NCBI GenBank assembly: GCA_028293745.1
Contig: JAQGOF010000241.1
Span: 1-64,000, forward strand
Length of the DNA stretch: 64,000 nt
DNA from: Gammaproteobacteria bacterium
GTDB taxonomy: Bacteria > Pseudomonadota > Gammaproteobacteria > Steroidobacterales > Steroidobacteraceae
Direction: 5' to 3'
Shown piece by piece: positions 1 to 64,000 of the stretch. A program made the translations under genes and the position numbers. The notes beneath the pieces were generated by a model. That model was not told the DNA's origin, did no database searches, and worked only from the letters and a program-made list of their open reading frames with translations. Within the stretch, counting starts at the first letter, position 1. Each line of letters begins with the position of its first letter.

Positions 1-96
1 GTGCGTGCGGAGTACAAAAGTCACGTCGTATTCACCAAGCGCAACGCAAATCAGGAAGTAGACGAATGGAAACTGGGATTCGCGTTCTTCTTCTGA
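1..96 (+). CDS. C-terminal end of an upstream outer-membrane protein gene (partial)
   Basis: Frame 1 is open from the first base to a TGA at 94-96 and encodes 31 residues ending in LGFAFFF. An alternating polar/hydrophobic strand closed by a terminal phenylalanine is the usual C-terminus of an outer-membrane beta-barrel, where the last aromatic residue is the BAM recognition signal. The frame overlaps the next gene's start (ATG 66) by 31 bases. That fits a tightly packed operon, and the next gene also encodes a barrel ending in FF. Only the tail is visible, so the family cannot be named. It could also be a chance open frame. Confidence 0.45.
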   Translation: MRAEYKSHVVFTKRNANQEVDEWKLGFAFFF

Positions 97-800
97 CTGC
101 GGTCCTGATGACGCTTCCGGGCTGCGCATCCGTGCGCAACTGGTTCCATCACCGCAGCGAAGTACGCCAGGCAAGGGCGGAAGCCAAGGAAGAAGCCGCG
201 CAGCAGGACGCCCAGGCCGCTCAGCAGGATGCGGATGCCAGCCCTCCCCGTGTGGTAGACCCGGAAGTCGAGCGGCGCAAGATCAAGGTGCCGAAGATCA
301 AGAGCTCGAACATCGAGATCGGCGTTCAGGACGGCTTCATTTCGATCGAGGACTTCGGTACCCAAAATGCCTATGGGTTGACCGCCGCCTACCACATCAC
401 CGAGGACTTCTTCTTCCAGGGCGAATACGGCCGTGCCTATGCGGGCCGCACGAGCTTCGAGACCCTCGGCGGCAATATTCAACTCCTTACGAGCAGTGAG
501 AGACGCTTCACGTACTACGACATCGCCCTGGGCTACAACCTGCTTCCAGGCGAGGCCTTCATCGGTCGGGGCCGCGCCATGACGAGCGCTTTCTATTTTC
601 TCGGCGGCATCGGCGGCACCAAGTTCGCAGGCGACAACCACTTCACCGTGAACTTCGGCGGCGGCTACCGGGTGCTGCCCTCGGACTGGCTCGCCATTCA
701 CATCCAGGTGCAGGATCGCGTGTTCCGCACTGACCTGCTGGGCGTGTCGAAGCTCACCAACAACGTGGAAGCGACGCTCGGCGCGACCGTATTCTTTTAA
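66..800 (+). CDS. Outer-membrane beta-barrel domain lipoprotein
   Basis: Predicted outer-membrane protein of 244 residues. Residues 1-20 form a lipoprotein signal with lipobox LPGC, so Cys20 would be the lipidated N-terminus. A charged, probably helical linker rich in Glu, Ala and Gln follows (about 28-60). From about residue 75 the chain alternates short hydrophobic strands and Gly/Asn turns and ends in ATVFF, as small eight-stranded barrels do. The GGAAG at 54-58 supports the ATG at 66. It is the first complete gene of a co-directional set with a TlpA-like protein, a DUF4266 lipoprotein and a DUF3570 barrel, a combination I recall from other Gram-negative genomes. The function is unknown. 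A structural or electron/metal-handling envelope role is inference from the neighbours. Confidence 0.75.
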
Positions 801-802
801 AG

Positions 803-822
803 GTGCGACGCATGCGTCGCAC
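803..822. repeat. Perfect 20-bp palindrome, copy 1
   Basis: GTGCGACGCATGCGTCGCAC equals its own reverse complement. It fills most of the 32-base gap between the barrel lipoprotein stop (800) and the TlpA-like start (833). The same palindrome, inside a 23-bp identical block (802-824), recurs at 22647-22669 in an unrelated context. That points to a dispersed palindromic repeat (REP-like), not a site specific to this operon. In the mRNA it would form an intercistronic stem of up to about 8 bp. Confidence 0.8.
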
Positions 823-832
823 GGAGACGGAC

Positions 833-1369
833 ATGAATAATCGTATTTCAGGCCGTATCGCAACAAAAGGCTTCACTCGTGCGACTGTCGCTGCTGTGGC
901 TACTGCCGCGCTGCTCATTGCCGTGTCGGCCTCGAACGCAGCCTCCAGCAGCGGTCCCGCACCGCAATTCACCCTCGACTCCCGCGCCGGCTCGAAGATC
1001 AGCCTCGCGCAGTACAAGGGCCAGGTGGTCATGCTCAACTTCTGGGCCAGCTGGTGTGGGCCGTGCCGGCAGGAAATGCCCCTGCTCGAGAACATTTACA
1101 AGAAGTACAACAAGATGGGCTTCACGATGATCGGCGTGAACGTGGAGCCCGACTCGAAGGCGGCAGAGGGCTTCCTGAAGCAGACCCCCGTCAGCTTCCC
1201 CGTCATCTATGACAAGGACAGCACGGTCAGCAAGGCCTACGACGTCTCCGGAATGCCCAGCACGGTGATCATCGACCGCAAGGGCAACATCCGCGTGCTG
1301 CACCGGGGCTACAAGCCCGGCGACGAGAACGAGTATCTGGACAGCATCCGTAGTCTCGTCCGAGAGTAA
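833..1369 (+). CDS. TlpA/ResA-like thioredoxin-fold thiol-disulfide oxidoreductase
   Basis: Periplasmic or membrane-tethered thioredoxin-family protein of 178 residues. An N-terminal hydrophobic signal segment (about 17-36) is followed by the thioredoxin fold. The active site WCGPC has Cys75 and Cys78 preceded by the family's FWASW, and the cis-proline loop is GMPST. Members reduce or resolve disulfides in exported proteins such as cytochrome maturation or copper-delivery factors. I chose ATG 833 because GGAG at 823-826 is well spaced. Upstream in-frame GTG 803 and ATG 812 would read through the palindrome. The partner is probably encoded nearby. The next gene, a lipoprotein with a conserved C-terminal Cys-Gly-Cys, is an obvious candidate substrate, but that is inference. 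Confidence 0.9.
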
Positions 1370-1382
1370 AGAGGACTCCGTC

Positions 1383-1610
1383 ATGCGGGTTCATACAATC
1401 CTCATCGCTGTAGCCGTGGGACTTCTCCTCGGAGGGTGCTCGCCCATCGAGCCCTGGGTGAAACCCTATGAGCGCGAGCACTTCGCCGACCCCATCATGT
1501 CGTTCAACCGTGATCCTGTCTCGGGCGTCTACCTCGAACACGTGATGGAGTCGCGTGAAGGCTCGCGGGGTGCTACGGGTGGCGTAGGCGGCGGCTGCGG
1601 ATGCAATTGA
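1383..1610 (+). CDS. DUF4266 small lipoprotein with C-terminal Cys-Gly-Cys
   Basis: A 75-residue lipoprotein. The signal peptide ends in the lipobox LGGC, giving lipidated Cys19. The mature part carries the DUF4266 signatures as I know them: WVKPYER, ADPIMSFNRDP, an EHV..SREG segment and a glycine-rich tail ending GGGCGCN. The two terminal cysteines (residues 72 and 74) are the obvious functional atoms, as metal ligands or as a redox dithiol. The gene begins 13 bases after the TlpA-like gene and overlaps the DUF3570 frame (1601) if that frame uses its first ATG. No function is established for DUF4266 as far as I know. Confidence 0.85.
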   Translation: MRVHTILIAVAVGLLLGGCSPIEPWVKPYEREHFADPIMSFNRDPVSGVYLEHVMESREGSRGATGGVGGGCGCN

Positions 1611-2851
1611 CCGTGTTTCGAAAGCGCATCCGTATGTCGCTTCAGCGACATACCAGAACGCTGCTGGCTCTTTGCCTTTGTGTCACCCCGGCGCTGGCCG
1701 GGGTGCTTCCGGACGATCGCGCAGACGTCCTCTATCATCGCTATCAGGGCGGTGGCATCACCATTCAGGGCCCGTCGGTCCTCATTCAAAAGAAGGTTAC
1801 CGACAACCTCGCGGTGAACTACAACTTCTACCAGGACTACCTCACCAGCGCGTCCATCGACGTGCTGGTCTCGGGGGCGAGCCCATACAAGGAGAAGCGG
1901 ACGCAGCACAGCGGCGGCTTCCAGTACCTGCACGGCAAGTCGACCTACAGCGCCGGGATCATCAACAGTAGCGAGCCCGACTACAAATCGAACACCACCT
2001 ACTACTCGATCAGCCAGGACATGTTTGGCGACCTGACCACCGTGACCATGACGTACAAGCGGGGTTGGGACAAGGTGTTCCGCGACGTGAAGGATCCCGC
2101 GACGGGCCGCCTCGTGAACGATCCCCGCTTTGGCAACACCGGTTTGGCCGGGCCGGACATCCCGTTCCGGGACGCTGATCACCGGGGCTACGCCGTAGGC
2201 GCCAGCCAGATTCTCACGCGCAACCTGATCGCGAGCTTCAACTACGAAGTGCTCACCGATCAGGGCTACCTTGCGAGCCCGTACCGGAAAATACGGTACC
2301 TGAGTCCGGGCGCCGGCAAGGGCTTCACGCTGGCTGACCAGGTGTACCCCAACACCCGGACCAGCAATGCGGCTGCAATCGAAGCGAAGTACTACCTGTG
2401 GTACCGCGCCGCCATCACTGCGCAATACCGTTACTTTTCGGACACGTGGGGCATCCGTGGTCACACGGCAGAGATCGGCTACACCCATCCGGCCTGGAAA
2501 AGCTGGATATTTGACGGCACGTTCCGCTTCTACACCCAGAACGCCGCCAGCTTCTACAGCGACCTGTTCCCACGCGCCAATGCCCAGAACTTCGAGGCCC
2601 GGGACCGCGAGCTGGCTGCATTCAACAGCTTCACCATCGGCGTCGGCGCAGCGTACGACTTCCCCATTCCGCGTAACCGCTGGATCAACAAGAGCAGCCT
2701 GAACTTCCGGCTCGATCACCTGCTGATCGACTACAAGGACTTCCGCAATGCGCTGCTGACCGGCACGGCGCCCGGGTTCACGGCCGGTAACGAGCCGCTG
2801 TACAAGCTGAACGCAACCATCTTCCAGGCGTTCGTTTCAGTCTGGTTCTGA
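1601..2851 (+). CDS. DUF3570 outer-membrane beta-barrel protein
   Basis: Large barrel of 416 residues (405 if translation begins at ATG 1634). The signal peptide runs LLALCLCVTPALAG. The mature chain has the DUF3570 pattern DDRADVLYHRYQGGG near its N-terminus, many Tyr/Arg-rich alternating strands, and ends FQAFVSVWF with the terminal phenylalanine typical of BAM substrates. ATG 1601 overlaps the DUF4266 stop and would be translationally coupled. ATG 1634 lies inside a hairpin (1632-1653), which makes it a poor free start. It is the last gene of the module. DUF3570 is regularly paired with DUF4266, but its cargo is unknown. Specialised transport or anchoring of a surface factor is inference. 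Confidence 0.85.
   Translation: MQLTVFRKRIRMSLQRHTRTLLALCLCVTPALAGVLPDDRADVLYHRYQGGGITIQGPSVLIQKKVTDNLAVNYNFYQDYLTSASIDVLVSGASPYKEKRTQHSGGFQYLHGKSTYSAGIINSSEPDYKSNTTYYSISQDMFGDLTTVTMTYKRGWDKVFRDVKDPATGRLVNDPRFGNTGLAGPDIPFRDADHRGYAVGASQILTRNLIASFNYEVLTDQGYLASPYRKIRYLSPGAGKGFTLADQVYPNTRTSNAAAIEAKYYLWYRAAITAQYRYFSDTWGIRGHTAEIGYTHPAWKSWIFDGTFRFYTQNAASFYSDLFPRANAQNFEARDRELAAFNSFTIGVGAAYDFPIPRNRWINKSSLNFRLDHLLIDYKDFRNALLTGTAPGFTAGNEPLYKLNATIFQAFVSVWF
1632..1653 (+). other. Strong hairpin covering a possible start codon of the DUF3570 gene
   Basis: GTATGTCGCT (1632-1641) pairs with AGCGACATAC (1644-1653) to give a 10-bp stem (8 or 9 bp if a larger loop is allowed) with almost no loop. The ATG at 1634-1636 sits in the left arm. 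It is either a dispersed palindromic repeat that has landed in coding sequence or an element that hides the internal start. Its core resembles that of the 803-822 palindrome only loosely. Confidence 0.6.
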
Positions 2852-2893
2852 TTCCACGCAGCAGAGCAGTTGTAGTATGCGTCTTGTCCGACG

Positions 2894-2921
2894 GTCAAAA
2901 GTCGCCTTCGGCGCTTTTGAC
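2894..2921 (+). terminator. Hairpin downstream of DUF3570, possible transcription terminator or REP-like element
   Basis: GTCAAAAG (2894-2901) pairs with CTTTTGAC (2914-2921). An inner CGCC/GGCG stem (2903-2906 with 2910-2913) is closed by a TTC loop, with one bulged T at 2902. It begins 42 bases after the DUF3570 stop. No U-run follows, so it is not a canonical intrinsic terminator. An RNA-end protector or repeat element is equally possible. It sits 87 bases upstream of the SYLF gene. Confidence 0.45.
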
Positions 2922-3007
2922 ACTTGCGCTCGAAGCTGAGTTAAGCTAGAGCAATCAGTCGTACACGTGTCTGCACGTGACGACAGTAACGCAAGGGGAT
3001 TTTAAGT

Positions 3008-3853
3008 ATGCGAAGCCGCATAAGACTGTTCGCAGCTTTGGCGGGACTCGTGCTCGCGTCGGGTGCGACAGGAGCTTGGGCGCAGGCACGGGAACAGGGA
3101 CGCCTGCTCATGGCGAGCCAAGTGCTCGAAGAGCTGCGCTCATCGCGTGACCAGTACATTCCAGACAGGCTGCTCGAGCGTGCTTACGCGATCGCAGTCA
3201 TACCTGACATGACGAAGATTGCATTCTTCGCCGGGGGACGTCGCGGACACGGTGTGCTCGTGGTGCGCGACAAGGATGGCCGCTTCACCAGCCCGACCTT
3301 CATCACCATGACGGGTGGCAGCTTTGGATGGCAGTGGGGTGTCTCATCGACTGACATCATGCTGGTGTTCACCACGCGCAAGGGCGTGGAGGGCATTACC
3401 GGTGGTAAGTTCACGTTGGGTGCCGATGCATCAGTAGCAGCTGGGCCAGTCGGACGTCAGGCGTCAGCTTCGACTGACACGAGCTTCAAGGCAGAGGTCT
3501 ACTCGTACTCGCGAACCCGTGGTGTGTTCGCTGGACTGGCCATCGATGGCACGGCGTTGTCAATCGACGATGACGCGAATGAGACGTTCTACGGGAAGCC
3601 CGATATCCTCGCTTCCGACATCATTTCCGGGAAAGTGCGGAGCAATGATGATTCGGCGCGGCGGTTCATGACTGCCATTAATTCCGGCACGGGGGCGCAG
3701 GCGGCAGCGAACACGACCACTGCGTCGGCTCCGGTTTCGCAACCGGCGAATGGTGTGCAGAGTGACGCGCCGTCACCGATGCGGTCGGCTCCGGCTACGG
3801 GGGCGCAAGCGTTTCCGATGGAAGATCCGAATCCGGGGAAGGAACCTAAGTAG
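3008..3853 (+). CDS. SYLF-domain (YSC84-related) lipid-binding exported protein
   Basis: An exported protein of 281 residues. The signal peptide is cleaved near AWAQA (about residue 25). The SYLF/Ysc84 domain follows (about 35-210), with the family's ERAYAIAVIPDMTKIAFFAGGRRGHGVL stretch beginning near residue 60, the GG.FGWQWGVSSTDIMLVF core and a late YSYSRTRGVFAGLAIDG block. SYLF domains bind membranes or phosphoinositides in eukaryotes. In bacteria they occur in periplasmic proteins of unknown role. The C-terminal 60 or so residues are low-complexity (Ala/Pro/Ser/Thr). AAGGGG precedes ATG 3008. It appears monocistronic. Confidence 0.85.
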   Translation: MRSRIRLFAALAGLVLASGATGAWAQAREQGRLLMASQVLEELRSSRDQYIPDRLLERAYAIAVIPDMTKIAFFAGGRRGHGVLVVRDKDGRFTSPTFITMTGGSFGWQWGVSSTDIMLVFTTRKGVEGITGGKFTLGADASVAAGPVGRQASASTDTSFKAEVYSYSRTRGVFAGLAIDGTALSIDDDANETFYGKPDILASDIISGKVRSNDDSARRFMTAINSGTGAQAAANTTTASAPVSQPANGVQSDAPSPMRSAPATGAQAFPMEDPNPGKEPK

Positions 3854-4194
3854 CGTTTATACCGTCAGACGAGGGGGGTGCCCGCTCGCCAGACGGGGGG
3901 TCGGAATAAGAAGGACGCGTCGGCGCGTCGCGTGAGTGCCGTCGGCGCGGGTATCTGACGTAGTAGGCCGGCCCGCCAAGCCTGGAGGGAGCGGGGTCGT
4001 GCCCTCCACTCATAAATCCGTCCACCGACCCGTTGCGCAAGAGCGCAGGGCCGGCAGCCGGATTTATGAGCGGTGGACCCGCCCTGATAGCGCTCCTCGG
4101 TACGTGTAGTCTCTGGCTAGGAGCCGAGAGTCGAACCGAGAATCGGACCGAGAATCGGACCGAGAGTCGGAGGCCGAGGGGGGCGGAGAACGTT
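3854..4194 (+). other. Structured 341-bp non-coding leader upstream of the MATE gene
   Basis: No convincing gene lies here. Three structures are visible. The first is a hairpin at 3914-3929 (GACGCG, loop TCGG, CGCGTC). The second is a larger inverted repeat, CTCATAAATCCG (4009-4020) with CGGATTTATGAG (4059-4070), enclosing a small TGCGC/GCGCA stem (4034-4038 with 4043-4047). The third is a tandem 12-bp repeat at 4128-4175 (four units, the middle two identical: GAATCGGACCGA). The repeat ends 19 bases before the GTG start, so it could influence initiation. The frame through it is open back to 4033 but encodes only TENR-like repeats. Confidence 0.6.
4128..4175 (+). repeat. Tandem 12-bp repeat (four units) before the MATE start
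   Basis: Units lie at 4128, 4140, 4152 and 4164. Units two and three are identical and the outer two are diverged. The 12-bp period keeps frame, so copy-number change would not shift any overlapping frame. It lies just before the ribosome-binding site GGAG (4185-4188) of the MATE gene. Confidence 0.75.
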
Positions 4195-5562
4195 GTGAAG
4201 GATCTCACTCAAGGCCCCATCCCCAGGCAAGTGGTTGCGATGGCCGTTCCCATCTTCTTGGGAATGCTGTTCCAGACCCTGTACTTCCTCGTTGACCTCT
4301 ACTTCGTCGCGGGGTTGGGGGATGCGGCGCTGGCGGGCGTGGGCGCGGCGGGTAATGTGTCCATGGTCATCATCGCGCTCACGCAGATGCTGGGTGTGGG
4401 AACTGTGGCGCTCGTATCCCACGCGGCGGGAAGGAAGGACCAGGCGGAGGCCAACCTCATCTTCAATCAGTCCGTGCTGCTTTCGGCGATCCTGGGAGTT
4501 GTGACCCTCGTTGCGGGATATGGACTGACGAACTCGTACGTACATTCGTTGGCGGCCGATGAAGCGGCCGCGGCGGCGGGCATTGCGTATCTGTATTGGT
4601 ATCTGCCCGGACTTGCGCTGCAGTTTGCGATGGTCGCGATGGGCTCCGCGTTACGCGGCACGGGAATCGTCAAGCCAACCATGATGGTGCAAGTGCTCAC
4701 GGTCGTGCTGAACACCGTGTTTGCGCCGATCTTCATCGCCGGATGGGGCACCCATCATCCCTTCGGAGCGGCGGGCGCGGGCTTCGCAAGCACGCTCTCT
4801 ATCGCCATTGGCGTCGTATTTCTGTGGTTCTACTTCACCAGGCTCGAGCACTTCGTGGCGCTCAACCGGCGGCAATGGGCGCCCCACTTCGCAACCTGGA
4901 AACGCATACTGAATATCGGGCTGCCGGCCGGCGGCGAGATGCTGATGATCTTCGTGGTCGTCGCCGTCGTCTACTGGGCGATCCGGGGCTTCGGCCCCGC
5001 CACCCAGGCGGGGTTCGGGATTGCCCAGCGAGTGATGCAGGCGCTCTTCGTCCCCGTAATGGCTGTTGCCTTCGCGGCGGCGCCCGTCGCCGGGCAGAAT
5101 TTCGGCGCGGGTCACGCGGACCGTGTAAAGGAGACGTTTCGGGCCGCCGCCGCGATGAGCATAGCCCTCATGCTTGCGGACACGTTCCTGTGTCAGTGGC
5201 AAGCCGACTCTCTCATAAGGCTGTTCAGCGACGACCCGGCTGTCATTGCCGTGGGAGCGCCCTACCTGCAGATCCTCTCGTGGAACTTCGTTGCAACGGG
5301 CCTGGCGTTCACCTGTTCCAGCATGTTCCAAGCAATGGGTAACAGCTGGCCGTCGCTCATCAGTTCCGGCTCAAGAGTCATCACCTACGTGATACCCGCG
5401 ATCTGGTTAGGATCGCAAGGCCACTTCGAGCTGCGGCATCTGTGGTATCTCGCGCTAGTGACCGTGACGTTCCAGGCCGCGTTGAGCCTGATACTGCTGC
5501 AACAACAGTTCCGCCAGAGGCTGGGACCTAAGGTGCGTCCGCAAACAGCGGCAACGTCTTGA
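4195..5562 (+). CDS. MATE-family multidrug/antimicrobial exporter
   Basis: Inner-membrane cation-coupled exporter of 455 residues with the two-times-six helix organisation of MATE proteins. The start MKDLTQGPIPRQVVAMAVPI is the usual first segment of the family, which places initiation at GTG 4195 with GGAG at 4185-4188. The upstream open frame to 4033 is repeat sequence and is not needed. The internal repeat is visible as two similar halves, each beginning with an amphipathic stretch and a membrane helix (about 15-35 and 240-260). Substrates cannot be inferred. The last 35 bases overlap the 3' end of the convergent alpha-E gene. Confidence 0.92.
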   Translation: MKDLTQGPIPRQVVAMAVPIFLGMLFQTLYFLVDLYFVAGLGDAALAGVGAAGNVSMVIIALTQMLGVGTVALVSHAAGRKDQAEANLIFNQSVLLSAILGVVTLVAGYGLTNSYVHSLAADEAAAAAGIAYLYWYLPGLALQFAMVAMGSALRGTGIVKPTMMVQVLTVVLNTVFAPIFIAGWGTHHPFGAAGAGFASTLSIAIGVVFLWFYFTRLEHFVALNRRQWAPHFATWKRILNIGLPAGGEMLMIFVVVAVVYWAIRGFGPATQAGFGIAQRVMQALFVPVMAVAFAAAPVAGQNFGAGHADRVKETFRAAAAMSIALMLADTFLCQWQADSLIRLFSDDPAVIAVGAPYLQILSWNFVATGLAFTCSSMFQAMGNSWPSLISSGSRVITYVIPAIWLGSQGHFELRHLWYLALVTVTFQAALSLILLQQQFRQRLGPKVRPQTAATS

Positions 5563-6535
5563 CGCCATCGGACCATTGCACCTGGCGCATCGTCGGCGCG
5601 CCACCGCGCGATGGAAAGTACGTCTGCGCAATTCCGTCGTGCACGCCAATGATGTGCAGCTGCAGCCGATCGATCAGCTCATGCAGTCCGGGTAGATCGA
5701 GCGCTGCCATGTCGGCCTCGCCCATAAACCGGATGACACCGGCCAAGGCATCCAGGACCCCGGCGCTGCGCGGCAATGCCAACAGGCACTGCTCGATCTG
5801 CCTCAAGCTGAACACGCAGGCACGCGGGAACTGTTCGCCGCGCAACACGAATTCAAGAACGTCCGTGCGACTGACACGCGTGCGCCGGCTCAGACGATAC
5901 ATCTCGTACCCGGACAACGACTTGAGCACGCTCACCCATTGAATCGTGTCGAAAGGCCGGAGCTCGGGCGCGTCATCGGGTAGCAGTTGCGCCGACCGCA
6001 CATCGACGATGCGGCTCGTCATGTCCGCGCGCTCGACATTGCGGCCCAGCATCAGGAACGTATACGCATCATTGCGATTCATCGTTCCCTCGAGCGCACC
6101 GATGATCGTCTGTGATGTCTGCACGATCCGCTTGAGGAAGTTGAAACGGGTCCGCTTGTTGAGCCCCGTGGAGAGCTCTTCGATGAATTCGAGGAACGAC
6201 TGGTTCAGCAGCTCCCAGGCCTCGGTGGGAAGAATATCGCGCAGCGTGCGCGCATTCTCGCGGGCCCGCTTGAACGAAGACACGATGGAGCCGGGATTCT
6301 CCGGATCCGCGAGCAGAAACTGCACGATGTCACGCTCGTCGGCGCGACTGGCGGCGCGTGCATCGAACATTGCGCGGCTGCCCGTAATGTCGATCAGCGG
6401 CTGCCATCCGGGAGCCAGTCCCTTGGGCAGGTCCAGCAGCAGGTTGGTATTGACGCTTACGAGGCGTGCCGTATTCTCCACTCGCTCGATATAGCGCGCG
6501 AGCCAATACACGTTCTCAACTACTCTTGCGAGCAC
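5528..6535 (-). CDS. Alpha-E domain protein (stand-alone)
   Basis: An all-helical protein of 335 residues with the alpha-E domain signature at its start (MLARVVENVYWLARYIERVENTARL) and the later NRNDAYTFLMLGRNVERADMTSRIVD block. Alpha-E proteins accompany circularly permuted ATP-grasp enzymes and transglutaminase-fold proteins. Comparative genomics of amidoligase systems (Aravind and colleagues) predicted that they act together in peptide synthesis or modification, but no reaction is established to my knowledge. The gene lies 4 bases after the ATP-grasp gene and is surely co-transcribed with it. A second alpha-E domain is fused to an ATP-grasp at 11659-14148. Confidence 0.9.
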   Translation of the reverse strand: MLARVVENVYWLARYIERVENTARLVSVNTNLLLDLPKGLAPGWQPLIDITGSRAMFDARAASRADERDIVQFLLADPENPGSIVSSFKRARENARTLRDILPTEAWELLNQSFLEFIEELSTGLNKRTRFNFLKRIVQTSQTIIGALEGTMNRNDAYTFLMLGRNVERADMTSRIVDVRSAQLLPDDAPELRPFDTIQWVSVLKSLSGYEMYRLSRRTRVSRTDVLEFVLRGEQFPRACVFSLRQIEQCLLALPRSAGVLDALAGVIRFMGEADMAALDLPGLHELIDRLQLHIIGVHDGIAQTYFPSRGGAPTMRQVQWSDGVKTLPLFADAP

Positions 6536-6539
6536 TCTT

Positions 6540-7991
6540 TTACGCCTCGGTATCCACTATCCAGGTGTCCTTGCTACCGCCGCCTTGAGAGGAATTGACC
6601 ACCAGCGAGCCTTGCCGCAGCGCAACCCGAGTCAGTCCCCCGGTTGTTACGTACGTCTGCGGCCCACTCAGAATGAAAGGACGCAGATCGACGTGCCGCG
6701 GCTCGATCCGGTCACCTACAAACGTCGGAACCGTAGACAGCGTGATCACAGGCTGCGCAATGAAGCTTCTCGGGTCCGCTTTCAACTGCGCGGCAAACGA
6801 ATTGCGCTCACGCTGTGTGGACATGGGCCCCATGAGCATCCCGTAGCCGCCCGAGCCATCAACAGGCTTCACCACCAATGAATCCAGGTGGCCGAGAACG
6901 TGTTCGAGCTCCTTCTTGTCCCGACAACGCCAGGACGGCACGTTGGGAAGAATGGGCGCCTCGTCCAGGTAGTACTTGATCATGTCGGGGACGTACGTGT
7001 AGACGAGTTTGTCGTCAGCCACGCCCGCGCCTGGTGCATTTGCGAGCGCGACGTTGCCGCTGGCCCACGCGCGCATGAGTCCTGGGACTCCCAGCGACGA
7101 ATCCGACCGGAATACTTCCGGATCGAGGAAGTCATCATCGATGCGCCGATAGATCACATCCACCCGTGTCCAGCCACGAATGGTCTGCATGTACACGCAA
7201 TCGTCTTCGTGCACCGCGAGATCGCGCCCCTCCACGAGCTCGCAACCCATCTGCCTCGCCAGAAACGCATGTTCGAAATAAGCTGAGTTGTAGATGCCCG
7301 GCGTCAGCACCACAACCTCCGGCTGACGTTCGTGCCGGGATGACAATGCAACCAGCATGTCATGCAGCTGCGAGGGATAGTCATCGACCGGAAGGATGGC
7401 GGCGCTTTCGAACAACTCCGGAAACACCCGCTTCACGACCTGCCGGTTTTCGATCATGTACGAGACGCCGGAAGGAACCCGCAGATTGTCTTCCAGCACG
7501 TAGACGGTGCCGTCCTTGTCGCGCACCAGGTCGCTGCCGCAGATGTGCGCCCAGCAGCCGCCTGGCGGCTTGACACCAACACACTCGGACCGGAAATTCT
7601 TCGAAGTGGAGATGACCTCCTTCGGAAAGAGGCCGTCGGCGACCATGCGCTGCTCGTGGTAGACATCATCGATGAAGAGGTTCAGGGCCGCGACGCGCTG
7701 CTTCAGCCCCTTTTCGATCTTCGCCCATTCCTTGCGGGTGATCGTCCGCGGGATGATGTCCAGCGGCCATGCCCGGTCGATGGAGCCTTCCTGCTCGTGG
7801 TACACGGTGAACGTAATACCCATTGCCTTGATCGCAAGCTCTGCAGCCTGCTGGCGTACCCCGATTTCCTCCCCACCCAGCTCCGACAGATAGCGCATCA
7901 GGGCCCTGCCCGCGGCGCGGGCGCCACCACTCGGGCCGACGAGCTCATCGTGCTGGCCAGGAGCGCTATAGGTGTTCCAATCGATGCTCAT
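6540..7991 (-). CDS. Circularly permuted type-2 ATP-grasp protein (stand-alone)
   Basis: Predicted ATP-dependent carboxylate-amine ligase of 483 residues. Visible family blocks are DDDFLDPEVFRSDSSLGVPGL, the nucleotide-binding lysine and glycine-rich loop VVKPVDGSGGYGMLMGP, and the C-terminal QGGGSKDTWIV. I place the start at ATG 7991 (MSIDWNTYS), where family homology begins. The open frame extends to 8156 but that part is non-homologous. No clear Shine-Dalgarno precedes 7991. It is the first gene of a two-gene operon with alpha-E, divergent across about 200 bases from the DUF2126 transglutaminase. Unlike the fused paralogue it keeps the intact glycine-rich loop, so it is the more likely ATP-active enzyme. 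Confidence 0.92.
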   Translation of the reverse strand: MSIDWNTYSAPGQHDELVGPSGGARAAGRALMRYLSELGGEEIGVRQQAAELAIKAMGITFTVYHEQEGSIDRAWPLDIIPRTITRKEWAKIEKGLKQRVAALNLFIDDVYHEQRMVADGLFPKEVISTSKNFRSECVGVKPPGGCWAHICGSDLVRDKDGTVYVLEDNLRVPSGVSYMIENRQVVKRVFPELFESAAILPVDDYPSQLHDMLVALSSRHERQPEVVVLTPGIYNSAYFEHAFLARQMGCELVEGRDLAVHEDDCVYMQTIRGWTRVDVIYRRIDDDFLDPEVFRSDSSLGVPGLMRAWASGNVALANAPGAGVADDKLVYTYVPDMIKYYLDEAPILPNVPSWRCRDKKELEHVLGHLDSLVVKPVDGSGGYGMLMGPMSTQRERNSFAAQLKADPRSFIAQPVITLSTVPTFVGDRIEPRHVDLRPFILSGPQTYVTTGGLTRVALRQGSLVVNSSQGGGSKDTWIVDTEA

Positions 7992-8194
7992 TGGAGAGGC
8001 ATTTGGGTCGGGGCGACGCGCTGAACATACCAGTGCGTGAGCGTGACTTTCAAACACGGCATGAATTTGCCACGTTATGGTGCTACCGGCGCGGGCTGCG
8101 GTCCAATTTGGTGCGCAAGAGTGGGAGGATCCTCCCCGTATAATGTAGTGAGCCAAGAACGCAAAACCGCCGCCATATCGCGCGGGAGGTCTCT

Positions 8195-11100
8195 TTGTCG
8201 ATTCACGTTGCTCTCCATCACGTCACCCACTATCGGTACGACCGGCTGGTCAGCCTCGGTCCGCAGATAGTGCGGTTGCGCCCCGCGCCGCATTGCCGCA
8301 CCCGCATCCTCGGATATTCCCTGAGCGTGCAGCCGGAGAAACATTTCATCAACTGGCAGCAGGATCCACAGGCCAACTATCTCGCGCGGCTCACCTTCCC
8401 TGACAAAACCCGCGAGCTGCGGATCGAAATCGATCTCGTCGCCGAGATGGCGGTATTCAACCCGTTCGATTTCTTTCTCGAGCCCTACGCGCAACAGTTT
8501 CCGTTCAAGTACGAGGCGGGTGAGCAACGCGAGCTCGCTCCGTACCTGACAACATTGCCCGTGACACCGCGGCTGGCGGACTACCTAGAATCAATTCCGC
8601 GCGAGCAAACCAGGACAACAGACTTCCTCGTCGAGCTGAACATGCGCTTGTCCCGGGACATCCGCTACCTGATCCGCATGGAGCCTGGCGTTCAGGCCCC
8701 GGAGGCCACCCTGGGATCCGCGTCCGGATCCTGCCGCGACTCGAGTTGGCTGCTGGCGCAGCTTCTGCGCCATCTGGGACTGGCTACCCGCTTCGTGTCG
8801 GGTTATCTCATCCAACTCACACCCGATGTCAAATCGCTCGATGGGCCGTCCGGTCCCACGGCAGACTTCACTGATTTACATGCCTGGTGCGAGGTGTATT
8901 TGCCGGGTGCCGGCTGGATTGGCCTCGATCCCACCTCAGGCCTGCTGGCTGGCGAAGGCCACATTCCTCTCGCGTGTACGCCGGAACCTTCCACGGCCGC
9001 CCCCGTCAGCGGCCTGGTCGAGGAATCCGAGGTCGAATTCGAGCACACCATGAAGGTGGAGCGCGTCTGGGAAGCGCCGCGCGTCACCAAACCCTACACG
9101 GAGGAACAGTGGACCCAGGTGGAGAAGCTGGGGCATGAAATCGACGCCGGCCTGGCGGCGCTGGATGTCCGTCTCACCATGGGTGGCGAGCCGACATTCG
9201 TCTCGATCGACGATCCGGATGGCGAGGAATGGAACACGGCGGCGTTGGGCCCGGATAAACGCCGCCTGTCGATCGATCTGTACAAACGCCTGAAAGACGA
9301 ATACGCCCCCACCGGTCTGGCCCACTTCGGTCAGGGTAAGTGGTACCCGGGAGAGCCGCTGCCCCGCTGGTCACTCAACTGCTACTGGCGCCGCGACGGC
9401 GAACCCATCTGGCAGACCCCCGAACTGTTTGCAGATGAGAAATCCAGCTCTGGCGCAAGCCACGACACCGCCCAACGCTTTCTCAGGGACGTTGCAACGC
9501 GTCTCGGACTGTCGCCCACGTTCGTGTTTGCAGCCTACGAAGACGCCTTTTACTACATGTGGCGCGAGCAGCGGCTGCCATCAAACGTGGATCCGTTCGA
9601 ATCGCGGCTCGAGAACGCCGGCGAGCGTACCCGGCTGATGAAAATCTTCGAGCGCGGACTCGATCGGCCTTCGGGTTATGTTTTCCCAGTATCGCGGGAC
9701 CCGGCAGGCCCGCGGTGGCAGACGGGCCCGTGGTTCCTACGCCAGGAGCGGTGCTACCTCGTACCCGGAGACTCGCCGATCGGACTTCGCTTGCCGCTCG
9801 AATCGTTGCCGTGGGCAGTGCCCGGTGACGTCAACCAGATATTTCCGCCCGATCCAACGCAGACGTTTCCGCAACTCGCTTCGTACGCGGAAATTCGCCA
9901 GCAACTGCGCGACTCCGCGCCGTCACCTCTAGCCACGCCCGGACCAGCGACTCGGGGCGTGTCAACCACCGACCTCGGTCCAACGAGCCGGGGTGCGCCA
10001 GACGCCGACCTCCATCCAACCGGCTGGCCGCCCGATGGCGGTGAGGCACCGGCAGGCACTGAAGGACCCGCTGGTGGCGCGCCGGACGCAGCCGCACACC
10101 GAGCCGCTGTCGATCCAACACGTGCACCACACTTGCGTGAATCGGCGGGCTGGATCACGCGCACCGCCATGTGTGCCGAGGCACGCAATGGCACGCTGTA
10201 CGTGTTCATGCCGCCTACCCTCCACCTCGAGGACTACCTGGAACTGGTTGCGGCCATCGAAGCCACTGCAGCACGCTTGTCACAGCCAATCATCCTCGAA
10301 GGTTACGAGCCACCCCGGGACCCGCGGCTCAACAGCTTCCGCATCACACCCGATCCCGGCGTGGTGGAGGTCAACGTCCACCCATCGGCAAACTGGGACG
10401 AGCTCGTCAAGCGAACGACTCACTTGTACGAACAGGCGCGGCTGTCACGGCTCACGAGCGAGAAGTTCATGCTGGATGGCCGCCACACCGGAACGGGCGG
10501 TGGCAACCACTTCGTTCTGGGAGGCGCAACCACAGGCGATTCGCCGTTTCTGCGCCGCCCGGATCTGTTGCGCAGCTTGCTCGCCTATTGGCATAACCAT
10601 CCGAGCCTGTCGTACCTGTTCTCCGGCCTGTTCATCGGCCCCACATCCCAGGCGCCTCGAACGGACGAGGCGCGCAATGATTCGCTGTACGAACTGGAGC
10701 TCGCCTTCAAGGAGCTGCCGCCGCCGGGCCAGGACTGTCCTGCCTGGCTCGCCGACCGGGTGTTCCGCAACCTGCTGACCGATGTCACGGGTAACACGCA
10801 CCGCGCCGAATTCTGCATCGACAAGTTGTATTCGCCGGATGGGCCGACCGGCCGGCTGGGCTTGCTGGAGTTGCGCGCATTCGAAATGCCACCCCATGAG
10901 CGGATGAGTCTCACGCAACAACTTCTGTTGAGATCGCTCGTCGCGCGTTTCTGGCGCACACCCTACACACCTCCCCGGCTGGCACGCTGGGGAACCGAGC
11001 TGCACGACCGTTTCATGCTGCCCTTTTTCGTCGAGCGGGATTTCGCCGACGTCATCGAGGAACAGAGAGCGGCGGGCTTCCCGCTGCGCAAGGACTGGTT

Positions 11101-11662
11101 CGCGCCGCATTTCGAGTTCCGCTTCCCCAAGTTCGGCCAGTTCGCCACGCCGGGAGTCGAAATCGAGCTGCGGCAGGCGCTCGAGCCGTGGCACGTCATG
11201 GGAGAAGAAGGGGCACCCGGGGGAGCCGTGCGGTTCGTGGATTCCTCCGTCGAGCGGCTGCAGGTCAAGGCAACAGGTCTTGCGCCCGACCGCTATGCGA
11301 TCGCGTGCAACGGCCGGAGGGTTCCGCTGCGCCCGACGGGCACGGTGGGTGAATTCGTAGCCGGTGTGCGCTACAAGGCGTGGCAGCCGGCATCCTCCCT
11401 TCATCCGACCAAGGGCGTTGACTCGCCGCTGACCTTCGACTTGGTGGACACCTGGATGAACCGCTCGCTGGGTGGTTGTCAGTATCACGTAATGCATCCG
11501 GGTGGCCGCAGCTACGCGACCTTCCCGGTGAATGCCTTCGAGTCGGAAAGCAGGCGCCTCGCACGTTTCTTCAGAATGGGCCACACTCCGGGCACAATCA
11601 GCGCGCCGCCCGAGGCTGCCAGTCCCGAGTTCCCCTTTACGCTGGATCTGCGAGCCACTTGA
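8195..11662 (+). CDS. Transglutaminase-fold / DUF2126 large protein
   Basis: A 1155-residue protein. The N-terminal half-domain (about 1-130) is the bacterial transglutaminase-like N region. The papain-like core follows with a complete triad: Cys180 in ASGSCRDSS, His229 in DLHAW, Asp245 in GLDPTSG. DUF2126 fills the rest (about 300-1155) with blocks such as DVRLTMGGEPTFVSIDDPDG and GRHTGTGGGNHFVLGG. A Pro/Ala/Gly-rich low-complexity linker interrupts it at about 576-652. Translation starts at TTG 8195 with GGGAGG just upstream. The stop overlaps the start of the fused ATP-grasp/alpha-E gene (TTGA). It probably cleaves or forms an amide bond in the same pathway as the ATP-grasp enzymes. Confidence 0.92.
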   Translation: MSIHVALHHVTHYRYDRLVSLGPQIVRLRPAPHCRTRILGYSLSVQPEKHFINWQQDPQANYLARLTFPDKTRELRIEIDLVAEMAVFNPFDFFLEPYAQQFPFKYEAGEQRELAPYLTTLPVTPRLADYLESIPREQTRTTDFLVELNMRLSRDIRYLIRMEPGVQAPEATLGSASGSCRDSSWLLAQLLRHLGLATRFVSGYLIQLTPDVKSLDGPSGPTADFTDLHAWCEVYLPGAGWIGLDPTSGLLAGEGHIPLACTPEPSTAAPVSGLVEESEVEFEHTMKVERVWEAPRVTKPYTEEQWTQVEKLGHEIDAGLAALDVRLTMGGEPTFVSIDDPDGEEWNTAALGPDKRRLSIDLYKRLKDEYAPTGLAHFGQGKWYPGEPLPRWSLNCYWRRDGEPIWQTPELFADEKSSSGASHDTAQRFLRDVATRLGLSPTFVFAAYEDAFYYMWREQRLPSNVDPFESRLENAGERTRLMKIFERGLDRPSGYVFPVSRDPAGPRWQTGPWFLRQERCYLVPGDSPIGLRLPLESLPWAVPGDVNQIFPPDPTQTFPQLASYAEIRQQLRDSAPSPLATPGPATRGVSTTDLGPTSRGAPDADLHPTGWPPDGGEAPAGTEGPAGGAPDAAAHRAAVDPTRAPHLRESAGWITRTAMCAEARNGTLYVFMPPTLHLEDYLELVAAIEATAARLSQPIILEGYEPPRDPRLNSFRITPDPGVVEVNVHPSANWDELVKRTTHLYEQARLSRLTSEKFMLDGRHTGTGGGNHFVLGGATTGDSPFLRRPDLLRSLLAYWHNHPSLSYLFSGLFIGPTSQAPRTDEARNDSLYELELAFKELPPPGQDCPAWLADRVFRNLLTDVTGNTHRAEFCIDKLYSPDGPTGRLGLLELRAFEMPPHERMSLTQQLLLRSLVARFWRTPYTPPRLARWGTELHDRFMLPFFVERDFADVIEEQRAAGFPLRKDWFAPHFEFRFPKFGQFATPGVEIELRQALEPWHVMGEEGAPGGAVRFVDSSVERLQVKATGLAPDRYAIACNGRRVPLRPTGTVGEFVAGVRYKAWQPASSLHPTKGVDSPLTFDLVDTWMNRSLGGCQYHVMHPGGRSYATFPVNAFESESRRLARFFRMGHTPGTISAPPEAASPEFPFTLDLRAT

Positions 11663-14148
11663 CCGAACCCAACCCCAAAGTCAAACCCTCGACGCTGACC
11701 GCAGGCACTGTCACCCCAGGCTCGCTTGCGGCATACGTCCCGGACGCGCGGCGCTATGACGAGCTGCTCGATGACAAGGGGTTGGTGAGGCCGCACTGGC
11801 AGCCGTTGATTGACCAGTTGACCCGCGATGACGCGCGGGCAGTCGCCCGGCGCGGATTGGAGCGGACACGGCGGCTGATCGTCGAAAACGGCGTGACCTA
11901 CAACGTCTACGCCGATCCGCAGGGAGCGGACAGGCCCTGGGCTCTCGACCCCGTGCCACTATTGCTGCTCGCGGAGGAATGGCGCGAGATGGAAGCTGGC
12001 CTGGCACAACGCGCGCGGCTGATCGATGCTCTCCTGGCCGATATCTATGGTCCGCAGCGCCTGCTCTGCGAGGGGCTCGTGCCTCCCGAGCTCGTGTTCG
12101 GACATCCGAACTACCTGTGGCCGTGTCAGGGCATCGTGCCGCGCGGTAGAAATTGGCTCCACGTCTACGCTGCCGATCTTGCACGGGCGCCCGACGGCCG
12201 CTGGTGGTTGCTTGCAGACCGTACCCAGGCCCCCTCCGGGGCGGGCTACGCCCTGGAGAACCGCGAGATTGTCGAGCAGGTGCTGCCGCAGGCCATCCGC
12301 CAGCTCGAAGTGCGGCGTACGACCGGCGTTTTCAGCGAATTGCGCGAGCAGTTGCTGAGTCACGGCGACGAAGGCGAGAACCCACTCGCCGTGATCCTCA
12401 CTCCCGGCCCATTCAACGAAACCTATTTCGAGCACGCTTACCTCTCGAGACAACTGGGCGTGCCGCTCGCTGAAGGGACCGATCTCACGGTCCGTGACGA
12501 CACCGTGTACCTCAAGACGCTCGCAGGATTGAAGCGTGTACACACCATCCTGCGGCGGCTCGATGACGACTTCTGCGATCCCCTCGAGCTGCGCAGCGAT
12601 TCGACACTCGGTATACCCGGCCTGCTGGGCGCCGTCCGCGCAAACAGAGTGGTCATGGCGAACGCCCTGGGGACAGGTGTGCTCGAGTCCGCGGCATGGC
12701 TGGGATTTCTGCCGCGCATTGCCGAGCGGCTGCTGGGTGAAAAGCTCTCGTTGCCGTCGGTAGCAACCTGGTGGTGCGGTGAAAAACCGGCGTTGGATTA
12801 CGTGTTGGCCCATCTGGACAAGCTGGTCATCAAGCCCACGTATCCCAACCAGCGGTTCGAGCCCGTATTTGGCCACAATCTCGGAGGAGAGGCACGCAAA
12901 AGGGTCATTCAGCGGCTGCGCGCGCGCCCGTATGCGTATGTGGCCCAGGAGCATCTGTCTCTTTCGCAAACGCCCATATGGCGGCCCCACGGAGCACTGG
13001 GGTTTGCCGCGACGCCCGTGTCAATCCGCATGTACGCAGTTGCAGGACTTTCGGGCACCCGTGTCATGCCGGGCGGTCTCGCGCGTGTTGCCGCGGATGC
13101 AACGATTGATGTTGTATCCACTCAGCGCGGAGGTGGAAGCAAGGACATCTGGGTGCTTCCGGACTCCTCCGAAGACACCGTGGCGGTGGGAACCTCGAGG
13201 AGCCCAGGTGCACAGGTGAGGCACGATGACATCCCGTCGCGCCTGGTAGAGAACCTGTACTGGTTCGGCAGGTATACCGTCCGTTGTGAAGACAAGGCGC
13301 GTCTGTTGCGGGGAACTCTCACAGCTCGTTCCGACGAAGGTGTTTGGAACGCCGCTGTCAAGTTCTGCCGGGATCTCGGAGTCATCTCGATTGACGGCGA
13401 CCCGGCGCTCAGTTTGGACGACCGCAACCCACAGGGCGTCGTGGCCGATGTCAGGAGACTGGCGTGGTGCGCCTCGCAGGTCCGCACACGCCTGTCGGCA
13501 AGTTATTGGCGCGCCGTGAACGAAATGCAGCGACGGCTGCAGGATTCGGTAGCGGCTCGCGAGGAGCCCAGGGCGGCGTTGGATCAGCTGCTGCTGTCCC
13601 TTGCAGCACTTGCGGGCTTCGCATTTGACGACATGACCCAGGATGAAGGTTGGCGGCTGCTTCGCGTGGGACGGCGGCTCGAGCGGCTGCAGTTCGCAGC
13701 CGGCCTCCTGGCACAACATCTGGGCTCTGAATGGGCCACGCGGCAGTCGCATGTCGAATGGCTTCTCGAAGCATACGACAGCACGAGGATCTATCGATCG
13801 CGGTACGTCGTAGCGCCGCGCCTGGGACCGATGCTGGATTTGCTCGTCCGCGATTCCGAGCACCCGCGCGCGCTTGCGTTTCAATGGCGCGCCATCGCCC
13901 GTGATCTGGAGATTCTCGCGACCTCGCTCGGGATCACCGGCGAACTGGGCCTGGACGAAGCCATCCCCCAACTCACCGATGCGAAGCTGATGGCCCTCGA
14001 ATCCGACGGCGCCGACGCCGTTCAGGCGCGCCAGTCGATGGCCGAGCGGCTCCGCGCTCTGAGCTGGGCGGCCGGCCAGTTGTCGGATCGGTTGTCCCTG
14101 CGGCACTTTTCGCACATAGCGCTCGACGCGCAGGCATTGGCAACATGA
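11659..14148 (+). CDS. Circularly permuted ATP-grasp fused to alpha-E domain
   Basis: An 829-residue fusion. Residues about 30-510 are a type-2 circularly permuted ATP-grasp (DDDFCDPLELRSDSTLGIPGL; RGGGSKDIWVL near 490). Residues about 525-829 are an alpha-E domain beginning SRLVENLYWFGRYTVRCEDKARL. Where the stand-alone paralogue has VDGSGGYG, this protein has YPNQRFEPVFG, so the glycine-rich nucleotide loop is replaced. I believe this is typical of the fused subfamily. The proposed start is TTG 11659, overlapping the preceding stop. The open frame upstream to 11476 lies inside the DUF2126 gene and is non-homologous. It overlaps the next gene by ATGA. Confidence 0.88.
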   Translation: MTEPNPKVKPSTLTAGTVTPGSLAAYVPDARRYDELLDDKGLVRPHWQPLIDQLTRDDARAVARRGLERTRRLIVENGVTYNVYADPQGADRPWALDPVPLLLLAEEWREMEAGLAQRARLIDALLADIYGPQRLLCEGLVPPELVFGHPNYLWPCQGIVPRGRNWLHVYAADLARAPDGRWWLLADRTQAPSGAGYALENREIVEQVLPQAIRQLEVRRTTGVFSELREQLLSHGDEGENPLAVILTPGPFNETYFEHAYLSRQLGVPLAEGTDLTVRDDTVYLKTLAGLKRVHTILRRLDDDFCDPLELRSDSTLGIPGLLGAVRANRVVMANALGTGVLESAAWLGFLPRIAERLLGEKLSLPSVATWWCGEKPALDYVLAHLDKLVIKPTYPNQRFEPVFGHNLGGEARKRVIQRLRARPYAYVAQEHLSLSQTPIWRPHGALGFAATPVSIRMYAVAGLSGTRVMPGGLARVAADATIDVVSTQRGGGSKDIWVLPDSSEDTVAVGTSRSPGAQVRHDDIPSRLVENLYWFGRYTVRCEDKARLLRGTLTARSDEGVWNAAVKFCRDLGVISIDGDPALSLDDRNPQGVVADVRRLAWCASQVRTRLSASYWRAVNEMQRRLQDSVAAREEPRAALDQLLLSLAALAGFAFDDMTQDEGWRLLRVGRRLERLQFAAGLLAQHLGSEWATRQSHVEWLLEAYDSTRIYRSRYVVAPRLGPMLDLLVRDSEHPRALAFQWRAIARDLEILATSLGITGELGLDEAIPQLTDAKLMALESDGADAVQARQSMAERLRALSWAAGQLSDRLSLRHFSHIALDAQALAT

Positions 14149-15041
14149 GAGGCAGCGTTCGCTACCGCATTCGCCACGAAACCACGTATGCGTACCGCAA
14201 CGATGTCGTCCATTCTCATCAGCTCCTGCACCTCGTTCCGCGACCAACCGCTTATCAACAATGCCAGGAGCACGTGATCAACGTGACTCCCGCGTTCTAT
14301 CGCAAGCGGAACGAAATCGACACCTTCGGCAATCTCGTGACCCGCGTCGAGTTCGATCACCCGCATCGCCGGCTCGAAGTGGCCACCGACATGGAGGTTG
14401 AAGTCCATCCGCGCCCCGCGGTGGATGCGGCAGACAGTTTTTCGTGGGAGCGCGCGGCAGCCGAGCTCAACTATCGCAACTCGGATCCGGCGCGGGAGAG
14501 CCTCGAAGCGTGCCGCTTCCGGCACGAATCCCCGTACGTCCGGATCAAGAGACAGTTCAACGAGTACGCCGCCGAGTGTTTCACCAAGGGCCGGCCGGTC
14601 CTTGCCTGTGCCGAAGAGCTGATGAGGAAGCTGCACAAGGATTTTCGCTATGCGCCCGGTGAAACGACGATCTCCACACCGCTGATGGAAGTGCTCAAGA
14701 ATCGTCGTGGCGTCTGTCAGGACTTTTCACATCTGATGATTGCCTGCCTGCGTGCTCGCGGGCTCGCAGCACGCTATGTCAGCGGGTACATTCGCCAAGT
14801 GCCGGCCAGCCCCGATGCGCTCGTCGGTTGGGGTGCATCCCACGCGTGGGTTGCCGTCTACGCGCCGCCCTTCGGCTGGTTCGAGCTCGACCCGACGAAC
14901 GGCATGTTCGTCGGTACAGACCACATCTCCGTGGCGTGGGGCCGGGATTTTGGGGATGTCTCGCCATTGCGAGGCATCATCCTGGGGGGCGGGAGTCACC
15001 GCCTGTCGGTCGGTGTGAAGGTCGAGGTTATTCCGTCGTGA
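14145..15041 (+). CDS. Transglutaminase-family protein (second)
   Basis: A 298-residue protein with the bacterial transglutaminase N domain (about 1-90: YRIRHETTYAYRNDVVHSHQLLHLVPR) and a catalytic core with Cys191 (GVCQDFSH), His233 (SHAWV) and Asp249 (ELDPTNG). It is probably a soluble cytoplasmic cysteine peptidase/amidase, as no signal peptide is seen. The ATG overlaps the preceding stop (ATGA), tying it translationally to the fused ATP-grasp/alpha-E protein. Its last 14 bases overlap the end of the convergent third transglutaminase gene. Confidence 0.92.
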   Translation: MRGSVRYRIRHETTYAYRNDVVHSHQLLHLVPRPTAYQQCQEHVINVTPAFYRKRNEIDTFGNLVTRVEFDHPHRRLEVATDMEVEVHPRPAVDAADSFSWERAAAELNYRNSDPARESLEACRFRHESPYVRIKRQFNEYAAECFTKGRPVLACAEELMRKLHKDFRYAPGETTISTPLMEVLKNRRGVCQDFSHLMIACLRARGLAARYVSGYIRQVPASPDALVGWGASHAWVAVYAPPFGWFELDPTNGMFVGTDHISVAWGRDFGDVSPLRGIILGGGSHRLSVGVKVEVIPS

Positions 15042-15903
15042 CGGTCACCTCTACCGACATCGACACGAAGTCCTCTTTCTCGCCCTTGTAGCTGCCCGCC
15101 AGCGGAACGGCCTGCGAAGGATCGCGGGCCACCGCGACCCGGATGAGATTGTGTCCACCCACGAGCGCATTGGTCGGGTCGAATTCGATCCACCCCGCCC
15201 CGGGCAGGAACACTTGCAGCCAGGCGTGGGTCGCGCCGCCGCCTACCAATGCACCATCACCGACCAGCATCTCATCGTATAGATAACCAGAGACGAATCG
15301 CGCTGCGAGCCCGAGACTGCGAGCAGCTTCCATCATGAATAGAGCGAAATCACGACAGCTCCCCGTCTGCGACTCCAGCGTTTCCAGGGGTGTCTGGACG
15401 CCCACTTCCTCCCGGGCCGCGTATTTGAATTCCTTGCGGATGGTGGAAGCCATTTCGGTCAGCACATCGAGCGTGCGCGCTCCGGGTGTCCTGGCGACGA
15501 TTCCTTTCGCCCATTCGTCCACCAGGTGTTGCGGGTCCTGGTAGTGCCGTTCCTTGGTGCGGCCGAGGTCCATTGCATCCTCGACCGAGTAGCTGAACGG
15601 AAACTGGGACGCGTAAGACTCGACGACGATCGCGCGCCGCGCCGCCGGATAGTGCTCTGCCCAAAATCCAGAATCGAAGGTCAATGATTCCCCCGGCTCG
15701 TCGAAGGTTGCAATGGCAATGGAATTGCCGAACACATCATGTATCCACCTGAGTGAGCTCGCCGGCGGATCGATCGACAGCGACGTGTCGATCAGCCGCA
15801 GGTCGTGACTGTCACGCGGGCGGGACATCAGCCGATGCTCGCCGAACTCGACTGCATGTTTGTACAGGTATGTGGTTCGGTGCTGAATGTGGAGGATCGC
15901 CAT
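15028..15903 (-). CDS. Transglutaminase-family protein (third)
   Basis: A 291-residue paralogue with Cys183 (GSCRDFALF), His226 (THAWL) and Asp242 (EFDPTNAL). It starts MAILHIQHRTTYLY, the family N-terminus, from ATG 15903 with AGCAGG upstream. An in-frame ATG at 15921 would overlap the DUF2252 gene. The open frame to 16254 is a shadow of DUF2252. It diverges in its middle from the 14145 gene (DAMDLGRTKERHYQDPQ), so the two are not a recent duplication. It follows DUF2252 with a 2-base gap and is probably co-expressed with it. Confidence 0.9.
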   Translation of the reverse strand: MAILHIQHRTTYLYKHAVEFGEHRLMSRPRDSHDLRLIDTSLSIDPPASSLRWIHDVFGNSIAIATFDEPGESLTFDSGFWAEHYPAARRAIVVESYASQFPFSYSVEDAMDLGRTKERHYQDPQHLVDEWAKGIVARTPGARTLDVLTEMASTIRKEFKYAAREEVGVQTPLETLESQTGSCRDFALFMMEAARSLGLAARFVSGYLYDEMLVGDGALVGGGATHAWLQVFLPGAGWIEFDPTNALVGGHNLIRVAVARDPSQAVPLAGSYKGEKEDFVSMSVEVTVTTE

Positions 15904-15905
15904 GC

Positions 15906-16979
15906 TTACCTGCTGCGCCATTCGCGCCAGTCCTGGACCGTCGCCTCGCGCATGCGGCGCGCCGCCGCGCTCAGCCAACCCTCGGGTCTGTTGCGAAGGT
16001 CGCTCAGAATAGCCTTTCGCGCGCGTGGGCTGCCCAGATGCACATTGCCGGTCTCCCAACCCATCATACGCAACAGTTTGCACTCGTCCTGGACGCCGGT
16101 CAGATGGACCAGTTCGATGCGGCTGCAGTCGGGAGCCAACCGCCGCACCACCCAACCCTCGTGTACCTGCAGAAACGGATCGGCAACCCGCACGGCGCGG
16201 CTGATGATCCGCGAATACTGCACGGGTTCGGCGCGCGCGTCCCGGAACCACCACAACGCAGACGTCGTCAGCGCCTTAGCCTCGCGGGCGATAGTTCCAC
16301 CACGCCAGTGGGCCAGCGCAGTGAACCGTTGGCGCCCGAGACTTCCCATCCCAGCCTGGCGATGAAGAATCCGGAACGGGAGTCGAGGCTCCGGCATCGC
16401 TCTTTGCAGCAAGCGCCGCTCCGCGGCTGCCAGCCGTGCAGGGTCCCGCTCGAGCGCCAGTAACTTCTGCCAGTAGCTGCGCTGCTCCTTCAGACGGCCA
16501 ACCGCAAGGTCGCGCAACCAGCGATTGCGCTCTGCGAGTACCAGGGGCATTCCCCCGTCTCGCAGCGAGTCCGTATAGCCCTCCAGGACAGAATCGCAGG
16601 CACGCCGCGCTGGCGTGGCAAGGCGCGACTCGCCGATCGCGATCAAGGCGCTCGTGCAAAGGCGAACGAGGTCGTTGGTATACGCAACGGTGGCCGCCTC
16701 GTCGAAGTCGTTAATTCCCCAGACCAGCCGGCCTTCACCGTCGCGCCACGTTCCAAAGTTCTCAACGTGCAGATCGCCAACGCCCAGAACATTGGGCGCC
16801 GCCGTAAGCTCGCTGCAGAGCTCCGGCCATACCTGGGCCCAACGACAGAAGGATCCTCGCAGGAAGGAGAACGGATCCTGCGCCATGCGACGGTGTTTGA
16901 GCTGCAGATCGCGCTTGACGATGCGCAGACGTTGCTCGAGCCAGCGATCGTACGCCTGGGTCGATTCGACGACGTTCAT
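15906..16979 (-). CDS. DUF2252 family protein (kinase-like fold)
   Basis: A 357-residue protein with the DUF2252 blocks RMAQDPFSFLRGSFCRWAQVW near the start, GVGDLHVENFGTWRDGEGRLVWGINDFDEAATVAYTNDLVRL in the N-terminal half, and KLLRMMGWETGNVHLGS late. GDLHxxNF followed by NDFD recalls the catalytic and metal-binding motifs of the aminoglycoside-phosphotransferase/protein-kinase-like fold. A phosphotransfer role is therefore plausible but unproven. It heads a two-gene unit with the third transglutaminase and starts 45 bases from the divergent Na+/H+ antiporter. Confidence 0.88.
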   Translation of the reverse strand: MNVVESTQAYDRWLEQRLRIVKRDLQLKHRRMAQDPFSFLRGSFCRWAQVWPELCSELTAAPNVLGVGDLHVENFGTWRDGEGRLVWGINDFDEAATVAYTNDLVRLCTSALIAIGESRLATPARRACDSVLEGYTDSLRDGGMPLVLAERNRWLRDLAVGRLKEQRSYWQKLLALERDPARLAAAERRLLQRAMPEPRLPFRILHRQAGMGSLGRQRFTALAHWRGGTIAREAKALTTSALWWFRDARAEPVQYSRIISRAVRVADPFLQVHEGWVVRRLAPDCSRIELVHLTGVQDECKLLRMMGWETGNVHLGSPRARKAILSDLRNRPEGWLSAAARRMREATVQDWREWRSR

Positions 16980-17024
16980 CCAGCCTCATCGGGTCCGCCA
17001 CGAAGTCAGTTATTGTACGGCTGT

Positions 17025-18644
17025 ATGGTCATCTTCGAACTTGTCATTGGTTTGTTGCTGCTCGGTGCGATCCTGGCCCTGTGGGCCAACCGGCTGGGCG
17101 TACCGTATCCGGCGCTGCTGGCGCTGGCGGGCGCAGCACTCGCGCTGATTCCCGGAACTCCCCAGGTCATGCTCGATCCGCAACTGGCGCTGGCGCTGTT
17201 CGTGGCGCCCGTGCTGCTCGATGCCGCCTACGATGCCTCCCCGCGTGACTTGCGAGCGAACCTCAGGCCCCTCATCAGCCTGGCGCTCGTAGTAGTCGTC
17301 CTGACCATTGTTGCCGTAGCGATTGTCGCGCGAAAGCTCGTTCCAGGTATGAGCTGGCCGGTGGCGATCGCACTGGGCGCCATCGTGGCCCCACCGGATG
17401 CCTCGGCGGCAACGGCCGTGCTGCGGCGATTGAGGCCACCCCACCGGCTGCTCGTGATCCTCGAGGGTGAAAGCCTGTTCAACGACGCAAGTGCGCTGCT
17501 GGTGTACCGCTTTGCGGTCGGCGCTGCGATGACTGGAGCGACGTCCGGGTGGAAGATCCTGCCTCTTCTGCTGCTCACTTGCGGTGGCGGTGTCATCGCA
17601 GGTATCGCGCAGGCACGGCTCTACATGTGGCTCGTCCGCGGTGTCGACGATATCCAGATTTCCATCATCCTGCAGTTCGTGAGCACCTTTGCGGTCTGGA
17701 TCATCGCGGATCACCTGGGCCTCTCGGCAATCATTACCGTGGTCAGCTACGCAATGACCGTGGCCCAGGTGGCGCCCGGACGGATCGACGCACGCCACCG
17801 GATTTCTTCGTATGCCGTGTGGGAAGTGGCCGTGTTCGTCCTGAACGTGCTCGCGTTCGTGCTGATCGGCCTGCAACTGCGAACCATTCTGACTCGCATG
17901 CGTGACTCAGATTGGCACACCTACATGATCTGCGCCGGAGCGGTCTGCGTCACGGTAATCGCGGTGCGCATGCTCTGGGTCATGCTGTACGGCTATGCGA
18001 GACGCTGGAGGTTGCGGCACTTCCCACATCGCAAAACGAAGGACAAGACACCTATAACGCCGGGGGCCGGATTGGTTGTCTCATGGTCCGGTATGCGGGG
18101 AATCGTGACGCTCGCTGCGGCACTCGCGCTTCCGGACGGCTCACCGGAAGCGGGTTTCCCCTACCGCGACCTGATCATTCTCTGTGCCTTCTGCGTCGTA
18201 TTGACTACACTCGTGGTACAGGGCCTCACACTGCGGCCGCTGTTAGCAGTGTTAGGTCTGAAGGATGACGGCACGGTGGAACGGGAGGTACGGCTTGCGC
18301 GTGCCGAGACGGCTCGCGCCGCATTGCGGGTGCTGGAAGAAGAGCAGGACGGACATCCTTCGATTGAGGTACTCCGAAAAGAATACGAGGCGCGGATACG
18401 TTCGGCCGAGCGCCCCGAATCGGACGCCGCGTCGAGCGAGACGCGCATGACCGGATTGCAGCGCCGGGCGGTCAGAGTCCAGCGGGAGGCGCTCCTGGAC
18501 CTGCGCGCCCGGGAGGTCATCGGTGACGATGCCTTCCATGCGGTTGAGGAAGAGATCGATCTGATCGAGCTCACGGCCGACTCCCGTATCAAGCCGGGCC
18601 CGGAGAGCGCCGTGTCCACGGGAGCAGAGGACCACCCACGATAG
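17025..18644 (+). CDS. Na+/H+ antiporter (CPA1 family)
   Basis: Inner-membrane sodium/proton exchanger of 539 residues. It has about 12 hydrophobic segments in the first 420 residues with CPA1 hallmarks: ALGAIVAPPDASAATAVLRRL (the PPD ion-binding helix), GESLFNDASALLVYRFAVG (the ND motif) and the late SWSGMRGIVTLAAALALP. A hydrophilic tail of about 110 residues is probably a cytoplasmic regulatory domain. I chose ATG 17025, where the first membrane helix begins. The open frame back to 16767 is a shadow of DUF2252. It contributes to pH and sodium homeostasis. Confidence 0.92.
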   Translation: MVIFELVIGLLLLGAILALWANRLGVPYPALLALAGAALALIPGTPQVMLDPQLALALFVAPVLLDAAYDASPRDLRANLRPLISLALVVVVLTIVAVAIVARKLVPGMSWPVAIALGAIVAPPDASAATAVLRRLRPPHRLLVILEGESLFNDASALLVYRFAVGAAMTGATSGWKILPLLLLTCGGGVIAGIAQARLYMWLVRGVDDIQISIILQFVSTFAVWIIADHLGLSAIITVVSYAMTVAQVAPGRIDARHRISSYAVWEVAVFVLNVLAFVLIGLQLRTILTRMRDSDWHTYMICAGAVCVTVIAVRMLWVMLYGYARRWRLRHFPHRKTKDKTPITPGAGLVVSWSGMRGIVTLAAALALPDGSPEAGFPYRDLIILCAFCVVLTTLVVQGLTLRPLLAVLGLKDDGTVEREVRLARAETARAALRVLEEEQDGHPSIEVLRKEYEARIRSAERPESDAASSETRMTGLQRRAVRVQREALLDLRAREVIGDDAFHAVEEEIDLIELTADSRIKPGPESAVSTGAEDHPR

Positions 18645-18700
18645 TTTCGGGTAAGCTGCGCTCATTGCGATCCGGCGGGCATCGCCATTGAAACAGTGAC

Positions 18701-20857
18701 ATGTCAGGATTCGTCCAGGCTCTGGATTCGTACCGGAATGGAACACTGTCCAGAGATGAGCTGCTTGCAGAAATAGAGCGGCAGCTGGCGAGCGGCGAAG
18801 CCGACTCCAGTACGTTGCTCGCTGCTCTGAACAATGAACAGGCCCGGGAGCGCCTGCCCGGCAATATCCACATCGAGATCGTCCGCAAGCTGCTGCGCCG
18901 CCGCGAGAGCCCGGCCCCCCAGCTCGCCGGGCTGCGGGCGCCGCAGATTGTTGCATTGCAACTGCGTGACGACGAGGCCGCCACAGTCCTCGTGGATAAT
19001 TCCGGCGGCCGGCCACAGATGGCGCCGCTGCCGCGGCGCAAGGCGTTCATCTCTGTTGGAATGGTGCTGCACAACCGCTTCCGGCTCATCGAGCCGATCG
19101 GCGAAGGCGGCATGAGCACCGTGTACAAGGCGATCGATCTGCGCAAAGTGGAAGCGCGGGCGAGCGAAACGCACGTCGCCGTGAAGCTGCTGACCGTTCC
19201 GCTGAGCGACTTCACCGAATCGCTGGCTGTGTTGCAAAGAGAAGCGCACAAGCTGCAGACGCTTCCGCACCCGAACATCGTGCGCGTCATCGACTGCGAC
19301 CGTGACGGCCGCACGGTGTTCATGACCATGGAGTATCTGAGCGGCGAATCGCTCAAGCGCAAACTGGCATCGCCCGACCTCAAGGGCCTGCCCGCGAAGG
19401 ACGCCGAACACATCCTTACGTGCATCGCGAGCGGCCTGGCATTTGCGCATGGCAACGGCATCGTCCATGGCGACCTGAAACCCGGCAACGTGTTGGTGAC
19501 TGACAACGGCGATGTCAAGATCATCGATTTTGGCATTGCGCGTCTCATGACGCGCCATCCGCGTGCTGCTGGTGTCAACAGCGACGAGCGGCCGCGGCTG
19601 AGCGCCCTGACGCCGCCCTACGCAAGTCCGGAGATGTTGGAGAATGCGGAAGCTGATCCCCGGGATGACATCTATGCGCTTGCCTGCATTGCGCATGAGC
19701 TGTTGACGGGACGGCATCCTTTCGATCGCATGGTGGCGAACGAAGCGCGCGACAGCGGCATGAAGCTGCTGCGCCGCGGCTCGATGTCCGCCGCACAATT
19801 CAGGGCAATTGCGCGCGGTCTGGAATTCGACCGCGAAAAACGCACGCCGAGCGTCGAGCGTTTCATGGAGGAATTCACTGCCGGCACCGGCATACGAGGC
19901 GATCACATGGCAGCGCTCGTCGGGCTCGCGGTGCTGGCACTGCTGCTCGCGGCTTATTTCCTCGACCGGGCTCGAATCGAGAGCTGGCTCGCCGCCCATC
20001 GCGCACCGGGCCTCGTGCTCCCGAACCAGGGTGAAGTCTTTCGGGATTGCCCCACCTGTCCGTTGATGAAGGCACTACCGCCCGGAGTTTTCGCACAAGG
20101 TGCCGCGGACTCCCAGGCGGACGCCACGTCAATCGAAAAACCACAGCATGCAGTCAAGATCAACTACCCGTTAGGTGTGGGGGTATACGAGATCACCGTC
20201 GCAGAGTTCAGAGAATTCGCCAATGCCACGAACCACAAGAGCGCGGGCTGTCAGTTGTACAACGGCACGTGGCAGGCTAGCTCCGAGCTCAACTGGAACA
20301 ACGTCGGGTACATCCAGACTGCGACGCACCCGGTGGCCTGTGTGTCGTGGCGGGATGCGCGCGAGTACGCTGCGTGGATTTCTCACAAGACGGGCCAGCG
20401 ATATCGGCTTCCCAGCGACTCGGAATGGGAGTACGCGGCCCGGGCTGGCTCGGCAGCCCCTCGCCCATGGAACACCAACGTCCAGGCAGCCTGCACTGAC
20501 GCCAACGTCGCGGACCAGACAGCCGCGCAACAGTATCCAGGATGGAAGGTCCATCCTTGCAGCGACGGCTACATCTACTCGTCACCGGTCGGATCATTCC
20601 AGCCCAACGAATTCGGGCTGTACGACATGCTCGGGAATGTCTTCGAGTGGGTAGAGGACTGTTGGCATCCGGACTATCACGGCGCTCCCAGTAACGGCTC
20701 CGCGTGGCTGGACGGGGACTGTAGCCAGCGCGACATGCGTGGCGGCTCGTGGTTCACCGCTCCCTCTCTGGTGAGCGCATCCGCACGCAACCGGTTCGAG
20801 GACACCTACCGAAGCAACAGTGTTGGATTCCGGCTCGTACGGGAGATTCCAGAATGA
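18701..20857 (+). CDS. Ser/Thr protein kinase fused to a formylglycine-generating-enzyme-like (SUMF1) domain
   Basis: A 718-residue membrane protein in three parts. The first is an N-terminal regulatory stretch (1-120). The second is a Hanks-type kinase (about 125-395) with P-loop GEGGMS at 134-139, Lys162, HGDLKPGN catalytic loop (Asp258; HGD in place of HRD) and DFG at 276-278. A single membrane helix at 403-421 is followed by a periplasmic FGE-like domain (about 440-718). The FGE domain keeps the fold signatures YRLPSDSEWEYAARAG, GLYDMLGNVFEWVED and MRGGSWF. At the place where true FGE has its paired catalytic cysteines it reads GGSWFTAPSLVSASARNR. It is therefore unlikely to oxidise cysteine to formylglycine and may act as a sensor. 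The stop overlaps the next gene. Confidence 0.92.
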   Translation: MSGFVQALDSYRNGTLSRDELLAEIERQLASGEADSSTLLAALNNEQARERLPGNIHIEIVRKLLRRRESPAPQLAGLRAPQIVALQLRDDEAATVLVDNSGGRPQMAPLPRRKAFISVGMVLHNRFRLIEPIGEGGMSTVYKAIDLRKVEARASETHVAVKLLTVPLSDFTESLAVLQREAHKLQTLPHPNIVRVIDCDRDGRTVFMTMEYLSGESLKRKLASPDLKGLPAKDAEHILTCIASGLAFAHGNGIVHGDLKPGNVLVTDNGDVKIIDFGIARLMTRHPRAAGVNSDERPRLSALTPPYASPEMLENAEADPRDDIYALACIAHELLTGRHPFDRMVANEARDSGMKLLRRGSMSAAQFRAIARGLEFDREKRTPSVERFMEEFTAGTGIRGDHMAALVGLAVLALLLAAYFLDRARIESWLAAHRAPGLVLPNQGEVFRDCPTCPLMKALPPGVFAQGAADSQADATSIEKPQHAVKINYPLGVGVYEITVAEFREFANATNHKSAGCQLYNGTWQASSELNWNNVGYIQTATHPVACVSWRDAREYAAWISHKTGQRYRLPSDSEWEYAARAGSAAPRPWNTNVQAACTDANVADQTAAQQYPGWKVHPCSDGYIYSSPVGSFQPNEFGLYDMLGNVFEWVEDCWHPDYHGAPSNGSAWLDGDCSQRDMRGGSWFTAPSLVSASARNRFEDTYRSNSVGFRLVREIPE

Positions 20858-21591
20858 TGAGACCTTCGGTGCATCCTTTGCTCGCGCTCGCGCTGCTTCT
20901 GCCCCTTGCTGGTGGTTGCGTAAGCCGCCGCCCCCCGACCGTCGCCCACGTGCATATAGGCCATGCCATCACTGGCGTGCATGTCACTCCAAACAAGGAG
21001 GGCTATCTCGTGAGCGCCGAGCGGCGCGCCCAGGAAACGATTGACTTCACCTCGAAAGCCGCCAGCTCCCACAGCCTTCCCGAAATCAAGCGAAATATCG
21101 CCCTCGCAGCCCAGGCGACCGACTCACTGGACAACTTCGGCGTGAAGGAGTCCATCGTCATGGCAGTCAATCACGTCACGTTCGCCGCCACGTCGGATGA
21201 CGCAACCCTGAATGTGCAGAAATCGGCGCCGCAATTTGCCGCCGATTCGACGCAGGTCATTCAGCGATGCGATCTGATCGCCCTGTTGGGCAAGGACGTG
21301 CAGGCGAGCACCTCGGTCAACGACGCATCCGTCTCGGTGGCCGAAATTGCCAAGCTCGCGCAGGCTAACCTGTCAGGCGACGACTCAAACGGGGACGGCG
21401 TTGCAGGTTCGGTACCGTCGGAGTACGGTCTGCTGCAATTGCGAAAAGAGCTCGAGGCGATCGTGGCTCACGAGAACCCTCCCTACGTGACGGTGGACCA
21501 GTGGTACCTGTTCAACCTCGTCCGGCTTCCCAACGGCAAGTGGGTCTTCGACAAGTTGGGCCGCGGCGGCAACATCGAGGGGTACAAGTAG
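20854..21591 (+). CDS. Lipoprotein of unknown function downstream of the kinase
   Basis: A 245-residue protein. The signal peptide ends LAGGC, so Cys22 would be lipidated. The remainder is soluble. A segment DDSNGDGVAG in the C-terminal half resembles an EF-hand calcium loop but is not a full match. ATG 20854 overlaps the kinase stop as ATGA, so the two are translationally coupled. I do not recognise the family. Position suggests an envelope partner or target of the kinase-FGE protein. Confidence 0.75.
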   Translation: MMRPSVHPLLALALLLPLAGGCVSRRPPTVAHVHIGHAITGVHVTPNKEGYLVSAERRAQETIDFTSKAASSHSLPEIKRNIALAAQATDSLDNFGVKESIVMAVNHVTFAATSDDATLNVQKSAPQFAADSTQVIQRCDLIALLGKDVQASTSVNDASVSVAEIAKLAQANLSGDDSNGDGVAGSVPSEYGLLQLRKELEAIVAHENPPYVTVDQWYLFNLVRLPNGKWVFDKLGRGGNIEGYK

Positions 21592-21609
21592 CTCATAGCG
21601 GCGGGGTTC

Positions 21610-22557
21610 ATGAGGCTGGGTTCTTGGCGGCAGTCGCATGAAGGCAGGCGGTTCATGAGGGCAGGCGCAGGTCTGGCAGGGGCACGTCTGCCAGGAGCAC
21701 ATCTGGCAGCTGCGTTGGCGGCGCTTCTGCTCACCCTCGAGAGCGCGCCCGCGGCTGCGCAAGCTGACGCCCACGCGCGAGCCCTGGCACGAGCTGCCTG
21801 CCAAAGCGGTAAACAGTCAGAAGCCGTGACGGACGCAGAGGCGGCACTGGAACGCGATCCGAATGAGCTCGGACCTCGAATGCGGCTGGCCGACGCGCTG
21901 GTGGACCAAGGATGCTACCAGGAAGCTGTGGATGTCCTCGAGGCCGCCCAGCAGGCACGTCCCCGCAACAGCGAGCTGTCAGGCAAGCTCCGCAACGTAC
22001 GCAGCCTGGTGACCGAGCAAACCTACATCGAGGGTCTCACACAAGCCGCAGAGGGTGCGAAGCTCCAGCGGAATCAACTCCGCTGCACACGGCTGGCAGA
22101 TGTAACAGCCTGCGATGACGCCTTGAGATCCAAGCCCGACGATGAGCAGCTACTAATTGCAAAGGGCGACGCCCTCATGCAAGTAAATCACCCGGCAGAT
22201 GCAGCGGCGGCCTACCGGCACGCATCGCAGCTGAAACCCGGTGATGATGCGCTGAAAACCAAACTCGCCGCCGCCGAAACGCTCCAAGCAAGCGCCGCCC
22301 AGCCTGCCGAGAGCACTTCGCAGCTCGCCGCCGCAGATACCCCCGCAGTGCCACGACCGCCCAAGCGAACACCCGCGGCGACCGGTGTCGCGACCGCAGG
22401 CCCTACTGCGACCGCGGGCTCCACCGCGCACTCGCGCCCGGCCGCGACCAAAACCACAGCCTCAACATCAGCAACGCCGCTAGCGACAGTCGCAGCCCTC
22501 GAGCCGCAAGAGACGCGCACGTACTCAAACGAAGCCCCCCCAGGGCGAACCAACTAA
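21610..22557 (+). CDS. TPR-containing exported protein with low-complexity tail
   Basis: A 315-residue protein. A signal-like hydrophobic segment (LAAALAALLLTLESAPAAAQA, beginning near residue 32) is followed by TPR-like helical repeats (about 55-220), recognisable in AVTDAEAALERDPNELGPRMRLADALVDQG and ADAAAAYRHASQLKPGDDALKTKLA. The last 80 residues are Ala/Thr/Pro low complexity. The start is either ATG 21610 or ATG 21655, and the shorter form gives a more normal signal peptide. It is the third gene of the kinase unit, 18 bases after the lipoprotein, and probably scaffolds a periplasmic complex. Confidence 0.72.
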   Translation: MRLGSWRQSHEGRRFMRAGAGLAGARLPGAHLAAALAALLLTLESAPAAAQADAHARALARAACQSGKQSEAVTDAEAALERDPNELGPRMRLADALVDQGCYQEAVDVLEAAQQARPRNSELSGKLRNVRSLVTEQTYIEGLTQAAEGAKLQRNQLRCTRLADVTACDDALRSKPDDEQLLIAKGDALMQVNHPADAAAAYRHASQLKPGDDALKTKLAAAETLQASAAQPAESTSQLAAADTPAVPRPPKRTPAATGVATAGPTATAGSTAHSRPAATKTTASTSATPLATVAALEPQETRTYSNEAPPGRTN

Positions 22558-22603
22558 CAGTCAGCTACCCACAAGGCGGCGCATCGGTTGCAAGAGTCTT
22601 TTC

Positions 22604-22750
22604 CCGGGGGCATGAAAAACAGGATGTTTTTCTTGCAGCCTCCAGGGGTGCGACGCATGCGTCGCACGGGTTGGCCCGCGAGGGGCAACCCCGGGCTGTG
22701 AGCAGGCGCAGCCTGCGCAACCGGTTTACGGCGGTCCCGGGAAAGGCTTC
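22604..22750. repeat. Palindrome-rich non-coding block, candidate mobile or REP-cluster element
   Basis: About 147 bases between the convergent TPR and globin genes are almost entirely inverted repeats. The ends TCTTTTCCCGGG-like and CCCGGGAAAGGC-like are imperfect inverted copies (12 of 15 match). Inside are GAAAAACA/TGTTTTTC (from about 22613, 8-bp stem, loop GGA), the perfect 20-bp palindrome at 22648-22667, a GGGTT..GCCC/GGGC..AACCC stem (from about 22668) and GCAGGC/GCCTGC with loop GCA. The first stem may serve as a terminator for the TPR gene. The nested layout resembles a MITE or REP cluster. No open frame is present. Confidence 0.6.
22648..22667. repeat. Perfect 20-bp palindrome, copy 2
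   Basis: Identical to the palindrome at 803-822, within a shared 23-bp block (22647-22669). The flanks differ. Here it stands in the middle of a cluster of hairpins, between convergent genes. Confidence 0.85.
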
Positions 22751-22794
22751 TTGCAGCTGAGGCGACGTCCCCGAGACCTCTATTCCAACGACGT

Positions 22795-23259
22795 TTATCT
22801 CACATTAGCAGGCGCCTTCTGCGTCCCCGGCGCAACGAACCCAGGCTTCACAACATCCCTCTGCATCGGCGCAAGCAACGCCATCACCTTATTCTGCACC
22901 CGATACGGCACATGTACCCGCTCAAACGCAATATACAAGTCCTCAGCAAGCGCATTGAACTGCGCATTGTCGAGATTGAGCTTCGCATGCGCCTCGTGCA
23001 TGTCCCGCCCCGTGTACTTGCACGGCCCCTGCGTGATCTCGCAGAGCTGCTCGAAAATCAGCTTCTTGAACTTGCTCATGTCCGAATCCGCGAACGTGAA
23101 ATTGATCCGGTCGTCCTCCAGTATGAGGTTCGTGAACTCATCGACAACGGCTTTGAGCTTCGCCTGCCCCCCGATACGCTCGTAAAGCGTAGGGCTGGCG
23201 TGCGCGCTCATCGCCAACAACATCAACAGCACTGCCTGAAAGCCCTGCAGATACCGCAT
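22795..23259 (-). CDS. Secreted group I truncated haemoglobin
   Basis: A 154-residue protein. The signal peptide (LLMLLAMSAHA) is followed by the 2/2 globin fold with LYERIGGQAKLKAVVDEF (helix A/B), DPRI-like DDRINFTFAD, YTGRDMHEAHAKL and a C-terminal VMALLAPMQRDVV. His91 in HEAHAKL is the proximal haem ligand. Most bacterial truncated globins are cytoplasmic, so a signal peptide predicts a periplasmic haem protein, for NO/O2 chemistry or haem transfer. The start is ATG 23259, or ATG 23292, which overlaps the DUF3034 stop and has GGCGGG upstream. Either way it is coupled to DUF3034. Confidence 0.88.
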   Translation of the reverse strand: MRYLQGFQAVLLMLLAMSAHASPTLYERIGGQAKLKAVVDEFTNLILEDDRINFTFADSDMSKFKKLIFEQLCEITQGPCKYTGRDMHEAHAKLNLDNAQFNALAEDLYIAFERVHVPYRVQNKVMALLAPMQRDVVKPGFVAPGTQKAPANVR

Positions 23260-23291
23260 GGTGGACGCCTCGCGCAATTTGTCGAGTCTCA

Positions 23292-24221
23292 TCAGAATCC
23301 CGCCTGTACCGACAGGTACGGACCATCCTGGTGCTTCGTAACCCCCGTCACGGGAGCGAGAACGCTGCCTATGTTCAGATAGGCGGCCACCAGCGACAGG
23401 TTCCTCGTCGGCGTCCACGCGGCGAAAATGCTCCACGCGTTCGTCTGGTCATCGACAGAGAGATTGTGCGGCCCGGTTCGAATCTCGCCCCCCAGCGCCA
23501 GCTTGCGTGTCAGCAGGTAGGCGATCGTTCCCTCGGGCTTGGTGGAGTAGCCGCGGTGCCGATCCCCCCCGAAGCCGAGCAGCCCGAACTGGTTGGCCTT
23601 GGTCTCGCGCACCACGGCGTTGACCAGCACGCTCTCGGCGAGAAATACCTTGGTGGCAACAAGGTAGATGTCGGTCGAATGCTCGGCCTGCGCCCCGAGC
23701 TGCATGGGATTGATGAGCCCCGTCAGGTCCGCGGCCTTCACGGACTGCGCGTGCTTGATGCCATCGTTGTGCTTGTACTCGGCGCCTATCGCAATTTGCG
23801 GCAGCCAGGAATCCTGGCCATAGATGGCGTCCCCGAACAATTTGACCTTGAGGCCATAGACGTCCTGCTTCACCCCGAGCCCATCGAGCGCGGTCCCCGT
23901 GACGTCGAGCTGCTGGCGGGTGTATGACAATTCGACGCGGTCGAACAGGCCCGCCGCGACTCCGTAGGTATACAGGTGCAGATCGCGGAGTTGGATATTC
24001 GTGAAATGCGCGTTTGCGCCCCAGCTCGTGCTCGAGCCATAGCCGCTGATGAATGCCAGCGGGACCAGCCCGCCACCTCCGCTGCCTTCCAGGTCACTGA
24101 AGCCGGCAGTCAGCGGCAGCTTGCCCTCATCGGTGCCGAAGAGATTTTCGGCCCGGGCGTCCTGCGGATTCATCCACCCCAACGCCACTGCCGCGGCGCA
24201 CACGACGAATATTGTTTTCAT
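23292..24221 (-). CDS. DUF3034 family outer-membrane protein
   Basis: A 309-residue exported protein with signal peptide KTIFVVCAAAVALGWMNPQDARA. The mature part has DUF3034 features: GKLPLTAGFSDLEGSGGGGLVPLAFISGYG at the N-terminus and alternating beta strands to the end, SVQAGF, closed by phenylalanine, so a beta-barrel is likely. ATG 24221 sits directly after GAAGGA. ATG 24239, six codons upstream, is possible. It is upstream of, and coupled to, the truncated globin, which suggests the two work together in the envelope. Confidence 0.85.
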   Translation of the reverse strand: MKTIFVVCAAAVALGWMNPQDARAENLFGTDEGKLPLTAGFSDLEGSGGGGLVPLAFISGYGSSTSWGANAHFTNIQLRDLHLYTYGVAAGLFDRVELSYTRQQLDVTGTALDGLGVKQDVYGLKVKLFGDAIYGQDSWLPQIAIGAEYKHNDGIKHAQSVKAADLTGLINPMQLGAQAEHSTDIYLVATKVFLAESVLVNAVVRETKANQFGLLGFGGDRHRGYSTKPEGTIAYLLTRKLALGGEIRTGPHNLSVDDQTNAWSIFAAWTPTRNLSLVAAYLNIGSVLAPVTGVTKHQDGPYLSVQAGF

Positions 24222-24327
24222 TCCTTCGGATCCGTCCATCACCAACACGTTGTATCCACAGGTGCAGATCTTACGGCATCCGCGGCAACTCGCGTGTATC
24301 ATCGCGCGCTGCGATCGTGCACCGCAG

Positions 24328-24361
24328 CGCCGGCCCCGCCGGATACTTCGTAGTCCGAAGT
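24328..24361 (-). terminator. Double hairpin after the DUF885 gene
   Basis: On the minus strand, immediately after the DUF885 stop, ACTTCG and CGAAGT (24345-24361) form a 6-bp stem, followed by a CCGGC/GCCGG stem (about 24328-24342). There is no U-run, so intrinsic termination is uncertain. It separates the DUF885 gene from DUF3034. Confidence 0.35.
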
Positions 24362-24364
24362 TGG

Positions 24365-26185
24365 TCAGTGCAGCTGGGCGCGATGCGCAATCCAGGCGTC
24401 GACCTGTTTCTCCAGGATGCCGAGGGGCATGGCGCCACTGCCCAGTACGATGGCATGAAACTGGCGGATATCGAACGCCGAGCCTAGTTGGGCCTGGGAG
24501 CGGGCGCGCAGCTCCAGTATCCGCAGCATGCCGATCTTGTAAGCCAGTGCCTGCCCCGGCAGGACGAAGTAGCGCTCGACCTCGCTCACGACGTCGCTGC
24601 GGGCCATGCCGGTCTTCTCGAGCATGTAGTCGATCGCCTGCTGGCGCGTCCAGTGTTTGCGATGAATGCCGGTGTCGACGACCAGGCGTACCGCGCGAAA
24701 CATCTCAGCCTGCAGCCGGCCCAGATTGTCGAGCGGATCGTTCTCGAATCCCATCTCCCAACCCAACCTCTCGGCATAAACGGCCCACCCTTCGTCGTAC
24801 GCGGAGAACGGCAGGATCTTGCGGAAGGTGGGCACACCGGCGAGCCGTTGTGCGATGACACCCTGAAGTTGGTGCCCGGGGACAGCTTCGTGATACGCAA
24901 GGGTTCGCATCTGATACTTGCGGACGTCATGCATGTCACGCAGGTTCACATAAAATACGCCGGGGCGCGCGCCGTCGAGGGAGCCGGTGTCGGAATAGCC
25001 TCCGGGAGCGGTTTTCTCCTTGAATTGCGGGACTCGCTCCACCTTGATGTCGAGCCGCGGGGGCACATCGAAGTCGGCCCCGAGACTGCGAACGATCTCG
25101 TCGATGTAGCGCTGATAATCCGCAATGCAGGCAGCGCGGCCCGCGTCGTCATTCGGGTATTGCAAGCGCGAATCGGCATTCAACCGGGCGATCCGCTCGG
25201 CGAGAGTACCCTCCGTGAGCCCTTGCGATCTCAATATGCCATCGAGCTCCTTTTCGATGCGAGCCACTTCCTCGAGGCCGATGTTGTGAACCTGTTCCGC
25301 AGCGAGCGCGAGGGTCGTATGGCTGCGGATCAGGTGATCGTAGTAGCTGTTACCATCCGGCAGCTTCCACACCCCATAGTCTTCGGTGACTCGCGGCTGC
25401 AGCCGCTCGAAATAGTCGATCAGGTGGCCATACGCCGGATACACGCTGTGCTCGATGGCCGACTGCGCATCCGCCAGGAGCTTCGAGCGCTCCGACACCG
25501 GTACCACTGCCAGCCTCGCCAGCTTGGTACGCAGGTTGGTATAGAGAATATTCTCGCGCGCGGGCACCGCAATGAAGGCGCGCATTTCGGCCAGCACCCG
25601 CTCGATTACGAATTTCGGCGGTACGATGCCCTGGGATTCGCGCAACCGGAGTCCTTCGAGGAGCTGGTCGAACTTGCGGCCGAAGGCCGTGAGACGCGTA
25701 ATGTAGTTATGCACGTCCCGCCGGTCGCCAATGGGGTGGATCTGCACCATGAAGTCCGGTGTGGAGCTCTGCACCCCGAACAGTTGATTGACCGGGTAGT
25801 CATAGAAGAGCCAGCGCTGACCCTCCACCAGGTCCTGCAGGAACCACTCCAGGATGTCGTACGAGAGCTGGTTCGCAGGTGACAGGGACGGACGATCGTA
25901 CTGGCGCAGTGTTTCCAGATCGTCGCGGGCCATCTTCGCAAGCTTCTGCTCGTGCGCCGGCGAGATGTCCGTCAACATGCCGTCAAAGCCTTTGTATCCC
26001 AGCTGCTCGAAGATCCCGAGCGAGGAGACCGCTTCAGGATCCTCCAGCATGAACTGGATGAACGCCCGTTCGAAGAAGATGGAAATGCTGAAAGGCCGGA
26101 AGTACCAGCTGTGCGCGGCCAGACCCACAGCCAGGATGGCGGCAGCGCCCGTGAGGGCTGCCAGCCACTTCAACACACGCTTCAT
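24365..26185 (-). CDS. DUF885 family protein (predicted metal-dependent hydrolase)
   Basis: A 606-residue protein. One N-terminal membrane anchor or signal (LAALTGAAAILAVGLAAHSW) is followed by a long helical DUF885 region. The family motif HEAVPGHQLQ lies at about residue 430, and a later EGWAVYAERLGWEMG supplies the second acidic/metal motif, as in zinc carboxypeptidase-like gluzincins. A peptidase function is likely but the substrate is unknown. It begins 5 bases after the AcvB/VirJ-like gene and forms an operon with it. A second family member lies at 62255. Confidence 0.88.
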   Translation of the reverse strand: MKRVLKWLAALTGAAAILAVGLAAHSWYFRPFSISIFFERAFIQFMLEDPEAVSSLGIFEQLGYKGFDGMLTDISPAHEQKLAKMARDDLETLRQYDRPSLSPANQLSYDILEWFLQDLVEGQRWLFYDYPVNQLFGVQSSTPDFMVQIHPIGDRRDVHNYITRLTAFGRKFDQLLEGLRLRESQGIVPPKFVIERVLAEMRAFIAVPARENILYTNLRTKLARLAVVPVSERSKLLADAQSAIEHSVYPAYGHLIDYFERLQPRVTEDYGVWKLPDGNSYYDHLIRSHTTLALAAEQVHNIGLEEVARIEKELDGILRSQGLTEGTLAERIARLNADSRLQYPNDDAGRAACIADYQRYIDEIVRSLGADFDVPPRLDIKVERVPQFKEKTAPGGYSDTGSLDGARPGVFYVNLRDMHDVRKYQMRTLAYHEAVPGHQLQGVIAQRLAGVPTFRKILPFSAYDEGWAVYAERLGWEMGFENDPLDNLGRLQAEMFRAVRLVVDTGIHRKHWTRQQAIDYMLEKTGMARSDVVSEVERYFVLPGQALAYKIGMLRILELRARSQAQLGSAFDIRQFHAIVLGSGAMPLGILEKQVDAWIAHRAQLH

Positions 26186-26190
26186 GCGGT

Positions 26191-27603
26191 TCAGTGGGAT
26201 TGTACGTTCGCCCCAATCACGAGTTGGGCCAACGGCACGTAGTTGCCGCCGAAATGGTGGCCGCCGGGCAGCTTGATGACCCGCGCGTGCTGCGCGCTCA
26301 CTTTTGGACAGATGGACTCGTCGTCGTCATCACCGTACACGCACAAGGTATCGGCCGAAGAGAGCTTGTCCATTTCCGGTTTGACGGGCAGCCCCTCCGA
26401 TTCGGCGCCGATCCAGTTTGCAACGTGAAACTCGAAGTCAGCCGATTCGCTGATGCCGATCAGGGTCGTCAAGCGGACCAGCGAGCGAGTCGCCGCAGGC
26501 AGCCGGTTGACGGCGAACGGCAATACATCCGCGCCCTGGGAATAACCCACCAGCAGCGCGTTCTTTTTTTTCCAATGGAAGGCGTAGTAGCGCACGATGC
26601 GATCGATGTCCTGTGCCAGCCCAGCAGGGGTCCTGGGCGTCCAGAAATAGCGCAACGAATCCACACCCGCAGTTGGAACGCCGCGGTCGGCCAGCAACCC
26701 TGCGACTTGCTTGTCGATGCCGGCCCACCCTCCATCGCCGGAAAGCAACACGGCAAAGGAATCCGAAGTGCCCGGCGTGGCCGTCCCCGGCATCGCTTCC
26801 ACCTCGACTATCGGCAGATCCGCAAGGTCGGCCGGCGGCTGCGGCAGACGCTGCACCACTTGCGTAGACACGATCGATTCGAAGGCAGCCTTGAACTGGG
26901 GCAGCCAGTCGTTCGTGTTCCTGTAGCTGTGCGTGACCTTGGGAAGCTCGACGAGCCGCGCACCCTGTATCTGTGAGACGAACGACCGAGCCTCCGGGAT
27001 CGGACAAACACGATCTTCGGTGCCGTGCAATGCAATCCAGGGCGCGTGCAGTTGCGGCGGCGGGAGGAGCCGGGCGCCGTTCTTGAGCTGTTTGTAGCGC
27101 AACCCTTGCGCCTCGCACAGCGGTTTACGCAGGTCGATCTCTACACAGAACGACAGAGTCAACGCGCCGCCAAAAATTCCCGCGGGCGCCTGGGCGAGGC
27201 TCGTGTAGGCGAGCGTAGCTCCGGCCGAGTGCCCGATCAGGATCGGGGTGAAGTATGTCGGCACCTTGTAGTAGGCCTGCACGTAATGGCTGAGGTTCTC
27301 CAGGTCTCCGTCGGGCGACACGCAACTGCCACCGTCCTTTTCCAGATCGGCGAACAGCTCCGATGTATCGACGCCCGCGACCAGCGTACCTTCCGAAGCC
27401 AACGCGCCGGCAATCGTGCCGAGCCTGGAGCTCCAGCCGCCGTCTCCGGACATGAGGAGCGCGAAGTGCCTCACTTCGCCTTGCGGCCGAAAGATTTCGA
27501 CATGCTTGAAGCGGCCGTGAGCCAGCGTTTCGGCGCCAGCAGTGCGGCAGATCCCGAGGGTGAAGACCAGTGCGAAGGCTATGACGCCGGCGGCCAGGCG
27601 CAC
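26191..27603 (-). CDS. AcvB/VirJ-like virulence-factor family protein (alpha/beta hydrolase duplication)
   Basis: A 470-residue periplasmic protein if translation starts at GTG 27603, which gives a clean signal peptide (LAAGVIAFALVFTLGICRTAGA). An in-frame ATG at 27696 is possible but would share its CATG with the divergent HipA-like start. The chain holds two related alpha/beta-hydrolase units. Each has an LL(M/L)SGDGGW strand-turn and a nucleophile elbow (GHSAGATL in the first, GYSQGADV in the second). In agrobacteria AcvB hydrolyses lysyl-phosphatidylglycerol and VirJ helps T-DNA protein export. Here, far from any type IV secretion gene, a lipid-modifying role is likelier. It is co-transcribed with DUF885. 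Confidence 0.85.
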   Translation of the reverse strand: MRLAAGVIAFALVFTLGICRTAGAETLAHGRFKHVEIFRPQGEVRHFALLMSGDGGWSSRLGTIAGALASEGTLVAGVDTSELFADLEKDGGSCVSPDGDLENLSHYVQAYYKVPTYFTPILIGHSAGATLAYTSLAQAPAGIFGGALTLSFCVEIDLRKPLCEAQGLRYKQLKNGARLLPPPQLHAPWIALHGTEDRVCPIPEARSFVSQIQGARLVELPKVTHSYRNTNDWLPQFKAAFESIVSTQVVQRLPQPPADLADLPIVEVEAMPGTATPGTSDSFAVLLSGDGGWAGIDKQVAGLLADRGVPTAGVDSLRYFWTPRTPAGLAQDIDRIVRYYAFHWKKKNALLVGYSQGADVLPFAVNRLPAATRSLVRLTTLIGISESADFEFHVANWIGAESEGLPVKPEMDKLSSADTLCVYGDDDDESICPKVSAQHARVIKLPGGHHFGGNYVPLAQLVIGANVQSH

Positions 27604-27694
27604 TACTGGGAATCGCCCGTAGGAGCCGCCCGTGCGACGGGCTGTATGCGGGGGTTGCGGGTCATGTCGATACGCATTTCGATAGTATTGCAGC

Positions 27695-28471
27695 ATGAGA
27701 ATCGTCGGCGCCACTCGATATGTCACCCCGTTGCACGAGGGCGGCTCGCTGCCGGCCATCGTCGAGGCCGACGATGACGGGATGTATGTGCTCAAATTCC
27801 GTGGCGCGGGCCAGGGACCGAAGGCGCTCATCGCAGAGCTCGTGGCCGGAGAGATTGCCCGCGCGGCGGGTCTGCCCATTCCCGAGATCGTGCTCATTGA
27901 GCTCGACCCGGACCTCGCCCGAACCGAGCCCGACCCGGAAATCCAGGAGCTCATCAAGGCCAGTGCGGGATTGAATCTCGCACTCGACTACCTGCCAGGG
28001 GCCGTGATGTTCGATCCGCTCGCGGAAAAGCCGGCGCCGCGCCTCGCCTCCGACATCGTGTGGTTCGATGCATTCGTCACCAACGTTGACCGCACGCCAC
28101 GCAATGCAAACATGCTCGTGTGGCACCGCCAACTGCAGCTCATCGATCACGGTGCGGCGCTCTATTTCCATCATTCCTGGGATCAATACATGCAGCATGC
28201 TGCGGATCCCTTCACGCGGGTGAAAGATCATGTTCTGTTACCGTTCGCCGGGGAGCTGAACGAGGCGGATGCGCGGATGAGCGGGCTCATCACCTCCGGC
28301 GTGCTGCAGGATATCGTCGCGCTCATTCCAGACGCCTGGCTCGGGAGCGATGCTGTATTTGCCACGAGCGATGAGAATCGGGAGGCATACACGAAATATC
28401 TGCAGCATCGGTTGACGCAACCTCACGCATTTGTGCAGGAGGCGATCCGTGCGCGATCACAGCTCGTATGA
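27695..28471 (+). CDS. HipA-like kinase family protein
   Basis: A 258-residue protein of the HipA-like kinase group. Visible blocks are GATRYVTPLHEGGSLPAIVEADDDG at the N-terminus, the catalytic NVDRTPRNANML (HipA-type NxD..xxN) in the middle and the metal-binding LIDHGAALYFHH. It is much shorter than toxin HipA (about 440) and no hipB antitoxin precedes it. A DUF3037 gene follows instead, overlapping by 23 bases. This HipA/DUF3037 pair is common but uncharacterised as far as I know. It starts at ATG 27695. Confidence 0.87.
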   Translation: MRIVGATRYVTPLHEGGSLPAIVEADDDGMYVLKFRGAGQGPKALIAELVAGEIARAAGLPIPEIVLIELDPDLARTEPDPEIQELIKASAGLNLALDYLPGAVMFDPLAEKPAPRLASDIVWFDAFVTNVDRTPRNANMLVWHRQLQLIDHGAALYFHHSWDQYMQHAADPFTRVKDHVLLPFAGELNEADARMSGLITSGVLQDIVALIPDAWLGSDAVFATSDENREAYTKYLQHRLTQPHAFVQEAIRARSQLV

Positions 28472-28838
28472 CTACGCGATAGTGCGTGTCGTTCCGCGAG
28501 TCGAGCGGGAAGAATTCGTCAACGTCGGGGCAATTGTCTCATGCCCGGGCCTGGATTTTCTGCAGGCGCGGATCGAGGTCGACGAGCAGCGCCTGAGGGC
28601 GCTCGACCCGGCCATCGACATCGAGGCCACCCGCATGCACCTGGCGAGCATTCCCGCGATCTGCGCCGGTGGCAGCCAGGGGGGACCGATCGGCAGACTG
28701 TCGCGCCGGGAGCGCTTCGACTGGCTGGTGGCACCGCGCAGTACGATCATCCAAACCTCGAAGGTGCACACCGGGCGCTGCTCCGACCCGGTGGTGCTGC
28801 TCGAGCACCTGCTGAATACGATGGTGCGCCGGCCTTAG
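28449..28838 (+). CDS. DUF3037 domain protein
   Basis: A 129-residue cytoplasmic protein beginning with RDHSSYDYAIVRVVPRVEREEFVNVGAIV, the DUF3037 signature. It starts at GTG 28449 with an ideal AGGAGG at 28437-28442, inside the HipA-like coding region, so its translation is strong and coupled. DUF3037 proteins almost always follow a short HipA-like kinase. A substrate, inhibitor or antitoxin role is conceivable, but nothing in the sequence decides between these. Confidence 0.87.
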   Translation: MRDHSSYDYAIVRVVPRVEREEFVNVGAIVSCPGLDFLQARIEVDEQRLRALDPAIDIEATRMHLASIPAICAGGSQGGPIGRLSRRERFDWLVAPRSTIIQTSKVHTGRCSDPVVLLEHLLNTMVRRP

Positions 28839-28853
28839 GGGCCTGTCGGGCTG

Positions 28854-29306
28854 CTAGTCGCCAACGAACTGAAATTCAACCTCGATATTCAGATCGGCCA
28901 GCTTGCGCGCCGTGGCGCTGCTAAACGTGAGCGAGGCATTGGCCACGGGCGCTATCTCGACCAGCAGGGAGACCTCGCCGCCGCCACTTTGCAGCTTGCT
29001 CAGGAAATCGCGGTGGCGGCCGAGCTGCAACACCTGCTGGCTGAAGAACAGCTCGAGCGGCATGCTGTTGGGGCCATCCATTTGCGCCGGCAGCGGCGCG
29101 GACCAGTACGAATCGCGGTGATTGCCGCCGAGCGGCGCGCCGGTCTGGGAGCGACGGGGCTCCCCAGCCGTCCAGGAGTGTGCCGGTTCAAGCCGCAACT
29201 TGTCGGTGAGCACACTCAGATCCAACGTCGGATGCCGGACGCGCAAAGACACTGAGTAGCTGAATGCGCTGGCGGGCAATACCTGGCCGACGTTACTCGA
29301 TCTCAT
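28854..29306 (-). CDS. DUF4279 domain protein
   Basis: A 150-residue soluble protein with the DUF4279 layout: VSLRVRHPTLDLSVLTDKLRLEPAHSWTAGEPRRS at the N-terminus and a Y.S.PL block (SYWSAPLPAQ), usually found in small stand-alone proteins near mobile or defence genes. No catalytic motif is apparent. It is convergent with the HipA/DUF3037 pair with a 15-base gap. Upstream (29307-29521) I see no gene and no clear promoter. Confidence 0.8.
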   Translation of the reverse strand: MRSSNVGQVLPASAFSYSVSLRVRHPTLDLSVLTDKLRLEPAHSWTAGEPRRSQTGAPLGGNHRDSYWSAPLPAQMDGPNSMPLELFFSQQVLQLGRHRDFLSKLQSGGGEVSLLVEIAPVANASLTFSSATARKLADLNIEVEFQFVGD

Positions 29307-29521
29307 TGTCCTCTACCTCCGTTTCCTTCAAGCCTCGGCGAGCAGGGAAGAATAACCGTCCCGCGCGGACCTGTCTTGACTTCAGCCAGCTCTTATACCC
29401 CGGACTGATGTCGCAGTAGCACAGCAGGCATGTCGTACTTATGCAACGCTTTGGAGCCACACCCGCTGGCTCTCGTGCGCCCGCGTGGTCCATTTGACAA
29501 CGTCACCATGCGAGGTCTCAT

Positions 29522-31567
29522 ATGCGTACAGGGCGGTCTTGCGGAAAACCGAATTTGAGCGCAACAGCGGAGCCAGTGGGCACTATTGAAGTCGCGCTCG
29601 CTCACGCAACGCGGCTGATGCAGAGCGACCCGAAGCTTGCCGCCGAGCAGGCCAGCGAGATCCTGAAAGTCGTGCCCGGCCATCCTGTCGCCTCTTTGTT
29701 GCTGGGCAGCGCCCGCCGCGTCACGGGAGAGACAGATGCCGCACTGCAGATTCTCGAGCAGCTGACGCGTACGCAACCCAACTGGGCCGCCGCCCACTAC
29801 GAGCTCGGACTCGCATTGATCAGCACAGGCAGGCCCGCAATCGCCGCGCTTCGCCGGGCCGTCACTCTCAAACCCGACCTGCCCGATGCCTGGCGCACCC
29901 TGGGTGACCGATTGACGATCGAGGGGGACCTCAAGGGTGCCGACGACGCCTACGCGCAGCACATAAAGGCCTCTACGAAGGATCCGCGGCTGATGAACGC
30001 GGCGCTCGCGCTCTGCGAGAACCACATTGGGCAAGCGGAGCTGCTGCTGCGCGAGCACTTGAAGAAATTCCCGACCGATGTGGCCGCCATCCGCATGTTT
30101 GCGGAAGTCGCCGGCCGCCTGGGCCGTTATAAAGACGCCGAAAACCTGCTGGCCCGGTGCCTGGAGCTTGCGCCTGGATTCAACGCCGCCCGCTACAACT
30201 ATGCCATGGCGTTGTATCGCTTGAATAAGAACATTGCAGCCCTGCAGCAGATCGACATCCTGACCGCCAGTGAGCCGCGCAACTCAGGCTATCGGAACCT
30301 GAAAGCCGTGGTGCTGGCGAACATCGGTGACTACCAGGAATCACTCGAAATCTACGCCGACGTGCTCGCCAAACATCCGGATCAAGCCAGAATCTGGATG
30401 AGCTATGGGCATGCGCTGGCGACCGCGAGCCGGCAGCAGGACAGCATTGCGGCCTATCGCAGGTGTATCGCGTTGGTCCCGACATTGGGTGAGGCGTGGT
30501 ACAGCCTGGCAAACCTCAAAACGTTTCGCTTTGACGAGGCTGAAGTGCAAACCATGCGCACGCACCTCACGAGCGGCGACATTACCAACGAGGATCGCGC
30601 CCATTTTCACTTTGCCATCGGCAAGGCGCTGGAAGATTCGGGAAGCTATGCGGAGTCGTTCGAACACTACGCGCAGGGCAACAAGCTGCGCCGCGCCGTA
30701 GTCGGCTATGACCCTGAAGCCACGACGGGTCTCATGCGGCGTAATAAGCAGTTACTCACCCAGGAGTTTTTCGCGGTCCGGGAGGGATTTGGCGCGCCGG
30801 CCCCCGATCCGATTTTCATCGTCGGCCTGCCGCGCGCCGGATCGACCCTGGTCGAGCAGATACTGGCCAGCCACTCCCTGGTGGAGGGGACGATGGAATT
30901 GCCGGACATCATGGCGATGGCGGCAGAGCTGGGTGGCAAGACGGACCGGCCTCAGGACTCCGCGTATCCGGAAGTGCTCGCCACCTTGAGCGCGGACCAG
31001 TGCCGCGCCCTGGGCGAGCGCTACATCGAACAGACACGCATCCAGCGCAAGACCAACAAACCGTTCTTCATCGATAAAATGCCCAATAACTTCCAGCACA
31101 TTGGGCTCATCCGGCTCGCCTTGCCGAACGCCAGGATCATCGACGCGCGCCGCCACCCGATGGCCTGCTGCTTTTCTGGCTTCAAACAGTATTTCGCCAG
31201 GGGGCAGCGCTTCACCTACGGCCTCGAGGACATCGGCCGCTACTACCGCGACTACGTCGAGCTCATGGCGCACTTCGATGCGGTCGTCCGGGGCAAGATT
31301 CACCGCGTCATCTATGAAAACATGGTCGACGATACCGAGGGTGAAGTACGCCGCCTGTTGGCTTTCTGTGGACTGCCGTTCGAGCCGGCCACTTTGAGCT
31401 TCTACGCAAATGAGCGTGCGGTCAGAACCGCCAGTGCACAGCAGGTGCGCCAGCCGATATTTCGTGAAGGCATCGACCAGTGGCATCACTACGAGCCCTG
31501 GCTGCAACCGCTGCGCGACGCGCTGGGGGCGGTGCTCAGCGCATATCCGGATGCGCCACAGTTCTAA
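29522..31567 (+). CDS. TPR-repeat sulfotransferase family protein
   Basis: A 681-residue protein. The N-terminal 400 residues are a TPR superhelix (AAEQASEILKVVPGHPVASLLLGSARRVTGETDAALQIL and several more). The C-terminal domain (about 420-681) is a sulfotransferase with PAPS 5'-phosphosulfate loop IFIVGLPRAGSTLVEQILASH and the 3'-phosphate-binding region around RLALPNARIIDARRHPMACCFSGF. GAGG seven bases upstream supports ATG 29522. It is directly upstream of a TonB-dependent receptor, a recurrent neighbourhood in alpha- and gammaproteobacteria. The substrate is unknown. Confidence 0.92.
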   Translation: MRTGRSCGKPNLSATAEPVGTIEVALAHATRLMQSDPKLAAEQASEILKVVPGHPVASLLLGSARRVTGETDAALQILEQLTRTQPNWAAAHYELGLALISTGRPAIAALRRAVTLKPDLPDAWRTLGDRLTIEGDLKGADDAYAQHIKASTKDPRLMNAALALCENHIGQAELLLREHLKKFPTDVAAIRMFAEVAGRLGRYKDAENLLARCLELAPGFNAARYNYAMALYRLNKNIAALQQIDILTASEPRNSGYRNLKAVVLANIGDYQESLEIYADVLAKHPDQARIWMSYGHALATASRQQDSIAAYRRCIALVPTLGEAWYSLANLKTFRFDEAEVQTMRTHLTSGDITNEDRAHFHFAIGKALEDSGSYAESFEHYAQGNKLRRAVVGYDPEATTGLMRRNKQLLTQEFFAVREGFGAPAPDPIFIVGLPRAGSTLVEQILASHSLVEGTMELPDIMAMAAELGGKTDRPQDSAYPEVLATLSADQCRALGERYIEQTRIQRKTNKPFFIDKMPNNFQHIGLIRLALPNARIIDARRHPMACCFSGFKQYFARGQRFTYGLEDIGRYYRDYVELMAHFDAVVRGKIHRVIYENMVDDTEGEVRRLLAFCGLPFEPATLSFYANERAVRTASAQQVRQPIFREGIDQWHHYEPWLQPLRDALGAVLSAYPDAPQF

Positions 31568-31568
31568 A

Positions 31569-31588
31569 TATGCCGCAAATGTGGCATA
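31569..31588 (+). terminator. Hairpin between sulfotransferase and TonB receptor genes
   Basis: TATGCCGC and GTGGCATA form an 8-bp stem (one G-U pair) with loop AAAT, directly after the sulfotransferase stop. No U-run follows. It could be a weak terminator, an attenuator or an operator for the receptor gene 48 bases downstream. Confidence 0.4.
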
Positions 31589-31636
31589 CATCGGTCTCGA
31601 GGGGGCCGGCACACAATAACTCAAGAGGTGGGGTCC

Positions 31637-34141
31637 ATGACTCGTAGTCGAAAGAGAAAGCTCGCGCGGCTGCGCGGCAAGTTGGTAGGCATTCCGCTGG
31701 CATCAGCGGTCCTCTTGGGGAGCGGTATCGCAGGCGCCGCGGACGCGCCGGAGACGCCGGAGGAAGGCGGGCTCCAGGAGGTCGTGGTGACCGCGCAGAA
31801 GCGCGCGGAAGACCTGCAGAAGGTGCCGATCAGCCTGCAGGTGTTGAGCAGCGAAAAGCTCGACCAGCTCCAGGTGCACGATCTCGACGACTACGCCAAG
31901 CTGCTGCCGAGCGTGACGTTCAGGTCGAACGGACCGGGCCAGGCGGAACTGTTCTTCAGGGGAATTTCCACCAGCTCCAGCGCTACTCCGCTGCACGCGG
32001 GCTTCCTGCCATCCAGCGGCTTGTATCTCGATGAGATTCCCGTGACCACCGTCGCTGGCGCGCTCGATGTCCATATCTACGATATCGCGCGCGTCGAAGC
32101 CCTGGCGGGACCCCAGGGAACGCTGTATGGCGCCAGCTCTCTGTCGGGCACGATGCGCATCATCACGAACAAGCCGGACCCGTCAGGATTTTCCGCCGGC
32201 TACGATCTCAAGGCGGACAAATGGCTGCACGGCAAGCCCGGTGGCGGCGTCGAAGGCTACGTCAACATTCCCGTAGGCGAGCATGCGGCGGTTCGCCTGG
32301 TGGGCTATTACGACCACGAAGGCGGCTATATCAACAACGTCTACCGGCAGGACACTTTCCAGCGCTACTCGCCCACGGGAACTCCCGTTGCGGGCGGCCC
32401 GAACGGAGGACCTGACGGCTTTCCGAATTACGATCCTGTGACCATCAACAACGCGGACGTCGTGCGGCGCCATTGGAACGACGTTGACAGCGTCGGCGGG
32501 CGTGCGGCCCTCAAGGTGGATCTCAATGATCAGTGGACGATCACGCCACAGTTGATTGCGCAGCACCAGAAAAGCAACGGTGACTTTGCCTTCGATCCGA
32601 AATTCGGCGATCTCAATGTCGCCGACTACTTCACACCCTACAACAAGGATACCTGGTATCAATCCGAGCTCACCATCGAGGGCAAGCTCAGCAACTGGGA
32701 CCTGGTGTACTCGGGCGGCTGGTTCGACCGCAAGGTGGACAATCTCGTCGACTATTCGCAGTACTCGGTCGCGTATGACGCGCAGGCAATCACGAATTCA
32801 TACGCATATACCCGGTTTATCGACGCCTCGGGCAACCTGATCGATCGTCCGGTGCAGTACACGAAGAACACCGACAAGTACACCAAGATGAGTCATGAGC
32901 TCCGCGTGTCTTCCCCGGCGGAAAACCGTTTCAGAGCCACGGCCGGTCTGTTCTATCAGCGGCAGACTGACAACATCCGCGCGGAATTCGGGCTGCCGAA
33001 CCTGCCGGTGTACTACGAAGTGGCCGGTCAGAAAAACGTGTATTACCTTTCGCAGATGGATCGCGCCGACCGCGATTATGCCGTGTTCGGCGAAACCAGC
33101 TTCGACATCACCGACCAGCTGAAGCTCAACGCCGGCATCCGCAAGTTCTGGGTCAACAACACGCTGACCGGGTTTTTCGGTTTCAATGACAATGGCTACT
33201 CCTCGCACAGCGGTGAGGCGCTGTGCCTCCAGGAGGGCAATCCGATCCTGACCACGCCCGGGGTTTACACGGGCGGCAACCTGCCCTGCTCCAACACCGA
33301 CAAGAAGGTGGTCGAAACCGGCGAGACTCACAGGATCAATCTGCAGTATCAGATCAACGCGGATCTGATGGTATACGGAACGTGGTCCACAGGGTTCCGG
33401 CCGGGCGGCAACAACCGCCTGCCGACGGCGGGGTCCTATGCAGCAGACACGCTCGCTAATTTCGAGCTCGGTTGGAAGACGAGCTGGTTGGATCGCCGGC
33501 TGCGATTCAATGGCGCGGTGTTCTACGAAAAGTGGAAGTCTGTCCAGACGGCGGTCCAGGGGCAATACGGCATCACCTCCATCGTGAACGCAGGAGATGC
33601 CAAGGTCGAGGGCCTCGAGTCGGAGCTGCAGTGGGCGGTGGACGACCATCTGACGTTGTCGGCTGCGGGCACCGGTCTGCTACGACTCGAGACCACGTCG
33701 GTTTTCTGCCGGCCATCCCCACTGGGAGTGCCGCAATCAAGCTGCACGCCCGACTTCGTCGACGCGGAGCCGGGCACACAACTGCCGGTGACCCCCAAAG
33801 TCAAGGTCAACGGGAACGCCCGCTATACCTTCGATGTGGGCGACTACAAGAGTTTCGTGCAGATGTCGGTGTCTCACCAGAGCTCCACTACATTCAGTCT
33901 CGAGGCTACGCGCATCTATGCGGGAGATACCCCAGCGTTCACGACCTTCGATTTCTCGGCAGGCACGGGCATGAACAACTGGCACATAGAAGCCTTCGTC
34001 GAGAACGCCTTCGACAAGCGGGGACAGCTGGGCAAGAATTCGGAATGTAACGACCTCGCGGCGCATTACTGCTTGCTCAATGCCCATGTGTATCCCATCA
34101 AGCCGATGCAATTCGGGCTCAAATTCGGACAGAAGTTCTAG
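31637..34141 (+). CDS. TonB-dependent outer-membrane receptor
   Basis: An 834-residue receptor. After a signal peptide (GIPLASAVLLGSGIAGAAD) comes a TonB-box-like EVVVTAQKR, then the plug domain (DLQKVPISLQVLSSEKL through RVEALAGPQGTLYGASSLSGTMRIITNKPD) and a 22-strand-type barrel ending FGLKFGQKF with the terminal phenylalanine. The plug motif QGTLYG is typical of the Sphingomonas/Steroidobacter-type receptors that import aromatic or steroid-like compounds and siderophores. ATG 31637 follows AGAGGTGGGG. The MFS gene downstream could handle the same substrate. Confidence 0.93.
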   Translation: MTRSRKRKLARLRGKLVGIPLASAVLLGSGIAGAADAPETPEEGGLQEVVVTAQKRAEDLQKVPISLQVLSSEKLDQLQVHDLDDYAKLLPSVTFRSNGPGQAELFFRGISTSSSATPLHAGFLPSSGLYLDEIPVTTVAGALDVHIYDIARVEALAGPQGTLYGASSLSGTMRIITNKPDPSGFSAGYDLKADKWLHGKPGGGVEGYVNIPVGEHAAVRLVGYYDHEGGYINNVYRQDTFQRYSPTGTPVAGGPNGGPDGFPNYDPVTINNADVVRRHWNDVDSVGGRAALKVDLNDQWTITPQLIAQHQKSNGDFAFDPKFGDLNVADYFTPYNKDTWYQSELTIEGKLSNWDLVYSGGWFDRKVDNLVDYSQYSVAYDAQAITNSYAYTRFIDASGNLIDRPVQYTKNTDKYTKMSHELRVSSPAENRFRATAGLFYQRQTDNIRAEFGLPNLPVYYEVAGQKNVYYLSQMDRADRDYAVFGETSFDITDQLKLNAGIRKFWVNNTLTGFFGFNDNGYSSHSGEALCLQEGNPILTTPGVYTGGNLPCSNTDKKVVETGETHRINLQYQINADLMVYGTWSTGFRPGGNNRLPTAGSYAADTLANFELGWKTSWLDRRLRFNGAVFYEKWKSVQTAVQGQYGITSIVNAGDAKVEGLESELQWAVDDHLTLSAAGTGLLRLETTSVFCRPSPLGVPQSSCTPDFVDAEPGTQLPVTPKVKVNGNARYTFDVGDYKSFVQMSVSHQSSTTFSLEATRIYAGDTPAFTTFDFSAGTGMNNWHIEAFVENAFDKRGQLGKNSECNDLAAHYCLLNAHVYPIKPMQFGLKFGQKF

Positions 34142-34160
34142 TATGGCGTCCTACCCGGCT

Positions 34161-34183
34161 GCTCTCCCCACAAGGGGAGTAGC
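34161..34183 (+). terminator. Hairpin after TonB receptor
   Basis: GCTCTCCCC and GGGGAGTAGC pair around loop ACAA (9 bp with one bulged T), starting 20 bases after the receptor stop. It is GC-rich like a terminator stem, but the T-run is missing. Confidence 0.45.
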
Positions 34184-34277
34184 CCGGGCGATAGCTGTCC
34201 CGTGCCGCTGCAGCCCGCGTCTGCGCCTGCCCATTGCCCATTTGAGAGATGGGTCTCCCAGTCGTAATGCGGCAATC

Positions 34278-34304
34278 TGCTCGACGCGAGTGCAACGTCG
34301 AGCA
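34278..34304. promoter_or_regulatory. Inverted repeat upstream of the MFS gene
   Basis: TGCTCGACG and CGTCGAGCA are perfect 9-bp arms separated by 9 bases, centred about 43 bases before the MFS start (34334). Spacing and symmetry suit a dimeric repressor operator or a 5'-UTR hairpin. No regulator gene is adjacent. Confidence 0.45.
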
Positions 34305-34333
34305 CACCGTTGCGGCTGAGGAAGAGAGTCACG

Positions 34334-35569
34334 ATGAATGAAGCTGCATTGTCCCGCCGCCCGGCGGTGAACCAGCCGGCGACGACCGGCCGGACCGCGT
34401 TCACCATCCTGCTGGCCATCAGCTTCTGTCACCTGCTGAACGACATGATGCAGTCGCTGCTGCCGGCGCTGTATCCCATGATCAAGACCTCGTACGCGCT
34501 CAGTTTTGGCCAGATCGGGATTCTGACCTTCACCTTCCAGATAACCGCCTCGCTTCTGCAGCCCATCATCGGCTCCTATACGGACCGCTCGCCGCGCCCG
34601 TACTCCCTGGCCGCCGGAATGGCGTTTACGCTCGTGGGCCTGCTGCTGCTTGCCTTTGCCGGCAGTTACGGCCTGCTGCTGCTCGCGGCTGCGCTGATCG
34701 GCACCGGCTCCTCCGTATTCCATCCGGAGTCATCGCGTGTTGCGCGCATGGCCTCCGGCGGCCAGCATGGCCTTGCGCAGTCAGTCTTCCAGGTGGGTGG
34801 GAATGTTGGATCCGCGGCGGGCCCGCTGCTAGCAGCGTTTATCGTCCTTCCGCACGGCCAGTCGAGCGTCGCCTGGTTTTCGCTCACGGCCATGCTCGGC
34901 ATGTTCGTGTTGTTCAACGTGGGGCACTGGTACAAGTCCCACGGCATGGCGCGCCTCGGGCCGCGAGTGACGGATGCGCCGGCGCCGGTCGCCTCGAAGA
35001 AAGTGGCTGGCGCGATCGCCGTGCTGCTGGCCCTGATCTTCTCGAAGTATTTCTATCTTGCCAGCCTCTCGAGCTACTACACGTTCTATCTCATCAACCG
35101 CTTCCACGTATCGGTTCAGAATGCGCAGTTGCACCTGTTTGTGTTTCTCGCGGCCGTCGCCTTCGGCACCATCATCGGCGGCCCGCTCGGCGACCGCATC
35201 GGCCGCAAGTACATCATCTGGGCTTCAATTCTCGGCGTACTGCCCTTCTCACTGCTGCTCCCGCACGCGACCCTGTTCTGGACGAGCGTGTTGACCGTGC
35301 CGATTGGCGTGATTCTCGCCTCCGCATTTCCGGCAATCGTCGTCTACGCGCAGGAACTGCTTCCGGGGCGCACAGGCACCGTCGCCGGGCTGTTTTTTGG
35401 CTTCGCCTTCGGCATGGGAGGCATCGGCGCCGCCGTCCTGGGCAAGCTGGCCGATGCCTTCGGGATCAACGCTGTCTACGAAGTGTGCGCATTCCTGCCG
35501 CTCATCGGGCTGCTTGCGGCTCTCCTGCCGGATGTTGAGCATCGTCGGGCGCGAGCACTTCCAGCTTGA
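34334..35569 (+). CDS. MFS exporter, Fsr (fosmidomycin-resistance-like) family
   Basis: A 411-residue inner-membrane transporter with 12 predicted helices. HLLNDMMQSLLPALYPMIK in the first helix, then YTDRSPRPYSLAAGM, GTGSSVFHPESSRVARMASGG and GDRIGRKYI, are characteristic of the Fsr branch, whose members export fosmidomycin and other small compounds. Start ATG 34334 is preceded by GAGGAAGAG. Its last 68 bases overlap the end of the convergent gene on the other strand. Confidence 0.9.
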   Translation: MNEAALSRRPAVNQPATTGRTAFTILLAISFCHLLNDMMQSLLPALYPMIKTSYALSFGQIGILTFTFQITASLLQPIIGSYTDRSPRPYSLAAGMAFTLVGLLLLAFAGSYGLLLLAAALIGTGSSVFHPESSRVARMASGGQHGLAQSVFQVGGNVGSAAGPLLAAFIVLPHGQSSVAWFSLTAMLGMFVLFNVGHWYKSHGMARLGPRVTDAPAPVASKKVAGAIAVLLALIFSKYFYLASLSSYYTFYLINRFHVSVQNAQLHLFVFLAAVAFGTIIGGPLGDRIGRKYIIWASILGVLPFSLLLPHATLFWTSVLTVPIGVILASAFPAIVVYAQELLPGRTGTVAGLFFGFAFGMGGIGAAVLGKLADAFGINAVYEVCAFLPLIGLLAALLPDVEHRRARALPA

Positions 35570-36137
35570 GAGTCGGCCGGGTGGCCGTGGCCTGGTGCGG
35601 AATGCAATTGGTCTTCAGATCAACATTCCGCGCGGCGAACAACGGCACGATCTTGTGCCGGATCTGCTCGACGAGCTCGCACTCGCCCGAGTCCGTGGTG
35701 AACGAGTCCCGCAGCTTGAGGTCCACGGGCTTCCAGTGAGCCGCAACCGGAGTCTGCTTGTCATCGGCAGTGCCCGAGGCGGGCTGCAGGACTTTCATTT
35801 TCACCCTGACACCCGGGAACGGGTCCGGCCGGCCCATCGATGAGCTGCAACCCAGCTGCTGCACCTTCAGGTCCTTCTTCTGGGCTCCGAGGTCGAGCAG
35901 TACGCTGCGCACCTTGTCGCGCAGGCCATCGCAGGAATACTTGGTGGTAAAGCCCTGGTAGACGAAAGTCAGTTCCTTTTCCGTCCAAACCGCGGGCTGG
36001 CCTTCACCGGTGGATGCCGAACCGGCTTCGGCGGCCCACGCCGATGAGACCAGCAGGCAGGCGGCAAGAGCCGGAACGGCGCGCGCCGTTCCTGGGGTCA
36101 TTCGCCTGGCGAGCCGGGAAACAACTGAAGTCGACAT
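35502..36137 (-). CDS. Exported protein of unknown function
   Basis: A 211-residue protein with signal peptide (ARAVPALAACLLVSSAWAA). The mature part contains WTEKELTFVYQGFTTKYSCDGLRDKVRSVLLDLGA and repeated single cysteines (CDGL, LGCSS, GECEL, NCIPH) that could pair as two disulfides. I do not recognise the family. The 3' end overlaps the MFS gene by 68 bases on the opposite strand. The reading frame is well formed and the signal peptide is convincing, so I regard it as a real gene. Confidence 0.7.
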   Translation of the reverse strand: MSTSVVSRLARRMTPGTARAVPALAACLLVSSAWAAEAGSASTGEGQPAVWTEKELTFVYQGFTTKYSCDGLRDKVRSVLLDLGAQKKDLKVQQLGCSSSMGRPDPFPGVRVKMKVLQPASGTADDKQTPVAAHWKPVDLKLRDSFTTDSGECELVEQIRHKIVPLFAARNVDLKTNCIPHQATATRPTLKLEVLAPDDAQHPAGEPQAAR

Positions 36138-36252
36138 GGCAACACCTCCGTCACCGTATGCAAGTGCAGCATTGCTTGGACCTGCTGCAAGCCAAGGCGT
36201 TCATGTAACAGAACGCCAGCCGACGTCAATCGTTTACCATACAGTGCCATAT

Positions 36253-36759
36253 ATGAAACTATTCTCCCGAGCCCTTCTGGACGAGCTGACCGCAAAGGCG
36301 AGCGCGAGCCCGCGCCTGCGCGCCCATCACAATATCCACGCCTCGCCTGCCGACCCGGTGCAGCGGTTCTTGATCGCTGCCCGGCGGGATTCCTACTTCC
36401 GGCCGCACCGCCACCTGACCAAGTCCGAGCTGGCCCTCGCCATTCGGGGACACTTCGATGTACTGACCTTCGATGCGAACGGGGGTGTGACGGGACGCTA
36501 TGGGGTTGGATCGGACACCCCGAACATCGGGTTTGAAACACCGCAGGCCACGTGGCATACGTTGTTGGCCGTCACGGACAGCGCCGCGTTCCTCGAGATC
36601 AAAGAAGGCCCGTACGATCCGGCAACTGCTGCGGAGTTCGCTCCGTGGGCGCCACCGGAAGGGCATGAGTCCGTACCCGCATTTCAGCGGTGGCTTCGCG
36701 AGGTACAACCGGGAAGCGCTGCGTTCCCGCACGGATCGGCGGCAGTCCCGCTGCGCTGA
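36253..36759 (+). CDS. WbuC-family cupin metalloprotein
   Basis: A 168-residue single-domain cupin. The N-terminus FSRALLDELTAKASASPRLRAHHNIHAS and the block YFRPHRHLTKSELALAIRGHFDVLTFD match the WbuC group. Histidines in RPHRH and a later TWHTLLA form the metal site. WbuC sits in O-antigen loci elsewhere but its reaction is unknown. The start is uncertain (GTG 36244 is alternative), and no good Shine-Dalgarno is visible. It is 10 bases from a 2OG-oxygenase-like gene, with which it is probably co-expressed. Confidence 0.85.
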   Translation: MKLFSRALLDELTAKASASPRLRAHHNIHASPADPVQRFLIAARRDSYFRPHRHLTKSELALAIRGHFDVLTFDANGGVTGRYGVGSDTPNIGFETPQATWHTLLAVTDSAAFLEIKEGPYDPATAAEFAPWAPPEGHESVPAFQRWLREVQPGSAAFPHGSAAVPLR

Positions 36760-36769
36760 GAGCGCGCAC

Positions 36770-37387
36770 ATGGGGTTGCAGCGGCTCTTTCCGACGCTCG
36801 TGTATCGCGGGCGCCTGAAACAGACTGGCCGGCAGGCATTCAACAATCGACTGCTGCACGAATGCCGGCAGCTGCGCCTGGACGATGCCGGCGGCCGGCG
36901 CTGGTCGGCGAAGAATTATCCCGGCGGCTACACCTCGTACAACTCGGTGAACCGCATGCACCAGGTCTCACCGACATTTGCCGAATTGGAGCGCCGGCTG
37001 CGCAGGCATGTGCGCTCCTTTGCGGCCGCGCTGCAATTCGACCTCACCCAGCGTGAGCTGACCATGACCGACTGCTGGGTGAACATCATGCCGCGGCAAG
37101 TCGTGCACGGCTTGCACCTGCATCCGCTCTCCACTCTCAGCGGCACCTACTATGTGAAAACACCCCGGGGCTCCCCGGGACTGAAATTCGAAGACCCGCG
37201 GCTCGATCGCTTCATGGCGGCGCCGCCGCGAATCGCGACCAGCCGCACCGATAACCGGCCCTGGGTAATCGTTCCCGCCCAGGAGGGCGCGCTGGTGCTG
37301 TTCGAGAGCTGGTTGCGGCACGAGGTGCCACCCAACCCCGTGGCCGCCGAACGCATCAGTATCAGTTTCAACTACAGCTGGTTCTGA
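36770..37387 (+). CDS. TIGR02466-type putative 2-oxoglutarate/Fe(II) oxygenase
   Basis: A 205-residue protein beginning LQRLFPTLVYRG, like the TIGR02466 family. A candidate iron site is HGLHLHPLSTLSGTYYV, with the distal histidine in ESWLRHEVPPN followed by the arginine region ERISISFNYSW. The overall plan is a double-stranded beta-helix hydroxylase. The start ATG 36770 has GAGAG upstream. The substrate is unknown; homologues occur in phages and bacteria. Confidence 0.85.
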   Translation: MGLQRLFPTLVYRGRLKQTGRQAFNNRLLHECRQLRLDDAGGRRWSAKNYPGGYTSYNSVNRMHQVSPTFAELERRLRRHVRSFAAALQFDLTQRELTMTDCWVNIMPRQVVHGLHLHPLSTLSGTYYVKTPRGSPGLKFEDPRLDRFMAAPPRIATSRTDNRPWVIVPAQEGALVLFESWLRHEVPPNPVAAERISISFNYSWF

Positions 37388-37429
37388 AGACCCAAAACCG
37401 TTAGTGTCGGAAAAAAAGGGGGACCGAGA

Positions 37430-39022
37430 ATGTGGGACCAGGTCTATACGCCAATACACGGTAGTTTGGGGTTATCGGCCGCCTGCGCGGCACTGCCCAT
37501 CCTCGTTCTCCTGCTGGCGCTCGGCGTGTTCAGACTTTCGGCTTGGAAGTCGGGCCTCCTCGGACTCATTGCCTCCATCATCGTCGCGGTCGTTGTTTAC
37601 GGCATGCCCGTCAACCTGGTCCTGCGCGCCACCGCGTACGGCGCCACGTTTGGCCTGTTCCCGATTGCATGGATCGTCTTCTGGGCGCTGACCCTGTACC
37701 GCCTGACCGTTGACACCGGTCAGTTTGAAATCATCAAGAACTCGGTCGGCCATCTCACGCAGGACCGCAGGCTGCAGGCGTTGCTCATCGCATTTGCCTT
37801 CGGAGCGTTCATCGAGGGTGCATCGGGCTTCGGCACGCCGGTTGCGGTGGCCGCGGCTATGTTGACCGGCTTGGGATTCTCACCCTTCCAGGCGGCAGCC
37901 ATCTGCCTGATCGCCAACACGTCGCCGGTGGCGTTTGGTGCGATCGGCACGCCGCTCGTGACATTGGCAGGTGTCACCAACCTGCCGTTGGGCCTTCTCA
38001 GTGCCGACGTGGGCAAGATCTGTGCGCCGATCTCCCTGTTCATACCGGCCTATCTCATGTTGGTCATGGGTGGCATGAGCGCATTACGCGCGGTGCTGCC
38101 GGCGGCAGCGGTGTGCGGCATCTCCTTTGCGGCCACGCAGTTCCTGATCTCGACCTACATCGGACCGTACCTGACGGACATCCTCGCATCGCTGGCCGCA
38201 ATCCTGAGCCTGCTCGCGCTGCTGGCTGTCTGGCGGCCGCGCGATACCGGAGTCGGCGCAGTGCACCTGCCGCCCCGCGCCGAGCGCAGGCATGTGCTGC
38301 GCGCGTGGTCGCCCTACATCCTGCTGGTCATTTTCGTGCTGTTGTGGGGCTACGCGCCCTTCAAAGCCATTCTGGACAAGGTCACCACCGTAATACCGTG
38401 GCCGGGCCTCGATGGGGCCATTCAACGGCTGCCGCCGGTGGTTGCGAAAGCCGCGCCCTACCCGGCCAAGTTCACATTCAACATCCTGTCGGCTTCGGGA
38501 ACCTCGGCGCTATTCGCCACAATTTGTGCGGCGCTGGTGCTGCAGGTTTCATTCCGCCAGTTCGTGACGTGCGTTGGCCGCACGGCGCGCGATCTGTCGT
38601 TCTCGATTCTGACGATTGCTTCGGTGCTCGCGCTGGCGTACGTCATGAACTACTCCGGAGCCACCGCCAGCCTCGGCCTGGCACTCGCCGCTACGGGTGC
38701 ACTGTTTCCATTCTTCGGCGCCCTGCTGGGTTGGCTCGGTGTCTTCCTCACAGGCAGCGATACATCAGCCAACGCGCTCTTCGGCAACCTACAGGTGGTT
38801 ACTGCCAACAATCTCGGGTTGGATCCGGCCCTCATGGCGGCCGGCAATTCCAGCGGCGGTGTCATGGGCAAAATGATCAGCCTGCAAAGCATCTCGGTGG
38901 CGGCCGCAGCCACTGGAATGCCCGCTTCGGACGAATCACGGCTGTTTGGGTTCACACTGAAGCACAGCGTGTTTCTTGCGTGCATAATAGGGCTCGTGGT
39001 TTCCGCATATGCATACGCGTGA
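37430..39022 (+). CDS. L-lactate permease (LctP family)
   Basis: A 530-residue inner-membrane lactate/glycolate:proton symporter. About 13 hydrophobic segments are present, with the family block GAFIEGASGFGTPVAVAAAMLTGLGFSPFQAAAICLIANTSPVAFGAIGTP and the C-terminal LTGSDTSANALFGNLQ and NSSGGVMGKMISLQSISVAA. AGGGGGA precedes ATG 37430. No lactate dehydrogenase is adjacent. The next gene overlaps as GTGA. Confidence 0.93.
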   Translation: MWDQVYTPIHGSLGLSAACAALPILVLLLALGVFRLSAWKSGLLGLIASIIVAVVVYGMPVNLVLRATAYGATFGLFPIAWIVFWALTLYRLTVDTGQFEIIKNSVGHLTQDRRLQALLIAFAFGAFIEGASGFGTPVAVAAAMLTGLGFSPFQAAAICLIANTSPVAFGAIGTPLVTLAGVTNLPLGLLSADVGKICAPISLFIPAYLMLVMGGMSALRAVLPAAAVCGISFAATQFLISTYIGPYLTDILASLAAILSLLALLAVWRPRDTGVGAVHLPPRAERRHVLRAWSPYILLVIFVLLWGYAPFKAILDKVTTVIPWPGLDGAIQRLPPVVAKAAPYPAKFTFNILSASGTSALFATICAALVLQVSFRQFVTCVGRTARDLSFSILTIASVLALAYVMNYSGATASLGLALAATGALFPFFGALLGWLGVFLTGSDTSANALFGNLQVVTANNLGLDPALMAAGNSSGGVMGKMISLQSISVAAAATGMPASDESRLFGFTLKHSVFLACIIGLVVSAYAYA

Positions 39023-39834
39023 GGACAAATTCCGCCCGGGTGTTGGTATGTGCGGCCGTTCTGTGCAGTGCGGCGGCGGTGTCGGCCACACAGAGAGTGA
39101 TTCCCGCGGAAGCTTGGCTTGCGCGTCTGCCACCACTGCCGACGACCGCAGAAGCAGCGTACGCGCAGTGGATTGATGCCAGCGGAGGACTGAAGCCCGG
39201 CCCGGAGTTCGAGAAGGTCAGGGACGGCATCAAGTCCGAGGTCTTGTTACTGTCTCGTACCGTTGAGCGTCCCACGAGCGCCCAGGGCTCCGTGTCCAGG
39301 CACGACCAGGTGTTGACGGGCAGGATCTCGGTGTTTCCCGGCACGGCCGTGGTCCTGCAGAACATCCAGGCGGCACGCGCGGCCCAGGCCGCACTTACAC
39401 AGAAGTGGAACGCGGACCTGCATGCACTGGAGCAGCGCAGATTGCGCGATCGCGGCGCCCTGCCCGCGTGCCACAACGAGGCGGGTGCACCCTCGCAGCT
39501 GGCCATCCGTGAGGTCGAGCTGGCTTATGTACAGCAGAAGGCCGCCCTTGCGGCGCAGTACGTCCAGCAGTTCAAACCAGTTCTGCAGCAACTGCTCACC
39601 GCTGTCTCGCCGCGCATACAGCACGGCGATGCGGTCATGAGTGCCTGGGAGGAACTGCAGAATCCGGGTGCGCAAGCGCAGCTCGCGCCGGTCGCCCGGG
39701 GATCCGAGGCCGACGCCCTCCAGGATGTCAGTCTGGTGCAGGACTTCGTTCAGGGCGTCTCCAAGCTGGCCGCCCGCCCCGTAGCCGACCGCAACGCCAT
39801 TCGGCGCGTGTATGCCCAAGCAAAAGGCTGCTGA
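39019..39834 (+). CDS. Exported helical protein of unknown function
   Basis: A 271-residue protein if GTG 39019 is used, overlapping the lactate permease stop. It has a signal peptide (ARVLVCAAVLCSAAAVSA). The mature region is mostly long helices rich in Ala, Gln and Glu (RAAQAALTQKWNADLHALEQRRL; EVELAYVQQKAALAAQYVQQFKPVLQQLL), suggesting coiled coils. I do not recognise the family. The reading frame upstream to 38113 is a shadow of the permease. A role connected with lactate uptake is only positional inference. Confidence 0.7.
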   Translation: MRTNSARVLVCAAVLCSAAAVSATQRVIPAEAWLARLPPLPTTAEAAYAQWIDASGGLKPGPEFEKVRDGIKSEVLLLSRTVERPTSAQGSVSRHDQVLTGRISVFPGTAVVLQNIQAARAAQAALTQKWNADLHALEQRRLRDRGALPACHNEAGAPSQLAIREVELAYVQQKAALAAQYVQQFKPVLQQLLTAVSPRIQHGDAVMSAWEELQNPGAQAQLAPVARGSEADALQDVSLVQDFVQGVSKLAARPVADRNAIRRVYAQAKGC

Positions 39835-39899
39835 ATTGTCGGGCTGATTGTCGGAACGGGGGCCGCCCCTTCGTCCTTGATCAGGCGAAGGAGACGGCA

Positions 39900-40262
39900 A
39901 TGTTCTACTGCATACTCTGCTATAACCTCGAATCCGAAATCGATGCCTGGACCCGGGAAAAGGAGGCAGCCATCATGGCAAAATGCGACGCCGTGGCGCA
40001 CGAGCTCGCCGCCCAGGGTCGCCTGGGCCCCGTGGGACGCCTGATGCCGACGACGACAGCCATGACGGTCAGGGCCAGCCGTGAGCCGCTCGTGCTCGAC
40101 GGCCCCTTCGCCGAGACCAAGGAACAGCTCCTCGGCTTCTACCTGGTCGATTGCAAATCCCTGGTAGACGCACTGCAGGTTGCCCGGAATCTCGTGGGCG
40201 ACACGGGTGCCCTCGAAGTACGTCCTCTGGCGACGTTCTACCCTGGAATTGGCTTGCAGTGA
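39900..40262 (+). CDS. YciI/DGPF-domain protein, partner of the ECF42 sigma factor
   Basis: A 120-residue YCII-fold protein with the diagnostic DGPF motif in LVLDGPFAETKEQLLGFYLVDC. DGPF proteins are encoded next to ECF42 sigma factors and are usually the genes that the sigma factor switches on. The stop overlaps the sigma factor's GTG start. AGGAGA upstream fits ATG 39900. Confidence 0.9.
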   Translation: MFYCILCYNLESEIDAWTREKEAAIMAKCDAVAHELAAQGRLGPVGRLMPTTTAMTVRASREPLVLDGPFAETKEQLLGFYLVDCKSLVDALQVARNLVGDTGALEVRPLATFYPGIGLQ

Positions 40263-41497
40263 CGGAAGTCGCCTGGATTGGACCCGCGCTGGCAGCAGCA
40301 CGGCCCCAGGCGGTCGCTGCCCTTCTGCGCTACTTCCGGGACCTGGATGTGGCCGAGGAAGCCTTTCAGGAGGCATCTCTGCGGGCGTTGAAGAGCTGGC
40401 CGGTGAATGGACCGCCACGCGACCCTGCCGCGTGGCTCATTTTCGTCGGACGCAACAGCGCGCTCGACGAACTGCGCCGGCGGAACAAGCACGACTCGCT
40501 GCCGGACGACGATGTGATTCCGGATGCCGAAAACAATGAGGCCGCCCTCGTGGAGCGTCTCGACAGTTCCGCCTACCAGGATGACGTCCTGCGCCTTCTG
40601 TTTGTCTGCTGTCAGCCCGACCTGCCTGCAACACAACAGATCGCCGTGGCGCTGCGCATCGTGTCAGGCCTGTCGGTGCAGGAGATAGCGCGCGCATTCC
40701 TTGTCAGCGAAGCGGCGATGGCGCAGCGGATCACGCGGGCCAAGCGCGCGATGCAGGAGTCCGCAGTCGCCTTCGAAACCCCGGGACCCGTCGAGCGCGC
40801 CGAACGGCTCAACACCGTCGCCGCGATGATCTATCTGCTCTTCAATGAGGGATACTCGGCAAGCGGCGGCGAGGCACACGTTCGCGTGCCCCTGTGCGAG
40901 GAGGCGATCAGGCTCGCGCGGTTGTTGCTGCGGCTGTTTCCGAGCGAAAGTGAGATCATGGGCCTGGCAGCCCTGATGTTGTTGCAACATGCCCGGGCCG
41001 CTGCGCGGCTGGATGCCACGGGCAACATCGTGCTGCTGGATGATCAGGACCGGCACCTGTGGAATCACGCGCTGATCGCAGAAGGCCTGGTACTGGTCGA
41101 GAAAGCGCAGCGCGTGGGAATCCCCGGGACCTATCAGCTGCAGGCGGCCATCGCCGCCGTGCATGCGCGCGCGGCGCGGCCCCAGGACACGGATTGGGGC
41201 CAGATCGATCAGATCTACGCCGTGCTCGAAGTGCTGCAACCCTCCCCCGTCGTTACTCTCAATCGCGCGGTTGCGGTCTCGAAGGTTCGCGGGCCGGCGG
41301 CGGCGCTGCAGCTGCTCGAGCCGCTGGCCCGGCCGCTGGCCGGTTATTTCCATTACTTCGGCGTCAAGGGCGCCCTGTTGAAAGAGCTCGGCCGCGCCGA
41401 TGAGGCCCGGGTTGCCTTCAACCAGGCCATTGCCCTCGCGCGCACGGCTGCAGAAGCCGCTCACATCCGCATGAACCTGGATCGCCTGGATAAATGA
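40259..41497 (+). CDS. RNA polymerase sigma factor, ECF42 type (with C-terminal TPR extension)
   Basis: A 412-residue ECF sigma factor. The first 170 residues hold sigma region 2 (RYFRDLDVAEEAFQEASLRALKSWP) and region 4 (LPATQQIAVALRIVSGLSVQEIARAFLVSEAAMAQRITRAKRAM). The remaining 240 residues form a TPR-like helical extension (VVTLNRAVAVSKVRGPAAALQLLEPLA), which ECF42 members use for activation. No anti-sigma gene is present, as expected for the group. The start is GTG 40259, overlapping the DGPF gene (GTGA). Confidence 0.92.
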   Translation: MTEVAWIGPALAAARPQAVAALLRYFRDLDVAEEAFQEASLRALKSWPVNGPPRDPAAWLIFVGRNSALDELRRRNKHDSLPDDDVIPDAENNEAALVERLDSSAYQDDVLRLLFVCCQPDLPATQQIAVALRIVSGLSVQEIARAFLVSEAAMAQRITRAKRAMQESAVAFETPGPVERAERLNTVAAMIYLLFNEGYSASGGEAHVRVPLCEEAIRLARLLLRLFPSESEIMGLAALMLLQHARAAARLDATGNIVLLDDQDRHLWNHALIAEGLVLVEKAQRVGIPGTYQLQAAIAAVHARAARPQDTDWGQIDQIYAVLEVLQPSPVVTLNRAVAVSKVRGPAAALQLLEPLARPLAGYFHYFGVKGALLKELGRADEARVAFNQAIALARTAAEAAHIRMNLDRLDK

Positions 41498-42111
41498 TCG
41501 TTTGCGAAACGCCGCGCCTGCGCCTGCGGCATCTGACCCAACTCGACGCTGCGTTCATCCTGGAACTGCTCAACGAGCCTGAATTCATACGCAACATCGG
41601 TGACCGCGAAGTCCGCACCCTCGAGGATGCAAGGCGCTACCTGCGCAGCGGCACTGTAACCGGCTACGAGAAATTCGGCTTCGGCCTGTACCTGGTCGAG
41701 CTGCAGGACGACGCCACGCCCATCGGGGTCTGCGGCCTGCTCCAGCGCGACTACCTGGAAGACGTGGATGTTGGTTTCGCGCTGCGCCAGGCTTTTTGCA
41801 ACCACGGCTATGCCTTCGAAGCGGCCTGCGCCGTGATGCGCTACGGGCTGGAAGTGCTCGGACTCGGCCGGATCGTGGCCATCACGGCACCCGACAATCA
41901 TGCCTCGATCAAGCTGTTGCGCCGGCTTGGCCTCGAGTTCGAGCGCAGCATCCGGGTGCCTGACGTGGCTCGCGACACCAGCCTCTTCACACCCCCACAA
42001 CGGCACGCCGCTTGCTGTGAAGCTTCCTCACCACCGCACGAGGAGCAAGGGGATGAAGAAACAGCCGCAGGCGGATCCGAACATGCAGAAGCTGGCCGAT
42101 CTGATCGCTGA
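41494..42111 (+). CDS. GNAT-family N-acetyltransferase (RimJ-like)
   Basis: A 205-residue GNAT protein whose N-terminal ETPRLRLRHLTQLDAAFILELLNEPEF and acetyl-CoA region ALRQAFCNHGYAFEAACAVMRYG / GLGRIVAITAPDNHASIKLLRRLGLEF match the RimJ/RimL group that acetylates protein or small-molecule amines. ATG 41494 overlaps the sigma stop. The C-terminal 30 residues run into the next gene's 5' end (59-base overlap). Confidence 0.88.
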   Translation: MIVCETPRLRLRHLTQLDAAFILELLNEPEFIRNIGDREVRTLEDARRYLRSGTVTGYEKFGFGLYLVELQDDATPIGVCGLLQRDYLEDVDVGFALRQAFCNHGYAFEAACAVMRYGLEVLGLGRIVAITAPDNHASIKLLRRLGLEFERSIRVPDVARDTSLFTPPQRHAACCEASSPPHEEQGDEETAAGGSEHAEAGRSDR

Positions 42112-42559
42112 AGCCGGCATCGCCATGCTCGCCACCACGGAGCCGGACGGCACGTTGCGCAGCCGCCCCCTGGCTACGCTGGAAATGGATTCCGAGGGCA
42201 AGTTGTGGTTCTTCACCGCAATGTCTTCCGGCAAGGTCAGCGAGATCGACCAACATCGCAAGGTGAACCTCAGCTACGTCAATCTCGACAAGCAGGACTA
42301 CGTGTCCGTCTCGGGCCATGCGCGCCTGTTTCGCGACCCTGAAAAGATGCGCGAGCTGTGGACCCCGTGGGTTGAGCCGTGGTTTCCCGAGGGCCTGGAC
42401 GACCCGGACCTGGGACTGCTCGAAGTAACCGTGGACGACGCCGAGTACTGGGATGCTCCGGCCAGCAAGACTCAACGGCTATTCGGCCTCGCCAAGGCAC
42501 TCACCAGCGGCAAGGCCGACAGGCTTGGCGAGCATGCCAAGGTTCACCCGCGTCAGTGA
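42053..42559 (+). CDS. PNPOx-like FMN-binding general stress protein
   Basis: A 168-residue protein of the pyridoxamine-phosphate-oxidase-like split-barrel fold, general stress protein 26 type. Blocks are IAMLATTEPDGTLRSRPLATLEMDSEGKLWFFTAMSSGKVSEI and VNLSYVNLDKQDYVSVSGHARL. It would bind FMN or F420-like flavin and act in oxidative-stress handling. ATG 42053 has AGGAGC and AAGGGG upstream, inside the GNAT gene. It ends the four-gene sigma unit. Confidence 0.88.
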   Translation: MKKQPQADPNMQKLADLIAEAGIAMLATTEPDGTLRSRPLATLEMDSEGKLWFFTAMSSGKVSEIDQHRKVNLSYVNLDKQDYVSVSGHARLFRDPEKMRELWTPWVEPWFPEGLDDPDLGLLEVTVDDAEYWDAPASKTQRLFGLAKALTSGKADRLGEHAKVHPRQ

Positions 42560-42640
42560 ACGCCGAGAAGTCACAGCCTGTGGCGGAGGCGTGACGTTTA
42601 TGTGAGATTGGGCATCCTGCGGATATTTAAGGAATCGAGG

Positions 42641-44605
42641 ATGCTGCTGCCGACCCGGCTGGGCGTGCGCCCAGTGTTTTGCATAATCGCCGTTGCCGCT
42701 TTTTTTTCGAGCTCCGTGTTTGCTGATGCGCAGGGCGGCCTGCCCAGCGAGACGCCGCCGGCCTTCAAGACGCACACCGAGAGTTTTGATTACGTCAAAC
42801 GGGAAGAGATGATCCCCATGCATGATGGGGTGAAGCTGAAGACTTTCATTCTCATTCCCAAAGGAGCCAGCAAGGCGCCAATACTGCTGACGCGAACACC
42901 GTACAACGCATCCGAGCGCGTACTGCGCTTCAACAGCGCTCACCTGGCGTCTGTCGTTCCGCAAATGGATGACACTGCTGTGGCGGCCGGCTACATCATC
43001 GTTTTCCAGGACGTGCGCGGGAAATACGGCTCAGAGGGCGACTACGTGATGACCCGCCCTCTGAAGGGGCCGCTCAACTCAACCGATAACGATCACGCGA
43101 CGGACACGTACGACACCATCGACTGGTTGATCAAGAACGTACCGGAGTCGAACGGACGCGTTGGTACGATCGGCGGGTCTTACGAAGGCTATACGACGGT
43201 TATGTCCACCGTCCGCGCGCATCCCGCGCTGAAAGTCGCCGTCCCGTTCGCGCCAATGGTCGATGGCTGGATGGGCGATGACTGGTTCCACAACGGCGCC
43301 TTTCGGCAGGATGGGTCTCTTCAATACGTGTATGACCAGGAGGCAACCCGGAAGAACGAGCTGACCTGGTGGACGGACGCCCGCGATACGTACGAGGTTT
43401 TCCTTCGCGCGGGCTCGGCTGGTGCACTGGCGAAGGCTCGCGGGGTTGATGAGATGGGGTATTGGCGCGAGTTGGTTGCGCACACCGCCTATGACAGCTT
43501 CTGGCAGGGACAGGCGGTCGACAAACTTCTGGCGAAAGACCCGCCTAAAGTGCCAATGCTCATCGTGTCAGGGTTGTTCGACCAGGAAGACATCTATGGC
43601 GGACCCGCGCTGTACCAGGCACTGGCCGGCAGCGATCCGCGAGGTGAGCGCGTCCACCTCGTTCTCGGACCGTGGAACCATGGTCAGGGCCGTCGCGAGG
43701 GCCGTGGCATCGGACCGATCATCTTCGAGGGCGACACCGCGACCTGGTTCCGCCGGACGATCATGCAGCCCTTCCTCGACTACTATCTGAAGGATGGCCC
43801 GAAACCGGATACACCCCGGGTACTCGTCTACGAGACGGGAGCCGACAAGTGGCACCGCTATGATGGTTGGCCTCGCGCATGCGCCTCCGGGTGTGCGGCA
43901 ACTTCGCGCCCTCTGTATCTGCTTGCCGATGGGAAGCTTGGATTCGAGCCGCCAGCGCCTTCGAAGGCCCGGCCGGCGGGGTCGAAGGAACAGTACGACG
44001 AATTTGTATCCGATCCCGCCAAGCCTGTCCCGTATCGGTTGCAGCCGACGCTGGATACAGGGGCGCCTGATTCCACGTGGGGCGAATGGCTGGTCGACGA
44101 TCAGCGCTTCGCAGCCTCCCGCACTGACGTGTTGGTCTACCGAACCGATCCGCTGAGAGAACCGGTGCGTGTCGCCGGCCAGCCCTGGGCGCACCTGTCC
44201 GCGTCAACCAGCGGCAGCGACTCCGATTGGGTCGTGAAGGTTGTCGACGTGTGGCCGGACGAAGTGCCCGAACATCCGAAACTCGGCGGTTATCAGCAGC
44301 TGCTCTCGGCTGACATTCTGCGCGGCCGTTACCGGGAAGATCCTGCAAACCCTCATGCCATCCAACCGGGCAAGGTGTTGGCCTACACGGTCCGCCTGCC
44401 GAACGTGAGTCACACCTTCCTGCCGGGTCACCGCATCATGGTTCAGATCCAGTCGACCTGGTTCCCGCTGTACGACCGCAACCCGCAGAAATACATACCC
44501 AACATCATGTTCGCCAAGCCGGAGGATTTCACGAAGGCAACGCAGCGGATATGGCACACGCCCGCAAGTGCAAGCTCGATCGAGTTTCCAATGGTGGGAC
44601 CCTAG
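42641..44605 (+). CDS. CocE/NonD-type serine hydrolase (X-Pro dipeptidyl-peptidase S15 family), exported
   Basis: A 654-residue protein with signal peptide (VFCIIAVAAFFSSSVFA). The alpha/beta-hydrolase domain has nucleophile Ser in GGSYEGYT, acid in FDQEDIYGG and His in GPWNHGQG. The C-terminal jelly-roll domain (from about 450) carries SDSDWVVKVVDVWPDEVPEHPKLGGY. Members cleave cocaine esters, acyl beta-lactams or X-Pro peptides. The true substrate is not visible. ATG 42641 follows AAGGAATCGAGG, and GTG 42602 is possible. Its stop TAG lies in a CTAG shared with the convergent gene's stop. Confidence 0.9.
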   Translation: MLLPTRLGVRPVFCIIAVAAFFSSSVFADAQGGLPSETPPAFKTHTESFDYVKREEMIPMHDGVKLKTFILIPKGASKAPILLTRTPYNASERVLRFNSAHLASVVPQMDDTAVAAGYIIVFQDVRGKYGSEGDYVMTRPLKGPLNSTDNDHATDTYDTIDWLIKNVPESNGRVGTIGGSYEGYTTVMSTVRAHPALKVAVPFAPMVDGWMGDDWFHNGAFRQDGSLQYVYDQEATRKNELTWWTDARDTYEVFLRAGSAGALAKARGVDEMGYWRELVAHTAYDSFWQGQAVDKLLAKDPPKVPMLIVSGLFDQEDIYGGPALYQALAGSDPRGERVHLVLGPWNHGQGRREGRGIGPIIFEGDTATWFRRTIMQPFLDYYLKDGPKPDTPRVLVYETGADKWHRYDGWPRACASGCAATSRPLYLLADGKLGFEPPAPSKARPAGSKEQYDEFVSDPAKPVPYRLQPTLDTGAPDSTWGEWLVDDQRFAASRTDVLVYRTDPLREPVRVAGQPWAHLSASTSGSDSDWVVKVVDVWPDEVPEHPKLGGYQQLLSADILRGRYREDPANPHAIQPGKVLAYTVRLPNVSHTFLPGHRIMVQIQSTWFPLYDRNPQKYIPNIMFAKPEDFTKATQRIWHTPASASSIEFPMVGP

Positions 44606-44946
44606 CGCGGGTTCGTGTAGCGAGCTATCAGACTGCGGCAATGCGTAACGGCCTCGCCGTGGACGGACTCCTCGTACTTGCGCCTGGCGAGATCTTCACG
44701 CTCGAGAGCAGTGGCACTCCACTGCTCTCGGGCAATACCTAGTGGAAATCCGTCGCTCCGGGAGTCGAGCTCCATGAAGTAGACAAAATCCTCGTCGTCC
44801 AACGCGTCCAGTTCCGCGGCGAGTTCCATAAAACGCCGCGCGGCTTCGACCACGCCCACGGACCCGGCAACGAGGGCGTGGGCAGTCTCGACGACCGCAT
44901 CGTGGAGACTCTGTCGATAGTCTGGTTGAGGTAGTTCGTTGGACAT
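44602..44946 (-). CDS. Small protein of unknown function
   Basis: A 114-residue acidic, helical, probably cytoplasmic protein (MSNELPQPDYRQSLHDAVVETAHALVAG...). The segment GFPLGIAREQWSATALEREDLARRKYEESVHGEAVTHCRSLIARY resembles small bacterial DUFs but I cannot assign one. ATG 44946 is the natural start; the frame continues to 45003. It ends at the shared CTAG with the CocE-like gene. Confidence 0.65.
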   Translation of the reverse strand: MSNELPQPDYRQSLHDAVVETAHALVAGSVGVVEAARRFMELAAELDALDDEDFVYFMELDSRSDGFPLGIAREQWSATALEREDLARRKYEESVHGEAVTHCRSLIARYTNPR

Positions 44947-45033
44947 CGATGGTATTCCGTCAGGGACTGCCCTTCTACCATGGGCATGGGGCCTATGGTT
45001 CATGCAGGGGCAATTCCCTTATGCTGCTTTGCC

Positions 45034-45744
45034 ATGACTGAACTGCTGTTTCGCGACGATGCGTACCTCAAGACCGCCACCGCGCGCGTGGTTGCCGTGC
45101 ATGAACGGGGTCTTGAACTGGACCGAACCCTCTTCTACCCCCTGGGGGGCGGACAGCCAGGCGACACGGGGGCTCTCGTTCGTGACAGCGGAGAGCGCAT
45201 CTCCATAGTGGATACTCGCAAGGGCAACGTGGTGGATAGCGTGGTCCACGTAGCCTCGGCTTCGACGGGACTTGCAGAGGTCGGTGAGACGGTCAATCTC
45301 GAGATCGATTGGCAACGACGTTATGCCCTCATGAGGCTGCATACCGCATTGCATGTGATGTCCTGCGTCGTGGTCGCGCCAGTGACCGGCGGCAATATGT
45401 CGCCTGACAAGGGCCGGCTCGATTTTGACATCGACATGAGTCTCCTGGATGCCGCCAAGATCGAACGCGAAACCAACGCGCTCATCGCCCGCGGACTGGA
45501 TACCGAAACGGTGTGGATCACCGACGAGGAGCTCGAGGCGCGGCCGGACCTCGTAAAGACCATGAGCGTGCAGCCGCCGCGCGGCGCCGGCCGCGTGCGT
45601 CTACTCCGGATACCGGGAATCGATCTGCAACCCTGCGGTGGCACTCACGTGAAGAACATCGGCGAGATCGGTGCCATTCGCGTGCTCAAAATCAGAAGCG
45701 AAGGCAAGCACAACAAGCGAGTTGAGATCGCCCTGGTCGGCTAA
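45034..45744 (+). CDS. Alanyl-tRNA editing protein (AlaX-M type)
   Basis: A 236-residue protein that hydrolyses mischarged seryl- or glycyl-tRNA(Ala) in trans. Zinc ligands are visible as HTALH (His103, His107) and CGGTH (Cys201, His205). The glycine-rich YPLGGGQPGDTG motif and QPPRGAGRVRLLRI are also family marks. The second domain marks it as the medium-length AlaX-M. Start ATG 45034 is at the beginning of homology (LLFRDDAYLKTATARVV). Confidence 0.92.
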   Translation: MTELLFRDDAYLKTATARVVAVHERGLELDRTLFYPLGGGQPGDTGALVRDSGERISIVDTRKGNVVDSVVHVASASTGLAEVGETVNLEIDWQRRYALMRLHTALHVMSCVVVAPVTGGNMSPDKGRLDFDIDMSLLDAAKIERETNALIARGLDTETVWITDEELEARPDLVKTMSVQPPRGAGRVRLLRIPGIDLQPCGGTHVKNIGEIGAIRVLKIRSEGKHNKRVEIALVG

Positions 45745-45827
45745 CGGCCACGGCCGCTGCCCAGAATGTTGAAATCGGCGGTGTGTACGTACCTCGCACG
45801 AATATGTATTTCAATTGTAATAATTAG

Positions 45828-45847
45828 GCATTCCCGCCCGGGAATGC
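45828..45847. promoter_or_regulatory. Perfect 8-bp-arm inverted repeat upstream of the P450 gene
   Basis: GCATTCCC and GGGAATGC flank GCCC, immediately after an AT-rich stretch (about 45805-45827, TATTTCAATTGTAATAATTAGG) that is the only A/T-rich island nearby and a plausible -10/UP region. It suits an operator or a leader hairpin and is 40 bases from the small ORF at 45887. Confidence 0.45.
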
Positions 45848-45886
45848 ACGTAGAATTTGCTCCCTGGGACACACCGCTGTGAAAGG

Positions 45887-45949
45887 ATGACCATGGACGA
45901 AAATTCCAATCGGGCGCGCGCGTGGCTCGCGTATACAGCGCCTCTATGA
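45887..45949 (+). CDS. Possible 20-codon leader ORF coupled to the P450 gene
   Basis: ATG 45887 (or 45893, six bases after AAAGG) opens a 20-codon frame beginning MTMDENSNR that ends at TGA 45947-45949, which overlaps the P450 ATG as ATGA. The P450 start itself lacks a good Shine-Dalgarno. Coupled re-initiation would explain its translation. The frame is short and may be fortuitous. Confidence 0.35.
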   Translation: MTMDENSNRARAWLAYTAPL

Positions 45950-47178
45950 ACAAGCCCTCAACTCGACCCCCTGGCACGGAACCACTCGCACTCTCAATCG
46001 CTCAGCTCGATGCGGATCCGCACGGCGTTTTCCGCCGTTACCGGCATCTGACACCGCTGCTCAAGCGCGAGAACCTGGGGTATATCGCCATCCGCGCGGC
46101 TGACATGGAACCGCTCGCGTTCGATCCGCGCACGCGGCAGATCGAGACGGAACAACTCGCGGCGCGCGGCATCCACTCCGGCCCGTTGGTCGAGCTGTGG
46201 AGCAACTCCATGTTGTTCGCCAACGGCGGCGAGCACCGCCGGCGGCGGGCTCCCATGTCGAGAGCCTTTGCGTTCAAGCTCATCGAGCAGATGCGGCCGC
46301 GGATCCGCGCCGCAGCCTTGGCTATCATCGAGCAGCACCTGCAGGCCGGCGAGTTGGATTTTCTGGGTGACTTTGCCTCTGCGATACCGGCTCGCATCAT
46401 CGCGAACATTTTGGGGATACCCGCGGCCGATGTGCCGCATTTCACCGAGCTGGTCTACAGCGTATCGCGCTCACTGAGCTTCTCCTATGCGCCCTCTGAG
46501 ATCCAGGGCATGCAGGACTCGGCCCAGCAGTTGATGACGTACGTGGATGGGCTGCTGGGCGCCCGCGGCGCAGCACTCAACAATGAGTTCCTGGCCACTT
46601 TTTTGATGACGGTGTCGGAAGCGGGCAACGTGTCCGCCGCCGAAATACTCAGCCAGATCGTCACCATCATCATCGCCGGCAGTGATACGACGCGCGGGGC
46701 CATCGCTGTGCAAGTTGCCCTTCTGCTCCAACATCGCGAGCAGTGGGATGCCGTCTGCGCCGATCCGGCCTTGATTCCGGGGGCCGTATCGGAGTCGTTG
46801 CGCTATGAGCCTGTGGTGGGATCGTTTCCCCGGTTCACGCTCGAGGACATCGAGATGGACGGCTACCTGGTGCCTCGCAACAGCATCCTGAGTCTGTCCA
46901 CCCTGTCCGCAATGCGCGATCCGGGCCAGTACGTCGACCCCGACCGCTTCAACATCCGGCGGACCGATCATCCACGCCGTCATCTGATCTTTGGTCTTGG
47001 CGTCCATCGCTGCCTGGGAGAGATACTCGCACGGGCCGAGCTCGAAGAATCACTGGCAGCCCTGGTCAACCGGCTGCCCCAGCTGCAGCTCGCCGGCAAA
47101 CCGCCCTCCTTGCAGGGGCATGGCGGCATCCGCCGCATTGACGGCATGCGGGTGCAGTGGGCCTCGCCGCGCGGCTGA
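45946..47178 (+). CDS. Cytochrome P450
   Basis: A 410-residue soluble bacterial P450 monooxygenase. The I-helix oxygen-activation motif AGSDTT is at 244-249, ExxR is ESLR at 283-286, and the haem loop FGLGVHRCLGE has axial Cys356. The P450 hydroxylates an unknown small molecule using a ferredoxin partner that is not encoded nearby. ATG 45946 is the start of homology and overlaps the small upstream ORF. Confidence 0.93.
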   Translation: MNKPSTRPPGTEPLALSIAQLDADPHGVFRRYRHLTPLLKRENLGYIAIRAADMEPLAFDPRTRQIETEQLAARGIHSGPLVELWSNSMLFANGGEHRRRRAPMSRAFAFKLIEQMRPRIRAAALAIIEQHLQAGELDFLGDFASAIPARIIANILGIPAADVPHFTELVYSVSRSLSFSYAPSEIQGMQDSAQQLMTYVDGLLGARGAALNNEFLATFLMTVSEAGNVSAAEILSQIVTIIIAGSDTTRGAIAVQVALLLQHREQWDAVCADPALIPGAVSESLRYEPVVGSFPRFTLEDIEMDGYLVPRNSILSLSTLSAMRDPGQYVDPDRFNIRRTDHPRRHLIFGLGVHRCLGEILARAELEESLAALVNRLPQLQLAGKPPSLQGHGGIRRIDGMRVQWASPRG

Positions 47179-47238
47179 CTCCAGGCATATCATCCCGGGA
47201 ACGCGCTCACTTCCGGGCGCCATCCGAGGTAGAGGCCT

Positions 47239-47805
47239 ATGCGTTGTTGCACGCCCGCGAGATTGCTGCAGGTGGCTCTTACGAGCCTGGCCGTCACCGC
47301 GTGGGTGCAGGCCGCGGATCTCACCAAGCCGAATATCAAGCCGGGTCTGTGGGAGGTCGCAACCAATCCCAAAATCAGCGGCGAGATGCCCATCCCCGAG
47401 GAGCAGCTCGCGAAGATGACCCCGGAGCAGCGCGCGAGGCTGGAAGCTGCCATGCAGTCACACATGACGAATGGGGCGAAGCCGCGGGTCTACAAGGAGT
47501 GCATGACACCCGAGAAGATTGCACGTGGGTTCGACATCGACCCGCATGGCGATGACTCCTCCTGCAAGCGCAAGGTAGTCTCGAGTTCCGCGACCGAGCT
47601 GACTATGCACGATGAGTGCAACAAGCCGGAGCGCAAAACGGTCACGGACGTGCACTTCGAGGTCAAAGGCGGCACGCAGATGAGCGGCAAGATCAACGTC
47701 GTCATGACTTCCAATGGTAAGACGATGACGGTCAACAGCACGGTGCAGGGAAAGTGGCTGGGCGCGAGCTGCGGGACGGTCAAGGACGCCGAGTTGGAGA
47801 AATAA
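47239..47805 (+). CDS. DUF3617 domain exported protein
   Basis: A 188-residue periplasmic protein. A signal peptide (LLQVALTSLAVTAWVQA) precedes the DUF3617 region with KPGLWEVATNPK near the start, a conserved YKECMTPEKIARG and SSCKRKVVSSSATELTMHDEC in the middle, and the closing KWLGASCGTVKD. Its four cysteines probably form two disulfides. No function is known. GAGG precedes ATG 47239. The 3' end overlaps the convergent gene by 26 bases. Confidence 0.85.
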   Translation: MRCCTPARLLQVALTSLAVTAWVQAADLTKPNIKPGLWEVATNPKISGEMPIPEEQLAKMTPEQRARLEAAMQSHMTNGAKPRVYKECMTPEKIARGFDIDPHGDDSSCKRKVVSSSATELTMHDECNKPERKTVTDVHFEVKGGTQMSGKINVVMTSNGKTMTVNSTVQGKWLGASCGTVKDAELEK

Positions 47806-48409
47806 CGGCCGCTTCGATCGATTGCATCGCCTCGAACATGCCGCTCGTGGGCGTGCTGCCCAGATCCTGTGTATGAAAGATCACGGCAAACCTGTTGTGT
47901 ACGATGACACTGTACATCACGCCAACTGCGGCACGCCCGCCAACGGCGCCATTCCATGTGGCGCGGGCGGCCGGCAGTCCCGCTAGCTTGATGTGCGCGA
48001 TGGGCGATGAGACATAGTTCGTACGGCGCCGCTCGATGCCGTCCAGAAACTGATGCAGGTATTTCTCCGCATAGATGCTCACATCCTGCGGTGCAGCCGG
48101 CTTGCCCGGCGGTGAGCCGAACTCGATGACATTGATCTGCAGAAGAGTCTTGAGGCCGGCGCTGCGTACGGACTTCGTCCAGGCCGTGACCAGCGTTTTC
48201 TTCAGCCGCTGTGTCTGGGCCGCCTCGAATCCCTCAGGGATGGTGATCACTACCGGCCCGATAGTGACGGGAGCTGCGGGAACCACGGGAGCAGCGTGAG
48301 TCGCAACCGCCACCAGGGATTGCGCAGCGAGCACCGTTACGCAACTGAGCATCATTACCCACCTGGCCACCAGCCGGGTCACGCGCCTGCAGTCAGCGAG
48401 TCGCTCCAT
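47780..48409 (-). CDS. Exported protein of unknown function (last gene of RND operon)
   Basis: A 209-residue protein starting near ATG 48409, inside the 3' end of the GntR gene. The signal peptide (WVMMLSCVTVLAAQSLVAVATHA) precedes a beta-rich mature part (VTIGPVVITIPEGFEAAQTQRL; VSIYAEKYLHQFLDGIERRR; AVGVMYSVIVHNRFAVIFHTQD). I do not recognise it. Overlap with GntR suggests it belongs to the efflux transcript. Confidence 0.68.
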   Translation of the reverse strand: MERLADCRRVTRLVARWVMMLSCVTVLAAQSLVAVATHAAPVVPAAPVTIGPVVITIPEGFEAAQTQRLKKTLVTAWTKSVRSAGLKTLLQINVIEFGSPPGKPAAPQDVSIYAEKYLHQFLDGIERRRTNYVSSPIAHIKLAGLPAARATWNGAVGGRAAVGVMYSVIVHNRFAVIFHTQDLGSTPTSGMFEAMQSIEAAVISPTRRP

Positions 48410-49064
48410 TCTGGTCAAAGGCGGAGGAGACGCGCGCCAGCAGTGCCTGCACGCGTTCGGTCGCGCCTGCCACATCCTGGGCGCGCAGCCGCCCGAGCAG
48501 CGCCTTGTGCATGCTCACGAGCGTCTTCAGGCTCTTGCCCATTTCTGCAAGCCGGCGGAGCGCAATGCGGCCGCGGATATCCCACAACAATGAGTCCCAT
48601 ACAGCCAGGAAGGTCCGGTTGCCGCTACTTTCGACCAATCGGCGGTGAAAGCGCAAGGCATTGTCGATATAGGCTTCCGAGTCGTCAGCTTTGACGGCGG
48701 TATCCATCTCGCGCAGGTATCCGGCGAGGTCTGCCAGCAGATCCGGCTTGTAGGGGGCTGCGAGGGCCACCGAGCGCATTTCCAACATCATGCGCAGCTC
48801 GTACGACTCGCGCATTTCGGCGAAATCGGCGCCGCGCACCCGCGTTCCACGGAAGCGCTCCGAGGAGACGAGGCCCGATCCTTCGAGCTCGCGCAACGCC
48901 TCCCGGATCGGCGCCTGGCTGACATCGAATTCACGCGCCAGGTACAGCTCCTTGAGCTGGGTACCCGCCGGATAGGTTCCATCCAGTATCCGCCCGACGA
49001 GGATGTCGCGAATATGATCGCGCATGCACACTCGCTTGACTGCCTTGGCTGCTGGCTGGCTCAT
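48393..49064 (-). CDS. GntR-family (FadR/FCD-type) transcriptional regulator
   Basis: A 223-residue regulator. The winged-helix domain (about 10-75) has IRDILVGRILDGTYPAGTQLKELYLAREFDVSQAPIREALRELEGSGLV. The FCD ligand domain follows, with FHRRLVESSGN and VSMHKALLGRL giving two of the usual metal-binding histidines. The third is not obvious. It overlaps the outer-membrane efflux gene by ATGA. GntR control of an RND pump is uncommon compared with TetR. It is the natural candidate to bind the palindrome at 54971-54986. Confidence 0.9.
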   Translation of the reverse strand: MSQPAAKAVKRVCMRDHIRDILVGRILDGTYPAGTQLKELYLAREFDVSQAPIREALRELEGSGLVSSERFRGTRVRGADFAEMRESYELRMMLEMRSVALAAPYKPDLLADLAGYLREMDTAVKADDSEAYIDNALRFHRRLVESSGNRTFLAVWDSLLWDIRGRIALRRLAEMGKSLKTLVSMHKALLGRLRAQDVAGATERVQALLARVSSAFDQNGATR

Positions 49065-50503
49065 GGCATCACGGGACGGTCGAGTTGATCCTGAGTCCAG
49101 CCGCCGCCTGTAGCACGTACCAGTGAGACGGCGGCGTTCATCTGGGCGACTCGCACACTGATGGTGTCGCGCTGCGCGTTCAAGGCGGCAGTGTGAGTAG
49201 TCGTCACTTCAACGTAGTCGGCAACGCCCTGTTCATAACGCTGGTCGGCATGATAGGCCGAGCTCTGCGCAGACGCAGCCGCGGCCTCATCGGCCTTGCG
49301 TTGATCAGCCAGGTGATGCAGTCCGGCCAGATTGTCTTCGACTTCCTGGTACGCAGTCAGAGTGGTCTTGCGATACGTAGCGGCCGCCTGGTCATACTGC
49401 GCACGTGCCTGTTTGTTCAGGCCATACCGCGCGCCCGCATCGAGTAGCGGCACCGTTGCGCTGGGCCCGACCGACCAGAAGTGGCTGGGCGCATTGAACC
49501 AGCTCGAAGACAGCACGCTCTCGAACCCGCCCGCTCCCGTCAACGAAAAGACTGGAAACCAAGCGGCTTTGGCCACGCCGATCTGGGAATTTGCAGCCGC
49601 CATGGCACGTTCCGCGCGACCTACGTCGGGACGACGTTCGAGCAGCTTCGAAGGCAATCCGGCGTCGAACGGGGGCGGCGTACCCGCGAGTGATCCGGGC
49701 TCGAGCGTGAATCCGGAGGGTATCTTTCCCAGCAGAACGGCGATTGCATGCTCCAGCTGTGCACGCTCGAGATTGACGGCCGCAAGCTGCGAACGGGCGT
49801 TCTGACGCAGAGTGTCAGCTTGATCCACATCGGTTGCAGCGGAAATGCCTTCCTGGTAGCGGTTGCGGGTCAACTCGTACGCCCGGTCATAGACCCTGAT
49901 GGTGTCCTGAAGGAGTTGGATGGTCGTATCGTCGCCGCGCAGCGAGAAGTAGTCGGTCGCCAGCTCGGACTGCAGTGACAGCTCAACGGCTGCGAGGTCT
50001 GCGGCGCTTGCCTGGGCTTGCGCGCCTGCTGCGGCCGCGGTATTCCTCAACCGCCCAAACAGATCGACTTCCCAGGACAAGTTGAGCCCGGCCACGAAGT
50101 CGTTCTGGACGTGAGAGACGCCGCCGCCGAGAGCCCGGCTCAAAGCCGTGTTCGCCGAATTCTTGCCTCGCCTCGCAGACACGCCGGCGTCCAGCGTCGG
50201 GAAGACGTTCGAGCGTGCCTGGATGGCAACGCCCCGCGCCTCTTCGAATCTCGCCACCGCGGCCCGCAGATCCGGGTTGGATTCGGCGAGCTGCTGCTCC
50301 AGGTGACTCAGAGTCGGATCGCCAAAGGCCTCCCACCACGGACCGCGACCCTGCACATCGGCAGGTGTAGCGGGCATCCAGTCACCCGCTTCCTTGTAGC
50401 TGCTCACCTGCGGTGGCGGCGGCGGACTATATTTGGGCGCCAGCGAGCAGCCACTCAACAGCGCTGCAGCGACGCAGGCAGCAGCGTAACAACCGCGGCT
50501 CAC
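49061..50503 (-). CDS. RND efflux outer-membrane channel lipoprotein (NodT/OprM type)
   Basis: A 480-residue trimeric channel subunit. The lipobox ALLSGC gives lipidated Cys19. Two OEP repeats follow, each with the long helical hairpin; ALSRALGGGVSHVQNDFVAGLNLSWEVDLFGRLRN and YRKTTLTAYQEVEDNLAGLHHL are visible. It connects the pump to the exterior. The gene overlaps the adaptor gene upstream and GntR downstream by ATGA, so the operon is read as one message. Confidence 0.93.
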   Translation of the reverse strand: MSRGCYAAACVAAALLSGCSLAPKYSPPPPPQVSSYKEAGDWMPATPADVQGRGPWWEAFGDPTLSHLEQQLAESNPDLRAAVARFEEARGVAIQARSNVFPTLDAGVSARRGKNSANTALSRALGGGVSHVQNDFVAGLNLSWEVDLFGRLRNTAAAAGAQAQASAADLAAVELSLQSELATDYFSLRGDDTTIQLLQDTIRVYDRAYELTRNRYQEGISAATDVDQADTLRQNARSQLAAVNLERAQLEHAIAVLLGKIPSGFTLEPGSLAGTPPPFDAGLPSKLLERRPDVGRAERAMAAANSQIGVAKAAWFPVFSLTGAGGFESVLSSSWFNAPSHFWSVGPSATVPLLDAGARYGLNKQARAQYDQAAATYRKTTLTAYQEVEDNLAGLHHLADQRKADEAAAASAQSSAYHADQRYEQGVADYVEVTTTHTAALNAQRDTISVRVAQMNAAVSLVRATGGGWTQDQLDRPVMP

Positions 50504-51717
50504 GATTTTGCGACCTTCCCTGGCGGTGGAGGTGCAACATGCACATTCACGCCGTCGGTCAGCGAATCGGGCGGACTGAGGATTACTTTGTCATCCGCGG
50601 CCAGTCCCTGGGTGATTTCGATGTCGGAGCCATAGTCACGGCCGATGGTGACCTGCTTCAGGACCACCTGGCCCTTGTCGCCAACCGTGGCGACATGCAT
50701 TCCATCGCCGCGGAACAGCAGTACATTTGCGGGTACCTTGTAGGACTCGCTCGTGGCGCCCTCAGGCAGCTTGAAATGGACCTCCGCGTAGGCTCCTGGG
50801 AGCAGCTCATTGTTGCTGTTATCCACGCTCAGCTGGGCCAGCAGGGTGCGGGTGGTCTGATCGATGGCGCTGGAGGTGCTGTCGAACTTCGCCGTGTAAG
50901 CCTTGCCCGGCCGGTCAGGGAAGACCAGCTCCGCGGTCAGACCGGGCTTCATCATCGCCGCGTAGGTCTGCGGTACGCGCACGTACAGGCGCAAGCGCCG
51001 CATGTCCGCAACACGAAACAACTCGGGTCCGGTATTGTTGCCCGCCGCGATGAGCTGGCCGATGTCGGTGTTTCTCGCGGTCACTACCCCATCGAACGGA
51101 GCGGTGATCTTCTGGAATCCCGTCAGCTGCTGCAGGCGCTGCATATTCGCGCGCGCCGCCTGGACCTGGGCATCGTTCGAGGCGGCCACGCTGATCTTCT
51201 CGTCGGCTTCCTGCTTCGACACCGAGTCGGAGGCGCGCAGATTGCGCCAGCGCTCGGCAGTGACGCTTGCAATCTTCTGGTTGGCCTGAGCAGTGACCAG
51301 ATCGGCCTGCGCCTGGCGTAACTGCGAATCCACTTCCGGCGACTCGATTTCGCCGAGCAGCTGACCCGCTTTCACCGGCGTACCGATGTCCACGAGCCAG
51401 CGCTTCAGATAGCCACTGGTGCGCGCATAGATCGGCGCTTCGTAATTGGCTTGCAGGTTTCCGGGCAGGATCAGGTCGGAAAGCCCGGTGAGCGGCTGCG
51501 GGTTGACAGTCGCAACGGTCACGATCGACTGAGCCTCGGTCACTTCCTTGAGTCTTGCCGAGGCACTGTATGCCGAGACCGCTGACCACACTACTACTAT
51601 GACAGCGAGTGCTGCTGCGACCGCTCCCCCACGAGCCAGCATCCGCGCAGTTTTCGCCCCGGAATGCGCAGCGGCGCGCTGCGTGTCCGTTTCGGGTGAT
51701 CGTACAGGTTGATCCAT
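50500..51717 (-). CDS. RND efflux periplasmic adaptor (membrane-fusion protein)
   Basis: A 405-residue adaptor. An N-terminal membrane anchor (GGAVAAALAVIVVVWSAVSAY) is followed by the barrel-sandwich hybrid (ARTSGYLKRWLVDIGTPVKAGQLLGEIESPEVD), a coiled-coil hairpin, the returning lipoyl half (ITAPFDGVVTARNTDIGQLIAAG) and the beta-barrel and membrane-proximal domains. It bridges the permease and the OprM-like channel. The 36-base gap after the permease gene keeps it in the operon. Confidence 0.93.
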   Translation of the reverse strand: MDQPVRSPETDTQRAAAHSGAKTARMLARGGAVAAALAVIVVVWSAVSAYSASARLKEVTEAQSIVTVATVNPQPLTGLSDLILPGNLQANYEAPIYARTSGYLKRWLVDIGTPVKAGQLLGEIESPEVDSQLRQAQADLVTAQANQKIASVTAERWRNLRASDSVSKQEADEKISVAASNDAQVQAARANMQRLQQLTGFQKITAPFDGVVTARNTDIGQLIAAGNNTGPELFRVADMRRLRLYVRVPQTYAAMMKPGLTAELVFPDRPGKAYTAKFDSTSSAIDQTTRTLLAQLSVDNSNNELLPGAYAEVHFKLPEGATSESYKVPANVLLFRGDGMHVATVGDKGQVVLKQVTIGRDYGSDIEITQGLAADDKVILSPPDSLTDGVNVHVAPPPPGKVAKS

Positions 51718-51753
51718 GATGATCTCAGTATGTCTTTCGTTGATGCCGACGGC

Positions 51754-54700
51754 TCAGGCCGCCTGCGCGGGGGTGGAACCCGGTGCCGGTGCAGCGCGCC
51801 GGCCATGTATCGCTGCAAAAACCGCTGGCACGAACACCAGGGTGGCCACTGTTGCAAACACCAAACCGCCAATGACCGCGCGGCCCAGCGGTGCGTTCTG
51901 CTCACCGCCTTCACCGAGGCCGAGTGCCATCGGGAGCATGCCTATGCCCATTGCGAGGGCCGTCATGAGGACGGGCCGGAATCGTGTGAAGCCCGCATCG
52001 TGCGCAGCCTGCAGGGCAGTCGCGCCTTCATTCATCCGGTCACGGGCGAAACTCACGACCAGGATGCTGTTAGCCGTTGCAACACCCATACACATGATGG
52101 CGCCCGTGAGCGCAGGCACACTCCATGTCGTACCGGTAATCAGCAGCATCCAGGCGATGCCGGCGACGGCAGCAGGCAATGCCGTGATGATGATGAACGG
52201 ATCCAGCCACGACTGGAAGTTGATCACGATCAGCAGGTAGACGAGGAGGATCGCGCCCACGAATCCAATGGCAAGCCCGTCATATGAGGTAGCCATGGTC
52301 TGCACCTGGCCACGCACCTCGATGTGGGTGCCCTTGGGCAACTTGCCGTCGAGTGCGGCGATCTGGGCCCGGATGTCCTTGTTGATCGCACCCAGGTCCC
52401 GGTCCTGTGCCGCGCCAAAGATATCGATGATGGGCTGGTTGTCATAATGAGACACGATCGCAGGCCCGAAACTGCGGGTGATGGTGGCGAGTCCACCGAG
52501 GATCTGCGGTTGCCCTGCCGTCGTGACGGGCAGGTTCTGCAGATCCTGCAGCGAGGTCATGCGGTATTGCGGGGCCTGTGTGACCAGCGGGTACTGCAAG
52601 CCCGACTCATAGTTGAGCCAGAACGTCGGTGCGATCTGGCCGCTGCCCGATAAGGTCAGCAACAGGTCGTTTGCAATATCGTGCTGGCTGATGCCAAGCT
52701 GCTGCGCGCGGCTGCGGTCGGTGACGACGCGCAGCTCCGGCTGATTGAATACCTGTTGCAGGCGCAGATCGACGAGTCCAGGCACGTGACGCAGCGACGC
52801 CAATAGTTGATTGGCGACCTCGCGGTTCTTCGGGCTGGGACCCACGACCTGGATGTCGATGGGCGCGGGCACGCCGAAATTGAGGATCTGGCTGACGATG
52901 TCAGCCGGGAGAAAGCTGAAGGTCGAGGCCGGGAATCGCCGCGGCAGTTGCCCCCGCAGCGTTCGCACGTAGCCACGGGTTGCGGAGTGATGCTCGCTCA
53001 ACGTGACCAGTATGTCGGCATCGCTGCTACCTACGGTTCCTGAGTTGCCGTAGGTCAGATTGATACCGGAAACGGGCAGCCCGATGTTGTCCACGATGCT
53101 CGCAATCTCGCGCGCGGGAATCACTTCGCGCAGCGCCGCCTCGACGTGGTCCACCAGGCCCGCTGAATCTTCCACACGCAGCCCGGTTGGGCCGCGCACG
53201 TGCAGCTTGATCTGTCCTGAGTCCACCTCCGGGAAGAAATTACGCCCGAGGAAGGGGATGAGGAGCATCGATCCGAAGGCCATGCCGACGAATACGGCCA
53301 TGAAGACACCGCGATGCTGCAGGATGGTCGTCAACACTGACTGATACTGGTCGCGGAGCCTTTCGAACCGCGCCTCGAAGCCGCGCTGGAAGCGCTGCCA
53401 GGCATTGGGGTTTGCGGCCGCGGCCCGCTCCTGCTCCGCCGTTCGCAACCAGTATTTGCACAGGGTTGGGATCAGCGTTCGTGACAGAACGTAGGACGTC
53501 AACATCGCGAACACCACGGCCTCTGCCAGAGGCACGAACAGGTACCGCGCGACACCCGACAGCAGGAACATCGGTACGAACACGATACAGATCGAGAGTG
53601 TCGAGACCAGCGCGGGAATGGTGATCTGCCGCGAGCCTTCCAGGATGGAGGGCTCCACCTCCTCGCCTTCCTCGAGGTGCCGGTTGATGTTCTCGATCGT
53701 CACCGTGGCGTCGTCCACCAGGATACCGACCGCAAGCGCAAGCCCACCCAGGGTCATGAGATTGATGGTCTCGCCGAGTGCGTTGAGGATGATGATGGAG
53801 GAGAGAATCGACAGCGGAATGGAGATAGTGATGATCAGGGTGCTGCGCCAGCTGCCCAGGAACAGCAACACCATGAGAGCCGTCAGGCCGGCTGCAATCA
53901 CGGCTTCGGTGATGACGCCCTTGATCGCGCCGCGGACGAAGACCGATTGATCGCCGGTTATCGCGATGGATGCGCCGTCGGGCAGCAGCTCGCGGACCCG
54001 GGGCAGCCGCGCCTTGATTTCATTGACGATGCTGAGTGTCGATGCGGAGCCGGTTTTCTGAATGCTCATCAGCACTGCACGCCGGCCGTCCACGCGCACG
54101 ATGTTGGTCTGCGGCGGATGGCCATCGTGGACAAAAGCAACGTCGCGGACATAGGTGGTGGCACCGGCGCCACGTTGAGTCCGGATCGGCAGATCGTTGA
54201 TGTCCTGCACCTTCAGCGGGCTCGAGTTGAGCCGCACGTTGTATTCCGTGTCACCGATCTTCTGGGTGCCGGCGGGTACGATGAGGTTCTGATTGCTGAT
54301 CGCGGTGTTGACGTCGTTCGCGGTCAGACCCTGCGCGCGCAGCGCATCGGGCTTGAGATCTATCTGGACCTGGCGGGTTGCGCCTCCGTAGGGATAGGGG
54401 ATGGAGGCACCAGCGATGGTCCCCACTTGACCGCGGATGACCTGGTTGCCGAAATCGAACAGCTGCGCTTCGGTGTGCCGGCTGCTGGACATCGCGAGCT
54501 GGATGATGGGCACACTGGACGCGTTGTACTTGAGGATCAGCGGCGGCTGGGTCCCGGGTGGCATGTTCCGCAGCTGCAGCTGCCCGAACGCGGTGACCTG
54601 GGCCATCGCGAGGTTGATGTCCACGCCCGGCTGAAAGAACATCTTGACCACCGAAATGCCCGGGTAGGTCTGGGATTCGACGTGCTCGATGTCGTTGATG

Positions 54701-54939
54701 ATCGTCGTGGCGTAGCGCTCGACCTGCGCGGTCATGCGGCCCGCCATTTCATCCGGGGGCATGCCCGAATATTGAAAGGTCACCGCAATGATCGGGATGC
54801 GGATGTCGGGAAAGATGTCCGTCGCCATGCCCTTCTGCAGCGGCGTGCCGAAAATGACCAGCAGGCCGAAGATCGGCAGCAGCAGGGCGAGAACGATGAA
54901 CGTGTAGGGGCGCCGCAGCGCCACTTCGACAATCCACAT
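51754..54939 (-). CDS. RND multidrug efflux permease (HAE1 superfamily)
   Basis: A 1061-residue inner-membrane pump. It starts MWIVEVALRRPYTFIVLALLL, the usual first helix, so ATG 54939 is the true start; the frame continues to 55218 without homology. The first periplasmic loop carries FPDIRIPIIAVTFQYSGMPPDEM. Proton-relay residues lie in the fourth helix (GGLALAVGILVDDATVTIENINRHLEEGE). A second half repeats the plan. The family is drug-exporting RND, though the particular substrate is not readable from sequence. The promoter and palindrome lie 30-60 bases upstream. Confidence 0.93.
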   Translation of the reverse strand: MWIVEVALRRPYTFIVLALLLPIFGLLVIFGTPLQKGMATDIFPDIRIPIIAVTFQYSGMPPDEMAGRMTAQVERYATTIINDIEHVESQTYPGISVVKMFFQPGVDINLAMAQVTAFGQLQLRNMPPGTQPPLILKYNASSVPIIQLAMSSSRHTEAQLFDFGNQVIRGQVGTIAGASIPYPYGGATRQVQIDLKPDALRAQGLTANDVNTAISNQNLIVPAGTQKIGDTEYNVRLNSSPLKVQDINDLPIRTQRGAGATTYVRDVAFVHDGHPPQTNIVRVDGRRAVLMSIQKTGSASTLSIVNEIKARLPRVRELLPDGASIAITGDQSVFVRGAIKGVITEAVIAAGLTALMVLLFLGSWRSTLIITISIPLSILSSIIILNALGETINLMTLGGLALAVGILVDDATVTIENINRHLEEGEEVEPSILEGSRQITIPALVSTLSICIVFVPMFLLSGVARYLFVPLAEAVVFAMLTSYVLSRTLIPTLCKYWLRTAEQERAAAANPNAWQRFQRGFEARFERLRDQYQSVLTTILQHRGVFMAVFVGMAFGSMLLIPFLGRNFFPEVDSGQIKLHVRGPTGLRVEDSAGLVDHVEAALREVIPAREIASIVDNIGLPVSGINLTYGNSGTVGSSDADILVTLSEHHSATRGYVRTLRGQLPRRFPASTFSFLPADIVSQILNFGVPAPIDIQVVGPSPKNREVANQLLASLRHVPGLVDLRLQQVFNQPELRVVTDRSRAQQLGISQHDIANDLLLTLSGSGQIAPTFWLNYESGLQYPLVTQAPQYRMTSLQDLQNLPVTTAGQPQILGGLATITRSFGPAIVSHYDNQPIIDIFGAAQDRDLGAINKDIRAQIAALDGKLPKGTHIEVRGQVQTMATSYDGLAIGFVGAILLVYLLIVINFQSWLDPFIIITALPAAVAGIAWMLLITGTTWSVPALTGAIMCMGVATANSILVVSFARDRMNEGATALQAAHDAGFTRFRPVLMTALAMGIGMLPMALGLGEGGEQNAPLGRAVIGGLVFATVATLVFVPAVFAAIHGRRAAPAPGSTPAQAA

Positions 54940-54970
54940 GGCTTGACCCGGGCGAGGAAATGTAAGCTGT

Positions 54971-54986
54971 CGATTATCGATAATCG
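54971..54986. promoter_or_regulatory. Perfect 16-bp palindrome, candidate operator of the RND operon
   Basis: CGATTATCGATAATCG is self-complementary. It lies 32 bases before the permease start and covers the -10 hexamer on the minus strand. The AT-rich symmetric core suits a GntR/FCD dimer, and such a regulator is encoded in the same operon. Binding here would block RNA polymerase, giving autorepression. Confidence 0.65.
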
Positions 54987-55001
54987 TCCCGTGCGCAACA
55001 A
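54973..55001 (-). promoter_or_regulatory. Predicted sigma-70 promoter of the RND-GntR operon
   Basis: On the minus strand, -35 TTGTTG (54996-55001) and -10 GATAAT (54973-54978) are separated by 17 bases. The -35 is weak (TTG matches only). The -10 is near consensus. The distance to ATG 54939 is about 33 bases, which suits a short leader. Confidence 0.5.
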
Positions 55002-55200
55002 CCCGCCAAAAGAGGGATAAAGGCGGCAACGCCCTGAGCATTTGCCAAGATATCTGAAGCTGCTCCTGAAGCAGCCTCGGCCCTGGCGGGTTCCGCAAAC
55101 TCGAGGAGCTTCGGCTCGGCAACGATTTTTTGCAGCGTCCGTCGGATCGCCGGCCTTCTGCCCGTCCTAGCAGCAGACCGCAACAAACTGGAGACCCCAA

Positions 55201-55683
55201 ATGACCTCTTCTGTCCAAGCCCCGTCCGTCTCGGACCGCGAGCTGGTCCTCACCCGCCTGATCGACGCTCCGCGCGAGAAGGTGTACAGAGCGTGGACCG
55301 AAGCCGAGCTTCTCAAGCAGTGGTTCGCGCCCCTTCCCTACACGACCCCGTCAGCAACCCTTGACGTGCGGCCAGGTGGCGCGAACGTGATTGTGATGCG
55401 TGGCCCTGACGGCAACGAGTTTCCCAACGCCGGCGTCTATCTCGAAGTCGTGAAGAACGAACGCCTGGTGTTCACCGATGCCTACACCAAGGCCTGGGAG
55501 CCTTCGCAGAAGCCGTTCATGACGGTGATCCTGACATTTGAGGATGTCGGTGGAAAGACAAAGTACACCGCCCGTGTCCGTCACTGGACGGTTGCCGATC
55601 GGGAAGCGCACGAGAAGATGGGCTTCCACCAGGGGTGGGGCCAGTGCGCGGACCAACTCGCGGCGCTGGTCGCGAAGTTGTGA
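55201..55683 (+). CDS. SRPBCC/AHSA1-family protein
   Basis: A 160-residue START-like-fold protein of the AHSA1 (Hsp90-activator-like) branch. It opens RELVLTRLIDAPREKVYRAWTEAELLKQWFAP, then PGGANVIVMRGPDG and GWGQCADQLAALV. It binds a hydrophobic ligand or acts as a stress-related cofactor. The gene is divergent from the RND operon. GGAG lies a few bases before ATG 55201. Confidence 0.9.
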   Translation: MTSSVQAPSVSDRELVLTRLIDAPREKVYRAWTEAELLKQWFAPLPYTTPSATLDVRPGGANVIVMRGPDGNEFPNAGVYLEVVKNERLVFTDAYTKAWEPSQKPFMTVILTFEDVGGKTKYTARVRHWTVADREAHEKMGFHQGWGQCADQLAALVAKL

Positions 55684-55733
55684 TCAGGCGTGCGCCGGAG
55701 CGGCCCAAGGCCGCTCCGGCGCCTTGCCCAGCT

Positions 55734-56135
55734 TCACCAACAACAGTGGCGCAGCGCTTCCAACACCGCGTCGGGATGATTGCCGAGCCAGTCACGCACG
55801 TGTGTGTTTTCGATGCGTGCAGCCATCACCCATTGTACGGCGAGGCTCTTGTCACCCTGCTCGAGATAGGCTTTGGCGGTCTTGATACAGTCGCGCGAAG
55901 TTGCCGTGAGCCGCTGAGTATGTGCAAACGGCGCGATCGAGCCGTCACGGAAAGAGATCGCCACACCAAACGTTTCGAAATAAGTGTTGCACGCGGAAGG
56001 GCGCCTGCACTGCGTGAAATCGTTCCAGGCGTTTTTCACGTGGCCGATCGCCACCTTGACATCCGCTTCGGCGGGGGCTTGTGAATGCGCGGCGGACATC
56101 AATAAGACCGCGACCATCCCTGCGAGGCATTTCAT
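55734..56135 (-). CDS. Small exported cysteine-containing protein
   Basis: A 133-residue protein with signal peptide (CLAGMVAVLLMSAAHSQA). The mature part is helical with CRRPSACNTYF, a single internal Cys (RDCIKTAKAYL) and a C-terminal CCW, so two disulfides are possible. I do not recognise the family. Start ATG 56135; the frame continues far upstream but over GNAT. It may follow the GNAT gene in the same transcript. Confidence 0.65.
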   Translation of the reverse strand: MKCLAGMVAVLLMSAAHSQAPAEADVKVAIGHVKNAWNDFTQCRRPSACNTYFETFGVAISFRDGSIAPFAHTQRLTATSRDCIKTAKAYLEQGDKSLAVQWVMAARIENTHVRDWLGNHPDAVLEALRHCCW

Positions 56136-56211
56136 CCGGTCAACGTAGCCGGCCCGCGGGGCGGTTGGCAATGACCTCAATTGCAGACAGGGCCTCACGC
56201 CCCGTGCCGCC

Positions 56212-56676
56212 TCAGTCCTCGAGCGGCTTGCCGAGCAGCTCGTAGCCCTCGCGCTCGCTGTAACCGTGCCGCCGATAGAAGGCGCGGGCGCGCCAATTGT
56301 CCTTCCCGAGCTGCAGCTGCACGCCCACGCAGCCGGCGCGAGCAAGATCGCTCTCGGCAACATCCAGCAGAGCGGCCCCGACACCGTACGTCCTCGCCGC
56401 CGGCGCCACGAAGAACTCGTCGATTTCGGCGACCAGCCCCTTCTGCTCGAGACTGAAGACGTACACGGCGATGAGATAGCCCACGAGTTCGCTACCTGCA
56501 TCGGCAACCCAGATGGCCCCGAGCTCGGGTTGCGACGCAAGTCGCGCGAGCAATGGCACGAGGGTGGCCACGTCAAATCCGGGTATGCCTTCGAAATGCC
56601 AGTACTGGGCCACCAGCGGCACCAGCTGCGGCACGTCGGCCGGGAGGCCGGCGCGAATCTGCGGACTAACTTTCAT
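56212..56676 (-). CDS. GNAT-family N-acetyltransferase
   Basis: A 154-residue acetyltransferase with IRAGLPADVPQLVPLVAQYW, motif A FFVAPAARTYGVGAALLDVAESDLARAGC and motif B DNWRARAFYRRHGY. The substrate is unknown. It overlaps the end of the Lrp-like gene by 11 bases and is therefore co-transcribed with it. Confidence 0.88.
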   Translation of the reverse strand: MKVSPQIRAGLPADVPQLVPLVAQYWHFEGIPGFDVATLVPLLARLASQPELGAIWVADAGSELVGYLIAVYVFSLEQKGLVAEIDEFFVAPAARTYGVGAALLDVAESDLARAGCVGVQLQLGKDNWRARAFYRRHGYSEREGYELLGKPLED

Positions 56677-57139
56677 CGACCGGGACCCTGCAGCCGCGCT
56701 TCAGCGTACCGAGCGCAACCCGCGTACGGAAACGTCTCACGTTGGAATTTTCGCTCACCAGCTTCTGCATGAGCGCATCGTAATCTTCGACATCACGCGC
56801 CGTAACGATCAACACGAAATCACCATCGCCAGTGACATACCAGGCCTCCTGGATCGCCGGCTCGCCGGCAATCCAGCGCTTCAGGACCGCCATCAGCTCC
56901 GGCCTTTCCCGTTCGACCTCGATATCCACGATCAGCGTCAGCGAGCGGCCCACGCTCTTGGGATCGACGATCGCCACTTCGGCAGTGATCACGGCCTCCT
57001 CGCGCAGGCGCGCAATCCGGCGCTGAACCGCGGATGCCGACAATCCTATCTCTGCGCCGATGGCTTCGGCGGCCCGGCGCGTATCCTGCTGGACCAGCAC
57101 CAGTATTTTCCGATCGAGCTCATCCAGCGCGGGCGGCAT
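56666..57139 (-). CDS. Lrp/AsnC-family transcriptional regulator
   Basis: A 157-residue regulator: helix-turn-helix (LDRKILVLVQQDTRRAAEAIGAEIGLSASAVQRRIARLREEAVI) followed by an RAM effector-binding domain (VSENSNVRRFRTRVALGTLKRG). It starts at ATG 57139 with GAGAGGG upstream. It is divergent from the PLP dehydratase-like gene, which it probably controls in response to the amino-acid substrate. Confidence 0.92.
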   Translation of the reverse strand: MPPALDELDRKILVLVQQDTRRAAEAIGAEIGLSASAVQRRIARLREEAVITAEVAIVDPKSVGRSLTLIVDIEVERERPELMAVLKRWIAGEPAIQEAWYVTGDGDFVLIVTARDVEDYDALMQKLVSENSNVRRFRTRVALGTLKRGCRVPVDES

Positions 57140-57175
57140 TTTTCCCTCTCTTCTGGCCCTCGATCTGGCCTTCCA

Positions 57176-57192
57176 GCGGGGAAATGCCCCGC
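57176..57192. promoter_or_regulatory. Inverted repeat between the Lrp-like and dehydratase-like genes
   Basis: GCGGGG and CCCCGC flank AAATG, about 37 bases upstream of the Lrp-like start and 79 before ATG 57271. It is a candidate Lrp operator or a leader hairpin. Confidence 0.35.
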
Positions 57193-57270
57193 ACTTTGGC
57201 ACAACGACGCGGCTATCCCGCGCCATGTAACCGTAGCATAGCGTCCGTCTGTCTTCACCGGGTCGTCAGC

Positions 57271-58224
57271 ATGAATTTCAAGATTTCGCTGGCGGGCATC
57301 GTCGCCGCGCCATCCCAGATCGATCCTGTATTTCTCAATTCACCCGTACTCGAGGGCACCAGGCTCGACAGGTCGCTGGGTTGTCAGGTCGTGGCGAAAG
57401 TCGAGACTGAAAACCCCGTGGGATCGTTCAAAGGCCGCGGCACGGAGTTGTTCGCGGCGACCGCTCTTACGCCGGGACAGACTGTGGTCTGTGCGTCCGC
57501 CGGCAACTTCGGTCAGGGGCTCGCACGCGCGGCAGGCCGCAGAGGGCACGCCTGCGTCGTCTTCGCCGCGGAGAACGCCAATCCAATGAAGATTGAAGCG
57601 ATGCGCCGTTTCGGCGCCGACGTCAAGTTGGTTGGTTCCGACTTCGATGCTGCGAAAGAAGCAGCGCACAGCTACGCTTCGGAGCGTGGACTGCGATTCG
57701 TCGAAGACGGCTCGGAAGCAGCGATCGCGGAAGGGGCCGGGACTATCGGGCTCGAGCTCGTGGCTGCCGAGCGTTTCGATGCGATCCTCGTACAACTCGG
57801 AAACGGCGCGCTGCTCGCCGGCGCAGGCACGGCGCTCCGCGAGCTCGCTCCTCGAACCGAGATCATTGCGGTCGTCGCGGCCAATGCGCCGGCCATGAAG
57901 CTGTCGCTCGAAGCCGGGGCCGCAGTTCAAACAGGGCAAGCCAACACGATCGCGGATGGGATCGCAGTTCGCGTTCCGATTCCGGGAACGCTCGCCCTGC
58001 TGCGTCACTGCTGCGACGACATCGTGGCGGTGGAAGACACCGCCATTGTCCAAGCGCTGCGCCTCGCGCATCGGGATCTGGGACTGATTCTCGAGCCTGC
58101 AGGAGCGGCTGGAATCGCGGCCATGATGGCCGATCCCGGGCGCTTCCGAGGGCGGCGCATCGCCACCCTGCTCTCGGGAGGCAACCTGTCAAACGAGCTG
58201 CGCGCTCAGTTGCTGAGCCCCTGA
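57271..58224 (+). CDS. PLP-dependent threonine/serine dehydratase-like enzyme (TrpB fold type II)
   Basis: A 317-residue fold-type II PLP enzyme. The PLP-binding Lys54 lies in ENPVGSFKGRG, the substrate-binding ASAGNFGQGLA follows, and the phosphate-cup LLSGGNLS is near the end. It probably deaminates threonine, serine or a beta-hydroxy amino acid. The C-terminal regulatory domain of biosynthetic IlvA is absent, so it is a catabolic form. Start ATG 57271. The divergent Lrp-like regulator and the adjacent GST, two bases downstream, form the local context. Confidence 0.88.
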   Translation: MNFKISLAGIVAAPSQIDPVFLNSPVLEGTRLDRSLGCQVVAKVETENPVGSFKGRGTELFAATALTPGQTVVCASAGNFGQGLARAAGRRGHACVVFAAENANPMKIEAMRRFGADVKLVGSDFDAAKEAAHSYASERGLRFVEDGSEAAIAEGAGTIGLELVAAERFDAILVQLGNGALLAGAGTALRELAPRTEIIAVVAANAPAMKLSLEAGAAVQTGQANTIADGIAVRVPIPGTLALLRHCCDDIVAVEDTAIVQALRLAHRDLGLILEPAGAAGIAAMMADPGRFRGRRIATLLSGGNLSNELRAQLLSP

Positions 58225-58226
58225 AC

Positions 58227-58982
58227 ATGAGACTTCTCTACCAAACGCATTCGCCCTATGCCCGCAAGGTGCTCGTCGCGGCTCACGAAATGGGACTGCA
58301 GCACCGGCTGTGCGTGGTTCATCACGAAACCAGTCCGACCTGCCGCAATGAGGAGGTATTGGCACTCAACCCGCTTGGGAAAGTGCCGGTATTGATCTGT
58401 GACGACGGGGCGGTGCTGTTTGACTCCAACGTGATCTGCGAATACCTGGATGCAATGCACCCGAACGCGTGGCTCATCCCTGGGGAGCCGGACGCTCGCT
58501 TTCATGCGCTGAAGATGCAGGCGCTGGCGCAGGGCATTGCCGATGCCGGCATCGCAGCTCGCTGGGAGGCTGCGAGACGGCCGGCCCAATTGCGGTGGCC
58601 GACGATGCACGACGCACAGGTCCAGAAGATCGCGCTGGCGTGCGATTTTCTGGAGCGGAAAATCGATGATCGTGAGTTGAGCCGTGCGCACCGTGAGCCG
58701 GGTGCGCACCGTGAGCCGGGTGCGCACGGTGCGGCGGATGCGCGTGGCGCCCCGGATACGCGCGGTGCCGCGGGTGCGCACGGTGCGCACGGCGGGCGCG
58801 CTGTTGGGCCACGCCGCCCAGACATCGGCGACATTGCGCTGGTCACGGCACTGAGCTGGGTCGAGTTTCGCCGGGTCTACGACTTTCTCCCCGGGCGGCC
58901 ACGCCTGGCAGCCTGGTACGGCGCCCTGTGCGCCCGCCCTTCAATGCTCGCGACAGCGCTTGCGGGGGAAACTCAGGATTGA
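58227..58982 (+). CDS. Glutathione S-transferase with a repeat-expanded insert
   Basis: A 251-residue GST. The thioredoxin-fold N domain (LLYQTHSPYARKVLVAAHEMGL; NPLGKVPVL; LFDSNVICEYLD) and the helical C domain (RPDIGDIALVTALSWVEFR) are normal. Between helices, residues about 152-196 are an HREPGA/HGA-type insert encoded by tandem repeats. A typical family member is about 200 residues long. The insert probably forms a flexible loop and should not disturb the G-site. It is two bases after the dehydratase-like gene. Confidence 0.88.
   Translation: MRLLYQTHSPYARKVLVAAHEMGLQHRLCVVHHETSPTCRNEEVLALNPLGKVPVLICDDGAVLFDSNVICEYLDAMHPNAWLIPGEPDARFHALKMQALAQGIADAGIAARWEAARRPAQLRWPTMHDAQVQKIALACDFLERKIDDRELSRAHREPGAHREPGAHGAADARGAPDTRGAAGAHGAHGGRAVGPRRPDIGDIALVTALSWVEFRRVYDFLPGRPRLAAWYGALCARPSMLATALAGETQD
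58684..58800 (+). repeat. Tandem repeat within the GST gene
   Basis: Two perfect copies of an 18-bp unit GTGCGCACCGTGAGCCGG lie at 58684-58701 and 58702-58719. Degenerate GTGCGCACGGTG-like units follow to about 58800. The period is a multiple of three, so expansion or contraction stays in frame. Confidence 0.8.
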
Positions 58983-59051
58983 GCTCCAGGCCTTGATTGC
59001 CCAGGATTCGCTACCAACTAAGAAATTTCCCCGCTGCCTGGGTGCGCGCGC

Positions 59052-60041
59052 ATGATTCCATTCTCCGTTCTCGACCTCTCCCCCATCACCCGCGGCAGCA
59101 ATGCCAGCCAGTCCTTGCGCAATACGCTGGACCTGGCGAGACACACCGAGTCGTTGGGCTACTTGCGCTACTGGCTCGCCGAACACCACAGTATGCCCGG
59201 GATTGCTAGCGCGGCTACCGCTGTCGTGATCGGACACGTGGCCTGCGGCACCTCCCGGATCCGCGTCGGCGCCGGGGGCATCATGTTGCCCAATCATTCG
59301 CCGCTGGTGATTGCGGAACAGTTCGGCACTCTGGAAGCCCTGTTTCCCGGACGCATCGACCTCGGACTGGGCCGGGCGCCGGGATCCGATCAGGTGACAG
59401 CACGTGCGCTCAGGCGCAACCTCGCGACCGATCCAGATCAATTTCCGCACGATGTGCTCGAGCTGCAGCGCTATCTGGCGCCGGCCGCCCCCGACCAACA
59501 GGTGATTGCGGTCCCCGGGGTTGGATCCAATGTGCCACTGTGGATCCTCGGCTCGAGCCTGTTCGGTGCCCAGGTCGCCGCAGCACTCGGCCTGCCCTTC
59601 GCATTTGCTTCCCATTTCGCACCCGCCATGATGATGGAGGCAATCGACATCTACCGCGCCCGTTTCCGCCCGTCAGCCCAACTCGACAAACCGTATGTGA
59701 TGCTGGGCTTCAATGTGTTCGCGGCTGACACGGACGCAGAGGCGCGCCTCCTTGCAACTTCGATGCAGCAGGCGTTTGTCAATCTGCGCACCGGACGGCC
59801 TGGGCAACTCCCTCCACCGGTAGAAGACTATGCAAGCCGGCTTCCACCGCCCGCCAAAGCGATGTTAGATGAGGTGCTATCGTGCTCGGCGATCGGTTCG
59901 CCGGAGACGGTGCGCGAGGCGCTAGCCGGGTTCGTTGCGCGGACCAGGCCCCAGGAGTTGATGATCACCTCCCAGATCTTCGATCACGCCGCGCGGCTGC
60001 GTTCGTATACAATCACTGCTGAAGTACGGGATCAAATGTAA
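59052..60041 (+). CDS. LLM-class flavin-dependent oxidoreductase
   Basis: A 329-residue bacterial-luciferase-like (LLM) protein, the group that includes single-component and FMN-dependent monooxygenases. It begins [15 protein letters not shown] with the paired [22 protein letters not shown], and continues with [42 protein letters not shown]. It closely matches the MsnO8/YtnJ-like unclassified LLMs. The substrate is unknown. A nitrilase-like gene follows 12 bases later. Confidence 0.9.
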
Positions 60042-60053
60042 AGAGCGGACACT

Positions 60054-61022
60054 ATGGTGACAGCTGCACGCAAGCTCCGGGTCGCGAGTGTGCAGATGGA
60101 GCACCAGGACGGCAAGCAGGAAGCCAACTTCGCGAAGATTGAAGGCTTTGTGGCCCAGGCGGCCGCGCAGGGCGCGCAACTGGTCGTGTTCCCCGAATGT
60201 TGCGTGTGCGGATATTGGTTCATTCGCAACTTGTCGATTGACGAGTTGGCCGCGCTGGCAGAGCCGATTCCCGAGGGACCGAGCACGCAGCGGTTGCGCG
60301 AGCTGGCCCAGCGCTACCGGATCACGGTTGGAGCCGGATGGATTGAAAGCACGGCCAGCGGTGCCTTTCACAACACGTACGTCGTAGCGCTGCCCGACGG
60401 GACGATCCACCGCCATCGCAAGCTACAGTCCTTCGAGCATTCGGCAATCCGCAGCGGTGACAGCTACACCGTGTTTGATCTTCCGGAAGGTTTCCGGGCC
60501 GCAATCCTGATCTGCTACGACAACAACATCATCGAGAATGTCCGGATGACTGCGCTCGCGGGAGCTGATGTTCTGCTCGCGCCCCATCAGACTGGCGGTG
60601 TTGGAGGTAAGGATCCCCACCGCATGGGACTCATCGATCCGGCGTTGTGGGCCAACCGACTTGCGGACCCGGCCTCGATTGAGCGCGAATTCCGCGGTGA
60701 CAAGGGGCGGGGATGGTTGATGAGGTGGCTTCCCAGCCGGGCACATGACAACGGCCTGTTCCTGGTATTCAGCAATGGTGTGGGCGTCGACGACGATGAG
60801 ATCCGCACCGGCAACGCGATGATTCTCGATCCCTACGGACGCATCCTGGCAGAGACTCACCAGGCTGCGGACGCCATGGTCACCGCTGACCTGGATGCCA
60901 GCCTGCTCGAGACAGCCACGGGAAGACGCTGGATCCGGGCCCGGCGTCCCGAGCTCTACGGAGCGCTCACCGTCCGGACGGGACACGAGCGGGATACGCG
61001 CGAACTGAAGTTTCAGAAGTAG
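60054..61022 (+). CDS. Carbon-nitrogen hydrolase (nitrilase superfamily)
   Basis: A 322-residue amidase/nitrilase-like enzyme with the catalytic triad Glu48 (VVFPECC), Lys123 (HRHRKLQ) and Cys154 (ILICYDN). Substrate specificity could be amidase, N-carbamoyl or deaminated-glutathione type. The region HQTGGVGGKDPHRMGLIDPALWANRL is characteristic of a subgroup but I cannot name it. It is the likely partner of the LLM enzyme in one catabolic unit. Confidence 0.9.
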   Translation: MVTAARKLRVASVQMEHQDGKQEANFAKIEGFVAQAAAQGAQLVVFPECCVCGYWFIRNLSIDELAALAEPIPEGPSTQRLRELAQRYRITVGAGWIESTASGAFHNTYVVALPDGTIHRHRKLQSFEHSAIRSGDSYTVFDLPEGFRAAILICYDNNIIENVRMTALAGADVLLAPHQTGGVGGKDPHRMGLIDPALWANRLADPASIEREFRGDKGRGWLMRWLPSRAHDNGLFLVFSNGVGVDDDEIRTGNAMILDPYGRILAETHQAADAMVTADLDASLLETATGRRWIRARRPELYGALTVRTGHERDTRELKFQK

Positions 61023-61117
61023 CCGGCAGCCAAATCCCAGGTTGTGCGCTGCGGTGTCCGCATCCACGGTTATGTGAACTCGACTCTGCGACGGACTCGA
61101 ACAAACAAGCGTCGCTT

Positions 61118-62125
61118 GTGGTTCGCACAAGATCTAAGCTCGGCTTTGTGCCGAACGTACTTCCATCGCAGAGCAGCATCGTGGCCAACATCCTGGCGCA
61201 GGCTCATGCCAGACGCCGCCGCCGCTGTCGCGTTGTTGAACGGCCGCATCAGCCGGTGCCATTCATCGTGGGCTCGCCCCGCTCAGGTACGACGCTTCTC
61301 AGGTTGATGTTGGATTCGCATCCCCAGCTCGCGATTCCCCCGGAGACCGGCTTTTTGCCGCGGGCACTCGTGTCACTGTTCGGCAACGACGAGCGGCAGC
61401 GGCAGTCCTTTGGTGCGGCTCTCATCAACTTCCCGCCGGAAGCGTCCGGCTGGCGGGATTTCGGCATCGAGCCCGATGCGTTCATGAGCGAGCTGCGGAC
61501 GATCACCCCTTTCCACGTCGATGAAGCAATCCGCTGCTTCTATCGAATGTATGCCGCGCGCTTCGCAAAGGATCGCTGGGGTGACAAGACCCCCACGTAT
61601 GGCAGACACATGCGTGCGATCGAACAAGTGCTGCCGGAGGCCTGCTTCATACATATCATTCGGGACGGCCGCGATGTCGCTCTGTCACTTCGTGACGTTT
61701 GGTTCGCTCCGGGCAAGGATATGACGACGCTCGCGCGGCAGTGGCGCCGGGACATCTGCGCAACACGCCGGCAATCCCTGGGCTGCAGGCACTACCTGGA
61801 GTTGCGGTACGAGTCGCTCGTGCTCGATCCGGAAACCTGTCTGCGAGATATTTGCGACTTCATCGAGATCGACTACGATCCCGCAATGAAGGACTACCAT
61901 CGCCGCGCGGCCGCGCGCCTGCTCGAGCAGCAGGCCCCTACGCTCGCGAGCGGGACGGTTCTGGTCACTCAGCATGAGAGGCTGGCACAGCAGCGGCTCA
62001 CCATGTGCCCACCGGACCCGTCGCGCATATTTCGCTGGCGCCAGGCAATGCTGGCCAGCGAGCGCGCCGAGTATGAAGCGGTCGCTGGCGGTCTGTTGGC
62101 GGCCTTGGATTACCCCTGCATCTAG
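61118..62125 (+). CDS. Sulfotransferase family protein
   Basis: A 335-residue sulfotransferase with PAPS-binding VPFIVGSPRSGTTLLRLMLDSHP near residue 50 and the 3'-phosphate region around FIHIIRDGRDVALSLRDVWF. It lacks TPR repeats, unlike the 29522 protein. Translation may begin at GTG 61118 or GTG 61148, and the first 40 residues are not homologous, so the start is uncertain. It is about 95 bases after the nitrilase-like gene. Confidence 0.85.
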   Translation: MVRTRSKLGFVPNVLPSQSSIVANILAQAHARRRRRCRVVERPHQPVPFIVGSPRSGTTLLRLMLDSHPQLAIPPETGFLPRALVSLFGNDERQRQSFGAALINFPPEASGWRDFGIEPDAFMSELRTITPFHVDEAIRCFYRMYAARFAKDRWGDKTPTYGRHMRAIEQVLPEACFIHIIRDGRDVALSLRDVWFAPGKDMTTLARQWRRDICATRRQSLGCRHYLELRYESLVLDPETCLRDICDFIEIDYDPAMKDYHRRAAARLLEQQAPTLASGTVLVTQHERLAQQRLTMCPPDPSRIFRWRQAMLASERAEYEAVAGGLLAALDYPCI

Positions 62126-62254
62126 CCGCCTGACCCCCGCGACCTGACTCCAGCGCCTGCGCCCACCACGAGCCTCCAGCGCTTGCGTGCCACAACCCGA
62201 GCAAGGACCGCCCCATGCGGTCAAAATGGCGCCCCCGTTTGCTGGAAGCTCAAG

Positions 62255-64000
62255 ATGCGTTCGCGCCTGCTCGCCCTGCTGATCTGTGCACCTCTTGCGG
62301 CAGTGACCTGCCCGGCAGGGGCCGCCACTGAAGTCCATGAGAAGTTGACCGCCCTCGCCCGGGACATCGTTTACACCTCGGCTGCGATGTTTCCCACCCA
62401 GGCGACCCAATTGGGCATTCCAGGTCACGATGGCGAGCTGGAAACGCCCTCCGAGCGGAACCGAAACGCATATATCGACAAACTGCATCAGTGGCAGCAG
62501 CGGCTCGAGGAAGTTGCGCCTGCCGGGCGCGCGGGCCTCGAGCTCGTCGATCGCAATGACGCGCGCCTGCTCGACGCACAGCTCACGGGAAGCCTGAACC
62601 TGCTCCTGGTTCGCAGCACGGACCGCAAGGACTATTCGGCCGGGGCCAACAACATCGTCAATACGATTTTCTATCAGCTACAGTTTCTGCCGGTAGCCGG
62701 CCGGGAGGGCAAGACGGCCACAGATGTGAGCCGGGCCTGGACGGACCTTACGAACCGTCTCACCAGGGCACCGCAATACATCAGCGCTTCCGAGAAACTG
62801 GTGACGACGCCGGGACACCTCTACGGTGTAGTGGGCAACGAGCAACTCGATGGCGCCCCGAGCTTCTTCAACGGCGCTCTGACAGATGCCGCCAAAGCAC
62901 ACTACGCACGCGATACCAGAGCTTTTGCCCGCTTCAGTGCCGCACGGGATGCAACTCTCGCGGAAATCGCGAGGACCAGATCCTACATCGATGCCCATGT
63001 TGCACAGTGGCCGGAGAACTTCGCCATGGGGCGACAGGCATACGATGCGATGCTGCGGGACGAACAGCTGCTGCCGCTCGATTCTCGCGATGTGGAACGC
63101 ATGGCGAACGACGAGCTGGCACATGGATGGGCAGAGGAGGCGTGGCTCATGGCGCAATCTAAACACGACAATCTGCCATTCGGCGCGCGGAGCGGCGGGG
63201 GCATGGCGCCCGAGGGCCCCGCTCTGATTGACTACTACCGCGAGCGTATCGCCGATGTCGGCCGCTTCGTTGCGCAGCATGACCTCCTGACCATCCCGGC
63301 GTGGCTTGGTACGATCAACGTCCAGGAGACCCCGAAATTCATGCAACCGGTCTCACCGGGAGCATCGATGGTCTCGCCACGGCTGCTCTCGGCTGAGACC
63401 AACGGTTATTACTTCATCACACCGCCTGCTTCGCTTGCCCAGGCCGCGGCACGCCTCGACATGAACCAGGATTTCGATCGCGACCGGATCCTCTCGACCG
63501 CCGCGCACGAGGCCATGCCGGGCCATTTCCTGCAGCTCTCGATCGCCAGGCGCCATCCGAACTTCATTCGCAGAATCCAGGGCAGCGGTGTGTTCGCCGA
63601 AGGCTGGGCCTTCTACGGCGAGGAGATGTTTGTGCGGCTCGGGTTGTACGGGAACGATCTGGACCCGCGGCTGTTTACTGCGCGTTGGGAGCGCGTGCGC
63701 GGCGCTCGGGCGATCGTGGATCCGAAGCTGGCTTCGGGCGAATGGAGCTACGAGCAGGCGGCGGACTTCTATGCCCAGGAAAGCGGCTTTACCCGCGCGG
63801 CAGCGCGTGCCGCCGCCGCTGCGATTGCAACGAATCCGGGCTACTTCATCGCTTACACCGTTGGACGCTGGCAGATTCAGCAACTGCTGTCGGCCTACAT
63901 ACAGAAGACGGCCGGCAAAGGCTCATTGCACGACTTTCACGATCGGCTGCTCTCGTATGGCACCACGCCGCTGGCGCTCGTGGGCCCGGAGCTGCTGGCA
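62255..64000 (+). CDS. DUF885 family protein (partial, runs off window)
   Basis: An open frame from ATG 62255 to the last base, at least 582 codons with no stop. A signal peptide (LLALLICAPLAAVTCPAGA) precedes a helical DUF885 domain. The metal-binding motif HEAMPGHF starts at residue 418, and FAEGWAFYGEEMFVRLGLY supplies the second motif. Compared with the 24365 family member it shares the motif pair but has a soluble secreted N-terminus in place of a membrane anchor, and the two are clearly distinct paralogues. Confidence 0.9.
   Translation, partial: MRSRLLALLICAPLAAVTCPAGAATEVHEKLTALARDIVYTSAAMFPTQATQLGIPGHDGELETPSERNRNAYIDKLHQWQQRLEEVAPAGRAGLELVDRNDARLLDAQLTGSLNLLLVRSTDRKDYSAGANNIVNTIFYQLQFLPVAGREGKTATDVSRAWTDLTNRLTRAPQYISASEKLVTTPGHLYGVVGNEQLDGAPSFFNGALTDAAKAHYARDTRAFARFSAARDATLAEIARTRSYIDAHVAQWPENFAMGRQAYDAMLRDEQLLPLDSRDVERMANDELAHGWAEEAWLMAQSKHDNLPFGARSGGGMAPEGPALIDYYRERIADVGRFVAQHDLLTIPAWLGTINVQETPKFMQPVSPGASMVSPRLLSAETNGYYFITPPASLAQAAARLDMNQDFDRDRILSTAAHEAMPGHFLQLSIARRHPNFIRRIQGSGVFAEGWAFYGEEMFVRLGLYGNDLDPRLFTARWERVRGARAIVDPKLASGEWSYEQAADFYAQESGFTRAAARAAAAAIATNPGYFIAYTVGRWQIQQLLSAYIQKTAGKGSLHDFHDRLLSYGTTPLALVGPELLA

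Follow-up and report, generated by a model that had tools for sequence, protein, structure and literature searches.

The two ATP-grasp proteins in this locus appear to have divided into an active enzyme and an inactive relative. The stand-alone copy (CP1) is predicted from its residues to be live, i.e., catalytically competent, and the copy fused to an Alpha-E domain (CP2) is predicted to be a pseudoenzyme. The window studied here is a stretch of 64,000 nucleotides from a gammaproteobacterium of the Steroidobacteraceae, and the locus within it seems to belong to a widespread peptide-ligase system tied to nitrogen starvation. This agrees with the initial annotation, which had assigned it to the amidoligase/Alpha-E/transglutaminase association. 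Open reading frames and profile searches place all seven adjacent genes where they had been claimed, and family domains were found in all seven proteins; NCBIfam contains no model matching any of them. The families first named are correct, with the exception that DUF2126, making up three quarters of the largest protein, had been overlooked. The Cys-His-Asp triad noted in the three transglutaminase-fold domains is present in each of them and in their relatives. Cys and His are found in 79/80 DUF2126-linked and 76/77 stand-alone domains, and Asp in 79/80 and 75/77, respectively, the remainder being gaps.

The split set is encoded on the minus strand and consists of the stand-alone Alpha-E (5528..6535; PF04168, 287 bits, E 2e-85) and CP1 (6540..8156; PF14403/PF04174, E 5e-167), the latter with a likely ATG start near 7991. 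The AlphaFold model of the Alpha-E protein (pLDDT 86.9) is all-helical and had no match in the PDB at E 0.001. CP1 is a homologue of 3n6x (E 5e-156) and has the ATP- and Mg-binding residues of circularly permuted ATP-grasp enzymes intact in the window. With gaps and one X set aside, every CP1 that has a letter at the position (27 relatives and the window) carries Glu222, Asp223, Asn224, Arg226, Lys430, the GGYG loop, His488, Asp490, and Arg492. The full signature is seen in 60 of a larger set of 72 sequences, which repeats the window and some genomes, and 10 of the other 12 are incomplete. A homologous ATP-grasp protein is reported to release phosphate from ATP (PMC6376114).

The fused CP2/Alpha-E protein is encoded on the plus strand (ORF 11476..14148; PF14403, PF04174, and PF04168; E 5e-149 and 4e-52). 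Its reading frame overlaps the preceding DUF2126 gene, and the true start, at approximately 11.66–11.71 kb, is uncertain. The Mg-binding Glu and Asn and the glycine-rich loop of ATP-grasp enzymes are absent from this protein. In the window, the metal-binding Glu is replaced by Ala and the Asn by Arg, and the loop is lost; the Lys and Arg are retained. Among 83 CP2 sequences (the window and 82 relatives), none retains Glu222, none the GGYG loop, and none both His488 and Asp490, and Asn224 has become Arg in 81. Because active-site residues are lost while the protein stays conserved, we predict that CP2 is a pseudoenzyme. Some contact with nucleotide may survive, since Asp223 (50/83), Lys430 (47/83), and Arg492 (82/83) are often kept. 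One alternative, which we consider unlikely, is that CP2 is retooled rather than dead and is under selection for a different chemistry or cofactor in an altered active site. The near-fixed Arg224, the CP2-typical Gly232 and Glu348 (each 83/83), and the retained Arg492 would be in line with this, but the usual metal ligands are gone, the loop is variable, and the fixed residues fit a binding-only role as well. The residue loss was overlooked in the initial annotation. A literature search, covering parts of the sources, returned no recognised description of it, and one may already be in print.

The gene following CP1 is encoded on the plus strand (8195..11662; PF08379, PF01841, and PF09899). It specifies a 1155-aa protein with a transglutaminase-fold domain at residues 1 to ~250 and the putative amidoligase DUF2126 at residues 276–1153 (1324 bits to the profile). 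A sequence search of the PDB with DUF2126 gave no match. In a Foldseek search with its model, the top five of 297 matches were YbdK or GS-type proteins, none of them reaching E 0.001. The best, YbdK (E 0.0098, prob 0.98, TM 0.17/0.36), is a weak match obtained with a model of pLDDT 73. Conserved columns are found in an alignment of 53 DUF2126 sequences. The modelled fold gives weak support to DUF2126 as a probable second ligase of the GS/GCS type. Our literature search found no paper naming DUF2126.

We propose a merged Alpha-E/ATP-grasp/transglutaminase amide-ligase system with a live CP1, DUF2126 as a second ligase, and the pseudo-ATP-grasp CP2 as a partner, a scheme that we hold to be as open to revision as to confirmation. 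CP1, with the stand-alone Alpha-E as its helical partner, would use ATP to convert a carboxylate into an acyl phosphate that is then joined to an amine; we infer this reaction from the fold and from the published phosphate release by the homologue. DUF2126, fused to a transglutaminase-fold cysteine enzyme, may make a second amide bond, its fold being weakly supported. CP2/Alpha-E, presumably devoid of ATP-grasp catalysis, could partner DUF2126 or CP1 in a binding or regulatory role. The DUF2126-linked transglutaminase-fold domain and TG2, the transglutaminase-fold partner of the fused set (14145..15041, plus strand; PF08379/PF01841), as peptidases or amidases, may trim or recycle the product, and the unlinked proteasome-like protein Anbu may share in this. 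The product would be a peptide or a protein modification, and the likely setting is nitrogen limitation, to which studied relatives respond.

In Burkholderia cenocepacia, an ntrC mutation is reported to reduce expression of the corresponding cluster 6 to 9.4-fold (PMC5491218). In Pseudomonas putida, PP_2686-2688 are reported to be up 11 to 37-fold under nitrogen limitation in three strains, and the rise is also present in an rpoN mutant, which argues against simple sigma-54 dependence in this organism (PMC7801951). Sigma-54-like sites scoring at least 8/10 precede DUF2126-type genes in 54/78 loci compared to 180/1600 control windows. In the window, the best score upstream of DUF2126 is 6/10, and the region upstream of CP1 scores 8/10, the level reached by those 180 controls; the window is without a clear sigma-54 site.

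Anbu is encoded in the same genome on another contig (C133; the window is on C144) and scores at most 309 bits to solved Anbu chains; the locus is thus not an Anbu operon in the sense of having the Anbu gene in the same operon. Its distribution bears on the possibility, improbable in our view, of a protein tagging and turnover system in which the amidoligases add a tag, and Anbu and the transglutaminase-fold enzymes remove or degrade it under nitrogen starvation. Anbu is present in 19/30 DUF2126-positive and 21/30 Alpha-E-only genomes, i.e., 40/60 genomes with Alpha-E, and in 0/20 genomes with neither, several of which are small or incomplete. It is located ~0.9 kb from DUF2126 in two genomes (G642 and G701), and the Pup enzyme Dop is found at low rank among the fold matches of DUF2126 (E 0.94). 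The reported induction under nitrogen limitation fits as well. However, no tag gene was noticed in passing, Anbu was not found in 11/30 DUF2126-positive genomes, and the assays described in PMC6376114 revealed neither peptidase activity nor a stable complex with a partner. In a bolder version, to which we give little credence, a widespread nitrogen-starvation tagging or peptide system would have the pseudo-ATP-grasp-Alpha-E protein controlling DUF2126 or presenting substrate to it, together with the live ATP-grasp and Anbu. If true, this would be a bacterial counterpart of pupylation assembled from different parts.

The initial annotation had read the locus as two parallel enzyme sets. The linkage is borne out by a neighbourhood survey of 80 loci (the best of 475 matches, with many from Paraburkholderia among the 80), and the equivalence of the sets is not, the fused ATP-grasp being without the Glu, the Asn, and the glycine loop. 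In 21/65 loci, the split ATP-grasp/Alpha-E pair is no more than 10 kb away from the fused set, and all 33 tested genomes without an adjoining pair have a second Alpha-E elsewhere. At least two Alpha-E genes are present in 110/119 DUF2126-positive genomes vs. 12/278 others, a comparison group that excludes the genome of the window. Nine of the 119 have a single Alpha-E, and three of these were inspected. In the fetched stretches of G620 and G918, a canonical split ATP-grasp/Alpha-E is present and CP2 is missing, and the stretch fetched for G645 yielded the DUF2126 gene alone. These cases suggest that CP2 is not an absolute requirement. A fused protein is absent from G008 and G022, each of which carries two split sets. 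Two fully active ligase sets, representing two steps or two pathways, would be compatible with the co-occurrence of both in most DUF2126 genomes and with the intact triad of every transglutaminase. They would also be compatible with the ER-motif residues that identify Alpha-E proteins, which are mostly retained in the stand-alone and the fused version (in the window, the latter carries Val in place of the first Glu of the motif), and with the Lys430 and Arg492 kept in CP2. Against this stands the uniform absence of the metal-binding Glu and GGYG loop from CP2 and the near-universal change of Asn to Arg, and we find the idea hard to sustain. Loss of catalytic residues, which had been named as fatal to the two-step proposal, applies to the fused ATP-grasp and not to CP1. 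Because one copy has lost key active-site residues and its partner keeps them, the two look-alike ligases are unlikely to represent parallel pathways. A second ligation step could exist, and would then come from DUF2126.

A stand-alone transglutaminase is found in 66/68 surveyed loci that have 4.5 kb downstream. The two genes at the 3´ side of the locus, TG3 (15028..15909, minus strand; start at GTG 15909 or ATG 15903) and DUF2252 (15906..16979, minus strand; PF10009, E 1e-33), are probably local additions, either chance neighbours or recent recruits. TG3 belongs to a lone-transglutaminase family. We considered it as the missing transglutaminase of an Anbu operon and rejected this, as it scores 310–328 bits to lone transglutaminases, and the scores obtained against transglutaminases next to split-type Alpha-E were 29–113 bits. 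The profile match of DUF2252 covers only the first third of the profile; a frameshift or chimera was discarded, the frame being open throughout without internal stop. A PDB search with DUF2252 gave nothing relevant. The initial annotation had counted DUF2252 and the third transglutaminase as members, and neither is a conserved one. That all seven genes form one pathway is very improbable: TG3 and DUF2252 share a strand, the former starting no more than a few bases from the stop of the latter, for which reason the two may be co-translated, and on one plasmid (L134) a TG3-type gene is located ~15 kb from a distant DUF2252, but the DUF2252 of the window is found in 0/80 loci (the best 80 of 475 matches), three same-genus homologues (55–58%) have no system gene within ~9 kb, and the five plasmid homologues inspected are next to other genes.

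The founding paper of this association is reportedly that of Iyer in 2009. DUF2126 loci in Pseudomonas, Paraburkholderia, Verrucomicrobia, and other bacteria contain transglutaminase-DUF2126 together with the fused ATP-grasp/Alpha-E and TG2, as a rule in this order. The split pair adjoins in one third, in some cases divergently as in the window, which differs by the addition of TG3 and DUF2252 on the 3´ side. The Anbu operon (Anbu, transglutaminase, Alpha-E, and ATP-grasp; P. putida PP_2685-2688) has the same pair of Alpha-E and canonical ATP-grasp, but here the Anbu gene lies on a different contig, and the pair is combined with the DUF2126/fused set and not followed by a transglutaminase. The B. 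cenocepacia cluster I35_5080-5083 shares the ATP-grasp (DUF404/407), Alpha-E (DUF403), a transglutaminase, and a large transglutaminase-domain protein; the genes listed for it (PMC5491218) include no fused protein, and it is under NtrC control, whereas no clear site is seen here. The claim of a new biological system does not stand, as the association is reported to have been predicted in 2009 and expression (PMC7801951) and biochemical (PMC6376114) data have been published for its Anbu-operon form. The live/dead split of the ATP-grasp proteins, the genome-wide co-occurrence, and the nitrogen context combine into a testable division of labour with a named growth condition. If it is right, assays of the fused ATP-grasp would seek the wrong activity. 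The Pup ligase/proteasome system pairs a GS-related ligase fold with a proteasome-like protein. The locus resembles it by analogy only, having a putative GS-related fold and a proteasome-like protein in common with it but using different ligase families, with no Pup-like tag seen and with ATP-grasp and Alpha-E in addition.

All seven genes of the locus (5528–16979) that were listed in the initial annotation were borne out by ORF listing, Pfam scans and translation. The split set consists of a stand-alone Alpha-E gene (5528–6535, −) and a stand-alone, circularly permuted ATP-grasp gene, CP1 (6540–8156, −). These are followed by the fused set, i.e. a divergent gene for a transglutaminase-DUF2126 protein (8195–11662, +) and an ORF in which a second ATP-grasp, CP2, is joined to Alpha-E (11476–14148, +), and then by the transglutaminase-fold gene TG2 (14145–15041, +), the convergent transglutaminase-fold gene TG3 (15028–15909, −) and a DUF2252 gene (15906–16979, −). 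The claimed Cys-His-Asp triad is found in all three transglutaminase-fold domains and likewise in nearly all of their relatives. The 1155-residue protein, described as a transglutaminase, does have a domain of this fold, but three quarters of it is DUF2126 (1324 bits; Pfam label putative amidoligase). Three Bact_transglu_N proteins were found in the 91%-complete genome, every one within this locus. The AlphaFold model of DUF2126 (pLDDT 73) weakly suggests a GS/GCS-type ligase; Foldseek ranks YbdK and glutamine-synthetase-type proteins in its first five places (best E 0.0098, probability 0.98), with no match below E 0.001. For Alpha-E, an all-helical model of high confidence (pLDDT 86.9) gave no PDB match.

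The two sets occur together widely. With the DUF2126 protein as query and one genome per species, 475 related stretches were obtained, and the best 80 were searched with the proteins of the window. Among these, a CP2-type ATP-grasp was found in 66 of the 68 loci that reach 4.5 kb or more downstream, as was a stand-alone transglutaminase (66/68); in one locus (L066) both lie upstream instead. Of the 65 loci that extend at least 4.5 kb upstream, 21 have the split ATP-grasp/Alpha-E pair within the retrieved 10 kb. For the 44 loci without an adjacent split pair, 33 genomes were tested and all had at least two Alpha-E matches, the second being weak in G566; the stand-alone Alpha-E was retrieved in 30 of them and adjoins a CP1-type ATP-grasp in all 30. 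In an even, phylum-wide draw of 397 genomes besides the window's own, Alpha-E is present in all 119 DUF2126-positive genomes, and at least two copies in 110 of these vs 12 of 278 DUF2126-negative genomes (Fisher 3e-72, which overstates the evidence because the genomes are related). Alpha-E was seen without DUF2126 in 92 genomes of the draw, DUF2126 without Alpha-E in none of the 119, and the dependency is thus one-sided.

Some genomes depart from the usual arrangement. Nine of the 119 have a single Alpha-E, and three of the nine were inspected. G620 (L188) and G918 (L189/L190) carry a canonical split set, and in G645 (L191) DUF2126 is the sole system gene found; neither CP2 nor a recognisable fused ATP-grasp/Alpha-E was found in the stretches retrieved from these three. 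Two further genomes, G022 (L184) and G008 (L185/L186), have two split sets plus transglutaminase-DUF2126, with no fused protein found in these loci and a degraded loop (GAEG) in one of the two ATP-grasps.

The two ATP-grasps differ sharply in their active sites. A homologue of both, 3n6x, has a solved structure (E 5e-156 to CP1, 4e-80 to the fused protein). Wherever the window's CP1 and 27 relatives have a letter at the positions concerned, they carry the Glu-Asp-Asn residues, the Lys, the Gly-Gly-Tyr-Gly loop and His-x-Asp-x-Arg without exception; ATP- and metal-binding roles are assigned to these residues from the ATP-grasp fold in general. Among 83 CP2 sequences (82 relatives and the window), the Glu is kept in none, the Asn is replaced by Arg in 81, the GGYG loop is absent throughout (two of its three glycines being left in 3/83), and His and Asp are never both kept. 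Asp223 (50/83), Lys430 (47/83) and Arg492 (82/83) persist. A bigger, partly redundant set gave the same picture (Glu in 0/90; Arg for Asn in 87/90, one of the remainder being a gap). Gly232 and Glu348, absent from CP1, are conserved in all 83 CP2 sequences, so CP2 is not undergoing random decay. On these losses and fixed residues, we regard CP2 as a predicted pseudoenzyme whose conserved role is non-catalytic, and a retooled site is considered less likely.

DUF2252 and TG3 are probably additions to this locus. The window-type DUF2252 was found in none of the 80 loci (phmmer, 1e-5, at which distant forms could escape). Homologues (55–58%) occur in three same-genus genomes, none of them with a system gene in the surrounding 9 kb or so; 369 genomes drawn from the class yielded no other at E 1e-30. 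Five plasmid homologues viewed have unrelated genes around each. The TG3 family consists of lone transglutaminases; one plasmid (L134) carries both a distant DUF2252 form and, about 15 kb away, a TG3-type gene. A very diverged transglutaminase-like frame (30–33 bits) follows lone TG3-type genes in L132 (8974–9798) and L134 (20928–21803). The DUF2252 protein and eight homologues share GDxHxEN.GTWRD...ND.D and, later, GxGSxGRxR...RExK, an arrangement that resembles an aminoglycoside-kinase catalytic loop set before its nucleotide loop. The protein is possibly a circularly permuted kinase, by its motif order; Pfam gave no kinase match.

The distribution is patchy. Among 11 same-genus genomes drawn, DUF2126 was found in none and Alpha-E in one; four same-family genomes have both sets, G193 with the same divergent layout. 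The window's draft assembly (259 contigs) is 6.9 Mb vs 2.8–4.7 Mb in same-genus genomes; this and the absence of DUF2126 from those 11 genomes could reflect patchy inheritance, transfer or binning. Elsewhere, the window encodes a fusion of a protein kinase domain with a formylglycine-generating-enzyme (FGE-sulfatase) domain (18701–20857) followed by a TPR protein (21610–22557), and two sulfotransferases (29522–31567 and 61118–62125), one with a long TPR array and then a TonB-dependent receptor.

The split set has a known relative in the operon of the proteasome-like protein Anbu. The window's genome has two Proteasome-family matches. One we take to be HslV, since it adjoins a frame recognised as HslU; the second, on contig C133 (L097), scores up to 309 bits to solved Anbu chains. 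This Anbu gene is on a different contig from both Alpha-E genes, and its neighbouring frame looks like a zinc metallopeptidase. Anbu was found in 19/30 DUF2126-positive, 21/30 Alpha-E-only and 0/20 genomes taken as having neither, several of the last being small or incomplete and most classed by absence from the DUF2126 and Alpha-E positive listings. In G642 (C38) and G701 (C121), the coordinates put Anbu and DUF2126 about 0.9 kb apart.

Upstream regions were scored against the sigma-54 consensus on a 10-point scale, with 1600 windows placed at random in the same loci as controls. A score of at least 8 was reached upstream of DUF2126-type genes in 54/78 loci vs 180/1600 random windows, counts that are not independent because many loci are from Paraburkholderia. 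The corresponding figures are 15/24 for CP1, 4/75 for CP2 and 14/72 for TG2, and many sites lie 51–57 bases upstream. The scan found no convincing site in the window. The Anbu operon of P. putida rises under nitrogen limitation (PMC7801951; also PMC8050072), in three strains by 11- to 37-fold for PP_2686–2688 and by 1.1 to 4.8 for PP_2685 (PMC7801951). An rpoN mutant is among these strains (PMC7801951), which disfavours simple sigma-54 dependence there; this result and the Lys and Arg retained in CP2 are both inside the uncertainty already allowed for. In B. cenocepacia, dependence on NtrC and sigma-54 is reported for a cluster that encodes ATP-grasp, Alpha-E, transglutaminase and a large transglutaminase protein (PMC5491218). 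The locus is a member of a known, widespread association, in a form in which split and fused sets are merged, and what gives it value is the contrast of a live ATP-grasp with one predicted to be dead, together with the nitrogen context.
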